From Desulfurellales bacterium (GTDB taxonomy: Bacteria > Campylobacterota_A > Desulfurellia > Desulfurellales > Hippeaceae), in NCBI GenBank assembly GCA_027014115.1, contig JALWEJ010000017.1, forward strand, positions 1 to 57,177: DNA of 57,177 nucleotides, read 5' to 3'. The notes under the pieces are model-generated. The model did no database searches. It was not told the DNA's origin and saw only the letters and a list, made by a program, of their open reading frames with translations. Made by a program: the position numbers and the translations under genes. Within the stretch, counting starts at the first letter, position 1. Each line of letters opens with the position of its first letter. Of the stretch, positions 1 through 57,177 are shown one piece after another.

Positions 1-75
<75 letters not shown>

Positions 76-92
76 ATTAAAAGCTTATTTGA

Positions 93-127
93 ACGCCAAT
101 CTCGGCAATGCTGGGGTTGGCGCTTTT
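93..127 (+). terminator. Probable rho-independent terminator after tRNA-fMet
   Basis: The arms CGCCAA and TTGGCG enclose an imperfect inner loop and are followed by CTTTTTG. It ends the tRNA transcript. From 130 to 235 I see nothing recognisable. Confidence 0.7.
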
Positions 128-235
128 TGTTGGGACAGAACTCAAATACAATTATAGTGTAACTTTTTGGAGCTTCACCATGTATAAAAATGTAACGGAC
201 AAGCCATTTCATAAGTGAATTTTAGCCCTTTTCCC

Positions 236-264
236 TTGATTTTTGTATATATTAAGAATATACT
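236..264 (+). promoter_or_regulatory. brnTA promoter with inverted-repeat operator
   Basis: TTGATT (236-241), a 17-nt spacer and TATACT (259-264). The inverted repeat GTATAT-N7-ATATAC (245-263) fills the spacer and overlaps the -10, as expected for an operator bound by the BrnA antitoxin. The -10 ends 6 nt before the brnT ATG at 271 and no Shine-Dalgarno is present, so the transcript may be leaderless. Confidence 0.6.
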
Positions 265-270
265 TATAAT

Positions 271-603
271 ATGGATAAAAATTTAAAACAATTAATTTAT
301 TCTGCTAAGGGTTTTGAGTGGAATGGCGGCAATGAAAATAAGAATTGGATTAAACACGGCGTAAGTATCAGTGAGTGCGAACAAATCTTTTTTAATCTGC
401 CGTTTGTTGTTAATATTGATTATAAACACTCTGGTATTGAAGATAGATTTTATGCACTGGGTCATACCGATTTAGGCAGGGAATTGTTTATTGTTTTCAC
501 AACAAGAAACTCAAAAGTGAGAGTTATATCCGCAAGGGATATGAGCAAAAAAGAGAAAAAGCTGTACGAGGAGTTTAAAGATGAAAAAAATACCAACATT
601 TAA
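271..603 (+). CDS. brnT: BrnT-family type II toxin (ribonuclease)
   Basis: At 110 aa this is slightly longer than typical BrnT (about 90 aa) because of an extra N-terminal stretch. It shows the family pattern: FEWNGGNENKNWIKHGVSI near the start, a central region ending in RFYALGHTDLGRELFIVF, and the C-terminal ISARDMSKKEKKLYEE. BrnT toxins are small RelE-like RNases that block translation. The gene overlaps brnA by 23 nt, the usual coupled toxin-first order. It starts at the ATG 6 nt after a good -10 without a ribosome binding site. Confidence 0.88.
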   Translation: MDKNLKQLIYSAKGFEWNGGNENKNWIKHGVSISECEQIFFNLPFVVNIDYKHSGIEDRFYALGHTDLGRELFIVFTTRNSKVRVISARDMSKKEKKLYEEFKDEKNTNI

Positions 604-856
604 AAACGAAGATGAAGAAAGAGAGTTTTGGGCAGCCCACGACTCTACCTACTATATAGACTGGAATAAAGCCAAAAAGGCTGTTTTTCCCAATCTAAAA
701 CCATCCACAAAAACAATCTCTCTGAGGCTTTCTGAGTCTTTATTGGAGGAGCTAAAGTTTTTAGCTAATAAAAAGGATGTTCCTTATCAATCTTTGATGA
801 AAGTATTTCTGTCTGAGAAAGTTCAAGAAGAGATTGACAAGATAATTGAGAAATAA
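581..856 (+). CDS. brnA: BrnA-family antitoxin (ribbon-helix-helix)
   Basis: At 91 aa, the N-terminal half (FWAAHDSTYYIDW) is the toxin-binding segment seen in BrnA proteins. The C-terminal half (TISLRLSESLLEELKFLANKKDVPYQSLMKVFL) is a ribbon-helix-helix DNA-binding domain. It overlaps the end of brnT. BrnA neutralises BrnT and represses its own promoter, and the inverted repeat at 245-263 is the likely site. About 85 nt of AT-rich DNA without a clear terminator separates it from the hicB promoter. Confidence 0.85.
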   Translation: MKKIPTFKNEDEEREFWAAHDSTYYIDWNKAKKAVFPNLKPSTKTISLRLSESLLEELKFLANKKDVPYQSLMKVFLSEKVQEEIDKIIEK

Positions 857-940
857 GTAAGGCGGCAAAATTCACACCTTATATGTTATTCCCACCAATC
901 CATCATCTACGAAGCGTTAAAGGAGAGCTAAGACAAAAAA

Positions 941-968
941 TTGACATAAAATATAACTATAGTATTAT
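941..968 (+). promoter_or_regulatory. hicB promoter with central palindrome
   Basis: TTGACA (941-946), a 16-nt spacer and TATTAT (963-968). The palindrome ACTATAGT (957-964) lies across the spacer and the start of the -10 and is a candidate HicB operator. The RBS GGAGG precedes the ATG at 995. Confidence 0.65.
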
Positions 969-994
969 TTAAAAAATAGGTTTCGGAGGTCAAA

Positions 995-1207
995 ATGAAA
1001 TACAGAGTTATCATAGAACAAGATGAAGACGGAATGTTTACGGCCGAAGTTCCATCTCTTCCAGGCTGTATCTCACAAGGTAAAACAAGGCAGGAAGCCT
1101 TGATAAATATCAAAGAGGCAATTGACGTTTATCTTGAAAGCCTCAAAGACCATAATGAGCCTATCCCTCCGCCAATAGATGAAGAAGTTGTAGAGGTTGC
1201 CGGATGA
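995..1207 (+). CDS. hicB: HicB-family antitoxin
   Basis: 70 aa of the HicB RNase-H-like fold: MKYRVIIEQDEDGMFTAEV, then PSLPGCISQGKTRQEALINI, then a helical KEAIDVYLESL segment. HicB neutralises HicA, an mRNA interferase. A strong GGAGG ribosome site precedes the ATG. The stop overlaps the start of a truncated hicA (ATGA overlap), so the order is hicB-hicA. With its toxin broken, this antitoxin is probably an orphan. It is the short HicB type with no obvious DNA-binding domain at the C terminus. Confidence 0.88.
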   Translation: MKYRVIIEQDEDGMFTAEVPSLPGCISQGKTRQEALINIKEAIDVYLESLKDHNEPIPPPIDEEVVEVAG

Positions 1208-1296
1208 GTAATCTTCCAAGGATATCAGGTCGTAAAGTTGCAGCAGCCTTATCGAAAATCGGATATAACAATCTTACATTATTCGTTTTCTTTTAA
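1204..1296 (+). pseudogene. hicA: Truncated hicA toxin (30 codons), cut at the RM island edge
   Basis: The frame starting at ATG 1204 reads MSNLPRISGRKVAAALSKIG followed by YN, the conserved HicA N terminus. It then switches to unrelated residues (NLTLFVFF) and stops at 1296. HicA is normally 60-80 aa, with the catalytic histidine (GSH motif) after this point, so the catalytic part is missing. Homology ends near 1264-1270, just before the 3' end of the convergent helicase gene (stop at 1279). The break therefore marks the left junction of the restriction-modification insertion. Confidence 0.8.
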
Positions 1297-3786
1297 TTCT
1301 TCATACTCTTTTGAAGTTATAGTTGTTTCCCACAAACCTACATCCTCACCTTCATGTTTGTTAACTCCTATATATTCCAAGCTTGAATCTTCGTACCTTT
1401 TGAATTTATAGACAGCATCATTCATTAACGAACTGTTGAATACACCCAAACTCACCAAAAGCTCAAAATCTCTAACGTCTAACCCTGTAACTTTTTTAAA
1501 CAGACCAGGCTCTAATTGCGTAATAACATCCCTTAAACTTCTTTCTCTAAAATCAGTCAAATACATAAAAACCGGTATCCTCGTAGCGAATTTTATGAGT
1601 TTCTCCTGTATCTTTTTTCTCAAACTCTTATATTCTTTTTCTTCGTCTGTAAGTTCTTTTTTTTCATATTTAGAAAGTTCCTTGTCGTTTGCTTCTTTTT
1701 TTGCTTTCTTTACCGACTCTGACTTATTAATAATCGTTTCGATATCCTGATTCAAATTTCTAAAACCCTCAATGCCCATTAATGCTTCAAGTGCTTCTTT
1801 ATTATTCATTAATCGTTTAAGTGTTTCATTATCAACATTTACAAGCAGTGCACTTTCCCAGCGCCTTGCAAGTAAAGTGGCGGTTGTCCCGCTCATTGCA
1901 ATATCCAATACGCCCGCAGCATCAACCTGTTTCATAGAGCTCCCATCATAAGCCAAAACCGGCAGGAAGTGGATAAATTCAGCAACATTTTTCTCAGGAT
2001 TTGACTCATTTACATTTAAGCGGCAGGCATAATCAGCTATTTGGCTCAATGCTCTATTTGGGGCAAAATCGAACACATAACATTCTTCTTTTAAAATTTG
2101 AGCTTTGTCGGGCGATTTGCTGTCAGGATTATTTATAGTCCATGGGGATTGAACCCTAAAAGCAGCTTGAAAATATGTTTCCGGGCTTGAGGAATTTCTT
2201 AGCATAAAAATACCACTCCAAGGTTTTACAGTAACCCCGGTTGTTAATTTACCGCAAGAGAGTGTTATGGTTTTTGTTTCAAGTGGATTATCCATTGCCT
2301 CTAAAACAGGGGGCAAAGCCTCGACCACGATACCGGCTTGCGTTCCTGCAGCAACAATTATTTTATAGTCGTGATAAAAGGTATTTTGTTTTTGAGCCAT
2401 TAAATTAGCCATCGCATAACAAGAAGCCACGCTTGGCAAAAACCAGAATGTATGAGTTAAAACATTAAGCAAACGGGTATCAGAGAAAGGCAAAGGAGGC
2501 TTTTTTGCACCCATTTTTAGATTATCCAATGTTGTTTCTCTAAAACTTCCTCGTATTAAATCAAGCCACTTTTGGACTTCATTCTCGTATTTAAATTTTG
2601 CATTCTTCCCTTTTCCTTCAGCAGCAAAAAAGACATTCAAATCAAATTCATTAAATTCACCACCCATAGCTATTTCTCGAATCGAATCCGGCAGCTGATA
2701 GGTCAACATCACCATTCTTGGCAATGGAGCATAAGGATTGGGTCCATTTTCATCATTCCACTCTTCTTTTGCTTTCTGCTCATCTGAATAGGTCCAGTTA
2801 AAAATTTGTTCTTCGATAAATTCACTCGAAGTAATAGCTCTAAATGGTGTGCCTGAAAGATACAAAAAATGGTCTGTTGTAATTGGTAAAATTTCTTCGT
2901 CAAACTCTTTTATGTTTCCTGTTTCAAGTATTTTTTCTTTATCTTCAGCCTCAAAGAGGTCTTTTGCATTTTCACGCCAAGCACCATAATGATATTCATC
3001 AAAAATAACACAATCCCAATTTGTGGTATGAACCCATTCGTTTTTTGTTTTGATGCCGCCTGTTGTTGGATTTCTCCCGAGAAAATCCTGAAAAGAACCA
3101 AAACAGACAATGGGTTTTGTTTTATCGGCTTCCTCGTATGTCATTCCGTTTCTTGAAATAAACTGCCAGCCTTCAAAATCAATATGTGTTTTTATATCCT
3201 CTTCCCAGGCGCTTTGCACCGCAGGCTTGAATGTAAGAACAAGAATTCTCTTCCAACCTTGTTTTTTTGCCAATTGATATGCCGCAAAAGTTTTTCCAAA
3301 GCGCATTTTGGCATTCCATAAAAAACGTGGTGTTTTGTCTTTGTTCTCAGATTCTTTTTTAAAACTTTCAAAATATTGCATGGTTTTATTTACAGCTCGT
3401 TCCTGCTCAGGTCTCATTTTGAAATCAAGAGTGCGGTTTTCTTCGTTTAACGCACCAGTTTTGACGGCAAGAATTGCCGCTTTAACATCACTAACCGTAC
3501 ACTTAAACCATTCTCCCTCTGTATTTTTGAAGCCTCTTTTTCTGAGATAGCGGTGAATATCGTGGTCAGTAAATGAACTGCCGTCATTGCGTATAGCCGG
3601 TTCTATAAGCACAATAGCAAATTCTGATCGTGTTGCCTCCGTTTGTTCTTTTATTCGCTCTTGGGCTGAACGGGTGGTATAGCCAATCTTCAACTGCCCT
3701 TTGCGAGAAGTGTCGTTTGGCAGTGTGTAGGCATAAATTATCGGATTAGTCTTTAATCTCTGCGGGAAAAATTTGTTTTTACTCAT
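1279..3786 (-). CDS. GIY-YIG-like nuclease domain fused to a superfamily 2 helicase (restriction-type)
   Basis: 835 aa. Residues about 15-110 (IIYAYTLP ... LKIGYTTRSAQERI ... GEWFKC) resemble the T5orf172/Mug113 branch of the GIY-YIG nucleases. Then come helicase motifs: Walker A-like AKMRFGKTFAA near 160, the DEAD-box-like FDEYH near 260, and SGTPFRA near 310. A C-terminal helicase lobe and a lysine-rich coiled segment follow. It would act as the ATP-dependent translocase/restriction component of the operon. Its start overlaps the DUF1016 stop by 8 nt, so the two are translationally coupled. The reading frame is intact although upstream genes of the operon are broken. Confidence 0.78.
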   Translation of the reverse strand: MSKNKFFPQRLKTNPIIYAYTLPNDTSRKGQLKIGYTTRSAQERIKEQTEATRSEFAIVLIEPAIRNDGSSFTDHDIHRYLRKRGFKNTEGEWFKCTVSDVKAAILAVKTGALNEENRTLDFKMRPEQERAVNKTMQYFESFKKESENKDKTPRFLWNAKMRFGKTFAAYQLAKKQGWKRILVLTFKPAVQSAWEEDIKTHIDFEGWQFISRNGMTYEEADKTKPIVCFGSFQDFLGRNPTTGGIKTKNEWVHTTNWDCVIFDEYHYGAWRENAKDLFEAEDKEKILETGNIKEFDEEILPITTDHFLYLSGTPFRAITSSEFIEEQIFNWTYSDEQKAKEEWNDENGPNPYAPLPRMVMLTYQLPDSIREIAMGGEFNEFDLNVFFAAEGKGKNAKFKYENEVQKWLDLIRGSFRETTLDNLKMGAKKPPLPFSDTRLLNVLTHTFWFLPSVASCYAMANLMAQKQNTFYHDYKIIVAAGTQAGIVVEALPPVLEAMDNPLETKTITLSCGKLTTGVTVKPWSGIFMLRNSSSPETYFQAAFRVQSPWTINNPDSKSPDKAQILKEECYVFDFAPNRALSQIADYACRLNVNESNPEKNVAEFIHFLPVLAYDGSSMKQVDAAGVLDIAMSGTTATLLARRWESALLVNVDNETLKRLMNNKEALEALMGIEGFRNLNQDIETIINKSESVKKAKKEANDKELSKYEKKELTDEEKEYKSLRKKIQEKLIKFATRIPVFMYLTDFRERSLRDVITQLEPGLFKKVTGLDVRDFELLVSLGVFNSSLMNDAVYKFKRYEDSSLEYIGVNKHEGEDVGLWETTITSKEYEELKENE

Positions 3787-4726
3787 TGTTTTTCTCTTTT
3801 AATGTTAATCTATTTTTAGCTTGTGCTATTGATTGATGCAATTTTCTTTTCAATACTTTTATATCAGGCAGTTGTGTAAGATATTCGGCTATTTTTATAT
3901 TGCTTTTTTCAAGCTGCATCAATTCAACATGTTCTTCATTTTTGCTTGCACATAAAATTAAGCCTATGGGGCTGTTTTCTCCAGCCATCATTTCATATTT
4001 TTCGAGCCATGCAAGGTAAAGTTCCATTTGACCTTTATCAGCCGCCTTAAATTTTCCAAGTTTTAAATCAATTGCAACCAAACATTTAAGTTTTCTGTGA
4101 TAAAATAACAAATCAATATAATAGTCATCATTATCAATTGTAATTCGTTTTTGACGATCTAAAAAGGCGAAGTCAGTTCCTAGTTCAATAATAAAATTTT
4201 GTATTTCTGATAATATTGCTGATTCTAAATCTTTTTCAGAATAAGAATCGTGAAGCCCTAAAAAATCTAAAAAATAAGGGTCTTTAAATACCAGATCCGG
4301 AGTTATTTGTTGTTCTTTTTTTAGTGATTCCAGTTCATTCTTTATTGTTTCATCAGGCTTTTTACTAATTGCGGTCCGCTCATAAAGCATTGAGTTAATT
4401 CGTTTTCTTAATGTCCGAACACTCCATTTTTCAAGCTTACACATTTCTATGTAAAACTCGCGTTTAAGAGGGTCATCCACATAAATAAGTTCTTTTAAAT
4501 GAGACCAACTCAACTGTCTCGACAGTGTAGAGACAATCTGAAAATCATTAAATGTCTCTGCAATGCGGAGACAATGCCTAAGTTGTTTTTCGCTCCAGCC
4601 TTTTCCATATTCTCGGGTTAGCTGAGATGAAAGTGCAGAAATCACTTTTTTCCCATATTCTGCACGGCTATTTTGTAAAATCTCTTCTTTGATTAGTTTG
4701 CCAATATTCCAATAAAGCTGAGTCAT
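3779..4726 (-). CDS. DUF1016/YhcG-type PD-(D/E)XK nuclease; 5' part in another frame
   Basis: 315 aa as read. The N-terminal half (YWNIGKLIKEEIL ... GKGWSEKQLRHCLRIAE ... LSWSHLKELI) and the C-terminal half (YYIDLLFYHRKLKCLVAIDLK ... QMELYLAWLEKYE) match the YhcG/DUF1016 family, with the nuclease core D..x(n)..DLK at the C terminus. The conserved upstream part (EIKSIIEESRQNVAVAVNSA) is present in frame before the ATG at 4726 but has no start codon. An ATG at 4839, 4 nt after the previous stop, opens a frame reading MNKENPSRTKIKSIVF that needs one extra base to join. The T7 run (A7 on +, 4790-4796) is the natural place. This is a frameshift or phase-variable tract, or a sequencing error. Confidence 0.75.
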   Translation of the reverse strand: MTQLYWNIGKLIKEEILQNSRAEYGKKVISALSSQLTREYGKGWSEKQLRHCLRIAETFNDFQIVSTLSRQLSWSHLKELIYVDDPLKREFYIEMCKLEKWSVRTLRKRINSMLYERTAISKKPDETIKNELESLKKEQQITPDLVFKDPYFLDFLGLHDSYSEKDLESAILSEIQNFIIELGTDFAFLDRQKRITIDNDDYYIDLLFYHRKLKCLVAIDLKLGKFKAADKGQMELYLAWLEKYEMMAGENSPIGLILCASKNEEHVELMQLEKSNIKIAEYLTQLPDIKVLKRKLHQSIAQAKNRLTLKEKNNE

Positions 4727-4842
4727 AGCAGAATTAACAGCTACAGCGACATTTTGCCTGCTCTCTTCAATAATGCTTTTTATTTCTTTAAAAAAACTAT
4801 TGATTTTATTTTTGTTCGGGACGGATTTTCCTTATTCATAAT

Positions 4843-6381
4843 CTATTCCATAGGTCTAATCATTGATTCAATGAAATCTATTTCTTCTTGTGTTAATCCG
4901 TATTTTTTGTAGAGCTGTTTGTCTATTTCAGGAATAGGTTTACTCCAATCTATATCTAAATTAGAAGAAAAATCTTGCATTGGAACAAATTGAAAATTAT
5001 CTTTTGTTATATGCATAGACGATAGTGTCAAAGAAATTAAGAATCTAGTGAATTTAGTTTTAATGAATGATGTAAAATTCTCTGCCTTCTTTTTTTCTTT
5101 AAATGCTCCCAAAAGCAAATAAGTTGCAGTAAACACTTCATTAGGTTCATATATTTTTACTTTTGTTATAACATTCATTTTACCATCTTTAGCATTATTT
5201 ACACCTCCTCTATCAGGATTAAGTTGACCAATAGAAACTTTATAAAAATCTATTAATTCTTTATTTTTAGTAAGAACGGTTTTATCCACATAGCTTTTAC
5301 CATTGCTACTTATTAAAGTAATGCAGTTTTTAAATTTTTTATCATACCCTCTTGTTTTAGTAGATATTCCAAAAGGTGATATTGGATACACAAATTTTGA
5401 CAAGTTTTCTTCTCTTGAATCCAAAACCTTATGTATTATTTTAATGCCTAAATTATCCCTTATAAAAATATTAAATTCGTCTAACGCTCTTTGTGTTTGA
5501 TTGATTTTTTTACCTATGCTTGAAATAACAGTACAATTGCCATTATAATCTCTATCCCAAAGGAAGTAACAAATCCCACCAGCAACATCTACACCTGGAA
5601 AACAATCTCTACTTTTTGGGAAATCACAAAGAATCTTTATTCTTGTATCATGTAACATTTCTTTTCTGAATGAATTCATGCCCATACCACCAGAATACCA
5701 CCTTGCAGGAATAATCATAACTAAATATCTTGGATTTAGTTTTTTTGCTTGATTAACAAACTTATCGTACAATGGTACAGCTTGTATACCATCATCGTTA
5801 CTACTCAACTGATACGGCGGATTTCCAATAATCACATCAAATTTCATATTAAAAATTTCCTCCGGATTCTCGGTGTGAATAAATTGATAGGCATAGGTTT
5901 CCAAACTTTTGTCTCTATCATGAACCTCTTGACTTGCACCGCAAAATACACATTTTCCATTTTGCCATGTATGGTTTATTTTATCAAAAACTATATTACC
6001 CTTTTCATCATCAAATTCCGTACAGAAAGAATATCTGCCGTTGGCTGTTTTTGAACCATAAATAGTCCTACGGGAAAGAAGTGAAGTTAATTCGGTGATA
6101 GCAATGCCAAAAATTTGGTTTTTAAAAATATGATTTGCGCGTTCCTGTAAATCAGGGATTTGGTTTTCCAAACCTTTCATAAGTCTTTTGGCTATTTCAC
6201 GTAAAAAAACTCCCGATTTGCTTACAGGGTCAAGAAAGGTCGTTGTTTTGCTTTAAAACAGTTCTTGCGGCAGCATATCCAAGATTTCATTTACCAACTT
6301 TGGCGGTGTAAAAACTTCGTCATTGCTCAAATTGGCAATGGCATCCAGTACGTCAGGGTTATAATTGATATTACTTTTCAT
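4843..6381 (-). pseudogene. DNA adenine methylase (type II/Eco57I-like, NPPY) with internal stop
   Basis: From ATG 6381 the frame reads MKSNINYNPDVLDAIANLSN, EVFTPPKLVNEILDML, LPQELF, then TAA (6253-6255), then SKTTTFLDPVSKSGVFLREI and on without interruption to 4843. The part after the stop (open from ATG 6180, 445 aa) holds a zinc-ribbon-like CVFCGA segment and motif IV, FDVIIGNPPYQLSS. Motif I-like FLDPVSKSG lies between the premature stop and that ATG, so the 445-aa product alone would lack part of the AdoMet site. No base run explains the stop, so it looks like a nonsense mutation. It is the second methylase gene of the operon; its ATG overlaps the end of the first. Confidence 0.75.
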
Positions 6382-7050
6382 AACTTTCCGCCAATTTTAG
6401 GAAATGAACAAGAGGAAACTCCTTTACAGGTTTGGGCAAAAAGGCAGGGTCTGTGTCGTATAATTTTGAAAAAACAGATGTGGTTTTTTTGATGCCTCAG
6501 TCGCAAGCAAATTGTCGAGTGTAAAATCTCTTCTTTTTATCATACTTCCATTAACCGCCGACCATTCGGAAAATATAATCGGCTCATTGTTACTCGTTTT
6601 TAAGGTCAGAGCATCACCCCTTAAAATATTTCTTTTTAGAATGAATTTTACACTGTTTCTACATTCTTCTTTGCAGTTGCTTTTGTATTTTTTTGTGTAT
6701 CGTTCATTAAAAATATCAAAAAGCCGGATTCTTGCTTCTTCAACATTGTCTTGCAGAAGGTCAACACCGTAAATACTTGAAACTGCAATAACCGCATAAC
6801 GCTCGTATTCTATTTGATTTTTACCATACCTTTTCTCCACCACTGCCAATTTTCTGCGTAATATTTCAACAAGAAAGTTGCCTGTTCCGCAAGCAGGCTC
6901 TAAAAAACGGGAATGAATCCGTTTGGTTTCCTATTTTACCAAATCCAGCATATCATTAACAAGCCATTCGGGTGTAAATACCTCTCCATGCTCGACTACT
7001 CTTTGTCTGGATTTTATCTGATTTTCAGCCTCTCTTCTTGTTTCAATCAT
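6371..7050 (-). pseudogene. First methylase/specificity-like gene of the RM operon, broken by a stop and a frameshift
   Basis: From ATG 7050 the frame reads MIETRREAENQIKSRQRVVE, HGEVFTPEWLVNDMLDLVK, then TAG (6931-6933), then ETKRIHSRFLEPACGTGNFL in the same frame. EPACGTGNF is AdoMet motif I of N6-adenine methylases. The frame continues through ILRGDALTLKTSNNEP to LATEASKKPHLFF. It then slips: the natural ending YDTDPAFLPKPVKEFPLVHF lies in another frame, so one base has been lost or gained near the A6 run at 6469-6474. Its stop (6371-6373) overlaps the next gene's ATG. No NPPY motif is seen. Two separate lesions indicate decay. Confidence 0.75.
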
Positions 7051-7101
7051 TTCTTAAACAAATCCTTCTAATTTTCTGTTTTTATTCTCTCTTGTTAACC
7101 T

Positions 7102-7130
7102 AAAATAGCCTTTTCGAGACTTTTAGTCAA
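7102..7130 (-). promoter_or_regulatory. Promoter of the RM operon
   Basis: On the minus strand TTGACT (7125-7130), a 17-nt spacer and TATTTT (7102-7107). It reads into the methylase gene starting at 7050, with GAAGGA as a weak ribosome site. Confidence 0.6.
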
Positions 7131-7159
7131 GTAATTGGTTTTTGAAAAATGTGAAATTT

Positions 7160-7297
7160 GCAACAACGGTTAAGTATATGAGGCGTTGGGCGTTTTGGAA
7201 CACCTAATTTTCAATTTACTATGTTGTTTATTTATATTCATAAGCTTTTAATTTAACTGCTTGCTGCCCAATGCCTTATATACATTGTTGTAGGGCG
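7160..7297 (-). repeat. attC-like hairpin element 1 (downstream of the N4-type MTase)
   Basis: On the minus strand it begins just after the MTase stop with CCCTACAACAATGTATATAA and ends with CATATACTTAACCGTTGTTG. The outer arms pair: + strand 7164-7191 against 7266-7290, about 25 nt each with few mismatches. Length, end-to-end imperfect dyad and position right after a gene are like integron attC sites. The ends are not the canonical RYYYAAC/GTTRRRY. The middle and 3' part are similar to the element at 11406-11529 (GGTGT..C, ACCGTTGT). Confidence 0.6.
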
Positions 7298-7300
7298 TTT

Positions 7301-8224
7301 TTAATCAAATTTCATCATGTTTTCATAAGGACTTATTCGCTGTTTTGTTAGCTTTATATATTCTTCACTAATTTCAAAACCAACATAATTTCTATTGCTT
7401 TTTAAGGCTGCAATAGCCGTTGTTCCACTTCCCATAAATGGGTCAAGAACAATATCCGTAGTAAATGAGTAAAGTTGAATTAGTCTGTATGGCAAATCAA
7501 TTGGAAATGGTGCAGGATGTCCAACCCTCCTTGCCGATTCAGCATTGAATGTCCAAATTGATTTTGTCCATTCCATAAATTCTTCTTTCGAAATCGTATT
7601 TTGTTTTGTCTCTCTTTCACTTTTTTTTCGTTCTCTTTTGTAATCTCCTTTTGAAAATACCAAAATATATTCGTGAATATCTCTTAATGTTGGATTTGAA
7701 GCAGACATCCAACTTCCCCAAGCGGTTGATGGACTTGCACTTGCCGCTTTGTTCCAAATTATTTCGCCACGCATATTGAAGCCAATTTCAATCATCATTT
7801 TTGAAATGTAATCAGAAAGCGGTATGTATGGTTTTCTTCCAAGGTTTGCAATATTTATACAAGCACGACCACCATTTACTAAAACGCGGTACGTTTCTTT
7901 AAAGACTTTTCTCAACATTTCCAAATATTCATTCAACGATAAGTCTTCATCATATTCTTTTGATACATTGTAAGGAGGCGAAGTGATCATTAAATGTAAT
8001 GAATTATCAGGAATCATAAACATATCTTCAGCAGAACCTAAGACTGTCGTGTTTAATAATTCTTTTGGAAATTCATTAGTTATTTTACTAACTTCTTGTT
8101 TTGTATTTAATTCATTATATAATTTTGAATTGTAAAATTTTGAAGAATCATGATTAATTCTTCCATTTGTTCCGAATGAACTTGATTCAGTGCCTTGCAC
8201 CTTTTTGTATGTAGTTTTGTTCAT
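7301..8224 (-). CDS. Beta-class DNA methyltransferase (probably N4-cytosine), type II RM
   Basis: 307 aa. Motif IV, TSPPYNVSKEYDED, near residue 83 comes before motif I, LDPFMGSGTTAIAA, near 260. That is the beta order, and SPPY is typical of N4-cytosine methylases. Motif X-like GFEISEEYIKL follows. It would protect host DNA from the REase encoded just upstream (3 nt between the REase stop and this ATG). The stop is 4 nt from the attC-like element, so REase, MTase and element form one cassette. The frame is intact, unlike the neighbouring RM operon. The recognition sequence cannot be told from sequence alone. Confidence 0.85.
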   Translation of the reverse strand: MNKTTYKKVQGTESSSFGTNGRINHDSSKFYNSKLYNELNTKQEVSKITNEFPKELLNTTVLGSAEDMFMIPDNSLHLMITSPPYNVSKEYDEDLSLNEYLEMLRKVFKETYRVLVNGGRACINIANLGRKPYIPLSDYISKMMIEIGFNMRGEIIWNKAASASPSTAWGSWMSASNPTLRDIHEYILVFSKGDYKRERKKSERETKQNTISKEEFMEWTKSIWTFNAESARRVGHPAPFPIDLPYRLIQLYSFTTDIVLDPFMGSGTTAIAALKSNRNYVGFEISEEYIKLTKQRISPYENMMKFD

Positions 8225-8227
8225 GAT

Positions 8228-9082
8228 TTATTCACCTATTAAACTTAAAAATTTCTCTGCTTTTGATATATCATCTTTTTCTTTTGCAGAAATGGTTATT
8301 ATTTGTCCTAATTTTCTTTTAGGCAACATTGAAGAAAAGAAATTCATATCAGAATTTACTACTTCTCTAATATAATTGCTTAAAACTTGATAATCACTGA
8401 ATGTTTGAAACCCTTTACCTTTTGTACTAAAAATAAAATCATCAGTTGGATTTGGATATAATGAGATAAAGCTTTGAATAATTCCGGCCTTTTTTAAAAA
8501 ATCTACTTTTTTTGAATAATTTTTTGTTATTGGACTATTCCCTAAAATTATTATAGGAATTTTTGTTGATTTTGTTCCCGAAACTCGAATATTTATTGAT
8601 TTCCCAATGGCTTTAAGCATTGAGTCAGAACGAAGGATTGAAGGATTCCCTTTATGTGATTTGTAATCGCCTATATAATTAACTTGTCCATTTTCATATT
8701 TGTAATTGTTTACAATGCTCATTTTAATTTCAAAAAGCAATTTTATATTTTCCGCTTTTTGTTGGATTTCATTAGTCGTACAAAATGCCAAATCTGCATC
8801 ACTCTGTATAGATAATCCAAGTTCAGGGCAAACTACACTATTTACTGCAAATAATCCTAAACTTTCAGCAATTGGTTGAAAAAAATCTTTACTCCATTTT
8901 TCTGTATATTGTCCAATAAGTGAATTTCTGCTTTGTAACGTTTGTCGTTCTGCACTTTTTCCTTTCGGGACATAGGCAAAATATCCATCTGTTAAATTAT
9001 AAAATAACTGCTCTGGCGAAGCAAAATTTCTCATTGCTTCAATAAAAAAATTCTTTTCAGTTTCAATGTCCCAAAAATTCAT
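8228..9082 (-). CDS. Type II restriction endonuclease, PD-(D/E)XK-like, unnamed family
   Basis: 284 aa from the ATG at 9082, chosen because AAGGA lies 7 nt upstream; an in-frame upstream ATG at 9109 lies inside the promoter-leader. The probable catalytic core is SIQSDADLAF followed by LLFEIKMS (D...ExK). The assignment rests mainly on the intact DNA methyltransferase 3 nt downstream, the usual REase-MTase layout. I do not recognise the specific restriction family. The upstream box TATCTTTG resembles a Bacteroidota -7 element. It is likely functional, since both genes of the pair are open. Confidence 0.72.
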   Translation of the reverse strand: MNFWDIETEKNFFIEAMRNFASPEQLFYNLTDGYFAYVPKGKSAERQTLQSRNSLIGQYTEKWSKDFFQPIAESLGLFAVNSVVCPELGLSIQSDADLAFCTTNEIQQKAENIKLLFEIKMSIVNNYKYENGQVNYIGDYKSHKGNPSILRSDSMLKAIGKSINIRVSGTKSTKIPIIILGNSPITKNYSKKVDFLKKAGIIQSFISLYPNPTDDFIFSTKGKGFQTFSDYQVLSNYIREVVNSDMNFFSSMLPKRKLGQIITISAKEKDDISKAEKFLSLIGE

Positions 9083-9106
9083 ATTTATTCCTTTTAATTT
9101 AAAATA

Positions 9107-9114
9107 CAAAGATA
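9107..9114 (-). promoter_or_regulatory. Bacteroidota-type -7 box before the REase gene
   Basis: TATCTTTG on the minus strand fits TAnnTTTG exactly, 24 nt before the ATG. No TTG is found at the -33 distance, so this alone is weak; compare the full match before the Fic gene at 12592. Confidence 0.4.
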
Positions 9115-9154
9115 ATATTTATATATCTGTTCATCTTATTCGGTCTCTTTAAAT

Positions 9155-9317
9155 GCCCTACAACGGTTATGTATACATATTGTTCTTATACAGCCAAAGT
9201 GAAGGGATAAGAACAATTGTTTATACTTCCCATTTACCATTTCCATTTCTCCCGCTAAAAGTTTCCGTTTATGCATAAATCATCATTGTATTTTTTACTT
9301 TATACGTTGTAAGCCGC
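9155..9317 (-). repeat. attC-like hairpin element 2
   Basis: On the minus strand it starts GCGGCTTACAACGTATAAAG and ends GTATACATAACCGTTGTAGG, so the termini are inverted copies of each other and match elements 1 and 3 (TACAAC...GTATA and ACCGTTGT). An inner perfect 10-bp arm pair, TTGTTCTTAT (9180-9189) and ATAAGAACAA (9207-9216), gives an extra hairpin. It lies 11 nt downstream of the small gene ending at 9329. Confidence 0.6.
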
Positions 9318-9328
9318 ATTTAGTCAAG

Positions 9329-9544
9329 TTATTGCAAATCTACATCTTTTTCACTCTCACCAATAAGCTGAATATCCAAATATTCTTTTGGTATTTCTTG
9401 AGTTATCTCACCGTTAGGCAGTTGAAAAAAAAGCTGCTTATTTTTACTGTAAACATTTGCTATACCTTTTTCCAAGCTCTCTTTTTGTGCATCCTTAACA
9501 GCTTTGTTGCCAATTTTCAATATCATAACCTCAAGACTGTTCAT
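9329..9544 (-). CDS. Small protein of unknown function, possible Fic partner
   Basis: 71 aa from the ATG at 9544, which has AGGAG 8 nt upstream; an in-frame GTG at 9553 is less well placed. The composition is mixed: a helical VMILKIGNKAVKDAQKESLE stretch, then a short segment IANVYSKNKQLFFQLPNGEI and an acidic tail. It resembles the small antitoxin-like proteins often found beside Fic or other toxin genes, but I do not recognise a family. It lies on the same strand 240 nt after the class III Fic gene, with an attC-like element right behind it. Confidence 0.5.
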   Translation of the reverse strand: MNSLEVMILKIGNKAVKDAQKESLEKGIANVYSKNKQLFFQLPNGEITQEIPKEYLDIQLIGESEKDVDLQ

Positions 9545-9553
9545 TTTTTCCAC

Positions 9554-9782
9554 TCCTAATAAAACAATTTCTTTATTTCTTCATTATAAACCGTATCCTG
9601 TGTTTCTACAAATTCCAGGCTTTAATTTTGTATTCATACAAATACTTTGGGTCATATTTTTTCGCTGCTTCATTAGTAAAAAACTTATTAAAATAACTGA
9701 TAATTCATCCAATCTTGAATTATTCATCATTAAAAATTCATAATTCGACATCACTCCAACATCCTCAATCCTAAACCTGTTA
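9554..9782. other. Non-coding or decayed stretch between Fic and the small gene
   Basis: Only short frames on both strands, with no start and ribosome site combination. A minus-strand frame ending KYLYEYKIKAWNL just before 9600 may be the tail of a lost gene. Nothing else is seen. Confidence 0.3.
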
Positions 9783-10397
9783 TCACAATTCCTCAATCTT
9801 GTAATTATTATACCCTTCATAAAAATAGCTTATATCTATATTTTTCATAAACAAATCTCTATTATCAATATCATCTGTCAGGGCTTGTTTTAAAATATAT
9901 TTTATCTCTATATCCTTCACTACACTTCTTTGCATTGCGCTTAGATAATCCTCTTTATCTACTTTACTCCAATCAATCACTACTTTTAATTCTTTTTTCA
10001 GCATCAAATCAAGCCAGATTCTCATACTCCTGCCGTTTCCCTCGCGAAATGGATGGGCTATATTCATCTCTACATATTTTTCTATAATTTCATCAAAATT
10101 ACTTTGCGGCATTTTATCTATATGCTTTAATGATTCTTGCAGATACATCACAGGAGCAAATCTAAAACCGCCTTTTGAAATATTTACATCTCTAATCTTT
10201 CCTGAAAAATCGTAAATATCTTCAAAAAGGTATCTGTGAATATATGCAAGTCCTTTAAAGGTTCCTACCTCTGCTTTATCAATATCACCGGAGTCATAAA
10301 GCTGTTTTGCTTTTTGTTTGCTGAGCTTTTCTTCTATTTTTGCCAATTCTATAGGGTCGGTTATGTTTAGTCTGTTTTTTAGGATTTTATTGCCCAT
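9783..10397 (-). CDS. fic: Fic-family AMP transferase, class III (C-terminal inhibitory helix)
   Basis: 204 aa. The catalytic motif [16 protein letters not shown] is complete, with the histidine for AMP transfer and the G-N-G-R anion hole. The flap region [17 protein letters not shown] precedes it. Near the C terminus SYFYEG fits the inhibitory (S/T)xxxE(G/N) pattern that marks class III Fic proteins such as Neisseria NmFic, which self-inhibit through this helix. Such enzymes AMPylate DNA gyrase/topoisomerase IV or similar targets. The start is set by GGGGGAGG before ATG 10397. The promoter style and ribosome site look native to the host, unlike the other Fic gene. Confidence 0.85.
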
Positions 10398-10475
10398 TTT
10401 TTAACCTCCCCCTGTATTTTTAGCATTCTTTGGGAATCATGTTACTTTTCAACTCCTCAGAACACTACTTTACAC

Positions 10476-10564
10476 TTTTAGACTTTTGCAGTACAAATGC
10501 TACACTTTGCACCACTTCACCGCGGTTTTACAAATTTAACATACAATACGCAAAAAGTCTAAAA
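10476..10564. repeat. Imperfect inverted repeat upstream of the class III Fic gene
   Basis: TTTTAGACTTTTGC (10476-10489) pairs with GCAAAAAGTCTAAAA (10550-10564), with one base difference and a 60-nt loop. The octamer TACACTTT occurs twice close by. It may be a regulatory dyad or another decayed hairpin element. No gene is seen in 10398-10636. Confidence 0.4.
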
Positions 10565-10636
10565 ACATTTGATTTTGCCGTTTATATTGATTGTGATATT
10601 TTTCGCAAGCAAATAGGCGTAAATTTATGGTAATAG

Positions 10637-10765
10637 CTACTCCAAGGTATAACCAGAGCTTCCTGTTTGATTTAGAAGTATATTGCCCCATTTGTCAAGA
10701 CAAATTTCTCCAAGAGCCCAACCACCACCGCCAGGGTTGTTTACTTCCTTAAAAATAAATGCTAT
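10637..10765 (-). pseudogene. C-terminal remnant of an unidentified gene
   Basis: A 42-codon open stretch with no start codon reads FKEVNNPGGGGWALGEICLD then KWGNILLNQTGSSGYTLE and stops at 10637. The regular Gly/Trp/Asn-rich pattern looks like the end of a real protein. A stop lies directly upstream, so only the tail survives. Family not recognised. Between 10766 and 10881 there is another possible tail, SAIKNDDTLTWERLFRKW, fused to the end of the next gene. Confidence 0.4.
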
Positions 10766-10881
10766 TTAAAAGAAGAATTTTTATAGTCATTTTCTAAATA
10801 TAACGCCATCACGAATAAAACCAACTCAACTCCCTTGCCATTTTCTAAATAACCGTTCCCATGTTAAAGTATCGTCATTTT

Positions 10882-11268
10882 TTATAGCTGACTCCCATCA
10901 ATCAAATTATAATGACCGGGAGAAATTTCAGCCAATAATACTGGGCGAGAAACATCAACAGAATCTATATATGATTCGCCGATAGATGAAAAAGATTGGG
11001 GAAAATCAGCCACCGTTACTTCTACAAGATCGATTTCATCAGAATTATTTTTTATATACTCGAGAATCTTTGTGATATTAAATACAAAAATGCCGTTGCG
11101 AAACAGTTCGTCGCCTTTATTAATAGGACATGGGGTGAAATTGTCATTTGCTTCTATCTTTTCGGCGGATTGAAGTCTCTCCAAATCAAAATTTGATCTT
11201 TTCACCATCACCTCTTGCTGTATTTGCGCTTTTTCTGCTGAAGTATCACTAACTTTTCCATAGGCCAA
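10882..11268 (-). pseudogene. Truncated ParB-like small protein
   Basis: A 128-codon frame with a probable TTG start at 11268 (an internal ATG is possible). The conserved part runs CPINKGDELFRNGIFVFNIT ... IDLVEVTVADFPQSFSSIGE ... VSRPVLLAEISPGHYNLIDG. In relatives I recall, IDG is followed by NHR and a further helical segment. Here it is followed by SQL and a stop, so the ParB-like nucleotide-binding loop is broken. The function is unknown even when intact. It is separated from the Fic gene on the right by an attC-like element. Confidence 0.5.
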
Positions 11269-11405
11269 ACAATTTATTCTACCTACACTTTATACACTAT
11301 GAAGAATTAATAACAAAAATTATCAAAAGTTGCAAAAAATGTAAGTTTCGATAATTTTATCCTGACATCTTCGGTAAAATAGCAATGCAACGCTGTTTTT
11401 TCAGT

Positions 11406-11529
11406 GCTACACAACGGTAAATTGTATGAGTAGTGGCTGGTATTTTGCACACCTATGTTCTTTTATTTATATTTGCCCCATTTTTAGCACTTTGCATGCC
11501 ATTATTTATACACAATGTTAGCCAAAGTG
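11406..11529 (-). repeat. attC-like hairpin element 3 (downstream of the larger Fic gene)
   Basis: On the minus strand it starts a few bases after the Fic stop with CTTTGGCTAACATTGTGTAT and ends CATACAATTTACCGTTGTGT. The two ends form an imperfect dyad of about 25 nt per arm. The middle (AACATAGGTGTGCAAAATACC) aligns with element 1 (AACATAG...GGTGTTCCAAAACGCC), which shows common ancestry. Confidence 0.6.
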
Positions 11530-11533
11530 TTTT

Positions 11534-12592
11534 TTATTTCTTTGTTAGTAAATTCATTAATCGTTCATTGATATAATAATTACCTGTTCCCAATTTTTCT
11601 TTTCTTAATAAACCGTCTTTTGCCAATTCATTTAAATATTTAGCAGCTGTTATTCTTGAAACACTTAGATCTTTCTCTACAAATTCTATTTTGGTATAGG
11701 GATGTTTAAATAAGTTGTTTAATAAATCTTGATTGTAAAATTTATAATTATCACGTAATAAGTTTTTATATTCAAACATTAAATCTCTTATTTTACCGAT
11801 TAATTCAATCGTTTCTTTTGATATTTGTTCTATTCCGTCTAACATAAACAGTAGCCAATTTTCCCAATTGTCGGTTTTTCTGACTTCCTGCAATAATTTA
11901 TAATAATCTGCCTTGTTTAAAATAATATAGCGACTTAAATACAGTATTGGTAAATTCAATAGGTCTTTCATTGCTAAGTATAGAACATTAATTATCCTTC
12001 CTGTTCTACCATTTCCGTCATAAAAAGGATGAATACTTTCAAATTGGTAATAAATTATTGCCATTTTTACCAATGGGTCAAAATCGGACATTGTATCATC
12101 ATTGATAAATTGTTCCAGATTTGCCATTAAGTTTAAAATTTCGGAATATTCTTGTGGTGGGGTATAAACTGTTTCTCCTGTTGTAGCATTTTTTAGAGCT
12201 GTTCCGGGAAGTTTCCTAAAACCGGCTTTGTTTTTCTCTAATTCAGATTGAATTTCAATTATGTCATTATTCGTTAATATTTTTTTTCTTGATATTAGGG
12301 CAAATCCTTTTCTTAATGCTGATATGTAATTTTGAACTTTTTTGGCATTTAATGATTTAAAACTTTCAAAATTTAAATCCGCTTTGTAAATCTCATCGTG
12401 CGTTGTAATAATATTATCTATTGCGGAACTATCTTTTGCTTCTTGCAATCCTAATGTATTAATCAAAATGTTTTCATTTGGGATTGTAGAAACAACACCT
12501 TTTAATTCTGCTAATGCACGATGAGCTGATGCAAGCTTTTTTAAAACTCGTTTTGTCTCAATATCTTTTTCTATTGGCAACTCCTTCAACAT
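11534..12592 (-). CDS. Fic-family protein with N-terminal inhibitory segment and winged helix
   Basis: 352 aa from ATG 12592, which is preceded by AAAAGGAAA. An upstream in-frame ATG (12661) would place the promoter inside the gene. Order: N-terminal FIC_N-like helices with SSAIDN near residue 70 (position of the inhibitory (S/T)xxxE(G/N) motif of class II, here with Asp for Glu); the catalytic motif HPFYDGNGRTGRI near 200; and a C-terminal winged helix, TKIEFVEKDLSVSRITAAKY. It likely AMPylates a protein partner and may regulate its own expression. A Bacteroidota-like promoter and a trailing attC-like element suggest import as a cassette. Confidence 0.82.
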   Translation of the reverse strand: MLKELPIEKDIETKRVLKKLASAHRALAELKGVVSTIPNENILINTLGLQEAKDSSAIDNIITTHDEIYKADLNFESFKSLNAKKVQNYISALRKGFALISRKKILTNNDIIEIQSELEKNKAGFRKLPGTALKNATTGETVYTPPQEYSEILNLMANLEQFINDDTMSDFDPLVKMAIIYYQFESIHPFYDGNGRTGRIINVLYLAMKDLLNLPILYLSRYIILNKADYYKLLQEVRKTDNWENWLLFMLDGIEQISKETIELIGKIRDLMFEYKNLLRDNYKFYNQDLLNNLFKHPYTKIEFVEKDLSVSRITAAKYLNELAKDGLLRKEKLGTGNYYINERLMNLLTKK

Positions 12593-12630
12593 TCTATTTT
12601 CCTTTTGTAAAGTTTTTTCTATTTTCTTTA

Positions 12631-12661
12631 CAAATATACACCCTTCTGATAAGAAAATCAA
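12631..12661 (-). promoter_or_regulatory. Bacteroidota-type promoter (TTG-N20-TATATTTG) of the Fic gene
   Basis: On the minus strand TTG (12659-12661), 20 nt, then TATATTTG (12631-12638). This matches the -33 TTG / -7 TAnnTTTG consensus used by the Bacteroidota housekeeping sigma factor. It lies 38 nt before the chosen start codon. Confidence 0.55.
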
Positions 12662-12742
12662 ATAATCTTTACATAGTGATTGTATAATGATAAGTTTTCT
12701 GGGTTTTCTTTACATTACATATTGGTAGTATTAGGATATATT

Positions 12743-13105
12743 CTATTGTTTATACAAGCCTAAATGGATTTTAATGGCTGCGTCTAATTTTTTTATTAAA
12801 TCTTCCGGTAATTTCCCAAGTTCGGATGTTATGCGTTTTTTATCAACTGTTCTTATTTGATTTGCTTTGGCTTTGCAATCCCTATCCAGATTTGCTGCAC
12901 CCTTTGGCATAAAAACCTCGAAAGGATAAACTTTATCTATCCTTGACGATGTTATTGGAACTATTGTTATGGTTTCTGCATATTGATTGTTGATGTCATT
13001 TGACACAACAACAGCAGGACGTACTTTATTGATTTCAGCGCCTACTGTAGGACTTAAGTTTACAAGATAGACAAAGCCTCTTTTAATTTTATTAGATTCC
13101 GTCAT
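12743..13105 (-). CDS. mazF: MazF/PemK-family endoribonuclease toxin
   Basis: 120 aa with the family pattern: KRGFVYLVNLSPTVGAEINK, VRPAVVVSND, ITIVPITSSR, and DCKAKANQIRTVDKKRI. The conserved Arg of RPAVV and Thr/Ser of PITS form the RNase active site in MazF proteins, which cleave mRNA at short sequences. It overlaps the upstream antitoxin gene by 14 nt, which couples their translation. The frame is complete and of normal length. Confidence 0.9.
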   Translation of the reverse strand: MTESNKIKRGFVYLVNLSPTVGAEINKVRPAVVVSNDINNQYAETITIVPITSSRIDKVYPFEVFMPKGAANLDRDCKAKANQIRTVDKKRITSELGKLPEDLIKKLDAAIKIHLGLYKQ

Positions 13106-13319
13106 TTATGGTTACTTCCCACTCTTTGGATAACTCCAAATCCTCTTTTGTTGTTGATAAATATCCCTCTTTGAGTTCAGATATAAGTTTTTCTTTGTCT
13201 TTTTGTCTTTTATATTCCCTTACGGCTTCAGCTATAAAAGCCGATTTATTTTTCACACCTTTCAGTATATCTGCCACATCTTCAGGAACAGTTATATTGA
13301 GCCTTTTTGCTGTATTCAT
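13092..13319 (-). CDS. Ribbon-helix-helix (MazE/CopG-like) antitoxin
   Basis: 75 aa from ATG 13319, with an excellent AAGGAGGTG site; the longer frame upstream starts in the promoter. KRLNITVPEDVADILKGVKN with the following KSAFIAEAVREYKRQKDK is a ribbon-helix-helix domain. The acidic C-terminal tail (LSTTKEDLELSKEWEV) would wrap the MazF dimer. It is the antitoxin and autorepressor of the pair; see the dyad at 13337-13348. Confidence 0.85.
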   Translation of the reverse strand: MNTAKRLNITVPEDVADILKGVKNKSAFIAEAVREYKRQKDKEKLISELKEGYLSTTKEDLELSKEWEVTINDGI

Positions 13320-13336
13320 AATACACCTCCTTATCT

Positions 13337-13373
13337 GTATTAAAATACTAAAACTTCTGATTATGAAAATCAA
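13337..13373 (-). promoter_or_regulatory. mazEF-like promoter and operator dyad
   Basis: TTGATT (13368-13373), a 17-nt spacer and TAGTAT (13345-13350) on the minus strand. The dyad GTATT-N2-AATAC (13337-13348) overlaps the -10 and start region, a natural site for the antitoxin. Confidence 0.5.
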
Positions 13374-13387
13374 GTACAATGATTATT

Positions 13388-13564
13388 TTATATTCTATTC
13401 TTATTGCTGCTGCCAATCCTTTTTAGCTTGGCTATGTCTCTTTTAATGGTTTTTGTGCTTACACTGCATAAATCAGCCAGTTGTTCAATGATTATATCTT
13501 TCTTGACAACCAACATATGCGTATGATATAAGTCCAACCCAAATTGAGGCGGAGGGGTTCGCCT
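13388..13564 (-). pseudogene. Remnant of a winged-helix (HTH_11/DeoR-like) protein C terminus
   Basis: About 58 codons, open from a stop just above 13564 and without a credible start. It reads HTHMLVVKKDIIIEQLADLC then SVSTKTIKRDIAKLKRIG and ends SSNKNRI. The helix-turn-helix (EQLADLCSVSTKTIKRDI) is the type found at the end of many Fic or AlbA_2-domain regulators. The rest of the gene is absent. It marks the right edge of the accessory island, next to the promoter region of the Ehr operon. Confidence 0.55.
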
Positions 13565-13632
13565 TTAACTGTTCTAAAAAAGAACCAATAACTCCTATAA
13601 GAAAATAATACTGTTTTTTAAGGAATTTTTGT

Positions 13633-14586
13633 GTGATGCTTTATGTTCTGAGTGCGCTTCAATTGATTTTTGTAGTTATATTTGCACCGCTTGCTGTCGG
13701 GCTGTTTCATACATTGACAGAAAAATTCGAATCAAAAGTCGGACCTTCTGTTTTTCAGCCGTACTATGATTTATACAAACTGTTCAACAAACAGAGCGTA
13801 ATACCGAAGGTTGCATCGCCTCTATTTCAGATTGTGCCGTATTTAACATTTTCAATGTATCTGTTTTTAACACTCGTTCTTCCCATCATAACCGCTTTTC
13901 CTTTGTCATTTGGACCTGTTGTTGACTTTATCGGCGGAGGATTGGTCTTTGGTGCAATAGGTGCACTCAAAAAAATTGCCTCACTTGACTCAAGAAGCAA
14001 CTATGCCCATCTCGGTACATCGAGAACATCCAGCATAGGAGCACTTTCAGAACCCATTATTGTTTTGATATTTATAACATTCGGCGTCATATCGCACACA
14101 AACAACCCTTATGTAATAAACAACATCATGCAGACATCTTCTCAGTGGTATTTCTCTTTGGTTCACTGGTTTGTTGTGTTTGCATTTTTTATGGCTTTGC
14201 TTGTAGAAACCGGAAAACTTCCCATAGAGTCCCATTCAAACAACGAATTTGGAATGATTGACCAGGCAATAAAGCTTGAATATTCAGGTGCTGAACTTGC
14301 CTTGATGAAATGGGGAGGATACATAAAACAGTTCCTTTTAATGAGCGTATTTTTAAACGATTTTCTAATGCCTTTCTGGGTACCCATGAAAATTTCCCTA
14401 AGCGGCGTTTTGATATATTCAATTATTCATCTTGTAAAACTGTTTTTCTTGATTGTAATCTTTGCAGCAATCCAATCAACGATTTCAAAATACAAGCTCT
14501 TTAAAAATTTTGAATACATAGCTGTTGCTTTTGCCTTTGCCTTTTTAGCCATACTTGTCTATTTTACAACAGGGGGTTCTGTATGA
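13633..14586 (+). CDS. HyfC/HycD/NuoH-like membrane subunit of the Ehr complex
   Basis: 317 aa with about eight membrane segments. Family signatures are VFQPYYDLYKLFNKQ near 45, SNYAHLGTSRTSSIG (cytoplasmic loop) near 120, and the glutamate-bearing ALLVETGKLPIES ... FGMIDQAIKLEYSGAELALM near 190-220. In complex I, NuoH links the peripheral arm to the ion-pumping arm. GTG at 13633 is 8 nt after AAGGA; an ATG follows at 13636. First gene of a six-gene operon with 1-11 nt spacings or overlaps. A dyad GTTCT-N5-AGAAC (13571-13585) lies upstream, with no convincing -35. Confidence 0.85.
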   Translation: MMLYVLSALQLIFVVIFAPLAVGLFHTLTEKFESKVGPSVFQPYYDLYKLFNKQSVIPKVASPLFQIVPYLTFSMYLFLTLVLPIITAFPLSFGPVVDFIGGGLVFGAIGALKKIASLDSRSNYAHLGTSRTSSIGALSEPIIVLIFITFGVISHTNNPYVINNIMQTSSQWYFSLVHWFVVFAFFMALLVETGKLPIESHSNNEFGMIDQAIKLEYSGAELALMKWGGYIKQFLLMSVFLNDFLMPFWVPMKISLSGVLIYSIIHLVKLFFLIVIFAAIQSTISKYKLFKNFEYIAVAFAFAFLAILVYFTTGGSV

Positions 14587-15221
14587 AAGAGGCGTTTATC
14601 ATTGTCGGATTTTTGGAGATTACACTTGCAATATTTATGCAGTGGCAAATATATTTAAAAAAAATAGTAACAACATTTTCAATATCATCCTATGCAATAT
14701 CAATATTCCTTGCAGTAGACGGTATCGTTCTTAACAATACAAATCTTTTGGTACTTTCTGCACTTACTGCCGTAATCAGAGGCTTTTTCATACCTCATTT
14801 CATAAGAAAAAAACTCAATAAGGAATGCTACTTGGAAAGAGAGATAAAAGCAATCATACCTGTTGCTGCTTCCATTGTAGTCTCACTTGTGTTTGTTGTT
14901 GCAAGTTATATTGTTTATCATTCAACCTTATACAGCTTTATTAACATACCCGGTGGTTCAATTCCCATAGCCCTTTTGTTTCAGGGAATATTCCTGATAA
15001 TTTCACGAAACAATGCATTTGTTCAACTTGTGGGCTACATGGTTGCAGAAAACAGTCTTTTTTTGTTTGGCGGATATCTATTTCCGGAGCTGCCGTTTAT
15101 TATTGAAGGCGGCATTTTGCTTGATTTGATTGGGGTTGTAATGATATCCGGAATAATTATGAAGCTAAGAGAAGAAAATGTTTCAAGTATAGTTGACGAA
15201 TTTGAGGAATTTAAGGGGTAG
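14583..15221 (+). CDS. HyfE-like membrane subunit (NuoK-like) of the Ehr complex
   Basis: 212 aa, about seven membrane helices, overlapping the previous gene by 4 nt (ATGA). HyfE proteins are NuoK-like with extra helices; matching features are the loop HFIRKKLNKE and the conserved LVGYMVAENSLFLFGGYLFPE, where the buried glutamate sits in NuoK-type proton paths. The length is normal for HyfE (about 215 aa). It would form part of the ion channel between the antiporter-like subunits and HyfC. Confidence 0.8.
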   Translation: MKEAFIIVGFLEITLAIFMQWQIYLKKIVTTFSISSYAISIFLAVDGIVLNNTNLLVLSALTAVIRGFFIPHFIRKKLNKECYLEREIKAIIPVAASIVVSLVFVVASYIVYHSTLYSFINIPGGSIPIALLFQGIFLIISRNNAFVQLVGYMVAENSLFLFGGYLFPELPFIIEGGILLDLIGVVMISGIIMKLREENVSSIVDEFEEFKG

Positions 15222-15224
15222 AAT

Positions 15225-16598
15225 ATGATTTATACTTATCTGTTGTTTACACTGCTGATTCTTGCCTCTCTATCATGTTTTGCCGCAAAAGAAAAATCCG
15301 CAACACTCATAACTTTGTTTTCTTCTTTTGTAAGCATTATACTTTCACTCATTATATGGCTCAGCAGTACTATTTCTACAAATTTCCTATACATAGACCC
15401 AATATCAAAAATTATGCTCATTGTTACTGCCGTTATCTATACAACAACCTCACTATTTAGCGTAAGTTATTTTAAACATATAAAAAAACCTCTTCTCAAA
15501 CAAAATCTGTATTGGGCTTTTTTGAATTTGTTTGTTTTGAGTATGTTTTTCAGCGTTATTGCTGCAAATCTCGGCCTATTGTGGGTTGGAATTGAGGCAA
15601 CAACCATAACAAGCGCCCTGCTTGTTGCAATTGACAACAACTACCCGTCAATCGAAGCAAGCTGGAGATATATAATCATTGTCTCGGTAGGACTTATTGT
15701 CTCTTTGGTGGGTATTGTATTTATATACGCTCAAGCACACACACTCGATATTGCCTACATGATTCAAAACCATCAAGACAAAAACAGACTTATCCTTATA
15801 GGCTCTGCAATGGCAATAATAGGATTCGGCACAAAAGCCGGCATATTCCCTATGCACACATGGCTTCCTGATGTTCACGGACGCTCAATAGCGCCAATCA
15901 GCGCCATTTTTTCATCTGTCCTTCTACCCTCAGCCCTGTTTGGTATAATCAGAATATCCCAGATAGCACCGTTTGGACAGATAAAGCACTTTATGTTTGC
16001 TTTGGGGCTTTTGAGTGTTGTGTTTGCATCGATATTTATGGTAAATCAAAAGTATTATAAAAGGCTTTTTGCCTACTCGTCCATTGAAAATATGGGTGTC
16101 ATATTAATTGGACTATCTTTGGGAAAAACCGGGCTTTTAGGCTCTATTGTGCTTTTAATTTCACACGCATTTGCAAAATCATCGGCGTTTTATCTTACCG
16201 GCAATATACTCTCAGTCTACAAAACGAGAAAAATAAGCGATGTGAATATGCTTGTTAAAAATATGCCCTACACTGCATACGGTTTAATACTCACATCTTT
16301 GGCTGTAACCGGTGCTCCGCCTTTTGCCACATTTGTCGGTGAATTTTTGATTATTGCTGCTGTTTATAAAATATACGGATTTGCATATTTTTCTATTCTT
16401 TTATTATCTTTACTTGTCGCATTCTTATCTGTAAATTATAAAATTTCAAGAATGTCATTTTTGGATGGAAAAGCTATGCAAAACAACAGCTGCGATATGA
16501 TAAGTGCTGCTGTACCCTTAATAAACACAGCTTTGGCATTTGCAGTTTTATTTGCTATACCTGCTATAAATAAAATCTTAAGTGGTGTTTTGTTATGA
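15225..16598 (+). CDS. HyfF/NuoN-like antiporter subunit of the Ehr complex
   Basis: 457 aa, about 13-14 membrane helices of the NADH:quinone antiporter/Mrp family. LLWVGIEATTITSALLVA carries the conserved transmembrane glutamate. GFGTKAGIFPMHTWLPDVHG has the conserved Lys and His of the half-channel. RLFAYSSIENMGVILIGL is the second lysine/serine helix region. HyfF-type subunits pump protons or sodium. The product is slightly shorter than E. coli HyfF (526 aa). It overlaps the next gene by 4 nt. Confidence 0.85.
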   Translation: MIYTYLLFTLLILASLSCFAAKEKSATLITLFSSFVSIILSLIIWLSSTISTNFLYIDPISKIMLIVTAVIYTTTSLFSVSYFKHIKKPLLKQNLYWAFLNLFVLSMFFSVIAANLGLLWVGIEATTITSALLVAIDNNYPSIEASWRYIIIVSVGLIVSLVGIVFIYAQAHTLDIAYMIQNHQDKNRLILIGSAMAIIGFGTKAGIFPMHTWLPDVHGRSIAPISAIFSSVLLPSALFGIIRISQIAPFGQIKHFMFALGLLSVVFASIFMVNQKYYKRLFAYSSIENMGVILIGLSLGKTGLLGSIVLLISHAFAKSSAFYLTGNILSVYKTRKISDVNMLVKNMPYTAYGLILTSLAVTGAPPFATFVGEFLIIAAVYKIYGFAYFSILLLSLLVAFLSVNYKISRMSFLDGKAMQNNSCDMISAAVPLINTALAFAVLFAIPAINKILSGVLL

Positions 16599-17824
16599 GA
16601 CTGCTTGGTGTATTTGAAAAAGATTCAAAAGAAATGCTGCTTTTACAGGATAAAAATACATTTTTCATACAGGATAGAGATTCAATAAATGAATCGTTTG
16701 ATAACTATGAGCTCTTAAAAAACCGCGATAAATATATAGGAAACGGCAAAACGGAAGGAAGCGGTGTATTCAATTTTAGATACGGACCTGTAACGGGCGG
16801 TGTATCCGATGCAGGTGTGTTTAATATTTATACACACGGAGAAAGAATTTTATCTGTCAACATAGACCCAAGTTACAAAAAAAGGGGTATTGAAAAACTC
16901 ATTATTGGAAACGATATACAAACATCCCTCATGCTTAGTCAAAGCATTTGCTCAAACTTTGCACTTTCACATTCAAATGCTTTTTTAACAGCAGTTGAAG
17001 ATGCAGGGAACTTCAGCATAGACACTACAACAAAAAGAATAAGAATAATTGCTGCAGAACTTGAAAGAATCTACAACCATCTCTATGTGATAGCGAGGCT
17101 TTCAAAGGGCGCATCACAAAATGTTTTAACATCCCATCTTGAGGGGCTTTTTGAAGAATCGCTCAGAACAAACCAAATTTTTTCGGGTTCAAGATTTCTA
17201 AAGAATTTAAACGGCTTTTTTATAGATAAAAACACAATAGGCAGCTTAAATGAAATAAAAAACAGAACAGAGAAAATAAAAAAAGATTTTAAAGAACTCT
17301 ATTCTCATTCACTCGAAAGCTGGAATTTTATCGACCGAATATACAACACTGCTGTTTTAACAGGTAAACATGCTCTAAGTATCGGCGTAACAGGTCCAAC
17401 GCTGAGGGCATGCAGCATAGCCGAAGATTCAAGAACATACAACAAACTATACGAAAACTTCCACCCAATAACAAAAGACAGATGCGACGCCCTATCAAGG
17501 ATGCAGGTTAGAGCAGAAGAGATTATGCAATCATGTGAGATAATTGAACAGCAGATAGATAAAATAAGCAGTGAAGAACAGCACAAAAAAGATATAGACA
17601 TATCAAAAATATCCGGAATGGGCATAGGATACTGTGAGTCCCCGACCGGTCTTGTTGCATATTTTATTGAACTTAAAAAAGGTGTCGTTGAAAATGTCTA
17701 TATCTCAACACCGTCTGTATTTGGCTTTAAGGCATTTTGTGATTCGTTTGTAGGATATATCTTTACTGACTTTAGTTTTTCTTACGATTCATTCGGTATA
17801 AATTTTGCGGACTGCTCAAGGTAG
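16595..17824 (+). CDS. HyfG/NuoD-like large subunit lacking the NiFe site (Ehr)
   Basis: 409 aa. Homology to the hydrogenase/NuoD large subunit is clear: FRYGPVTGGVSDAGVFNIYT, DPSYKKRGIEKL, RIRIIAAELERIYNHL, and GMGIGYCESPTG. The two CxxC motifs that hold NiFe in HycE/HyfG are altered. The N-terminal one reads ICSNFALSHS (CxxF) and the C-terminal one FADCSR at the very end (FxxC). So two of four ligands are gone and a normal NiFe centre is unlikely. The NuoC-like N-terminal domain of HycE is also missing. It therefore belongs to the energy-converting hydrogenase-related group. Confidence 0.82.
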   Translation: MRLLGVFEKDSKEMLLLQDKNTFFIQDRDSINESFDNYELLKNRDKYIGNGKTEGSGVFNFRYGPVTGGVSDAGVFNIYTHGERILSVNIDPSYKKRGIEKLIIGNDIQTSLMLSQSICSNFALSHSNAFLTAVEDAGNFSIDTTTKRIRIIAAELERIYNHLYVIARLSKGASQNVLTSHLEGLFEESLRTNQIFSGSRFLKNLNGFFIDKNTIGSLNEIKNRTEKIKKDFKELYSHSLESWNFIDRIYNTAVLTGKHALSIGVTGPTLRACSIAEDSRTYNKLYENFHPITKDRCDALSRMQVRAEEIMQSCEIIEQQIDKISSEEQHKKDIDISKISGMGIGYCESPTGLVAYFIELKKGVVENVYISTPSVFGFKAFCDSFVGYIFTDFSFSYDSFGINFADCSR

Positions 17825-17835
17825 GAGAGTTTAAA

Positions 17836-18288
17836 ATGAAATCATGGGCTCTGTTTGGTATAACAAGAAAACTTACTGAAAAGTTTGACAAATCAGATAA
17901 AGACACAAAACAGCTAAATAGGATATTCAAAAACTCTCTTCACATTTATCCGATAGATGTTGGAAACAGCGGTGATTTAAACCTTGAAATGATGGCTTTG
18001 TCTGCGCCGCAGTACAACATTCACAGATTCGGCATATTTTTTACAGATTCACCAAGACATGCAGACATACTGATGGTTCTCGGAAGACCGACAAAGGCTA
18101 TGATTGAGCCGTTAAAAGAAACAATAAATCAACTACCTGAGCCGTTTGGTATCGTTGTTTTTGAAAACAGTCAATTAACGGGTATTGACATAGAAACACT
18201 CAAGCTTCCAAACGTTGTTGCTCATATAAAAGAAGAAGTTGATGCCAAACGCATATTATCTGTGCTTTTGGACATTATGGGGAAATAG
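17836..18288 (+). CDS. HyfI/NuoB-like small subunit without any cysteine (Ehr)
   Basis: 150 aa. The NuoB/HycG fold is recognisable from SLHIYPIDVGNSGDLNLEMM, then ALSAPQYNIHRFGIFFTDSP and RHADILMVLGRPTKA. In relatives the first block is ..TGSCNGCDIE.. and supplies two cysteines of the [4Fe-4S] cluster next to the active site (N2 in complex I). Here these are Gly-Asn-Ser-Gly. The protein contains no cysteine at all, so no iron-sulfur cluster can be bound. The start is ATG 17836 after GGAGAG. Spacing is 11 nt to the large subunit and 1 nt to HyfB. Confidence 0.82.
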   Translation: MKSWALFGITRKLTEKFDKSDKDTKQLNRIFKNSLHIYPIDVGNSGDLNLEMMALSAPQYNIHRFGIFFTDSPRHADILMVLGRPTKAMIEPLKETINQLPEPFGIVVFENSQLTGIDIETLKLPNVVAHIKEEVDAKRILSVLLDIMGK

Positions 18289-18289
18289 C

Positions 18290-20170
18290 ATGATATATAT
18301 AAAAATAGCTCTGTTTGGATACTTAACAGCCGCATTGGCAGGTTTTTTCGATAAAAAGACAAGCTATATCTTGGGCTCTTTATCATCCATTTCATTCCTT
18401 GCATCCGGAATTCTTTCATACAACAACGATATCACAATAACACTCATGCAAATTTCTCAGAATGTATCTTTGTCTTTTAAATTAGACCATTTAAGCTGCA
18501 TATTCATAATCATATCTTCTATATCTTGGATTGCCGTAGAACTGTTTTCTGTAGATTTTGGAATGCTGTATAGAAAAAGAATGGCGGTTCTTTTGAATCT
18601 AGGATTCTTTGGGATGGCTGTTGTATTTTTATCCAATGATATGCTTACCTTTCTTTTTGGATATGAAATAATGACAATTACATCATACCTTCTTATAACA
18701 GAAAAATCAAACTCCCAAAAAGGGGCTTTTTTGTTTCTCGCATTCAGCGAACTATCAACAATACTGTTAATATCGGCTTTTGCTGTAGGATTTATAAATT
18801 CAGGAAATATAAATCTATCAAACATCAAACCATCAGACAACTTCTACTTTCTGTTTTTGGCATCTTTGGGCTTCATTATAAAAATGGATATAGCACCGTT
18901 TCATGTATGGATGAGAAAAGCCTATGAAAAAGCAGCTGCAAATGTACTGGCAGTATTGAGTTCATCTGTTACTCTTGTCGGTGTTTATGGACTGTTTAGA
19001 ATAATATCTGCAACAAATTCATCCCATCTTTGGGGAATACTGGCTTTGTCGATTGGAGCAATCTCTGCTTTCTGGGGAGCAGTACACGCCGCAGCATCCA
19101 AAGGCATAAAAACACTGCCGGCATATTCAACAACCGAAAACAACGGCTTAATCCTTGCACTGCTTGGTCTGTATGTACTTACCCTTTCACTCAAGGCAGA
19201 ATCAACACTTGCAACATTTGCATATCTCGGTGCCGTAATATTGGCATTTGCACACTCAATTTCAAAAACACTGCTGTTTTTATCAATAGGCCAGGCTCAA
19301 GAGGCACTTGGTGAGGATGAAATAAACAATATACGCGGCATACACTCATCGGTAGGAAAAATTCCGGCTTTCGGTATTATTGTATCTGGACTTTCATTTG
19401 GCGCTTTTCCTCCGCTTATCGGCTATGCTGCAGAATGGATTGTGCTTGAATCCATATTTCAATCATCACAATTCCCAGATATACTTGATAGAATCATAAG
19501 TTCATCAAGCGGTGTATTGATGGCTTTGGCTATGGGCTTTGCAACCTTTGCAATGATAAAGCTTATGGGCTATTCCGCTTTGGGCTATGACCACGGGAAA
19601 AAGGCAAAAAAAATCAGTGTTGCTTTTATGAATTCAGCCCAACTGATACTTATGACTGCCGTATTTTTGGGCGGTATATTAATAACATTTGAATTTGCAT
19701 ACCTTGGACACAAAGAGTTTGTAATAGGCGCACTATCTGTACCCCAAGGTTTTCTGCTTGCAAGCGCAAAACCGGTTTTCGGTGTTATAGCACCTCTGTT
19801 TTATGCCGTAGTCATATCGGTATTTTTCATATTCTGCCTGCTTATTTATTTAAAGAAAAGACATACGACAAAAAAGGTTACATCATGGAACGGCGGACTT
19901 GAGCTAAAAGAAAATGAATACTTCACAACAAGCGGCTATTCATACACGATTGAATATATTTTAAGATGGATTTATAGAACAAAAGAAACGCTGCACAACA
20001 AAAAAGCACTTGTAACAACCAAAGATGTTGCAGAGTTTCCTTATAATTTGATAACAGATGCAGCAAAAAAATTATCATTTTATATCAGTAGATACATAAT
20101 GAACGGAAACACTCATCAGTATATTGCCTATATTGTCATTATGTTTATTTTGAGTTTTTTGATTTTTTAA
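18290..20170 (+). CDS. HyfB/NuoL-like antiporter subunit of the Ehr complex
   Basis: 626 aa from ATG 18290, just after the previous stop; the frame is open further upstream but that would overlap the small subunit. About 15-16 membrane helices. FLFGYEIMTITSYLLI has the conserved helix-5 glutamate. FIIKMDIAPFHVWMRKAYEKA carries the Lys/His of the first half-channel. TENNGLILALLGL lies on the central helix. The C-terminal part has KVTSWNGGLELKENEYFTTS, typical of HyfB. Last gene of the operon, closed by a hairpin terminator. Confidence 0.85.
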   Translation: MIYIKIALFGYLTAALAGFFDKKTSYILGSLSSISFLASGILSYNNDITITLMQISQNVSLSFKLDHLSCIFIIISSISWIAVELFSVDFGMLYRKRMAVLLNLGFFGMAVVFLSNDMLTFLFGYEIMTITSYLLITEKSNSQKGAFLFLAFSELSTILLISAFAVGFINSGNINLSNIKPSDNFYFLFLASLGFIIKMDIAPFHVWMRKAYEKAAANVLAVLSSSVTLVGVYGLFRIISATNSSHLWGILALSIGAISAFWGAVHAAASKGIKTLPAYSTTENNGLILALLGLYVLTLSLKAESTLATFAYLGAVILAFAHSISKTLLFLSIGQAQEALGEDEINNIRGIHSSVGKIPAFGIIVSGLSFGAFPPLIGYAAEWIVLESIFQSSQFPDILDRIISSSSGVLMALAMGFATFAMIKLMGYSALGYDHGKKAKKISVAFMNSAQLILMTAVFLGGILITFEFAYLGHKEFVIGALSVPQGFLLASAKPVFGVIAPLFYAVVISVFFIFCLLIYLKKRHTTKKVTSWNGGLELKENEYFTTSGYSYTIEYILRWIYRTKETLHNKKALVTTKDVAEFPYNLITDAAKKLSFYISRYIMNGNTHQYIAYIVIMFILSFLIF

Positions 20171-20210
20171 GAAACCTGACCCCTTTTGGACTGGAATCAG
20201 GTTTCTTTCT
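20171..20210 (+). terminator. Rho-independent terminator of the Ehr operon
   Basis: GAAACCTGA (20171-20179) and TCAGGTTTC (20197-20205) form a 9-bp perfect stem with a 17-nt loop, followed by a pyrimidine-rich TTTCTCTC run. It starts right after the HyfB stop and lies before the convergent gene at 20214. Confidence 0.8.
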
Positions 20211-20213
20211 CTC

Positions 20214-20939
20214 TCACCTATAAAACTCACTCCCTCTCACTATCCTTCTTGATGTGTAGGGTATGCTTTTGTGTTTTCTGTGAAGTCTTTTTAGTGTGTA
20301 TTTGGCTTTTCTGTAGCTTTTAAAGGGTCCTACATAGGTTCTAAACCATGTTCTATTGTGTATTCTTACCCTTCTTATGCATACAGGGGCTTTTGTTATT
20401 CTTCTTAGTCTTCTTAACTCTTTTACGGCATTTCTAAACTTTCTGAATGAGCCTATCTTTATGTAGTACTCTCTTGTCTTTGGTGTGTATTTTACTATTG
20501 AGGGATAATAATGAATCCTCTTTAGGGCAAGTGGGCATCCGCTGTTTTGTTTAACACCCGCAGTGAAGGGGCATGCATCCAAATCATCTGTTATGCCGTC
20601 ATTGTCTGAGTCTCTTGTCATGCTCTTTTTATCTATAACCACCATTCTTATCAGCTCTTCTGGGCATCCGTCTGTATCATCTATATTGTTGTAGTTTTCT
20701 TTGTCCATGGGGCATTTGTCTTTACTGTCGGGTATACAGTCGCAGTCTTTGTCTTTGTAGCATCCCCAGAAGTTATACTGAGGACATGTACCCCAAGGTG
20801 TTGTCACCTTGCTTAAGTTCTGGGTTGTGCAGCATGGAGCCTTCTTTTGAACAACAACTGTTGTATCCGAATATGCGTTTAATGAAAAGACAATAAGGAA
20901 GGCAAACAGAAAAAGAGAGATATTAAAAGCTCTTTTCAT
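20214..20939 (-). CDS. Secreted Ca-binding (thrombospondin type 3-like) protein with SPOR-like C terminus
   Basis: 241 aa. Signal peptide (KRAFNISLFLFAFLIVFSLN, cleavage after about residue 24). A cysteine- and aspartate-rich block follows: TPWGTCPQYNFWGCYKDKDC, the Ca-binding repeat DKCPMDKENYNNIDDTDGCP, and a second repeat DSDNDGITDDLDACP. The last 80 residues (YYIKIGSFRKFRNAVKELRR ... WFRTYVGPFKSYRKAKYTLK) look like a SPOR domain, which binds denuded peptidoglycan. It is likely periplasmic or outer-membrane associated. The central block is 60-70% identical by eye to the next lipoprotein, so the two are paralogues. Confidence 0.7.
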   Translation of the reverse strand: MKRAFNISLFLFAFLIVFSLNAYSDTTVVVQKKAPCCTTQNLSKVTTPWGTCPQYNFWGCYKDKDCDCIPDSKDKCPMDKENYNNIDDTDGCPEELIRMVVIDKKSMTRDSDNDGITDDLDACPFTAGVKQNSGCPLALKRIHYYPSIVKYTPKTREYYIKIGSFRKFRNAVKELRRLRRITKAPVCIRRVRIHNRTWFRTYVGPFKSYRKAKYTLKRLHRKHKSIPYTSRRIVRGSEFYR

Positions 20940-20954
20940 ACATCTCCTCCAAAC

Positions 20955-20985
20955 AAAAAAGGGATAGACTCAATAAGTCTATCCC
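20955..20985 (-). terminator. Rho-independent terminator between the two TSP3-repeat genes
   Basis: A perfect 10-bp stem GGGATAGACT/AGTCTATCCC with a 5-nt loop is followed on the minus strand by TTTTTT. It ends the transcript of the lipoprotein gene (stop at 21008), only 15 nt before the next gene's start, so the downstream gene depends on read-through. Confidence 0.88.
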
Positions 20986-21007
20986 GAAGTAATGTGTGCA
21001 TGTTTTG

Positions 21008-21415
21008 TTAATTGAGAGGACATCCGTTATTCTTCGGTGTTCCTGCAACAAAAGGACATACATCTTTATCGTCTGTCACACCGTCATTGTCGGAGTCTTT
21101 CAAAACCCTTCTGATTATAGGTCTTACTATGATTTTATCCGGGCATCCGTCCTTGTCATCAAGGTTGTTGTAGTTTTCTTTATCCATAGGACACTTGTCT
21201 GTTGCATCGGGATTGCAGTCACAGTCTTTATCATTTGCACATCCCCAGAAGTTATACTGAGGGCATGCACCCCAAGGTGTCATAACCTTGCTCAGTTTGA
21301 CTGTTGAGCAGCAGGATTTCTTTGTCTTAACTATCTTTGTCTGCTGAGTACAGCCTGTCATTGTAAGTGTTGCAGCTACTGCAGCCACACTCAAGAATGC
21401 ATAGATGCGTTTCAT
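21008..21415 (-). CDS. Lipoprotein with cysteine-rich and Ca-binding repeats
   Basis: 135 aa. The lipobox LTMTGC near residue 22 predicts a lipid-anchored N terminus. Next come KKSCCSTVKLSKVMTPWGAC, PQYNFWGCANDKDCDCNPD, the repeat DKCPMDKENYNNLDDKDGCP and DSDNDGVTDDKDVCPF. The Asp-rich repeats fit the thrombospondin type 3/OmpA-linker pattern that binds calcium. It lacks the SPOR domain of its paralogue. AGGAGA precedes the ATG. The role is unknown; the CC and WGC/CDC clusters could be disulfides or metal sites. Confidence 0.7.
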   Translation of the reverse strand: MKRIYAFLSVAAVAATLTMTGCTQQTKIVKTKKSCCSTVKLSKVMTPWGACPQYNFWGCANDKDCDCNPDATDKCPMDKENYNNLDDKDGCPDKIIVRPIIRRVLKDSDNDGVTDDKDVCPFVAGTPKNNGCPLN

Positions 21416-21500
21416 ACCAATCTCCTTTTTCTTAGTCTTTTAATCTTTTTGCCTTGTTTTAATAAATTACCTTTTTGTTGTATTCTTGGTTTTTGCTTAT

Positions 21501-21785
21501 TTACTTGATTGTTACAACAGTAACAGGTGATGAACCGCAGCATCCTCCGCAATCGGGAAGACCGCAGTTTAGAACACACTGGTCTGCATGCTGTAAGTAT
21601 ACACATGTCTTATCCAGTATACACTTAGGAGGACCATAGTTTACAATAACCGTTTTTGTTGTCGGACATATACTGCATGATGATTTAACAACCACAACAT
21701 CGGCAGCAGACGATGTTAAAGAAACACCAAACGATAAAATACCAACCATGAATAAAGCAGCTACCAAAGATTTAACCTTCTGCAT
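21501..21785 (-). CDS. Small exported cysteine-rich protein
   Basis: 94 aa. A signal peptide (VAALFMVGILSFGVSLTSSA, cut near residue 28) is followed by a mature part of about 66 aa with ten cysteines: SSCSICP, KCILDKTCVYLQHADQCVLN, and CGLPDCGGCCGSSP. No family recognised. The even number of cysteines suggests disulfides, or binding of metal or sulfur species. It is the first of three exported Cys-rich genes on this strand; GTGAGG lies before the ATG. The long leader upstream hints at post-transcriptional control. Confidence 0.6.
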   Translation of the reverse strand: MQKVKSLVAALFMVGILSFGVSLTSSAADVVVVKSSCSICPTTKTVIVNYGPPKCILDKTCVYLQHADQCVLNCGLPDCGGCCGSSPVTVVTIK

Positions 21786-22156
21786 CTTTACACCTCACTT
21801 TCCAAAAAAGATTTAATAAAAAACAATTCCATTTTATTTTTTGTCGGATGTTGGCTTGAAAAGTTAAGAACCAACATCAAAACACAGACAGATAAACAAA
21901 AAACAATAAAATTAAAAACAAAACAACAAAGAAAATCCAAAGAAGATTAACTAAAAGCTAAAGCTTTTAGTTAATACTTGCGATAAACAAAGTTGTTTAA
22001 AAGCAAAACACAAGATGCTTTCCTTAAAAAACTAAAACAGCAATGACAAAGTCAAAGAACAAAAAACAATGAAACACAATAAAAAGTAAAAACAAAAGCT
22101 ATTGACAAAAATACAAATGATGCATCGGTAATACTTAATACTTATTAAACATATTA
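21786..22156 (-). promoter_or_regulatory. About 370-nt leader of the exported Cys-rich cluster, possible small RNA
   Basis: No gene is seen on either strand. The plus strand is strikingly A/C-rich with few G. A 28-nt dyad with 13-bp perfect arms (21947-21959 and 21962-21974; TTAACTAAAAGCT/AGCTTTTAGTTAA) lies midway. On the minus strand the dyad is followed by a T-rich run. It could be an attenuator, or the end of a 190-nt RNA starting at the promoter near 22157. Confidence 0.45.
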
Positions 22157-22186
22157 AATATAATACATAAAGGTAGGAAATGTCAA
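22157..22186 (-). promoter_or_regulatory. Promoter for the Cys-rich exported cluster
   Basis: TTGACA (22181-22186 on the minus strand), an 18-nt spacer and TATATT (22157-22162); a 17-nt spacer would give TTATAT. It lies downstream of the tRNA-Phe terminator, so it is an independent unit. Confidence 0.6.
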
Positions 22187-22210
22187 GGAGGGAGTGGGGA
22201 ATGTTAGAAA

Positions 22211-22249
22211 ATAAAAAAGCCAACTAAGGCAATCTACCTTGGTTGGCTT
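22211..22249 (-). terminator. Rho-independent terminator after tRNA-Phe
   Basis: AAGCCAACCAAGG and CCTTAGTTGGCTT (one mismatch) form a 13-bp stem, then TTTTTTA on the minus strand. Confidence 0.88.
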
Positions 22250-22264
22250 CATAACAGTCAAAAA

Positions 22265-22340
22265 TGGTGCCGAGACGTGGAATCGAACCACGGACACAGG
22301 GATTTTCAGTCCCTTGCTCTACCGACTGAGCTATCTCGGC
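22265..22340 (-). tRNA. tRNA-Phe (GAA)
   Basis: On the minus strand GCCGAGATAGCTCAG opens the gene. The anticodon loop is CTGAAAA (GAA), the T-arm is GGTTCGATTCC, and the acceptor closes with TCTCGGC-A-CCA. CCA is encoded. Total length is 76 nt. Confidence 0.97.
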
Positions 22341-22351
22341 AAACGCAGCAG

Positions 22352-22380
22352 TTTATACAAAAAGATTTTTCAAAAGTCAA
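22352..22380 (-). promoter_or_regulatory. tRNA-Phe promoter
   Basis: TTGACT (22375-22380), a 17-nt spacer and TATAAA (22352-22357) on the minus strand, 11 nt before the mature 5' end. Confidence 0.75.
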
Positions 22381-22387
22381 TAAAAAA

Positions 22388-22756
22388 TTATACGCCCAAA
22401 ACATCCTTTAGTGCTTTTGATGTCTTTTTAATATCCATATAGACCAAACCAAGCTTTGCATCAGGTGTTGTTGTTACGGTTAAAACAGCCTCTTCTCCGG
22501 CAGATGTTAGAATAATGTATCCTTTGTCACCCTTAATAGTAACCTGCTCCGGAACACCCTTACCAAGCTCTTCTACAGCTCTTTCAGATAAAGACAATAA
22601 AGCGGCAGACATTGCCGATATTCTATCTTCATCCATTCCCTCAGGCAGCTTACTGCTTATCATCAAACCATCAGATGTAACCAAAGCAACTCCCTCTATT
22701 GAGGAATTGGAAGCCATTAAACCCTGCAAAGATTCGTTTATGATTTTCTCTTTCAT
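22388..22756 (-). CDS. Roadblock/LC7-domain protein (MglB-like)
   Basis: 122 aa from ATG 22756, which has GGAGGA 4 nt upstream; the longer frame runs into the promoter. The whole protein is one roadblock fold: SIEGVALVTSDGLMISSKLP, EDRISAMSAALLSLSERAVE, VTIKGDKGYIILTSAGEEAV, and LGLVYMDIKKTSKALKDVLG. Such proteins dimerise and regulate small Ras-like GTPases (MglA), for instance in polarity or motility. No GTPase gene is nearby. Divergent from the RACo-like gene. Confidence 0.85.
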   Translation of the reverse strand: MKEKIINESLQGLMASNSSIEGVALVTSDGLMISSKLPEGMDEDRISAMSAALLSLSERAVEELGKGVPEQVTIKGDKGYIILTSAGEEAVLTVTTTPDAKLGLVYMDIKKTSKALKDVLGV

Positions 22757-22893
22757 ACTTCCTCCAAAAAACCAATTTCTTTTGTTTAAAAAACTACCAG
22801 AAAAACAAGCTTTAATCAAGAAAAAAGCAAACAAGCTCTTAACCAAACAAAAAGAGCAATAGCACAATATATACCATTTTCTTCATATAAAAA

Positions 22894-22922
22894 TTGATTT
22901 TATGAAAATATTTTGATAGTTT
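22894..22922 (+). promoter_or_regulatory. Promoter of the RACo-like gene, probably leaderless
   Basis: TTGATT (22894-22899), a 17-nt spacer and TAGTTT (22917-22922). The ATG at 22929 is 6 nt downstream of the -10 and lacks a ribosome site. Confidence 0.4.
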
Positions 22923-22928
22923 TTGCCT

Positions 22929-24419
22929 ATGAATGTAAAAATAAAAATGCCATCATCCACCATAGAGATAGAAACTGACGATTCAAATATTTTAACAACG
23001 CTTGCAAAAAACTCTATTTTTATAAATGCCTACTGCGGCGGACGCGGTATTTGCAATAAATGCATAATACGATACATAAACAACCCGCCAAACCCAACAG
23101 AAAAAGAAAACTCGATTTTCACACAAGAGGAAATAAAAAACGGTTACAGACTGGCATGTCTACACAAACTGAAAAACAATGACGAAATTGAGGTTTTCAA
23201 ATCAAAACCCTCTTTCTCCAAAATTAACTCAAATGTATGTGCAGATGACAATTCAAATTTCATGGCAGTAGACATTGGGACAACAACAATTTCTCTTGCT
23301 CTGATATCCAATAAACAAATAATAGATTCTGTCAATTTATTAAATCCTCAGGTTGCATTCGGCGGTGATGTTGTTAGCAGAATATCCTATTCAAACGAGC
23401 ATTCACAGCAAATACTCTCAAAAATTTTAAACAATGCAGTAGAAAATACCATAAACAAGCTTTTACAATTACACAAAACAGATAAACTATCAGAAATAGT
23501 CGTATCTGCAAATCCCACAATGATTGCATTTTTTCTTAACAAAAACCCTAAAAGCATTGGAGAGTATCCATACACCCCACCATTTACAGGCTCTCTGCAC
23601 ACAAAATGGAAAGGCATAAAAACATACATCCCTCCAATTGTCGGAGCATTTGTCGGTTCTGATATTACATCGGGTATTTTAAACATCAACCTTGATGAGG
23701 ATTTTTTATTTGTGGATATAGGAACAAATTGTGAATTTATCTTAAAACACCAAGACAAAATATTTGCAGCAAGCATACCGGGTGGACCTGCTCTGGAGGG
23801 CAGCGGAATAGATTATGGAACAATTGCAAAATCAGGTGCAGTAGAAAAGGTGGCTTTCGACGGTATGCTCAAAGTTTATACAATCAACAATGAAAAGCCA
23901 AACGGCATAACAGGCTCGGGGCTTATAAGCTCAATAGCTCTTTTAAGAAAACACGGCTTAATTGATTCAAGCGGCAGACTGCTCGAGGCGTGGGAAATAG
24001 AAGATGCCCCTCTTCAATTAATAAATAAGATAAAAAAAGAGGGCTTTGAGCTTACACAAAATATATACCTAACCCAAAATTCAATAAGAGAATTTCAACT
24101 TGTAAAAGCATCTCTTCATGCCGGCATCAAGATACTTGCTAAAAAAACAGATGTAGACATATCAAAGATAAAAACAATATATTTATCTGGTGGTTTTACA
24201 AAATCCATTTCCAAAGAAGATATAAACATTTCGGATTTTCTGAGGCTAAAAGGCAAATTTGTATTTTTAGGCAACAGCTCCATAAGCGGTGCAGGTATAC
24301 TGTTTTGCAAAAAAAATAAAGAAAAAATAGAATCCACTGCAAAAAAAATTGAATATGTGGAAATCTCAAATGAAAAAGAATTTCAAAACTATTATATAGA
24401 GGGTATGAATTTTGATTAG
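22929..24419 (+). CDS. RACo-like corrinoid-protein reductive activator (DUF4445/ASKHA ATPase with [2Fe-2S] domain)
   Basis: 496 aa from ATG 22929 (a TTG two codons earlier is possible). Residues 1-75 are a plant-type [2Fe-2S] ferredoxin domain with CGGRGICNKC and a later LACLHK cysteine. The middle and C-terminal parts are the ASKHA-type domain of RACo/DUF4445: FMAVDIGTTTISLAL, NPQVAFGGDVVSRISY, FLFVDIGTNCEFIL, GSGLISSIALL, and IYLSGGFTKS. Family members use ATP and an electron from the cluster to bring Co(II) corrinoid proteins back to Co(I). The MetH at 48299 lacks its own reactivation domain and could be the client. Confidence 0.8.
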   Translation: MNVKIKMPSSTIEIETDDSNILTTLAKNSIFINAYCGGRGICNKCIIRYINNPPNPTEKENSIFTQEEIKNGYRLACLHKLKNNDEIEVFKSKPSFSKINSNVCADDNSNFMAVDIGTTTISLALISNKQIIDSVNLLNPQVAFGGDVVSRISYSNEHSQQILSKILNNAVENTINKLLQLHKTDKLSEIVVSANPTMIAFFLNKNPKSIGEYPYTPPFTGSLHTKWKGIKTYIPPIVGAFVGSDITSGILNINLDEDFLFVDIGTNCEFILKHQDKIFAASIPGGPALEGSGIDYGTIAKSGAVEKVAFDGMLKVYTINNEKPNGITGSGLISSIALLRKHGLIDSSGRLLEAWEIEDAPLQLINKIKKEGFELTQNIYLTQNSIREFQLVKASLHAGIKILAKKTDVDISKIKTIYLSGGFTKSISKEDINISDFLRLKGKFVFLGNSSISGAGILFCKKNKEKIESTAKKIEYVEISNEKEFQNYYIEGMNFD

Positions 24420-24687
24420 CAGTACTTTGATTAATGTTGTAGGTTTTTGCGCTGCAGCACTTACAACATTCAGCTTTTTACCTCAGTTTATAAAAATTAT
24501 AAAAATTAAAAAAACTCAAGGTTTAAGCCTTCTTATGATGATTCAGATTGAAATTGGATTGGTTTTGTGGATTATCTATGGACTTTTAAGAAAAGATATA
24601 GTACTAATTAGCGCAAATAGTGTTGGCTTTCTGATTGTACTTGCCACACTCATTGCTTATTTTAAATACTCGAGGATGGGAGAATAG
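24412..24687 (+). CDS. SemiSWEET-type sugar transporter
   Basis: 91 aa, three membrane helices. The PQ motif FLPQFIKIIKIKKTQGLSLL followed by GLVLWIIYGLL is typical of SemiSWEETs (MtN3/PQ-loop), which dimerise to carry small sugars across the inner membrane. It starts at TTG 24412, overlapping the stop of the previous gene by 8 nt, with GAGGG upstream. Length and topology are normal. It looks like a passenger in the operon; no sugar gene is next to it. Confidence 0.85.
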   Translation: MISSTLINVVGFCAAALTTFSFLPQFIKIIKIKKTQGLSLLMMIQIEIGLVLWIIYGLLRKDIVLISANSVGFLIVLATLIAYFKYSRMGE

Positions 24688-25461
24688 ATGAGATTTTCTG
24701 TTGCTACATGGAATGTTAATTCTATTAGAGCAAGAATTAACAATATTACAAATTTCTTAAAGAAAAACAAAACAGATGTGCTTTGCATGCAGGAAACAAA
24801 GGTCGAAGACGGGCTTTTTCCTAAGGAAGAGTTTGAGTCTTTGGACTACAACTTAGCTATATTCGGTCAAAAACGGTTTAATGGAGTTGCAACAGCATCA
24901 AAACTGCCGTTTAAGGAAATTCAAACCAATATGGTGGGAAACGAAAAGGGTCAAAAAAGGACAATACTGACAAAAATTGGCGATGTAACAATTATTAATT
25001 CTTATTTCCCAAACGGACAATCGCCGGATAGCGAAAATTTTAGATATAAAATAGATTTTATAAACGGTTTTAGGGAGTATCTCGACAAAAATTTTGATAC
25101 AAACAAGGACAAGCTGATTATCGTTGGGGACTTTAATGTGGCAAGAGAAGAAAGAGACGTGCACAGCGTTGAAGCTATGGAAGGAAAAATAGGGTTTCAC
25201 AAAGAGGAAAGAGAAGCTCTGGAATATCTGTACAATTGGGGTTTTACAGATGCTTTTCGCATGTTTAGACAGGATAAAGCTTTCAGCTGGTGGGATTATC
25301 GAGCACTTTCATTTATAAAAAATACGGGGTTAAGGATAGACTACATCTGGATTTCAAACACCTTGAAAGATAAATGTATAAAATGTTATATAGACAGGGA
25401 CGAGAGAAAAAAAGAAAAACCGTCCGATCACGCCCCTGTTGTAGCTACTTTTGAGTTATAA
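24688..25461 (+). CDS. xth: Exodeoxyribonuclease III
   Basis: 257 aa, ATG directly after the previous stop. Endonuclease/exonuclease/phosphatase fold: [11 protein letters not shown] (N7), CMQETKVED (catalytic Glu near 33), IVGDFNVA (Asp-x-Asn), FSWWDYRA, and [10 protein letters not shown] (His base) at the C terminus. It removes 3'-blocked ends and cuts at abasic sites in base excision repair. The length matches the family (250-270 aa). Confidence 0.93.
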
Positions 25462-25471
25462 AGGAGGAACA

Positions 25472-26311
25472 ATGAACTATCAGGATGTAATACTTTCGCT
25501 ATCAAATTTCTGGAAAGAAAAAGGGTGCATAATACTTCAACCATACGACATAGAAGCCGGCGCCGGAACATTCCATTGGGCAACAACACTTAAATCGCTT
25601 GGAAACAAAAAATGGAATGTGGCATACCCTGCCCCTTCAAGAAGACCGACAGACGGAAGATATGGAGAAAATCCAAACAGACTTCAGCACTACTATCAGT
25701 ATCAGGTAATTATGAAACCATCTCCCTTGAATATACAAGACTTATACTTAGAAAGCCTTGAGAGGCTTGGAATAAAATTGAACGACCACGACATAAGATT
25801 TGTTGAGGACAACTGGGAATCACCAACTCTCGGTGCCTGGGGACTTGGCTGGGAGGTTTGGCTTGACGGTATGGAGGTTACGCAGTTTACATATTTTCAA
25901 CAGGTCGGCGGATACGATTTAAGTCCCATACCCGTTGAAATAACATACGGCACAGAGCGTCTTGGCATGTATATTCAAGGTGTAGACAATGTGTTTGATA
26001 TGAAATGGAATGACGATTTTACATACGGCGACATACATCAGCACGATGAGTTTGAATACTCAAAATACAATTTTGAAATTGCCGACACAGACATGCTGTT
26101 TAAACTTTTTGATATGTATGAAAACGAAGCAAAACGTTGTCTTGAGGCTAAACTTGTAAGACCAGGGTATGATTACTGTATGAAATGTTCCCACGCATTT
26201 AACCTGCTTGATGCAAGAAATGCAATCAGTGTTGCCGAAAGAACAACATTTATAAAAAGGGTTAGGGATTTAGCAGCCATGGTAGCCAAAGTATATATGG
26301 AGGATGAATAA
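25472..26311 (+). CDS. glyQ: Glycyl-tRNA synthetase alpha subunit
   Basis: 279 aa from ATG 25472 with an AAGGAGG site; an earlier in-frame start would overlap xth. Nearly every block matches Gly[70 protein letters not shown], and [13 protein letters not shown]. The class II catalytic subunit pairs with GlyS to form the alpha2beta2 enzyme. The stop and the glyS start overlap (TAATG). Confidence 0.97.
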
Positions 26312-28326
26312 TGAAGCTGTTGTTTGAACTGTTTACAGAAGAACTGCCTGCATCAGAGATGAGCGGGCTTGATAATAGAGTAGAAGAAACGCTTACAAAT
26401 CTCTTGAATGCAAACGACATAAACTATAAAGATTTTAAGGTATATATAACACCAAGAAGAATAGCCGTTAAATTTGAGTGCTCAGACACGATTGAATCAA
26501 AAGAGAAAAAAGTAACAGGGCCGCCTGAGGGTGTATGCTTCAAAGATGGAAAACCGACAAAGGCTCTTGAGGGTTTCTTAAAAAAGAACAACGTTGCAAA
26601 AGACGATGTTAAAATTGAAGAAACAAAAAAAGGTAAATATGTTTATGTCATAATAAAAGGCGAAAGCAAATCTACAAAACCTCTTTTAATACAGATAATG
26701 AAAAATTTCCTAAATAAACTGCATTTCAATAAAAAAATGAAGTGGGGCAGCGGTGAGTTTGAGTTTATAAGACCAGTCCACAACATAACCTTTACTATCA
26801 ATGATGAAATAGTGGATTTCGATTTTGCAGGCGCAAGTTCAACATCATACACCTACGGACACAGATTTCTAAGCAAAGACAAAATTAGGCTCACATACGA
26901 CAACTACGAAAAAGAATTAGAAAGCGGCTTTGTTATTGTTGATCAAAACAAAAGAAAGCAAATTATTTTAAATCAGCTTGATACCGTCTGCAAAAAAGAT
27001 TCTCTTGAGATTATTTATGATGATGAACTTCTCGATGAGGTTGTAAATTTAACAGAATACCCAAAAATAGTTATAGGCGGATTCGAAGAAAGATTTTTAA
27101 AACTGCCGAAAGAGGTGTTGATTACATCAATGAAAGACCATCAAAGATACTTTGCATTCATGAAAAACGGTGAACTTTCAAACAAATTTGCAGCAGTATC
27201 AAATATAGAAACAGACAACATGTCAATAATACAGACAGGTTACGAAAGGGTCTTAAGAGCACGATTTTCAGATGCCGAGTTCTTTTTTGAAGAAGACTCA
27301 AAACATAGGCTTGAAGAATTTGTGAACAGTTTAAGCAATATGACATTCCAGGAAAAACTGGGAACTCAGTATGACAGAACATTGAGATTGATGGAATTAA
27401 GTGCATACATTGCTCCGCTTCTATCTTTTGACTATAATAAAGCAATGAGGGCAGCTTATCTATCGAAAGCAGATTTGTTAACTCAAATGGTTTATGAATT
27501 TCCGGAGCTTCAAGGTGTTATGGGAAGAGAGTATGCTCTTTTATCAGGAGAGGATGAGGAGGTAGCAAGCGCAATATATGAACAGTATCTGCCAAAAGAG
27601 GATGACATCCCAGAAACACAATCCGGCATTGTCTTGTCACTTGCTGATAAATTTGACCTGATAGTAGGCGGATTCATAGCAAACCTAAAACCTACAGGCA
27701 CAAAAGACCCTTATGCATTAAGAAGAGCAGCCTTAGGTATTGTTAAAACACTGCTTGACAACAAACTCAACCTTGATTTGGAAAAAGTTATAGAAAAGTC
27801 TAAAAAACTCTATAAAAAAGAAACAGATACAAATGAAATTGTGGAATTTATAAAGATAAGGTTTAAGAATTATCTTTCAGATTATCCGCATGATGCTTTA
27901 AGCGCTGTTGTTGAATCTGGTTTTAGCGATATATACGATGCATATATGAAACTTCAGGCTTTAAACAGTCTATTTAAAAATGACCCTAACAAAGAAAACA
28001 GGTTTGCAATCAAAAGGGTATTTAATATAGTTAAGGATTTTTCAAAGACAGATGTTGATACATCACTTTTTGTACAAGATGAGGAAAAAAATCTATTTTT
28101 CGAAATTGAGAAGATAGAAGAACAGCTGTTTGATAAAATAGAGCAAAAAGATTATGAAAGCATATTAAACAGTGTAGTTTTGGCAAAAGAAACAATAAAC
28201 AAATTCTTTGACAATGTTATGGTAATGGATAAAGACGAAAAAATTAAAAACAACAGACTTTCTTTGTTAAATAGGTTAAAAAAGATTGTTTTAAACGTTG
28301 CTGATTTTAAATTTTTGGAGATTTAA
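26311..28326 (+). CDS. glyS: Glycyl-tRNA synthetase beta subunit
   Basis: 671 aa, slightly shorter than E. coli GlyS (689). It begins [17 protein letters not shown], as GlyS does. Further matches are YITPRRIAVKF, KKMKWGSGEFEFIRPVH, SMKDHQRYFAF, EFPELQGVMGREYAL, and TGTKDPYALRRAALG. It binds tRNA and is needed for glycylation together with GlyQ. The C-terminal DALR-like domain is present. It couples to glyQ by a 1-nt overlap. Confidence 0.97.
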   Translation: MKLLFELFTEELPASEMSGLDNRVEETLTNLLNANDINYKDFKVYITPRRIAVKFECSDTIESKEKKVTGPPEGVCFKDGKPTKALEGFLKKNNVAKDDVKIEETKKGKYVYVIIKGESKSTKPLLIQIMKNFLNKLHFNKKMKWGSGEFEFIRPVHNITFTINDEIVDFDFAGASSTSYTYGHRFLSKDKIRLTYDNYEKELESGFVIVDQNKRKQIILNQLDTVCKKDSLEIIYDDELLDEVVNLTEYPKIVIGGFEERFLKLPKEVLITSMKDHQRYFAFMKNGELSNKFAAVSNIETDNMSIIQTGYERVLRARFSDAEFFFEEDSKHRLEEFVNSLSNMTFQEKLGTQYDRTLRLMELSAYIAPLLSFDYNKAMRAAYLSKADLLTQMVYEFPELQGVMGREYALLSGEDEEVASAIYEQYLPKEDDIPETQSGIVLSLADKFDLIVGGFIANLKPTGTKDPYALRRAALGIVKTLLDNKLNLDLEKVIEKSKKLYKKETDTNEIVEFIKIRFKNYLSDYPHDALSAVVESGFSDIYDAYMKLQALNSLFKNDPNKENRFAIKRVFNIVKDFSKTDVDTSLFVQDEEKNLFFEIEKIEEQLFDKIEQKDYESILNSVVLAKETINKFFDNVMVMDKDEKIKNNRLSLLNRLKKIVLNVADFKFLEI

Positions 28327-28335
28327 AGAGGTTAA

Positions 28336-30294
<1,959 letters not shown>

Positions 30295-30319
<25 letters not shown>

Positions 30320-30720
30320 AGCGCATAATCGATGCAAACCTCAACAGAGCCAAAGAGGGTTTACGGGTTGTAGAAGATATTGCAAGGTTTGTTATAGACA
30401 ACAAAAAAATATCAAAAAATTTAAAAAATATGCGTTCGGAAATTGCTGCAATACAAAAAACATTCAAAGACACCATACTATACAGAGATACAGAATCCGA
30501 TGTTGGAACATCCATAGACAGCAAACAAGAACAGCTAAGGGAATCACTTATCGATATTATAGAGGCAAACTCAAAAAGAACTCAAGAATCCTTAAGGGTG
30601 CTTGAGGAGATGTTTAAACTTAAAGACTTAAGTGTCTCAAAACAGTTCAAAAGACTCAGATATGAAAGCTATACAATAGAAAAAGAAACAATAAAAAATC
30701 TCAAAAAGGTGACACAATGA
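30295..30720 (+). CDS. thiD2: ThiD2-type hydroxymethylpyrimidine phosphate kinase (stand-alone)
   Basis: 141 aa, all helical. IERIIDANLNRAKEGLRVVE and DIARFVIDN then a second half with EANSKRTQESLRVLEE is the pattern of the ThiD2 domain (often the N-terminal part of ThiE fusions). ThiD2 proteins have been described as monofunctional HMP-phosphate kinases in thiamin synthesis. Here no ThiE domain follows. TTG start at 30295 within the end of the PLD gene, with AAGGAG 12 nt upstream; there is no in-frame ATG early enough. It overlaps lepA by 4 nt. Confidence 0.72.
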
Positions 30721-32510
30721 ATCAAAACAACATCAGAAATTTTTCAATTATTGCACATATTGACCATGGAAAAAGCACAATTGCAGACCGATTAATAGAA
30801 AATACCGGTGGCTTGACCAAAAGGGAAATGAAAGAACAGGTGTTGGATTCTCTTGAAGTTGAAAGAAAACACGGTATAACCATAAAAGCCCAAACAGCAA
30901 GGCTTGATTACGAATATAAAGACAAAAAATATCATCTCAACATGATAGATACACCAGGGCATGTGGATTTTGGCTATGAGGTCTCAAAAAGTCTAAAGGC
31001 ATGCGAGGGCTGTCTGCTTGTGGTTGATGCAACTCAGGGCGTTGAGGCTCAAACAATAGCAAACGCATATCTTGCAATTGACAACGATTTGGAGATTATA
31101 CCTGTTATAAATAAAATAGACCTACCCTCTGCCGATGTCGAAAAAACAAAACAAGAAATAGAAGATGCACTTGGCATAGATGCCCAAGATGCAATAGAGG
31201 TTTCTGCAAAAAACAACATAAATATAGACAAAATTTTAGAAGCTATAATAGAAAAAATACCGCCACCAAAAGGAAACGGTTCATCAAAGCTTAAAGCTCT
31301 TGTTATAGACTCCTGGTATGATAACTACAGGGGTGTCATATTTATAATAAGAGTATTCGACGGAACACTGAGAACAGGCGACAAAATAATGATGTTCTCC
31401 AATAAAAAGGTTTTTGAGGTTGAGGAGCTCGGAATATTTACGCCAAAGGCAAAACCTGTCAAAGAGTTGGAAAACGGAAGCGTCGGGTATGTAGTTGCAA
31501 ATATTAAAACAATAAGTGATGCGGTTGTAGGTGACACAATTACACTCGCCGAAAATCCCACAGAAGAACCGTTTGAGGGTTTTGAAAAACCTAAACCGTT
31601 TGTATTTGCAGGCATTTATCCAACAGAACCAGAAAACTACGAGGATTTGAAAGAAGCGCTTGAAAAACTACAGCTAAACGACTCATCTTTGGTCGTTGAA
31701 AAGGAAAAATCTGATTCTTTGGGTTTTGGTTTCAGGTGTGGATTTCTGGGTGTTTTGAGTATGAATATAACAAAAGAAAGGCTCGAAGAGGAATTCGGTT
31801 TGGATGTTGTCATTACAAGTCCAAGCGTTCTGTACAGAGTTAAAAAAACCGACGGCGAAGAGATAGAAATATCAAATCCGTCCATGCTTCCGCCGCCTCA
31901 AAAAGTTTCTGCCATATATGAGCCGTTTGTCAAGGTTGAGATAATAACACCGTCTGAATTTGTGGGCAACATATTGAGCCTTCTTCAGGAAAAAAGAGGT
32001 ATTCAGGACAATATGTCATACATATCACAAGATAGGGTTTTGATACAGTATTCAATCCCTCTTGCAGAAATCATAACCGATTTTTATGACAAACTTAAAT
32101 CACTATCAAGGGGATATGCATCTTTCGACTACGACTTTAAAGGATTTGAAAAATCAAATTTGGAGAAGCTTATAATACTCGTCAATGCAAAAGAAATAGA
32201 TTCATTCTCTATGATTGTCCCAAAGGAAAAAGCCTATAGAACAGCAAGAGAGGTATTGAAAAATCTAAAACAGTACATCCCGAAACAGCTTTTTGAAATC
32301 AGGCTTCAGGCAAAAGTGGGCGGAAAAATCATAGCAAAAGAACAGGTAAGCGCCCTAAGGAAAGATGTTCTTGCAAAATGCTACGGAGGCGATATAACAA
32401 GAAAAAGAAAACTGTTGGAGAAGCAGAAAAAAGGCAAAAAAAAGATGAAACAGCTCGGTAATGTTGCGATATCCAAAGAGGCATTTATAAAACTTGTAGA
32501 GATTGATTAG
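30717..32510 (+). CDS. lepA: Elongation factor 4 (LepA), ribosome back-translocase
   Basis: 597 aa. G1 AHIDHGKSTIADRL, switch region ERKHGITIKAQTARL, G3 DTPGHVDFGYEV and G4 NKIDLPSADV. The LepA-specific C-terminal domain is intact (GYASFDYDFKGFEKSNLEKL ... LAKCYGGDITRKRKLLEKQK). It acts on stalled ribosomes. Length fits (599 in E. coli). lepB follows 10 nt later, as in E. coli. Confidence 0.97.
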   Translation: MNQNNIRNFSIIAHIDHGKSTIADRLIENTGGLTKREMKEQVLDSLEVERKHGITIKAQTARLDYEYKDKKYHLNMIDTPGHVDFGYEVSKSLKACEGCLLVVDATQGVEAQTIANAYLAIDNDLEIIPVINKIDLPSADVEKTKQEIEDALGIDAQDAIEVSAKNNINIDKILEAIIEKIPPPKGNGSSKLKALVIDSWYDNYRGVIFIIRVFDGTLRTGDKIMMFSNKKVFEVEELGIFTPKAKPVKELENGSVGYVVANIKTISDAVVGDTITLAENPTEEPFEGFEKPKPFVFAGIYPTEPENYEDLKEALEKLQLNDSSLVVEKEKSDSLGFGFRCGFLGVLSMNITKERLEEEFGLDVVITSPSVLYRVKKTDGEEIEISNPSMLPPPQKVSAIYEPFVKVEIITPSEFVGNILSLLQEKRGIQDNMSYISQDRVLIQYSIPLAEIITDFYDKLKSLSRGYASFDYDFKGFEKSNLEKLIILVNAKEIDSFSMIVPKEKAYRTAREVLKNLKQYIPKQLFEIRLQAKVGGKIIAKEQVSALRKDVLAKCYGGDITRKRKLLEKQKKGKKKMKQLGNVAISKEAFIKLVEID

Positions 32511-32520
32511 GAGGCATTAG

Positions 32521-33153
32521 TTGAAAAAAGATAAAGTTTACGATTGGATTAAGTCTATAGCAATAGCCCTTGTTATAGCACTGTTTATCAGGGCTTTTAT
32601 AGTAGAAGCATTCAAAATACCCTCATCGTCTATGGAAGATACACTTTTAATAGGCGACCACATACTTGTAAACAGATTTATATACGGTATAAAAATGCCC
32701 ATAACAGGCTCAACCATAATTCCCATAGGCGAACCAAAACATGGAGATATTATTGTATTTAGATATCCTCCCAAACCGAGTGTCTATTTTATCAAGCGCT
32801 GCATCGGTATACCCGGAGACACCATAGAAATGAAAAACAAGATTCTCTACAGAAACGGACATAAAGTAAACGAACCGTATGTTATACACAGGGATAATAA
32901 TATCTATCCAAGAGATACGCAGGTTAGAATGGCAAAAACACTCTATGGCTCAAGAGACAATTTCGGGCCTGTTAAAATTCCCCCGCACTCATACTTTATG
33001 ATGGGTGATAATAGAGACAACTCATACGACTCCAGATATTGGGGTTTTGTGCCTGAAAAGAATCTAACCGGAAAGGCATTTATAATATACGGCTCATGGG
33101 AATTTTCACCTTTTGAGATAAGGTTCAACAGATTTTTCAAAACAGTTCACTAA
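32521..33153 (+). CDS. lepB: Signal peptidase I
   Basis: 210 aa. One N-terminal membrane helix (SIAIALVIALFIRAFIVEAF). The catalytic Ser lies in KIPSSSMEDTLLIGDHILVN near residue 39, and the Lys in FIKRCIGIPGDTIEM near 94. The conserved MMGDNRDNSYDSRYWGFVP lies near 160. It removes signal peptides from exported proteins. TTG start 10 nt after lepA with AGGAGG upstream. One membrane helix rather than two, as in many non-enteric bacteria. Confidence 0.95.
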   Translation: MKKDKVYDWIKSIAIALVIALFIRAFIVEAFKIPSSSMEDTLLIGDHILVNRFIYGIKMPITGSTIIPIGEPKHGDIIVFRYPPKPSVYFIKRCIGIPGDTIEMKNKILYRNGHKVNEPYVIHRDNNIYPRDTQVRMAKTLYGSRDNFGPVKIPPHSYFMMGDNRDNSYDSRYWGFVPEKNLTGKAFIIYGSWEFSPFEIRFNRFFKTVH

Positions 33154-33156
33154 AAT

Positions 33157-33726
33157 ATGCAGAAAAACAGCGGTATACTCAATATTCCAAACATAATCAC
33201 CATAACAAGAATGCTGCTTTCCATTCCTATCGTATACTGCTTGACAAACGATAAGTATGCCTGTGCATCAATACTCTTTATTATTGCCGCAGCCTCTGAT
33301 ACAGTAGACGGCTATCTGGCAAAAAAACTGCACCAGATAACAAAATTTGGAACCATTCTTGATCCTGTAGCCGATAAAATACTGATAAACTACACTCTAT
33401 TTATATTTGCCGTAAAGGGTATTGTGCCTCAGCTTGTATTTTTTGTTGTATTTGTAAAAGATATAGTATTAATAATAGGAAGCACAGCGGAAATATTTTC
33501 ACAAAACAACCCACTTGACACAAAAATAAAAGCCTCAATATTCGGTAAAATTTCGACACTGTTTCAGATTATGCTGATAGCTGCACTTCTGCTTTTAAAA
33601 CTAAATATATACAAAAATAATTTTATGCTCAATATACTTGTGTGGATTGTTATCCTTCTTTCATTTTTGGCTTTAATAAGCTATGTTGTTTACAGCAAAA
33701 AACATTTTAAAGGGGTGTATGGGTGA
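33157..33726 (+). CDS. pgsA: CDP-diacylglycerol-glycerol-3-phosphate 3-phosphatidyltransferase
   Basis: 189 aa, about five membrane helices. The start NIPNIITITRMLLSIPIVYC is typical. The CDP-alcohol phosphotransferase motif reads SDTVDGYLAKKLHQITKFGT followed by ILDPVADK, with Lys where most members have Arg (DGYxAR). It makes phosphatidylglycerol phosphate. It overlaps the next gene by 4 nt. Confidence 0.9.
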   Translation: MQKNSGILNIPNIITITRMLLSIPIVYCLTNDKYACASILFIIAAASDTVDGYLAKKLHQITKFGTILDPVADKILINYTLFIFAVKGIVPQLVFFVVFVKDIVLIIGSTAEIFSQNNPLDTKIKASIFGKISTLFQIMLIAALLLLKLNIYKNNFMLNILVWIVILLSFLALISYVVYSKKHFKGVYG

Positions 33727-33923
33727 AAATTGATTTATTTGATAAAAACATAGGCGGCATGGATGAGAAACTTCGAATTACAGGTGGATTTTTTCTTATC
33801 GGCGCTGGCATAACATCAAGAAATAGACTAATAAGACTTGCTGGATGCATATTTTTATTCACAGGTGTTATGCAGAAATGCATTTTTTATGATTTGTTAA
33901 ACATCAACACATACAACAAATGA
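33723..33923 (+). CDS. Small membrane protein, DUF2892 (YgaP-like)
   Basis: 66 aa, GTG start overlapping pgsA. The N terminus KNIGGMDEKLRITGGFFLIG is the DUF2892 signature, followed by a second short helix (LIRLAGCIFLFTGVMQKC). Domain function unknown; in YgaP it anchors a rhodanese. Last gene of the long plus-strand run. No clear terminator is seen before the rpmB promoter. Confidence 0.75.
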   Translation: MKIDLFDKNIGGMDEKLRITGGFFLIGAGITSRNRLIRLAGCIFLFTGVMQKCIFYDLLNINTYNK

Positions 33924-33933
33924 AAGTTTTTAC

Positions 33934-33962
33934 TTGAGGGAATTGAATATTTTTGATATAAG
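33934..33962 (+). promoter_or_regulatory. rpmB promoter
   Basis: TTGAGG (33934-33939), a 17-nt spacer and TATAAG (33957-33962). GGAGG lies before the ATG at 33993. Confidence 0.6.
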
Positions 33963-33992
33963 GCATTGGTTAGAATTTAGGAGGTAAGTTCA

Positions 33993-34190
33993 ATGGCAAG
34001 AAGATGTGAAATATGCGGCAAAAGAGTTCAAACAGGTTTTAAGGTAAGCCATTCCCATATAAGAACAAAAAAGAAATGGCTTCCGAACATCCAAAAAGTT
34101 AAAGCTGTTGTAGACGGCAAAGTTACAAGAATTAATGTCTGCACATCATGCCTAAGGTCAGGCAAAGTTACAAAAGCCGCAATAGACTAA
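33993..34190 (+). CDS. rpmB: Large ribosomal subunit protein bL28
   Basis: 65 aa. MARRCEICGKRVQTGFKVSH and the following SHIRTKKKWLPNIQKV are bL28; CEICGK and CTSCLRSGKV give a four-cysteine zinc-binding set (C+ form). Own promoter and a strong ribosome site. The stop is only 4 nt from the convergent DUF2148 stop, so no room is left for a hairpin between them. Confidence 0.96.
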   Translation: MARRCEICGKRVQTGFKVSHSHIRTKKKWLPNIQKVKAVVDGKVTRINVCTSCLRSGKVTKAAID

Positions 34191-34194
34191 TCTA

Positions 34195-34716
34195 CTATTT
34201 TTTCCTATCAAAAAACGGGTTTTTGGTGGTTGCAGAAAGCGGAATGCCGTAGGCTCCACCTACCCTTTCTTTAAAAAATCCCACATCCTTGGCAGCCTGT
34301 CCGACAGATATCATAATCCTGTTATCTACACCGAAAATAGATGCAAGTTTTACGACGCTGCCTATAGCTATTCCGCAGTCTGTGGCACTAACAGCACAAA
34401 CGCCGCCCTTTTGCTCACATTCTGCACAACTTGAAAATCCACAGAAACCGCAATCGAAATTATGGTAAAACAGCTTAAAACCTATAAGCAGAATATAATC
34501 TATATTTTCACAGTTTACTGCATCCCTTTTGTAAAAACTTTTCCCGCCACTGTCTGTAATCTCTTTCATTCTTTTTAAGATTTTTTCTCTGTCTTCTTTT
34601 TTTGTTATAATATCAACAACAACATCATCTCTTCCGACACTCTTTGGTGCAGTAATGGCGTTTGCTATAAACATCTTTGATGCAAATTCCAAAGCTTCGT
34701 CAATAACTGCATTCAC
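34195..34716 (-). CDS. DUF2148 ferredoxin-like cysteine protein
   Basis: 173 aa. The DUF2148 core reads NFDCGFCGFSSCAECEQKGG followed by VCAVSATDCGIAIGSVVKLA, with six cysteines that likely hold an iron-sulfur cluster. RVGGAYGIPLSATTKNPFFD near the end is conserved. Function unknown; common in anaerobes. Overlaps fliA by 4 nt and is the last gene of the minus-strand run. Confidence 0.8.
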   Translation of the reverse strand: MNAVIDEALEFASKMFIANAITAPKSVGRDDVVVDIITKKEDREKILKRMKEITDSGGKSFYKRDAVNCENIDYILLIGFKLFYHNFDCGFCGFSSCAECEQKGGVCAVSATDCGIAIGSVVKLASIFGVDNRIMISVGQAAKDVGFFKERVGGAYGIPLSATTKNPFFDRKK

Positions 34717-35411
34717 AAACCAACCCTCCTTTTTACATATTCTCTTAATTTAATCAAAGACTGTGTTTTTATTTGCGAAACCCTTGACTCTGTTTTCCCT
34801 ATCACGGATGCTATCTCTTTCATATTAAAATCTTCATAATAATAAAGACTTAAAACGGTCAACTCAACTTTACTTAAACTAAGCAAAGCTTCCTTCAAAA
34901 GCTCCTGCTTCTCCTCATCTTCCATTATCTCAATAGGGGTTTTTGCATCCTTATTCTCTATCGACTCTATAACAAGCATATCATCTCTTATGGTTTCATC
35001 TATGCTTAACATTGTATTGTTGGAATGCTCAAGCATTAACCTGTTGAACTCCTCAATCGTCAAATCGGCGTTTTCTGCAACCTCTTTGTCTGTAGGATTA
35101 AATATACCTCTATCCATAAAATCACGATATGAATTTGCAACCCTTTTCAGCTTATCCCTTGCATAACGGGAAACCTTATCGACACTTCTTATTTTATCCA
35201 ATATAGCGCCGCGTATTTTTGTATTTGCGTAGGATTTAAACTCTGAAAAACTTTTAGATGTATCCCAATTATCAAAAGCTTTTAAAAGTCCGAGCATACC
35301 CACCTGTATAAAATCCTCTTCCTCAAATCCTTCCGGCATTTTAACAACAAGCTTTTTTACTATTCTTTTAACTATAGGGTAGTATAATTCGACTATCTCT
35401 TCTTTATTCAT
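34713..35411 (-). CDS. fliA: RNA polymerase sigma factor FliA (sigma-28)
   Basis: 232 aa. Sigma region 2 (VGMLGLLKAFDNWDTSKSFS, KSYANTKIRGAILDKIRSVD), region 3 (DKVSRYARDKLKRVANSYRD) and region 4 (MKEIASVIGKTESRVSQIKT) match FliA. It directs late flagellar genes. There are no structural flagellar genes in the window. In the same window a FlgR-like sigma-54 activator is encoded at 50706. Confidence 0.85.
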   Translation of the reverse strand: MNKEEIVELYYPIVKRIVKKLVVKMPEGFEEEDFIQVGMLGLLKAFDNWDTSKSFSEFKSYANTKIRGAILDKIRSVDKVSRYARDKLKRVANSYRDFMDRGIFNPTDKEVAENADLTIEEFNRLMLEHSNNTMLSIDETIRDDMLVIESIENKDAKTPIEIMEDEEKQELLKEALLSLSKVELTVLSLYYYEDFNMKEIASVIGKTESRVSQIKTQSLIKLREYVKRRVGL

Positions 35412-35435
35412 AAACTTAATTGTTTTGATTAACTA

Positions 35436-35743
35436 TTAAGATGCTGCAGCTTCTTCTGTTTCAGTATGTTCGTTTTGAATATTGTCCTCTTGAGTTTCCT
35501 CTTCCTGTTTCTTGGACTCTTCTGCACTCTTTAAGGCTGCAAAGTTCAACAGTATAAAGTTAATAAAGGAAGCTGTTGCTATACCGAGTATATAAAATGC
35601 CACAACGGTAAAAAATGTTTTGGTAAAAGCCGTGACAAAATCAACACCATTATATGTAAAAATCAAAATGCAAACAGAAAGTGCAACCAAGGCATAAAAT
35701 GACGCTATCCATTTAACATCGAGAGTGAAAACCTTATCAGACA

Positions 35744-35744
<1 letters not shown>
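35436..35744 (-). CDS. Two-helix membrane protein of unknown function
   Basis: 102 aa: two membrane helices (WIASFYALVALSVCILIFTY and TFFTVVAFYILGIATASFIN) and a Glu/Gln/Thr-rich soluble tail with seven glutamates in two clusters. No family recognised. The start touches the ligA stop (1-nt overlap). Because fliA follows, a flagellum-related or envelope role is possible but unsupported. Confidence 0.6.
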
Positions 35745-38453
<2,709 letters not shown>

Positions 38454-38457
38454 AGAT

Positions 38458-39111
38458 TTATTCTTTATATTCTATATACTTTGCGACAACTACACCGAAT
38501 AAGAAACCGCCAATATGAGCAAACCATGCAACGCCACCCATGTGGCTTGCGGATATACTCAAAAGACCGTTAAAATACTGCATGAAAAACCAGAAGATAA
38601 TAAACAACCATGCAGGTATCCACAAAAAAGTAATAAATATAATAATGGGCACAAGCGACAAAATTTTTGCATGAGGGAAGAAAACAAAATATGCACCGAC
38701 AACCGCAGATATGGCTCCACTTGCTCCAATTAGAGGTATTGTTGATGACGGTGAAGATATACCCTGGGCTAAAGTGGCAAAAAGACCACCTGCAAGATAA
38801 AATAACAGATAGTTTGTGTGACCTATCTCATCCTCAACATTATCTCCAAAAATCCACAAAAACCACATATTACCAATAATATGCATAAAACCGCCATGCA
38901 AAAACATGGAGAAAAATGCTCTCCAAAATGACTGGAATAAATCATGGTATTGAAACAATAATGCTGGAATAAATCCATGATTCATTACAAATATTCTTAT
39001 ACTGCCTACATTTAACTCATAAATAAAAAATAAAACATTTATTATAATAAGCGATGTATTTACTATAGGGTATGAAGATGACGGTATGTCATCCTTAATC
39101 GGAAACATCAA
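38458..39111 (-). CDS. Rhomboid-family intramembrane serine protease
   Basis: 217 aa, six to seven membrane helices. HGGFMHIIGNMWFLWIFGDN carries the conserved HxxxN oxyanion helix. LIGASGAISAVVGAYF has the catalytic serine, and WFAHIGGFLFGVVVAK the catalytic histidine. It cleaves substrates within the membrane. It overlaps DUF2062 by 17 nt; the start could also be the second Met. Confidence 0.92.
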   Translation of the reverse strand: MMFPIKDDIPSSSYPIVNTSLIIINVLFFIYELNVGSIRIFVMNHGFIPALLFQYHDLFQSFWRAFFSMFLHGGFMHIIGNMWFLWIFGDNVEDEIGHTNYLLFYLAGGLFATLAQGISSPSSTIPLIGASGAISAVVGAYFVFFPHAKILSLVPIIIFITFLWIPAWLFIIFWFFMQYFNGLLSISASHMGGVAWFAHIGGFLFGVVVAKYIEYKE

Positions 39112-39547
39112 TCCTCCCCTTTCTTCTCTTTTCTATAAAATATTTTATCAAAAAATAGAAGATAAAGCTAAACAATATGCCAATTATCACACTACCCAAA
39201 AATATACTCAAAAAAGCCCCCGACCCGTCATGGAAATAATGCTCAAATGTAAATGGTTTTATTGAAAAATTTGCTCTTTCATTAAATAGAAACGCCCCTA
39301 TTTTATACTCTGCATAATAAACAAAAGGTGCACTCCACGGCGTATTTATCCACGAACCTATAACTGCAGCCACCTTGTTTAGCCGGAAAATCAAAGATAG
39401 GAATAAAGCCAAAACAGTATGTGCACCAAAAAATGGTGAAAGCGAGATAAATGCACCAACAGAAAAAGATATGGCAATCTTTTTGGGGCTATCCTCAAGG
39501 CTGACCAAATCCCTTAAAAGCTGCCTGTAATCTATCTTTAATTTCAT
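39095..39547 (-). CDS. DUF2062 membrane protein
   Basis: 150 aa. SPKKIAISFSVGAFISLSPF and FGAHTVLALFLSLIFRLNKV then NTPWSAPFVYYAEYKIG are the DUF2062 pattern (G-x-F-x-x-x-x-P-F-x-G, NP/NTPW). Three to four membrane helices. The function is unknown; members are often near glycosyltransferases or cell-division genes. Three nt separate it from the DnaJ-TPR gene. Confidence 0.85.
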   Translation of the reverse strand: MKLKIDYRQLLRDLVSLEDSPKKIAISFSVGAFISLSPFFGAHTVLALFLSLIFRLNKVAAVIGSWINTPWSAPFVYYAEYKIGAFLFNERANFSIKPFTFEHYFHDGSGAFLSIFLGSVIIGILFSFIFYFLIKYFIEKRRKGRIDVSD

Positions 39548-39550
39548 CTG

Positions 39551-40156
39551 TTATCTCTTTTTGAATAGATTGGAAAAGTTAAATTCTTTTTTGTCAAATT
39601 TAGATAATCTCTTTAAGGCTTCATTGCTTGTTGGATTCATAGCCAAAACATCTTGATATATCTTCTTTGCGGAATTTTTCAAACCTATCTTTTCATACAC
39701 ATAACCTACTTTCAATTTGATTGTTGTATTCCATGGATCCAAATCGTATGCTACTTTAAAATGTTTCAAAGCTTCATGGTAACGTTCTTTTTTTAGGAAT
39801 GCTTCACCCAAAAGCATTGCGGCATCCTTTGCAACATCACCTTCTATTCTTGATAACAAATTAATAGCTGCATTTAAATCACCTAATGCAATAAGTCTTT
39901 TTGCTCTATTAAGTATAAATTCATTATAATTTTTATTTGAAAGGTTATTGTTATGTTTATTTTCCTTCTCTATATTTCTATTTTTAATATTATTGTATGC
40001 TTGTGTAATTTCAGCAAACTTTGACTCTTTTTCATTTTTTTCTTTTTTATCTTTACATGTATCGGGATGAAACTGCTTTGCAAGCTCATGAAACCTCTTT
40101 TTAACATCCTCCATAGAGGCGGTTTCTTGCAAACCCAAAATTTCATAAGGATTCAA
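39551..40156 (-). CDS. J-domain protein with TPR repeats
   Basis: 201 aa. N-terminal J domain (NPYEILGLQETASMEDVKKR, then FHELAKQFHPDTCKDKKEKN) with the HPD triad needed to stimulate a DnaK-type chaperone. It lacks the Gly/Phe, zinc and substrate domains of DnaJ. The C-terminal half has about two to three tetratricopeptide repeats (AAMLLGEAFLKKERYHEALK HFKVAYDLDP). A DnaK co-chaperone with a protein-binding tail. 2 nt from the sigma factor gene. Confidence 0.85.
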   Translation of the reverse strand: MNPYEILGLQETASMEDVKKRFHELAKQFHPDTCKDKKEKNEKESKFAEITQAYNNIKNRNIEKENKHNNNLSNKNYNEFILNRAKRLIALGDLNAAINLLSRIEGDVAKDAAMLLGEAFLKKERYHEALKHFKVAYDLDPWNTTIKLKVGYVYEKIGLKNSAKKIYQDVLAMNPTSNEALKRLSKFDKKEFNFSNLFKKR

Positions 40157-40158
40157 TC

Positions 40159-40989
40159 CTAATGGCTCCTTAGCTGTTTTTTTAGTTTTGCAATTATATT
40201 GTTTTCAAGCTGCCTTACTCTCTCCTTACTTATATTATACTTTTCTCCAATTTCTCTTAAAGTGTAAGCTTTCCCATCATATAATCCATACCTTAGCATA
40301 ATTATATCCCTTTCTCTTTCCGGAAGTATCGACAAATATCTGTTCACATCTTCCATGAGAGACTTTTTCATATGAATATCTTCAATAGAGTCTGTATCAA
40401 GATTAATTAAATCCATAAGCGTTGCATCTTTATCCTCATTTACAAACTGATCCAGAGAATCAAACGAGAGTTTGGATAACTCCGAGTTTTTTAATTCTTT
40501 TTCACTTAAACCGCTTATTTCCATAATCTCCTTTCCTTCGGGATATTCGTTGTATTTCTTTTTAAATTCACTTTTTATATTTTCTATCTTCTGCGTCCTA
40601 CTTCTTGCCTTTATGGGTATCTTTATCGGTGTACTCTGCTCTATTAAAAACTTTATAATAGATTGTTTAACCCACCACGAAGCATAAGAAATAAACTTTA
40701 TATCCTTATCTGGGTCAAACTTTTTTGCCGCCTTTATAAGACCTAAATTACCCTCGTTTATCAAATCAAGAAGAGAAACTCCGAGATTTTTATACTTTTT
40801 TGCAATGCTTACAACAAACTTTAGATTATGTTTGACAAGCTTTTTTAAAGCATCCTTGTCCCCTTTTTGAATTCTTCTACCCAATTCCTTTTCTTCTTTA
40901 ACACTTAAAAGAGGAATGTCGGAAATTTCCTTCAAATAGGCTGTAAGGGCATCAGATATTTCAGAGTCTTTTATCTTTTTATCTTCCAT
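40159..40989 (-). CDS. Sigma-70 family factor (RpoD/RpoH-like)
   Basis: 276 aa. Region 1.2 DALTAYLKEISDIPLLSVKE, region 2 NLKFVVSIAKKYKNLGVSLL, DLINEGNLGLIKAAKKFDPD and FISYASWWVKQSIIKFLIEQ, and region 4 REIGEKYNISKERVRQLENN. It lacks region 1.1 and the large non-conserved insert of the housekeeping factor, so it is a short alternative sigma factor of the RpoH/RpoS/SigA-like group. The neighbouring J-domain gene hints at a heat-shock role (RpoH), but this is inference. It overlaps cysS by 19 nt. Confidence 0.82.
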   Translation of the reverse strand: MEDKKIKDSEISDALTAYLKEISDIPLLSVKEEKELGRRIQKGDKDALKKLVKHNLKFVVSIAKKYKNLGVSLLDLINEGNLGLIKAAKKFDPDKDIKFISYASWWVKQSIIKFLIEQSTPIKIPIKARSRTQKIENIKSEFKKKYNEYPEGKEIMEISGLSEKELKNSELSKLSFDSLDQFVNEDKDATLMDLINLDTDSIEDIHMKKSLMEDVNRYLSILPERERDIIMLRYGLYDGKAYTLREIGEKYNISKERVRQLENNIIAKLKKQLRSH

Positions 40990-42401
40990 CTTGTTGAATC
41001 CTTAGTATCTTCAACCATTACTCCGGTTCTTGCCAATTCTCCTCTTATAGCATCAGCTTTTTCAAAATCCCTGTTTTTTCTTGCTTGAGACCTTTCTTTT
41101 ATTTTATCCTCAATCCATTGTATATCCACGCCTTCAGGTTCAAACCACCTTCCGGATATTGTATCAAAAACACCCAATACAGATGAGATCCTATCGACTG
41201 TATCAAGGAACTTATCTTTATATGGTTTATGAGGTTTTACGGACTCCTTTTCACACACATCAAGATAAACATTAAATTGTTTTATGTTATGAAAAATTAA
41301 TCCTATGGCTTTTGACGAATTAAAATCATCATCCATAGCTTCCTCGAACAGCGATAATGCATTATTCAGCAGTTCTTCCATCTCTTTGTCTTTTTTCGAA
41401 TTTTTTGTATCAAATTGGGTATCCTCAAGTCTTTTTATAAAATTATAATACCTATTAAGAGCTTCTTTTGCAGCATTCAATCCGTCAAAAGAAAAATCAA
41501 TGGGACTGCGGTAATGGGTTAAAAGAAGAAAATATCTAAGTGTTTCTCCGTTAAACTGCTTAAGAATATCCTTTATTGTGAAAAAGTTACCAAGAGATTT
41601 ACTCATTTTTTCTTTATTTATTTTCACAAAAGCATTATGCATCCAATATTTTACAAATTCTTTTCCTGTTGCAGCCTCGCTTTGTGCAATTTCGTTTTCA
41701 TGGTGCGGAAATATCAAATCCTCTCCACCTCCATGTATATCGAATGTTTCGCCAAGATATTTCATGCTCATAGCAGAACACTCAATATGCCACCCCGGCC
41801 TTCCCATACCCCAAGGCGATTTCCAAGCCGGTTCATTTTCTTTTGATTTCTTCCATAAGGCAAAATCTAAAGGATTTTCCTTTTTGTCATTTATTTCTAT
41901 TCTCGCACCGCTTTTTAATTCATCTATATTCTTGTGAGACAATTTTCCGTATTCTTTAAATTTATCAACTCTGTAATACACATCACCATCAATCTCATAG
42001 GCATAACCCTTGTCTACAAGCTTTTGAACTATGTTTATTATCTCTTCAATATGTTCTGTAGCTTTTGGCTCATAGGTCGGTTTTTCTATCCCTATTGCCG
42101 ACATGTCTTTATAAAACTCTTCTATATATTTCGCTGCAACATCGTCGCCCGATATACCCTCTTCATTGGCTCTATTAATAATTTTATCGTCAACATCAGT
42201 AAAATTTTTTACAAAGGTAACATCAAACCCTTTGTATTTCAGATATCGGTATATAATATCGAAGCTAACGGCACTTCTTGCATGCCCTATGTGGCAGTTA
42301 TCATAAACCGTAACACCACATACATACATTCCGACCTTATTATCTTTAAGAGGCTTAAATTCCACAAGTTTTCTTTTGGCTGTATCGAAAATCTTTAACA
42401 T
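40971..42401 (-). CDS. cysS: Cysteinyl-tRNA synthetase
   Basis: 476 aa. MYVCGVTVYDNCHIGHARSA carries the HIGH motif and the zinc cysteine, GRPGWHIECSAMS the other zinc ligands, and INKEKMSKSLGNFFTIKDIL the KMSKS loop. Full C-terminal helical domain. Charges tRNA-Cys. It is followed closely by the sigma factor and preceded 5 nt by the LysM gene. Confidence 0.97.
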   Translation of the reverse strand: MLKIFDTAKRKLVEFKPLKDNKVGMYVCGVTVYDNCHIGHARSAVSFDIIYRYLKYKGFDVTFVKNFTDVDDKIINRANEEGISGDDVAAKYIEEFYKDMSAIGIEKPTYEPKATEHIEEIINIVQKLVDKGYAYEIDGDVYYRVDKFKEYGKLSHKNIDELKSGARIEINDKKENPLDFALWKKSKENEPAWKSPWGMGRPGWHIECSAMSMKYLGETFDIHGGGEDLIFPHHENEIAQSEAATGKEFVKYWMHNAFVKINKEKMSKSLGNFFTIKDILKQFNGETLRYFLLLTHYRSPIDFSFDGLNAAKEALNRYYNFIKRLEDTQFDTKNSKKDKEMEELLNNALSLFEEAMDDDFNSSKAIGLIFHNIKQFNVYLDVCEKESVKPHKPYKDKFLDTVDRISSVLGVFDTISGRWFEPEGVDIQWIEDKIKERSQARKNRDFEKADAIRGELARTGVMVEDTKDSTRWKIKR

Positions 42402-42406
42402 ATCAC

Positions 42407-43471
42407 CTACCTCAAAACATATTCTTTCGTTCTATCCACCATTTCTCTTAACTTACTGTTATATGTATCAAAAAAGACAGCTATATAGTTTTTATACTGA
42501 CTTACAACAACACCCTCTCCTATGTTTATATTCTCCGGCATATTATGATTAACTCTATCCAACATAACAGAACATCCAACTATATTTTGAACAAATGGCT
42601 TTGGCTCTTTTACTATATGATAACCGCTCCTCCATTTTCTCTTTTTAATCTGCCAATGAGATTTCGGAACCCTACAAAAAAGATAATATCCGATCTGTTT
42701 TGTTAAAGCCGTATCGTTGACAGAGATAATCTCCACAGGTAGATTTCCAAGATGTGCTAAATGCGGTTTAGTTAGTATTTTTTTATAGGGATAGACTATG
42801 CTTACAACATCCTTAGGTGAAACCTCTTCGGAGGCTCTAACAACTTTACCCTTATAAACACAGGGTTTTATCATCTTTTCAACTTTTATTTCCGCTATCG
42901 GATAATATACATCTTTCGGCTCATTCGGACATACAGAAGCAGATAAATAATCCCTAAGCTGTCTGTATATATAAAAATTCTTACAGCATCCAACCGGTTT
43001 TTTTGTTGTAATATATACATTTGCATCTTTTGCTACCTCTAAATGATTGTATCTATCAAAAGAAAGATCACCCACTCTGAATGCATCTTTATTCCATATA
43101 CAAAATCCGCCTCCACAATCGGAGTAATATTTTTCACCATCAAAAAAGACAGGAGAATCGTATTTTACAAACATAGGAGATTTTTTAACCTGTTTTTTGA
43201 CAATATGTTTTATAGGTTTTTTGTATATGGTTATGCCGTTTTTGGTAAACTGAATCACCTCGCCTGGGAATATTAAATTCGGATCATTTATATATGTATT
43301 ATTAATCCATATTTTTCCCCAAAGAAAAGGGTCTTTATAGTGTTGTTTGGATAAATCCCATAATGTATCACCATATTTTACAACATAGAGATTGTTGTCA
43401 GATGAAAACGCAGAAAAAGAAAAGAGCATTACAAAAGCAGCTATAATAAAAGACAAAACTGTTTTTTTCAT
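42407..43471 (-). CDS. Exported LysM protein of unknown function
   Basis: 354 aa. Signal peptide (VLSFIIAAFVMLFSFSAFS, cut near 23). One LysM domain, about residues 27-77: LYVVKYGDTLWDLSKQHYKD and NDPNLIFPGEVIQF, for peptidoglycan binding. The remaining 270 aa are beta-rich with several cysteines (CGGGFCIW, GCCKNFY) and SHWQIKKRKWRSGYH. This long-tail layout (FimV/LysM-like) is common in Desulfobacterota and Campylobacterota-type envelopes. 12 nt from the cpoB gene, so probably co-transcribed. Confidence 0.8.
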   Translation of the reverse strand: MKKTVLSFIIAAFVMLFSFSAFSSDNNLYVVKYGDTLWDLSKQHYKDPFLWGKIWINNTYINDPNLIFPGEVIQFTKNGITIYKKPIKHIVKKQVKKSPMFVKYDSPVFFDGEKYYSDCGGGFCIWNKDAFRVGDLSFDRYNHLEVAKDANVYITTKKPVGCCKNFYIYRQLRDYLSASVCPNEPKDVYYPIAEIKVEKMIKPCVYKGKVVRASEEVSPKDVVSIVYPYKKILTKPHLAHLGNLPVEIISVNDTALTKQIGYYLFCRVPKSHWQIKKRKWRSGYHIVKEPKPFVQNIVGCSVMLDRVNHNMPENINIGEGVVVSQYKNYIAVFFDTYNSKLREMVDRTKEYVLR

Positions 43472-43483
43472 TACATCCTCCTA

Positions 43484-44260
43484 CTATTTTACAAGCTTAG
43501 CATATTTGCTCTTTGGAAATCTATCAAGCAAAATTTTTCTGAATTTAGCCCTCTCATCAGGCATATTCTTATACATTTTATACAGTGTATATAAAGCAAC
43601 ATCTGTTTTTCCGCCATTTTGAATTGAATCATCAGGGTATTCTTTTACTATTCTTTTCAACATACTAGCACCTTTTTCAAGCTCATTGAGATGTAGGTAG
43701 GTATAGGCAAGCCAAAACATCGCATTATCCACATAACGACTATGCGGGTGATTGTTGATAAAATCCTCAAACAGATGCTTTGCGCCTTTAAAATCACCGT
43801 TGTTGTAGAGTTTAAGTGCAGATTCGTATAATGCTTTATCTATTTCGTCAACACTCTTTTTTTTCTTTTTTGGCTTTTGAATTTTTTTCTTGCTTGTATT
43901 TTCAGGAGCAAATATATTAACCAAAACTGACTTCTTTTCTATTTTTGGCTGCATCTTAGCTTGATTCGTTTGAGCTGAATTGGAAATTGCAGAAGCTGGA
44001 GGTATGTAGCTTGATAAAGGATTTTTCTTAGCCTCTTTAGCAATGCGTTTTTGTATTGCTAACAGTTGTGCATACACCCTATCAAGTCTTTTTGAGTTAT
44101 TCCCTATATTGATGCTGTTTTCCTCTATTCTCTGCTCTATTTTCTTTAACCTTGCAGCAAGGCTGTCACTGTTTCTGCTATGTGAAATATTGTTATTATC
44201 AACAGTAGCACAGCTGTATAGAAGCACAGCTGAAACGGATAAAGCTATAACCTTCTTCAT
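43484..44260 (-). CDS. cpoB: CpoB/YbgF-like lipoprotein with coiled coil and TPR
   Basis: 258 aa. VSAVLLYSCATV is a lipobox near residue 17, so it is lipid-anchored rather than soluble as in E. coli. Residues 35-75 form a coiled coil (LAARLKKIEQRIEENSINI). After a Lys-rich linker, TPR units YESALKLYNNGDFKGAKHLF and EDFINNHPHSRYVDNAMFWL follow, as in YbgF of the Tol-Pal system. It would link peptidoglycan synthesis and outer-membrane constriction. First gene of a long minus-strand run with a strong promoter (TTGACA-N17-TAAAAT). Confidence 0.78.
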   Translation of the reverse strand: MKKVIALSVSAVLLYSCATVDNNNISHSRNSDSLAARLKKIEQRIEENSINIGNNSKRLDRVYAQLLAIQKRIAKEAKKNPLSSYIPPASAISNSAQTNQAKMQPKIEKKSVLVNIFAPENTSKKKIQKPKKKKKSVDEIDKALYESALKLYNNGDFKGAKHLFEDFINNHPHSRYVDNAMFWLAYTYLHLNELEKGASMLKRIVKEYPDDSIQNGGKTDVALYTLYKMYKNMPDERAKFRKILLDRFPKSKYAKLVK

Positions 44261-44280
44261 TATTCCTCCAATAGTTTGAG

Positions 44281-44309
44281 ATTTTAAAACAATGCTTAAG
44301 AATTGTCAA
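44281..44309 (-). promoter_or_regulatory. Promoter of the cpoB-cysS-fliA run
   Basis: On the minus strand TTGACA (44304-44309), a 17-nt spacer and TAAAAT (44281-44286). GGAGG lies 5 nt before the ATG at 44260. Confidence 0.75.
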
Positions 44310-44327
44310 CGATGCCCTACATTTTAA

Positions 44328-44356
44328 TTTACACACAATTAACAAAATTGTATAAT
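44328..44356 (+). promoter_or_regulatory. Promoter of the dsbG-like/metH operon
   Basis: TTTACA (44328-44333), a 17-nt spacer and TATAAT (44351-44356), divergent from the cpoB promoter with 18 nt between the two -35 boxes. GGAGG follows at 44377-44381 before ATG 44386. Confidence 0.75.
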
Positions 44357-44385
44357 TTGAGCAAATTTTGTTTTCGGAGGTGTTT

Positions 44386-45201
44386 ATGTTTAAAACGGTT
44401 CTCATTTTAATAGGATTCATTCTCTCCTTCTCTTTAAATTCATTTTCTGCAAATCCCAATAAAGAGTACAAGGACATCTTAGCAAGATTAGTTCCACCGT
44501 CTGTTAAATACGATATTACAGTTGAAAAAAAGAGTCTCGTTAAAGGTTTTAAACAGCTCAATGTAGCAATAAACGATAAAGAAACCGGTATGGTTATACA
44601 CAAATATCTTTGGGTTTCTAATGATAAAAAATTTGTAATACCAACAATATTCGAAAAAAAAGACGGAAAATTCAAAATGGTCAAGCCACAAAAAGCATCG
44701 GAAAGATTCCCTGTCGATTTATCATGGTTTTATGATATGATTGATAAACTGCCCAAGGAAATGAAAAAATCATACGGAAAAGGAACAAATGTCTATATGC
44801 TCTCAGATCCATACTGCCCATTTTGCAAAATGGAAATTAGCGAACTTGATAAACTTGCAAAAGACAACAAGATAAAATTACACATAATTCCGTTTGATGT
44901 TCACGGCAAAAAAGCCGACGATGCATCACTTGTATTTATTAAGTTAGAAAAAGAAAAAGGGTTATCGTCTGCCGTTGACAAAATAGGAAAAGCAAAATTC
45001 AAAGATGTAGACAGCGAGGTTGAAAAAAACAAAAAGGATTTGGAGTCTCTTAAAAAGAAATACAAAAAGTTTTTAAATGAAATAGCAAAAAACATTACCG
45101 AGCACGGAATACATGGAACTCCTGTTGCAGTCATTCCAACAAAAGATAAAAAAGGATATCTCGTGGTCGGATTAGAGGATATTAAACAATACATTAAATG
45201 A
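44386..45201 (+). CDS. Periplasmic thiol:disulfide oxidoreductase, DsbG/DsbC/DsbK-like
   Basis: 271 aa from ATG 44386, set by GGAGG; an earlier TTG in frame is unlikely. Signal peptide VLILIGFILSFSLNSFSA. Residues 25-110 form an N-terminal dimerisation-like region. The thioredoxin fold has the active site SDPYCPFCKMEI (CPFC) near 147, a helical insert, and the cis-proline HGIHGTPVAVIP near 245. Size and layout resemble DsbG and the Helicobacter DsbK protein, which introduce or shuffle disulfides. The many Cys-rich exported proteins in this genome could be clients. Confidence 0.8.
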   Translation: MFKTVLILIGFILSFSLNSFSANPNKEYKDILARLVPPSVKYDITVEKKSLVKGFKQLNVAINDKETGMVIHKYLWVSNDKKFVIPTIFEKKDGKFKMVKPQKASERFPVDLSWFYDMIDKLPKEMKKSYGKGTNVYMLSDPYCPFCKMEISELDKLAKDNKIKLHIIPFDVHGKKADDASLVFIKLEKEKGLSSAVDKIGKAKFKDVDSEVEKNKKDLESLKKKYKKFLNEIAKNITEHGIHGTPVAVIPTKDKKGYLVVGLEDIKQYIK

Positions 45202-48200
45202 TTAAAAATGGTATACTCAAAAAAGTTTCACTTGCGATACTTTTTGTTTCTATCATTGTTTTCTCAGGTGCTGTATATTTATGGCACCTGTATACACCTC
45301 AAAAAATAAAAAAATTAATAAATACACAAATAAAATCCCAACAATACATAGAGATACAAACAAATCCCATAAAAATAAATAAAAAGTTTCCTTTTATAAT
45401 AATAAGCACATCCCACATTGAGATAACAAACAACTCATTTTCTCTTTCAGCATCAAACATAAAAAACAAACTATCAATACTGAAATATATGTTAGCTTTA
45501 ATTACAAAAAAACAATACTACGGCAAACTGTCTACAGACAGCCTGTATGTTTTAATTAAAAAAACAGAAAATAATAAAAAAACTATTGATGCAGTACCCA
45601 TTATTCCTATTGATGCAGAAATAAATTCAATAAACATAAAGTACTTGGATAATACATTAAAAGGCAGTCTAAAAATAAAATTCGAACCCGCATTTAACCG
45701 TTTAAGAACCTTGTTTATCGGAAAAATAAACAACCTAAAAACAGAGTTTGATGCAAAGCTGTCAAAACATTCGGCAAACATATCATATACGCTATCACCA
45801 TTTTCAATAAAAAACATACATCTATCAAATTCAAAAGGCGCAATAATGGTTAAACTACCAGATACAGTTGTCGTAAAAACACAATTCAACCTAATAAATT
45901 ACAAAAACATCTCCTTAAAAAATGCAACAGTTAAAACAGCCGTGCGTATAACAAAAAAACAGACAGGTATAGATTTTTTGGATATGCACTCATCTAACGG
46001 ATACAAATTAAAATTCAGAGGATCTCTTAATTTCAAAGACATAAAACAATCAAACATCAAAGGATGTTTATCCACGCCTTATATAAAAATAAAACCGATT
46101 CTACAAATACAACCGCAAAAAATAATTAAAGAGTATGTTTTGGACGGAAGCATTAAAATAAACAGACTGTGTTTTACAGGTATGCCAAACAATGAAAAAT
46201 TTATAAAAAGCGGAAGCATAAATATAAAAAAAGGATTGTTTAGAATAGATAAAAAAAGCTCAACATTTTTTATACAAAAAGGTACTGTTTCAATTAACAA
46301 ACAAATAATAACAGCAGCAGGAAACGGACATTTCAAGGATATAAACTTTCACAATTCCAAAATAATAATCCAAAGAACGAAAGGCTATCCCTGCGATATG
46401 AATTTAAACTACGAAGGTAATGCAGACGATATATCAAGAATTTTTCTTGAAGAAAACATAATAGCAGAAAGTGATATGAAAATTATAGGAAAAACTCGAA
46501 AACTAAAAGGCAATTTCAGTGCAACGACAACCATTAAAGGGTATAGGTGGGGACCAAAGCCCTATTTCAATTTTAAAATAAACATACATTCAAACGGAGT
46601 GGAACTGATAAATGCCAATATGCCAAGCAAATTTATAAAATCTTGGGGCGATATAGAAATAAAAAGAGTTATGCAGTTCGGTAAGATTAAAGATTTATAT
46701 TTAAGGTTTAAAAATCTGAAAGTAAAAGGCAAAACTTCAATGTTATACACCAAAGACACAATAATACACCTTTTGCCAAAAATAAAGTTTACAGGTACAT
46801 TCAACACCAACCTTTCAAATAACGATTTGAACTATCTTGAAAAATCCATTGTGGGCAAACTGCTTATAAAAAGCAATACGGATGTGAGTATATACGGCAA
46901 AATAAACGGATATCCCAATAATTTTTCATTTAGAGCAAAAGTTCAGGCAAACACACCTATTATTTCACAATTCGGAGAAGAAAACCTAAAAATCAACGTA
47001 AACGGGTCATTCAAAAACAACATTTTAAACATACCCCATCTAACAATAAATAAAAATCTTGAAATAAACGGCACTGCCGATATGAAAAACTTTATTTTTA
47101 CAATACACTGCAAAGCAAAAGATTTTCATATAGCAAATATAAGCAGTATATTGGAAAGCAGATACATGATACTCAAAAACGGCACACTCTCGGGAACACT
47201 CAATGCAAACTTAACACAAAAAGGTGCCCTACACAATGCCTCGGGCTGTTTTAGAGTAAAAAACGGATACCATTCAGAAAACATCAATTCCATATTTGCC
47301 GATATAGAGTTTAAAAACAACACCATCTATATAGATAATGCATCTTTAAAATTATTAAACAACCCCATACATTTAAAAGGCAGGCTAAGCAAATCAAAAT
47401 ATGCACTATTCATGAGTACCGATAATTTTTTTATGGATTTAAACAGCCTAAAGCATAATGCAGCAAATGACAACATTACAATAGCAATACCAAAAAAGAA
47501 TATTGAAGTGCATGCAAAAATAGACAAAATTACACTCAAGCTTGACAATACAACAAAATCAACGGAAAATGTAAACATATTCGCCAACAACTCAAAAACC
47601 TCTACATCTTTTAAAATAGAATCGGATGATACGAAATGGCAAATTAAAAAAACTGCCGATAACATATCGCTGCACATAAAAGATTATATTATCATGCCTC
47701 TTGTTACAAACTTTGACAACGACAAAAATATGTTAAAAATCGATGCTAAACTCAAAACAGATAACAAAACCACAATCAGCATAAAAAACATTTCTGGAAG
47801 CATCAATATAATATCAACAAACGGCAAATTCAAAAACGTATCCAATGCTTTAAAACTCTTAAGTGCAACAAACATTATAGAAATTATAGTGGGACACACA
47901 AAACTCAATAAAGATTTACCGTACAACAAAATAATAGCAAACTTGCAAATTGAAAAAGGCATTGTAAAAACTGCAAAAAAAGGTCTCGCGGCGCTTTATG
48001 GTAAAAATTTAAATATCTTTGCAGATGGTGAATACAATATATTAAACAATTATATGAATGTATATTTAACCTTTACAACCTTTAGAGCAATAAATACCCT
48101 CATATCTCACATACCCATAATGGGCTGGATTGTCGGAGGAAAAGAGAGAAGTTTTAGCGGCATAAGTTTGAGAGTGAAAGGATATACAAATAAAACCTTA

Positions 48201-48302
48201 AAAATTCAGGCAGTACCCATAGAAAGTCTCGGAAAGGGCTTTTTACATATAATACAAAGAACACTAACACTGCCTTTTAACGCATTTGGAGTAGTAAAAT
48301 GA
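45198..48302 (+). CDS. AsmA-like/YhdP-type giant envelope protein
   Basis: 1034 aa, overlapping the previous gene by 4 nt. One N-terminal membrane helix (VSLAILFVSIIVFSGAVYLW), then a long beta-rich periplasmic part with repeats of short strands and Asn/Lys-rich turns. The C-terminal region ATNIIEIIVGHTKLNKDLPY ... ISHIPIMGWIVGGKERSFSG ISLRVKGY resembles the AsmA-like C terminus (DUF3971/AsmA_2). Such proteins form bridges that carry lipids between inner and outer membranes. The length fits TamB/YhdP-like proteins. It overlaps metH by 4 nt, an unusual pairing. Confidence 0.75.
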   Translation: MIKNGILKKVSLAILFVSIIVFSGAVYLWHLYTPQKIKKLINTQIKSQQYIEIQTNPIKINKKFPFIIISTSHIEITNNSFSLSASNIKNKLSILKYMLALITKKQYYGKLSTDSLYVLIKKTENNKKTIDAVPIIPIDAEINSINIKYLDNTLKGSLKIKFEPAFNRLRTLFIGKINNLKTEFDAKLSKHSANISYTLSPFSIKNIHLSNSKGAIMVKLPDTVVVKTQFNLINYKNISLKNATVKTAVRITKKQTGIDFLDMHSSNGYKLKFRGSLNFKDIKQSNIKGCLSTPYIKIKPILQIQPQKIIKEYVLDGSIKINRLCFTGMPNNEKFIKSGSINIKKGLFRIDKKSSTFFIQKGTVSINKQIITAAGNGHFKDINFHNSKIIIQRTKGYPCDMNLNYEGNADDISRIFLEENIIAESDMKIIGKTRKLKGNFSATTTIKGYRWGPKPYFNFKINIHSNGVELINANMPSKFIKSWGDIEIKRVMQFGKIKDLYLRFKNLKVKGKTSMLYTKDTIIHLLPKIKFTGTFNTNLSNNDLNYLEKSIVGKLLIKSNTDVSIYGKINGYPNNFSFRAKVQANTPIISQFGEENLKINVNGSFKNNILNIPHLTINKNLEINGTADMKNFIFTIHCKAKDFHIANISSILESRYMILKNGTLSGTLNANLTQKGALHNASGCFRVKNGYHSENINSIFADIEFKNNTIYIDNASLKLLNNPIHLKGRLSKSKYALFMSTDNFFMDLNSLKHNAANDNITIAIPKKNIEVHAKIDKITLKLDNTTKSTENVNIFANNSKTSTSFKIESDDTKWQIKKTADNISLHIKDYIIMPLVTNFDNDKNMLKIDAKLKTDNKTTISIKNISGSINIISTNGKFKNVSNALKLLSATNIIEIIVGHTKLNKDLPYNKIIANLQIEKGIVKTAKKGLAALYGKNLNIFADGEYNILNNYMNVYLTFTTFRAINTLISHIPIMGWIVGGKERSFSGISLRVKGYTNKTLKIQAVPIESLGKGFLHIIQRTLTLPFNAFGVVK

Positions 48303-50713
48303 AAGATTTTAGAAAAAAGATAGGAAAAAATATATTGATTCTTGATGGTGCAATGGGAACACAACTTCAGGAAAGGAATATATTAAAAACCGGCGAATGT
48401 CCCGACTATTTAAATATAACCCACAAGCAGGATATAAAAGAGATACACCGGTCATATTTTGATGCAGGCGCTGATATAATAGTTACAAACACATTTGGGG
48501 CAAACAGGATAAAACTGGAGGAGTTCGAGCTTGGCGACAAAATTTATGAGATAAACTATGAAGCAGTTAAAATAGTCAAAGATGTCGTAAAAAATAAAGG
48601 TTTTGCATCGCTGTCGGTCGGACCTACGGGAAAATTTATAGAGCCTGTAGGCGATGCCGATTTTGACTACATAAAAGAAATTTTCAAAGAGCAGATAAAG
48701 GGTGCGCTTGATGCTGATGTTGACCTATTCTCGCTTGAAACATTTATGGATATAAAAGAGATTAAAGCAGCTGTTGTGGGCATAAGAGAACTAACAGACA
48801 AACCGATTATAGCAATGATGACATTTGCAGAAGACGGACGCTCAATTCTCGGAACATCGCCTGAGGTGTTTGCAAAAACAATGGAGGCGATGGATGTAGA
48901 TGTTATTGGTGCAAACTGCTCTGTAGGACCTGATATACTAAACGAATTTGTAAAACAGATGGCAAAAGTAACCGATAAACCGTTAATTATACAACCCAAT
49001 GCCGGCATACCGAGACTTGTTGATGGAAAAACCATATTCCCCGTTGGGCCTGAGGAGTTTGCTCAATATTCGGACGATTTTAGGGAGTATGTATCCATTA
49101 TGGCGGGATGCTGCGGCACAAGCCCAAAACACATAAAACTTTTGACAGAAAAATTAAAAGGGCTGCCGGTTAAAAAAAGAGAGATAGAAAAATCAACAGT
49201 TTTGACAAGCAGAAGCGAACTTGTAAATATAGGTTACGGAAAACCGGTTGTATTCATAGGTGAAAGACTTAATCCTACAGGCAAAAAGAAACTAAAAGAA
49301 CAGCTTAAGGAATCAAAGACAGGACTTTACAGAAAAGAGGCGATTGACCAGGTTGAACACGGCGCAAAGGTGCTTGATATCAATGTGGGCATACCCATGA
49401 TAGACGAACCCGCAATGATGAAAAAATGCACACTTGCCGTTCAAAGTGTTGTCTCTGTTCCGCTTGTTATAGATTCATCAGACCAAAACGCACTTGAGGC
49501 AGGCTTAAAAGCTGCAGACGGCAAGGTTTTAATCAATTCGGTAAACGGCTCAAAAGAGAGTATGGATGTTGTTTTACCTCTTGCAAAAAAATACGGCGCT
49601 GCCGTTTTGGCTCTTCTGCTTGATGAAGAAGGAATACCCGAAACCGCACAAGACAGACTAAAAATACTCGATAGAATTGTAAATGAAGCAAAAAAATACG
49701 GCATAAAAGAAGAAGATATTGTTGCAGATTCACTTGCGCTAACTGTTGGAAGCGACAAAAAAAGGGCATTTGAAACACTAAAAACCATAAAAGCCGTCAA
49801 GGATAAATACGGCATATCAACAATACTCGGTTTAAGCAATGTCTCCTTTGGCCTGCCGAACAGGATGCTTATCAACGCATCGTTTATGGCGATGGCAGTC
49901 TACAACGGGCTTGACAGCGCAATAGTCAATCCATACGACGATTTGCTTTGGCAGATAAAATATGCAAGTGATTTGATAACAGATAGAGATAGGGATGCCT
50001 CAATATACATAGAAAACGCATCAGAAATCAGCCTCGATTCAGCAAAAAAGAAAAAAGGCGCAAAGGTGGAATCGGGTTTTGAAAAGGATTCACTCGAAGA
50101 TAAACTCTACATGTGTGTAGTTGAGGGAAATGAAGAAGAAATCATAACACTGACCAATGAAGCTCTTCAAACAAAAGAACCGCTTGATATAAGCAACAAT
50201 ATACTCATACCGGCACTGCAGGCAGTTGGTGAGCTCTACGATAAAGGGATATATTTTCTCCCTCAAATGATAAAATCGGCAAATGCAATGAAAAAAGCCT
50301 TCAACATACTCAAAGAGGTAATCAAAAAAAGTTCAAAAAAAGAAAAAAAGGGTAAAACCATAATTATGGCAACGGTTAAGGGTGATATTCATGACATAGG
50401 TAAAAATATAGTATCACTACTGCTTGAAACAAACGGATTTGAGGTTATAGACCTTGGAAAAAATGTTGATGATGATACAATAATAGAAGCAATAAGCAGC
50501 ACAAATGCTGATGCTGTAGGCTTATCGGCTCTTATGACAACAACAATGATAAACATGAAAACGGTTATAGACAAAATCAAAGAAAAAGGTTTAAATGTAA
50601 AAATAATGATAGGTGGTGCTGCAACCACAGAGGAATTTGCAAAAAAAATCGGTGCGGATTTTTATGCAAAAGATGCAATTGAGGCTGTAAAGGTGGCAAA
50701 AGAAAATGTATAG
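48299..50713 (+). CDS. metH: Cobalamin-dependent methionine synthase, short form without reactivation domain
   Basis: 804 aa instead of about 1230. Residues 1-290: homocysteine S-methyltransferase domain (LDGAMGTQLQERNI; zinc cysteines in GANCSVGP and GCCGTSP). 310-570: folate-binding domain (GERLNPTGKKKLKEQLKESK). 600-804: cap and B12-binding domain with the cobalt-binding DIHDIGKNIVSLLLETNGFE. The protein stops there. The AdoMet-binding activation domain that re-methylates oxidised cob(II)alamin is absent, so reactivation must come from another protein; the RACo-like protein at 22929 is a candidate. No cobalamin riboswitch is seen, as it is inside an operon. Confidence 0.95.
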   Translation: MKDFRKKIGKNILILDGAMGTQLQERNILKTGECPDYLNITHKQDIKEIHRSYFDAGADIIVTNTFGANRIKLEEFELGDKIYEINYEAVKIVKDVVKNKGFASLSVGPTGKFIEPVGDADFDYIKEIFKEQIKGALDADVDLFSLETFMDIKEIKAAVVGIRELTDKPIIAMMTFAEDGRSILGTSPEVFAKTMEAMDVDVIGANCSVGPDILNEFVKQMAKVTDKPLIIQPNAGIPRLVDGKTIFPVGPEEFAQYSDDFREYVSIMAGCCGTSPKHIKLLTEKLKGLPVKKREIEKSTVLTSRSELVNIGYGKPVVFIGERLNPTGKKKLKEQLKESKTGLYRKEAIDQVEHGAKVLDINVGIPMIDEPAMMKKCTLAVQSVVSVPLVIDSSDQNALEAGLKAADGKVLINSVNGSKESMDVVLPLAKKYGAAVLALLLDEEGIPETAQDRLKILDRIVNEAKKYGIKEEDIVADSLALTVGSDKKRAFETLKTIKAVKDKYGISTILGLSNVSFGLPNRMLINASFMAMAVYNGLDSAIVNPYDDLLWQIKYASDLITDRDRDASIYIENASEISLDSAKKKKGAKVESGFEKDSLEDKLYMCVVEGNEEEIITLTNEALQTKEPLDISNNILIPALQAVGELYDKGIYFLPQMIKSANAMKKAFNILKEVIKKSSKKEKKGKTIIMATVKGDIHDIGKNIVSLLLETNGFEVIDLGKNVDDDTIIEAISSTNADAVGLSALMTTTMINMKTVIDKIKEKGLNVKIMIGGAATTEEFAKKIGADFYAKDAIEAVKVAKENV

Positions 50714-51851
50714 AGTTCTTGTTGTAGACGATGATGAACAAATGAGGATGGCTTTGTGTGCCACACTGAAACATATAGGGTTTGAAGCACAGTCGACAAA
50801 AAATGCACAGGATGCCTTAAAACTGCTTAAAAAAGAGAGCTACGATGTTATCATAAGCGATTTAAAAATGCCGAAAATGAACGGCATAGAGTTTCTTGAA
50901 AAAGCAAAAAAACTGACCGAGGCACCTATTATTATGATAACGGCTTTCGGAACAATAGAGAATGCAGTTGAGGCTATGAAGCTTGGTGCCTTTGATTTTA
51001 TTTTAAAACCGTTTTCTGCTGAAGTATTAAAAAAGGTTGTCAACCTTGCAATATCACACAAAGATGCTACACAGAATATGCAAAAAACAAACAATAAGAT
51101 AACGGATTTCATTGTAGAATCACCAAAGATGAAAGAAATCATAGACATTACTCAAAAGGTTGCAAAAACAGATGCAACCGTACTTCTTCTTGGAGATAGC
51201 GGAACAGGGAAAGAGATGCTTGCAAAATATATACATCTATCAAGCAAACGCTCAAGGAATAGATTTGTCGCAATAAACTGCGCAGCAATACCATCAAACC
51301 TGCTTGAAAGTGAGTTGTTCGGTTATGAAAAAGGAGCTTTCAGCGGAGCAACAAAAACATATCAGGGGAAATTTGAGCAGGCAGATAAAGGCACACTGCT
51401 TTTGGATGAAATCAGCGAAATGCCTTTTGAGCTTCAAGCAAAACTATTGAGAGTTATACAGGAAAAAAAGGTTGATAAGTTGGGTTCAAAAACCGCAACA
51501 GACATTGATGTAAGAATAATATGTACAACAAACAGAGATATAGAGCAAGCAGTAAAAGAAGGGGAGTTTAGAGAAGATTTATACTACAGAATCAATGTAT
51601 TCCCAATAAAAATACCGCCTTTAAAAGAACGGAAAGAAGACATAAAGCCGCTTGCAGATTTCTTTTTAAAAAAATATTCCGAATCGTTCAACAAGCGTAT
51701 AGATAACATATCAAAAGAGGCTATGGATATACTTTTAAAATATCACTGGCCGGGCAATGTGCGAGAACTTGAAAATGTTATAGAAAGAGCAGCCATTTTA
51801 TGTGAGACAGAAAGTATCTCAAAAGACGACATCTTTCTTCACAATCTTTAG
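50706..51851 (+). CDS. NtrC-family response regulator without DNA-binding domain (FlgR-like)
   Basis: 381 aa. Receiver domain, about 1-120: VVDDDEQMRMA, phosphorylated Asp in IISDLKMPKMNGIEF. AAA+ domain 135-380: LGDSGTGKEMLAKYIH (Walker A), GYEKGAFSGATKTYQGKFEQ (the sigma-54 contact loop with Ser in place of Thr in GAFTGA), GTLLLDEISEMPF (Walker B), WPGNVRELENVIERA. The protein ends 30 aa after this, so the usual Fis-type helix-turn-helix is missing. Helicobacter FlgR, of like length, also lacks it and drives flagellar sigma-54 promoters. It overlaps metH by 8 nt. Confidence 0.88.
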   Translation: MYRVLVVDDDEQMRMALCATLKHIGFEAQSTKNAQDALKLLKKESYDVIISDLKMPKMNGIEFLEKAKKLTEAPIIMITAFGTIENAVEAMKLGAFDFILKPFSAEVLKKVVNLAISHKDATQNMQKTNNKITDFIVESPKMKEIIDITQKVAKTDATVLLLGDSGTGKEMLAKYIHLSSKRSRNRFVAINCAAIPSNLLESELFGYEKGAFSGATKTYQGKFEQADKGTLLLDEISEMPFELQAKLLRVIQEKKVDKLGSKTATDIDVRIICTTNRDIEQAVKEGEFREDLYYRINVFPIKIPPLKERKEDIKPLADFFLKKYSESFNKRIDNISKEAMDILLKYHWPGNVRELENVIERAAILCETESISKDDIFLHNL

Positions 51852-51854
51852 ATG

Positions 51855-53600
51855 CTACCAGCTTCCGCCACCTCCGCCGCCCATTCCTCCGCCTGAGAAT
51901 CCTCCGCCACCTGAAAATCCGCTTGAGCCGCTTCCAGCACTTGACGGGCTTGAGGTAAATGCGCTGTTCATAGATGTTAAGCTGCTGTTTAATGAATCCA
52001 TAAAAACATATGTTGAGAATCTTCCGTGCCTAAACCCTGCTCCTTTATACCAATTTGGCGGTTCACTCACCAAATCTTTAAATTTGTCAGCCCATTTTTT
52101 ATGCTCTCCAAAGGCAATGGCATATGCAAGTGTGTTGTAGAAATACTCCGGGTCATCTTCAAGAAGTTTTTTCAATCTGTCCTTTTCAACTCTATCCATA
52201 AACTCTTTAAAGCCCCTGACTGCAGCATACTCTTTGAGTCCTTTTTTTGTTTTCTTTGGCATAATAATTCCAAACACAAATATAATTATCGTTGTCAAAA
52301 GCAGTGCTGCAAAACCTTCAAGATTGTTATGATTCATAAACACAAAACCGGAAATCAGCAAAAAAACGGCAGACAACCCTGTTAAAAATTTAGACAAAGC
52401 CCTTGTTCCTCTCTCATACACCTTTTCGTCCTTTATGTATTCATTTAGGCTGTCTTTAGCCATTTTCATTGTCGTATAAAACTTATCCTTCTGAGCAGAC
52501 ACTCTTGCAGCCGATAAATTTCCAGGAAACAGTCCGTTGAATATAATTTTTTCAAATTCCTTTGCATCTTGCGGTAAATCCTTTATTTTTTTCAAAATAT
52601 AGTCTTTTTTCTTAAAAAAACTCGTCCTATTTTCTGTCTCTTTTATCTCCAGATATCCGCCTGATGCCCAATAAAATATTAAGGATATAAGGTCTCTTGA
52701 ATCAATTTTATCATCTATTAAAAGTCCTGCTTCCGCAGGCGTTATGCTTTCGGGAGGCTTATAGTAGGTCATTATAGTTTCTTTTTTATCTTTTCCTATA
52801 ATAATCCACACAATAAAAAGTATTAAAAATGTAAACAGGGGTATAAAAAAGATTTTGTTGTTCAATACAAACAGCTTTAACTTAAGTAAAAATCCGCTAT
52901 TTGTTAAAAAACCTTTTGGAAGCCACATTAAAACAGTCAAAGCACTGTAGGGTTTTAGTGTGTGTTCTACTGTACAAGAAAACATTCCATCCTCAAGTGC
53001 TGCATTCACTTCTTTATGGGTTGAGCCAAATCTTCCACTAAAAACAACATACTTTATTTCACCATCATACTCAGACTGCGGCAGAACAACATCAAATGAA
53101 GAGTGCAGTATAGGAACACTCCATCTTGAGCCAATCACATTAAAGTAAAATTCCGAATGGTCTTTAAAAAAATTCACAACACCGTATAGACTGTATTTTA
53201 TTGTATAGACAATATCGCCGTCAACAAGACTATTAGCGCTTCCTATCCTTATTCTTATATCGTCTTTATGCTTGTAGACTTTATTCTTAAATCCGGGTGT
53301 TTCAATACCAAAAATTGAGATAATATAGACTTTACTCAAACTCAAAGGCCTTTGCGCCACCTGAGCATCTTTTGTATATTTTTCACCTATCCTGTATCTA
53401 TAGGGTATATCTCTATATATGCCGTGACGAGGTCTTGTGAAATGAACCTTTATGGTTTCTTTAACATCAACAACGGAATTTTTATGTATATAGATATCAC
53501 TATGATAATCTTTTATATAAAAATACTCAGCATAAGCATCAAATTTTAGAAAGAATATGAATAAAATAACAAAAAACAGCCTAAAACTTGACTTTGACAT
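51855..53600 (-). CDS. DUF2207 membrane protein with Gly-rich C terminus
   Basis: 581 aa. Signal peptide (LFFVILFIFFLKFDAYA). Residues 30-235: DUF2207 beta domain (VDVKETIKVHFTRPRHGIYR DIPYRYRIG). A membrane helix near 245-270 (FFIPLFTFLILFIVWIIIG), then YYKPPESITPAEAGLLIDDK, a helix pair near 410-445, and a tail rich in glycine ending GGGMGGGGGGSW. This tail is typical for DUF2207 proteins. It overlaps lemA by 20 nt; the two are often paired. Function unknown. Ends 3 nt from the convergent flgR-like stop. Confidence 0.85.
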   Translation of the reverse strand: MSKSSFRLFFVILFIFFLKFDAYAEYFYIKDYHSDIYIHKNSVVDVKETIKVHFTRPRHGIYRDIPYRYRIGEKYTKDAQVAQRPLSLSKVYIISIFGIETPGFKNKVYKHKDDIRIRIGSANSLVDGDIVYTIKYSLYGVVNFFKDHSEFYFNVIGSRWSVPILHSSFDVVLPQSEYDGEIKYVVFSGRFGSTHKEVNAALEDGMFSCTVEHTLKPYSALTVLMWLPKGFLTNSGFLLKLKLFVLNNKIFFIPLFTFLILFIVWIIIGKDKKETIMTYYKPPESITPAEAGLLIDDKIDSRDLISLIFYWASGGYLEIKETENRTSFFKKKDYILKKIKDLPQDAKEFEKIIFNGLFPGNLSAARVSAQKDKFYTTMKMAKDSLNEYIKDEKVYERGTRALSKFLTGLSAVFLLISGFVFMNHNNLEGFAALLLTTIIIFVFGIIMPKKTKKGLKEYAAVRGFKEFMDRVEKDRLKKLLEDDPEYFYNTLAYAIAFGEHKKWADKFKDLVSEPPNWYKGAGFRHGRFSTYVFMDSLNSSLTSMNSAFTSSPSSAGSGSSGFSGGGGFSGGGMGGGGGGSW

Positions 53601-54132
53601 TCTCTTTTTCTTTCTCGTCTATCTCAAAGAAATCACGTTTTTTAAAGCCAAACTGATTTGCGATAATAACAGAGGGAAACGATTCACATAAAACATTATA
53701 ATCACGCACCACTGCGTTATAATATCTTCTTGAAAGCTGCAATGCATCCTCTATTTCTGTCAATGTTTTCTGTAAAGATAAAAAATTCTGATTCGCTTTG
53801 AGGTCTGGATAAGCCTCAGCAAGCGCAAATATAGACTTTAGTGCACCTGTTAGAATGTTTTCATTTTTTGCCTTTTCTTGAACGCCTGCTGCATTCATAG
53901 CCATATTCCTTGCTTTTATGACATTTTCCAATGTTTCTTTTTCATGCTTTGCATAACCCTTTACAGTCTCTACAATATTTGGAATCAAATCGTATCTTCT
54001 TTTAAGCTGAACATCAATATCGCTCCATGCATTGTCTATATTGTTTTTTAATTTTATAAATCTGTTGTAGTAGATGACAGCCAAAAAAATTACAAAAACT
54101 ATTAAGGCAGCAAAACTTAGAAAAACAAACAT
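53581..54132 (-). CDS. lemA: LemA family protein
   Basis: 183 aa. One N-terminal membrane helix (FVFLSFAALIVFVIFLAVIY), then the LemA helical bundle: RFIKLKNNIDNAWSDIDVQL, KRRYDLIPNIVETVKGYAKH, EKETLENVIKARNMAM, and LSRRYYNAVVRDYNVLCESF. Normal length. LemA proteins sit in the inner membrane with a periplasmic domain; the role is unclear. GGAGG lies 6 nt before the ATG. Confidence 0.92.
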   Translation of the reverse strand: MFVFLSFAALIVFVIFLAVIYYNRFIKLKNNIDNAWSDIDVQLKRRYDLIPNIVETVKGYAKHEKETLENVIKARNMAMNAAGVQEKAKNENILTGALKSIFALAEAYPDLKANQNFLSLQKTLTEIEDALQLSRRYYNAVVRDYNVLCESFPSVIIANQFGFKKRDFFEIDEKEKENVKVKF

Positions 54133-54192
54133 ATCATCCTCCGATTTTTACTCAAAATATCATATCAAAATTAAAACAATCTCTTCTTTTAT

Positions 54193-54220
54193 ATTCTAAC
54201 TATTTTCTATTAAAATTCAA
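54193..54220 (-). promoter_or_regulatory. Probable lemA-DUF2207 promoter
   Basis: TTGAAT (54215-54220), a 16-nt spacer and TAGAAT (54193-54198) on the minus strand, in the 101-nt gap after the gnnA-like gene. Confidence 0.4.
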
Positions 54221-54233
54221 TCAAGAAAAACAG

Positions 54234-55202
54234 CTAACCGTTCCTTAAGATTTCGTCACGTATAACTTGAACAACTTCCATAGATTTTTTTGCTGCATCT
54301 ATTCTCGGTATGTGGGATGGAATATTTTTCGTAATGGCACAACATCTAATGAATGCCAAAAGCTCATTCAACAGCGCCTCTTGAGGTCTGACATTTATTG
54401 TCTCCTCTGTCGAGATAAGCGTTACATTTTTGTAGCTTGATTTTACGCTCTGTTTGTTTATCAGTATCTCTTTTCTCAATAAATTGCAGTCTATATACAT
54501 ATTTTCGGCTGTCACATTTATTTGCCTTATCCTTTTTTCTGTAATTCTGCTTGCCAATATATTTGAAAATCTGCCGTTTGTATGATGTATGGTTGCCCTT
54601 GCAAAAACTATCATTGAATTTTTTTCAACACCGTATGAGATAATTTTGTCGTAATCTCCGTTTAAGAACAGAGCCAAATCAATATCATGCACCATCAAAT
54701 CCAAAACCACATCAACATCGGTTATTCTTTCACTGATTTTGCTTGTTCTGATAAAATCTGTATTAATAATGTTGCTTGAATTGTAGTCCATAACCTTTTC
54801 AAGCTCTATAATGGCAGGATTAAACCTCTCAATAAATCCGACCTGTATATTAAGTCCTTTTTCCAAAGCCAATCTTTCTATTTCGAGAATATCTTCCATT
54901 GTATCCGACAATGGTTTTTCTACAAATATATTCTTTACATACTTACTGCATGTGACAACATAGTCATAATGCGTAGATGTAGGTGTTGCAATTACAACAG
55001 CATCAACACCATCCAAATCCTTCTCCACGTCCTTGCTTGCCTTAACGGAATACCGCATAGAGAGCCTTTTGGTTTTTGACTCATCTGTATCGTATATAAA
55101 TGCCAATTCTATATTCTTTAAGATAGACAGAATCCTCAAATGGTTCGTGCCCATCTTTCCAAGCCCTATGAGTCCTATCCTTAAATGTGTCTCATTTTTC
55201 AT
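54234..55202 (-). CDS. gnnA: Gfo/Idh/MocA oxidoreductase, GnnA-like (UDP-GlcNAc 3-dehydrogenase)
   Basis: 322 aa. Rossmann motif GLIGLGKMGTNHLRIL, IATPTSTHYDY, and the catalytic EKPL (FVEKPLSDTMEDI). The C-terminal domain has GFIERFNPAI and DLMVHDIDLALFL (His/Asp). Because a DegT-type aminotransferase gene lies just upstream (16-nt gap), it likely makes the 3-keto sugar nucleotide used to form UDP-GlcNAc3N, as GnnA does in Campylobacter and Acidithiobacillus. A WbpB/WlbA-like activity on the uronic acid is the alternative. Confidence 0.65.
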   Translation of the reverse strand: MKNETHLRIGLIGLGKMGTNHLRILSILKNIELAFIYDTDESKTKRLSMRYSVKASKDVEKDLDGVDAVVIATPTSTHYDYVVTCSKYVKNIFVEKPLSDTMEDILEIERLALEKGLNIQVGFIERFNPAIIELEKVMDYNSSNIINTDFIRTSKISERITDVDVVLDLMVHDIDLALFLNGDYDKIISYGVEKNSMIVFARATIHHTNGRFSNILASRITEKRIRQINVTAENMYIDCNLLRKEILINKQSVKSSYKNVTLISTEETINVRPQEALLNELLAFIRCCAITKNIPSHIPRIDAAKKSMEVVQVIRDEILRNG

Positions 55203-55218
55203 TTCATATCTCCAGACA

Positions 55219-56295
55219 TCATCCGTTTACAGCATCTATTATTTTTCTTTGGTCTTCCTCTTTTAAAAATGCAGAAAACGGCAAAGCCAAAATCTCCTCA
55301 GAAACTCGTTCTGCTGCAGGAAAATCCCCTTTCTTGTAACCAAGATAGTCAAAAACCTTCTGAAGATGTAAAGGTATAGGATAATAAACAGCAAACGGTA
55401 TATTGTTTTCACTTAATCTTTTTGTCAAACTGTCCCTATCTTTTGTTTTTATGCAGTATTGAGCCCACACAGATATATTATGGGGTTCAATATACGGCAC
55501 ATCGACCCCTTTTAGATTTTCACCGTATATACTGGCAATTTCTTGTCTTTTTTGTATTTCTTCTTTATAATGTCTTAATTTAACACTTATCACAGCTGCT
55601 TGAATAGCGTCCAATCTTCCGTTGATGCCTATCATTGAATGAACATACCTTTCTGTCTGTCCGTGATTTTTAATTATGCGAATATTTTCTGCCATCTCTT
55701 CGTTATTTGTAAATACGGCACCACCATCTCCGTAGCATCCAAGAGGTTTTGCAGGGAAAAACGATGTGCATGAAATATCGGATATATTGCAGGATCTTTT
55801 ATTCTTATACAAAGCGCCAAAACTTTGGGCTGCATCTTCTATAACTGTAATGTTGTATTTTTTTGCAACTGCATTTATCTCATCCATATCAGAAACCTTC
55901 CCAAACAACGAAACAGGAATAATTGCTTTTGTATTTTTTGTAATCTTTTCTTCTATTTTTGATGCATCTATATTAAATGTTTTTTCGTCTATGTCTACAA
56001 AAACCGGTTTTGCACCCAAAAAAGCCACTGTCTCTGCTGTTGCTATAAATGTAAAAGGTGTTGTTATAACCTCATCATTAGGCTTTATACCGCATGCCAT
56101 CAAAGCCAAAACAAGTGCATCTGTACCACTGCTGCACCCCATCGCATATCTGCTTCCTACAAAACTTGCAAGTTCCTCTTCAACTTCACTGGCTTTACCA
56201 CCAATATAAACAGAACTATCAAGCACCTTATGAATCTCTTGATCTATCTCATCTTTATACGCCATATACTGACTTTTCAAATCTATAAACTGCAT
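55219..56295 (-). CDS. gnnB: DegT/DnrJ/EryC1 aminotransferase, GnnB/WbpE-like
   Basis: 358 aa PLP enzyme. GCSSGTDALVLALMACGIKP, VIEDAAQSFGALYKNKRSCN, and the PLP lysine in SFFPAKPLGCYGDGGAVFTN near 185. NHGQTERYVHSMIGINGRLD and HYKEEIQKRQ are typical. It transfers an amino group to the C3-keto sugar nucleotide. By eye the sequence is close to WbpE of Pseudomonas (UDP-GlcNAc(3NH2)A), while the neighbour is more GnnA-like, so lipid A 3-amino sugar or O-antigen sugar are both possible. Confidence 0.7.
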   Translation of the reverse strand: MQFIDLKSQYMAYKDEIDQEIHKVLDSSVYIGGKASEVEEELASFVGSRYAMGCSSGTDALVLALMACGIKPNDEVITTPFTFIATAETVAFLGAKPVFVDIDEKTFNIDASKIEEKITKNTKAIIPVSLFGKVSDMDEINAVAKKYNITVIEDAAQSFGALYKNKRSCNISDISCTSFFPAKPLGCYGDGGAVFTNNEEMAENIRIIKNHGQTERYVHSMIGINGRLDAIQAAVISVKLRHYKEEIQKRQEIASIYGENLKGVDVPYIEPHNISVWAQYCIKTKDRDSLTKRLSENNIPFAVYYPIPLHLQKVFDYLGYKKGDFPAAERVSEEILALPFSAFLKEEDQRKIIDAVNG

Positions 56296-56367
56296 AAATT
56301 CACCTTAATATTAAAAATTTAAACTCATCTCTTATATCACTAAGACATTAACTTTTCAATAACAAAA

Positions 56368-57090
56368 TCAAACCAACATAGGCAAAATTTCTTCAGCCTT
56401 ACCATGCAAAAACAGATCACTAATAGTATTTGTATAGTTTGAAGGGTTTGTATTTACCTCGATTATAAATGCATCGCTCTTTTTTGCCAAATAAGGAATT
56501 TGACTTGCGGGCATTATTTCCCCTGTTGTCCCTACAACAATCATAACACCGCATCCAGAAGATAAAGTAATGGATTTTTTGTAAGCAGTATCAGGTATTG
56601 GCTCTTTGAAAAAAACAAAATCCGGTTTTAAAATGCCACCGCATTTTATGCATTTTGGAGGCAAAATTGATAGGTCTATTTTATCCTTTTTGAATTGCAA
56701 ACCGCATTTCAAACACACAAGGGAATTTGCAGTCCCATGAAATTCAACAATATCCGAAGAACCGGCCATCTGATGAAGGTTGTCAATGTTTTGTGTAATA
56801 ACGGGACATCCCATCTCTGCCAAAGCAAAATGGGCATCATTTGGACTTACATTATCCAAAAATGTATAAAAGATGTCTTTTATAAGTTCCCAGCTCCTTT
56901 TCGGATTGTTGATAAAAAAATCCAAATCCAAAAAAGTCGGGTCAAATTTACTCCATAAGCCGTTTTTTCCTCTAAATGTTGGTATACCGCTTGCAACCGA
57001 TATGCCTGCACCGGTAAACGCCACAACCTTTTTTGATTTTTTTATAATATCCTTTGATTTTTCTATTTTATCCGAAAGAAAACTATTCAT
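56368..57090 (-). CDS. Sir2-family NAD-dependent protein deacylase
   Basis: 240 aa. VAFTGAGISVASGIPTFRG (NAD loop), TQNIDNLHQMAGSSDIVEFHG (catalytic His), a zinc site formed by CLKCGLQFKK and CIKCGGILKPD, and VGTTGEIMPASQIP. It removes acyl groups from lysines using NAD. Close to CobB class III/U sirtuins in size. No regulatory site noticed. The start ATG 57090 is 10 nt from the tRNA-Ser 3' end. Confidence 0.93.
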   Translation of the reverse strand: MNSFLSDKIEKSKDIIKKSKKVVAFTGAGISVASGIPTFRGKNGLWSKFDPTFLDLDFFINNPKRSWELIKDIFYTFLDNVSPNDAHFALAEMGCPVITQNIDNLHQMAGSSDIVEFHGTANSLVCLKCGLQFKKDKIDLSILPPKCIKCGGILKPDFVFFKEPIPDTAYKKSITLSSGCGVMIVVGTTGEIMPASQIPYLAKKSDAFIIEVNTNPSNYTNTISDLFLHGKAEEILPMLV

Positions 57091-57100
57091 AACGAATCAG

Positions 57101-57177
57101 TGGCGGAGAGAGAGGGATTCGAACCCTCGGTGCAGGTTTTGCCCACACACTCGCTTAGCAGGCGAGCGCCTTCAGCC
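57101..57177 (-). tRNA. tRNA-Ser (GCT), 5' end cut off by window edge
   Basis: On the minus strand the anticodon loop is CTGCTAA (GCT). A long variable arm (GTGTGTGGGCAAAACCTGCAC) and T-arm GGTTCGAATCC follow, and the acceptor ends CTCTCTCC-G-CCA. The long variable arm and discriminator G are serine features. About 13-15 bases at the 5' end lie outside the window. Confidence 0.92.

Follow-up and report, generated by a model that had tools for sequence, protein, structure and literature searches.

A compact Ehr-type operon without known redox sites may encode a complex that moves ions without electrons

Introduction

In complex I, redox chemistry in one arm is coupled to the pumping of protons at distances of up to 200 angstroms, and the linkage between the two is still debated. 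What is left for a complex of this kind to do when no redox cofactor is visible in it? The question is raised by an operon in the genome of a Desulfurellales bacterium (assembly GCA_027014115.1; 1.72 Mb, 99.1% complete), which lies in a stretch of 57,177 nucleotides of contig JALWEJ010000017.1 that was analyzed as a whole and is called the window below. The original prediction, made from this DNA alone, had stated that Ehr complexes without NiFe ligands exist, in agreement with published work in which such complexes are already known and their function is an open question (PMC4378227, PMC10284858, PMC6349859); Ehr (energy-converting hydrogenase-related) complexes are known from Geobacter, Sulfobacillus, Nitrospira, and others (PMC4378227, PMC10284858).

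Results

Four membrane subunits and two peripheral subunits form one operon

Profile matches placed four membrane subunits and both peripheral subunits in a tight, complete six-gene operon at 13633-20170 on the forward strand of the window, in the order HyfC-HyfE-HyfF-large-small-HyfB (Table 1), which bears out the set of subunits that had been predicted. The interval originally given, 16595-18288, is correct for the two peripheral genes but covers only these, while the actual feature is the entire operon. For HyfB, the open reading frame list gives a TTG start at 18239, and an ATG at 18290 lies directly 3' of the small subunit gene. All of the HyfB-, HyfC-, HyfE-, and HyfF-type membrane subunits are found in the one operon, as in Ehr complexes. 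No HyfH/NuoI-like gene is present within the operon, just as had been claimed for the ferredoxin-like subunit, and it holds no Mrp-type genes (MrpA-G set). Across the relatives fetched, no neighbor outside the six genes recurred, local repeats being seen between close relatives only, and no redox gene was linked to the operon; a redox partner identified through gene neighborhood was rejected on these grounds.

Table 1 Features of the six-gene operon, with positions numbered from the first letter of the window
Feature	Coordinates	Strand	Details
HyfC/NuoH-like membrane subunit	13633..14586	+	317 aa; PF00146 4e-28
HyfE-like (NuoK/J-like) membrane subunit	14583..15221	+	212 aa; NF008556 hydrogenase 4 membrane subunit 8e-09
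HyfF antiporter-like subunit (NuoM/N family)	15225..16598	+	457 aa; PF00361 9e-51
Large subunit (NuoD/HyfG/EhrL fold)	16595..17824	+	409 aa; PF00346 5e-22; PF00374 match
Former NiFe L1 motif	16949..16972	+	C119 kept; F122 at second cysteine position; H126
Former NiFe L2 motif	17801..17815	+	N403 at first Cys position; D406 at second; C407 a non-ligand
Small subunit (NuoB/HyfI/EhrS fold)	17836..18288	+	150 aa; NF005012 NuoB 1.5e-12
Site of first two proximal-cluster cysteines	17968..17979	+	S45, L48 (L 26/26)
Y60-N61-x-H63 signature	18013..18024	+	Takes the place of YDxxR/YDxER of NuoB and hydrogenases; N61 and H63 invariant
HyfB antiporter-like subunit (NuoL family)	18290..20170	+	About 626 aa; PF00361 3.5e-27

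The large subunit has lost the NiFe site and keeps a constrained pocket

Alignment of the large subunit revealed neither the RxCGxCxxxH nor the DPCxxCxxH/R motif of group 4 [NiFe] hydrogenases, and the outer-sphere arginine of EAPRG as well as the His and Tyr with which NuoD binds quinone were missing. The L1 motif reads SICSNFALSH, in which the first NiFe cysteine is retained as C119 and the second is replaced by F122. The D392-R409 segment aligns without gaps with E. coli HycE and HyfG and with L123, an Ehr-like protein retaining both CxxC pairs, which puts N403 and D406 at the two L2 cysteine positions and C407 one residue downstream of the second. One of the four NiFe cysteines, C119, is left. 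The description of the two motifs as CxxF and FxxC was therefore right for the first (C119 and F122) but not for the second, where C407 is shifted by one residue from the ligand position. The protein terminates at R409 and has no C-terminal extension of the type that is cleaved in NiFe maturation.

Within a set of 26 sequences, F122, H126, and D406 are each found in 26/26, and C119 is a cysteine in 25/26 (S or V in two genomes, the V one lying outside the 26-set), while residue 403 is N, H, or F among relatives. The cysteine of ICSNF, whose conservation had been singled out for checking, is thus kept, but that of FADC is not, as C407 is a cysteine in only 10/26 and A or L in the other 16. On this account a C119-C407 disulfide, or thiol chemistry, was rejected as a general mechanism. 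When we counted invariant positions in the segments lining the former active site, which were picked from known motifs independently of the data, 21 of 63 were invariant against 8.6 expected (p 9e-6), and the L2 segment was the most enriched, with 9/21 against 2.9 expected (p 7e-4). The pocket is thus still constrained, and the invariance of its segments suggests that it retains some role.

The AlphaFold2 model of the large subunit (pLDDT 91.6) had FHL HycE as its best fold match (TM 0.81), and that of the small subunit (pLDDT 84.3) matched HycG and MbhJ, so that both peripheral subunits are predicted to retain hydrogenase/complex I folds. Loop 66-71 of the large subunit, the counterpart of the mobile beta1-beta2 loop of NuoD at the quinone site, was modeled at low confidence.

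The small subunit contains no cysteine

The small subunit had been predicted to carry no cysteine at the [4Fe-4S] positions, and in fact there are zero cysteines in the whole protein. The loop with the fourth NuoB cysteine (PGCPP) is deleted, and the ligands of the N2 cluster of complex I were absent in the alignment. The YNxH signature (Table 1) was found outside the compact sequences only in L117, L119, and L125, their ferredoxin-fused nearest relatives.

The same operon occurs in at least five phyla

A search of 61 genomes recovered the small subunit in 17 Desulfurellia genomes including that of the window, at 40-74% identity and with all frames intact, and in these relatives the six genes stand in identical order wherever the contig is long enough. 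A contig scan added Thermotogota (Mesoaciditoga and others), Spirochaetota, Bacteroidota, and unassigned genomes with the gene order unchanged, and in a further small phylum the operon was present in 3/4 genomes. In a 386-genome search, family members scored at least 193 bits and the next homologues at most 78 bits, leaving a clean gap. About 33 distinct genomes repeat the pattern with intact frames, and the operon is counted in the 17 Desulfurellia genomes and in about 16-19 from other phyla, with at least five phyla represented.

In no family member examined were the cluster or NiFe cysteines restored, nor did any relative with the same operon keep the CxxC motifs. Nothing was found in favor of a sequencing error or a decaying operon. 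In at least five phyla, 30-odd genomes have open frames and share the substitutions, and we reject this explanation as having a negligible chance of being correct. Judged by the recurrence of its six genes in one order, the operon is genuine and under selection, neither an error nor a decaying copy.

An electron wire was probably lost in the compact clade

In a maximum-likelihood tree built from 51 large subunits, in which the reference Ehr rows were recognized by motif and gene content and not by name, the Ehr side (a 37-row clade including the compact sequences) was set apart from Nuo, MBH-type, and Hyc/Hyf proteins with support 100/99. The compact sequences formed one clade on a long stem, also with support 100/99. 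Their nearest neighbors were L117, L119, L125, and L133, a placement that is not firm (support 83/87). These four have the gene order C-E-F-large-small-B, though the short L117 contig ends before HyfB would be reached, and small subunits of 246-284 aa with ferredoxin-like N-termini; the proximal-cluster cysteines are kept in L117, L119, and L125 and lost in L133. Because the nearest relatives carry ferredoxin-like N-termini and mostly the cluster cysteines as well, the ancestor probably had an electron wire that the compact clade later lost.

The original prediction had implied that total loss including the proximal cluster is unique. This did not hold up, since the Ehr small subunits L078, L122, L128, L079, and L133 are also without these cysteines. 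On the large-subunit tree the proximal cluster was lost at least four times, with the Ehr-type L078 (together with L122 and L128) and L079 among these losses, a count made after the small-subunit cysteine states of L084, L089, L119, and L052 had been assigned by eye.

The genome holds no NiFe maturation marker and no spare small subunit

HypD is absent from the window genome (99.1% complete), and no NiFe large subunit above the family cut-off was found there. Two further genomes, G020 (94% complete) and G022 (87%), likewise have the operon and no HypD. Most relatives do have HypD, presumably serving a Hyb hydrogenase, which has been reported in this family (PMC5317093).

These data bear on whether the operon encodes a working [NiFe] hydrogenase of group 4 or formate hydrogenlyase. 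Speaking for this are the HyfB and HyfF family matches and the automatic naming of the membrane subunits as hydrogenase 4, and a "formate-hydrogen lyase" is listed for Desulfurella amilsii (PMC5317093). With the NiFe ligands and the proximal cluster missing and no HypD in the window genome, we rejected an active hydrogenase or formate hydrogenlyase, which is now scarcely credible. The result would call for a correction of annotation, as genes of this operon match hydrogenase-4 models, and the Desulfurella amilsii entry may refer to an equivalent operon.

Only two other homologues each of NuoB and NuoD were found, and each sits in an operon of its own: contig C53 carries a full Nuo operon, and contig C67 an MBX/MBS-type complex that includes Mrp subunits. 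There is thus no spare small subunit, and no second HyfI-type gene free to join the complex, which would have weakened the original claim, turned up; a missing subunit encoded elsewhere was rejected for the same reason. The presence of both complexes does raise the idea that the two peripheral or the four membrane subunits are built into this genome's Nuo or MBX-like complex as alternative subunits. Against it, identity to the Nuo/MBX-like subunits is only about 25-30%, and the six-gene set is self-complete and always travels together, which leaves the idea quite improbable.

The ion path of the membrane arm is conserved

For the ion path, 29-33 compact-family rows were aligned with E. coli NuoL, M, N, H, and K and HyfB-F. 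HyfC is the best-conserved subunit of the operon, 75-85% identical in most relatives of the family and class, and its residues D98, D119, E140, E192, E199, E216, and K269 are the same in 28-29 of 29 rows, as are E156, E175, and D181 of HyfE in 29/29. Residues E124, K204, H314, K318, and E373 of HyfF, which align with NuoM E144, K234, H348, A352, and E407, are the same in 30/30 rows, and HyfB keeps E143, K215, H222, H339, K343, and E399 in 32-33 of 33. Across the arm, the charged positions aligned with NuoL/M, NuoH, and HyfE are identical in at least 27/29 and up to 33/33 rows, and the antiporter-like subunits carry the TM5 Glu, TM7 Lys, and TM12 Lys/Glu of complex I. In complex I, the equivalent charged residues carry or couple proton movement (PMC7613608). 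By this comparison the ion path of the membrane arm is intact.

The peripheral subunits proved less constrained. Between the window genome and G003, identity is 60% for the large subunit, 61% for the small subunit, and 81% for HyfC, while in the same genome pair it is 93% for NuoD, 90% for NuoB, and 83% for NuoH (Nuo rows from non-orthologous operons were excluded from the comparison). G006 and G002 follow the trend of G003, the peripheral subunits diverging more than HyfC. The identities indicate that constraint has moved from the peripheral arm to the membrane arm, the opposite of complex I.

Discussion

The alignments provide good support for the conclusion that no known redox site is left in this complex, neither NiFe ligands nor proximal [4Fe-4S] ligands, a ferredoxin-type subunit, or quinone head-group ligands. 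Since the redox sites are all lost and the ion-moving part is unchanged in at least five phyla, the complex probably moves ions without redox chemistry; the intact charge axis, the partnerless operon, and the relaxed peripheral arm likewise speak for ion movement without electron transfer. We hypothesize that the operon encodes a redox-dead "compact Ehr" whose activity is cation/H+ exchange or that of a gated proton channel, an explanation that we hold with as much doubt as confidence. The compact sequences would then be a stable clade, evolving on its own, of the Ehr branch within the complex I superfamily. HyfF and HyfB would carry the ions and be joined to HyfC and HyfE via the conserved charged axis, and the hydrogenase-fold large and small subunits would serve as a cap without catalytic function, holding or gating HyfC. 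The cap would sit where complex I passes the conformational change at the quinone site to the membrane arm. We infer the activity, cation/H+ exchange or a gated proton path, from the sequences, and in the same way the assembly of the six proteins as one complex, the gating by the cap, and the choice of ion. A precedent comes from mammalian complex I, whose deactive, redox-idle form exchanges Na+ for H+ according to Roberts and Hirst 2012, as cited in PMC4607728. If correct, the operon offers a natural complex with an ion path and a hydrogenase-fold cap, minus the redox centers, and with it a ready-made test of the membrane arm and heel.

Some observations count against an exchanger. Invariance is higher in the segments of the former active site than in the rest of the large subunit, the operon has none of the Mrp-type subunits to which Na+ transport in MBH and Mrp complexes is ascribed, and the need for both peripheral subunits is not obvious in a pure exchanger.

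The main rival to ion exchange is that the former NiFe/quinone pocket has been reused for a small molecule or one metal ion, whose binding or chemistry drives or gates ion movement, an arrangement loosely likened to the zinc protein DabA on the NuoL-like DabB. Residues C119, H126, N/H403, and D406 occupy or adjoin positions that once held ligands, the pocket-lining segments are enriched in invariant positions with L2 the most so, C119 is nearly and H126 and D406 are fully conserved, and the low confidence of loop 66-71 in the AlphaFold2 model would also be in keeping with reuse. However, the invariant F122, together with F400 and F404 beside the L2 positions, fits a plugged pocket, C119 gives way to S or V in two genomes, the N, H, or F at position 403 makes a poor metal site, and D406 may be structural as it aligns with a NuoD Glu. 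We give such reuse a modest chance. That the complex as a whole is energized by non-electron means, with ligand binding or conversion in the former pocket driving, or being driven by, ion movement along the intact charge axis, seems to us rather unlikely.

A hidden redox function, in which a diffusible ferredoxin, flavoprotein, or quinone acts via a dissociable cofactor or a separately encoded partner, would accord with the usual assumption that Ehr complexes couple redox reactions (PMC6349859), with the ferredoxin-like domains fused to the small subunit in the nearest relatives, and with the many ferredoxin genes possible elsewhere in the genome. But because there is no proximal cluster, NiFe site, or NuoD-type quinone His/Tyr, the complex has no chain of sites within tunneling distance, and the operon surroundings in the relatives fetched held no linked redox gene; we assign this alternative a low probability. 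Among the drivers originally proposed, namely conformation, a partner protein, a small molecule, or an antiporter function, the evidence favors ion exchange and decides none.

Comparison with known systems

The operon resembles Ehr complexes in its group-4-like large subunit without NiFe ligands, its NuoB-like small subunit, and its HyfB/C/E/F-type membrane arm. Most Ehr-type operons considered here have proximal-cluster cysteines, a large subunit of 495-535 aa with a NuoC-like N-terminal extension (a domain common among the Ehr-type sequences here and outside the published Ehr definition), and usually another gene order. Unlike most Ehr, the compact clade stands on a long stem and combines a large subunit of 409 aa, without the NuoC-like N-terminus, with a small subunit of 150 aa and zero cysteines. 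Ehr was reportedly defined by Coppi 2005 and Marreiros 2013; the literature searched, which comprised work other than these two papers, yielded no description of the cofactor-free six-gene clade.

With E. coli hydrogenase-4 and formate hydrogenlyase-1 (Hyf/Hyc) the operon shares subunit types and folds, HycE and HycG being the best fold matches, but it has no CxxC pairs, proximal cluster, HyfA/HyfH, or C-terminal extension, and the genome has no Hyp maturation (HypD tested). With complex I it shares homologues of NuoB, D, H, K/J, L, and M/N and the conserved membrane charge axis, but it lacks the NADH module, the N2 cluster, and the quinone His/Tyr and has two antiporter-like subunits, not three. 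The best PDB sequence matches are to Pyrococcus MBH/MBX/MBS-type proteins, the MBH large subunit 6cfw_L and MbhJ, from which the operon differs in being without metal ligands and Mrp-type Na+ subunits. Mrp antiporters and DAB (DabA/DabB) are ion carriers of the NuoL family that function without redox cofactors, but Mrp has no hydrogenase-fold cap and DAB carries a zinc protein of a different fold, so the likeness is one of analogy only. The compact clade is a cofactor-free variant among the already known NiFe-less Ehr complexes.

Loss of the proximal cluster and absence of HypD

The cysteines of the proximal cluster have been lost from the Ehr-type small subunits encoded at the relatives' loci L078, L122, L128, L079, and L133, apparently independently. 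When we inspected the small subunits of the L078 group, Asp was found at two of the former cysteine places (GSDNACEQE, GDDA, PGDPP). Neither HypD, the protein tested for the Hyp machinery, nor a true NiFe large subunit was found in the window's own genome, which is 99.1% complete. In contrast, HypD was present in 16 of the 25 genomes of the class Desulfurellia that were searched.

Genomic surroundings and related complexes

An apparent defence/toxin island lies directly upstream of the compact Ehr operon, and other genes were noted downstream of it (table).

Features in the window and at related loci
Feature	Source	Positions	Strand
Apparent defence/toxin island	window	1279-13379	-
ResIII/T5orf172 helicase	window	within 1279-13379	-
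Eco57I-type methylase and N6/N4 methylases	window	within 1279-13379	-
Two Fic proteins	window	within 1279-13379	-
PemK/MazF-like toxin with adjoining small ORF	window	within 1279-13379	-
Small secreted cysteine-rich proteins; SPOR and thrombospondin type 3-like repeats	window	20214-21785	-
RACo-type corrinoid-activation protein	window	22923-24419	+
MetH-like protein	window	48299-50713	
MBX/MBS-type complex	L052, contig C67	2269-12863	
Ehr-like operon with CxxC pairs	L123	5732-8492	

The window's own genome encodes a second complex I relative, the MBX/MBS-type complex of L052. In addition to subunits of the Mrp E/F/G/B type and MbhD/MbhE domains, this complex contains a fused ferredoxin/flavin oxidoreductase subunit. 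Neither CxxC pair is present in its large subunit, which carries RICVPEP and ICPPEFDR instead. The large subunit of the Ehr-like L123 operon retains both pairs (ERICGVCSFSH, NLCYSCTDL), and this operon may be a hydrogenase that has survived at the base of the large-subunit tree's Ehr side.
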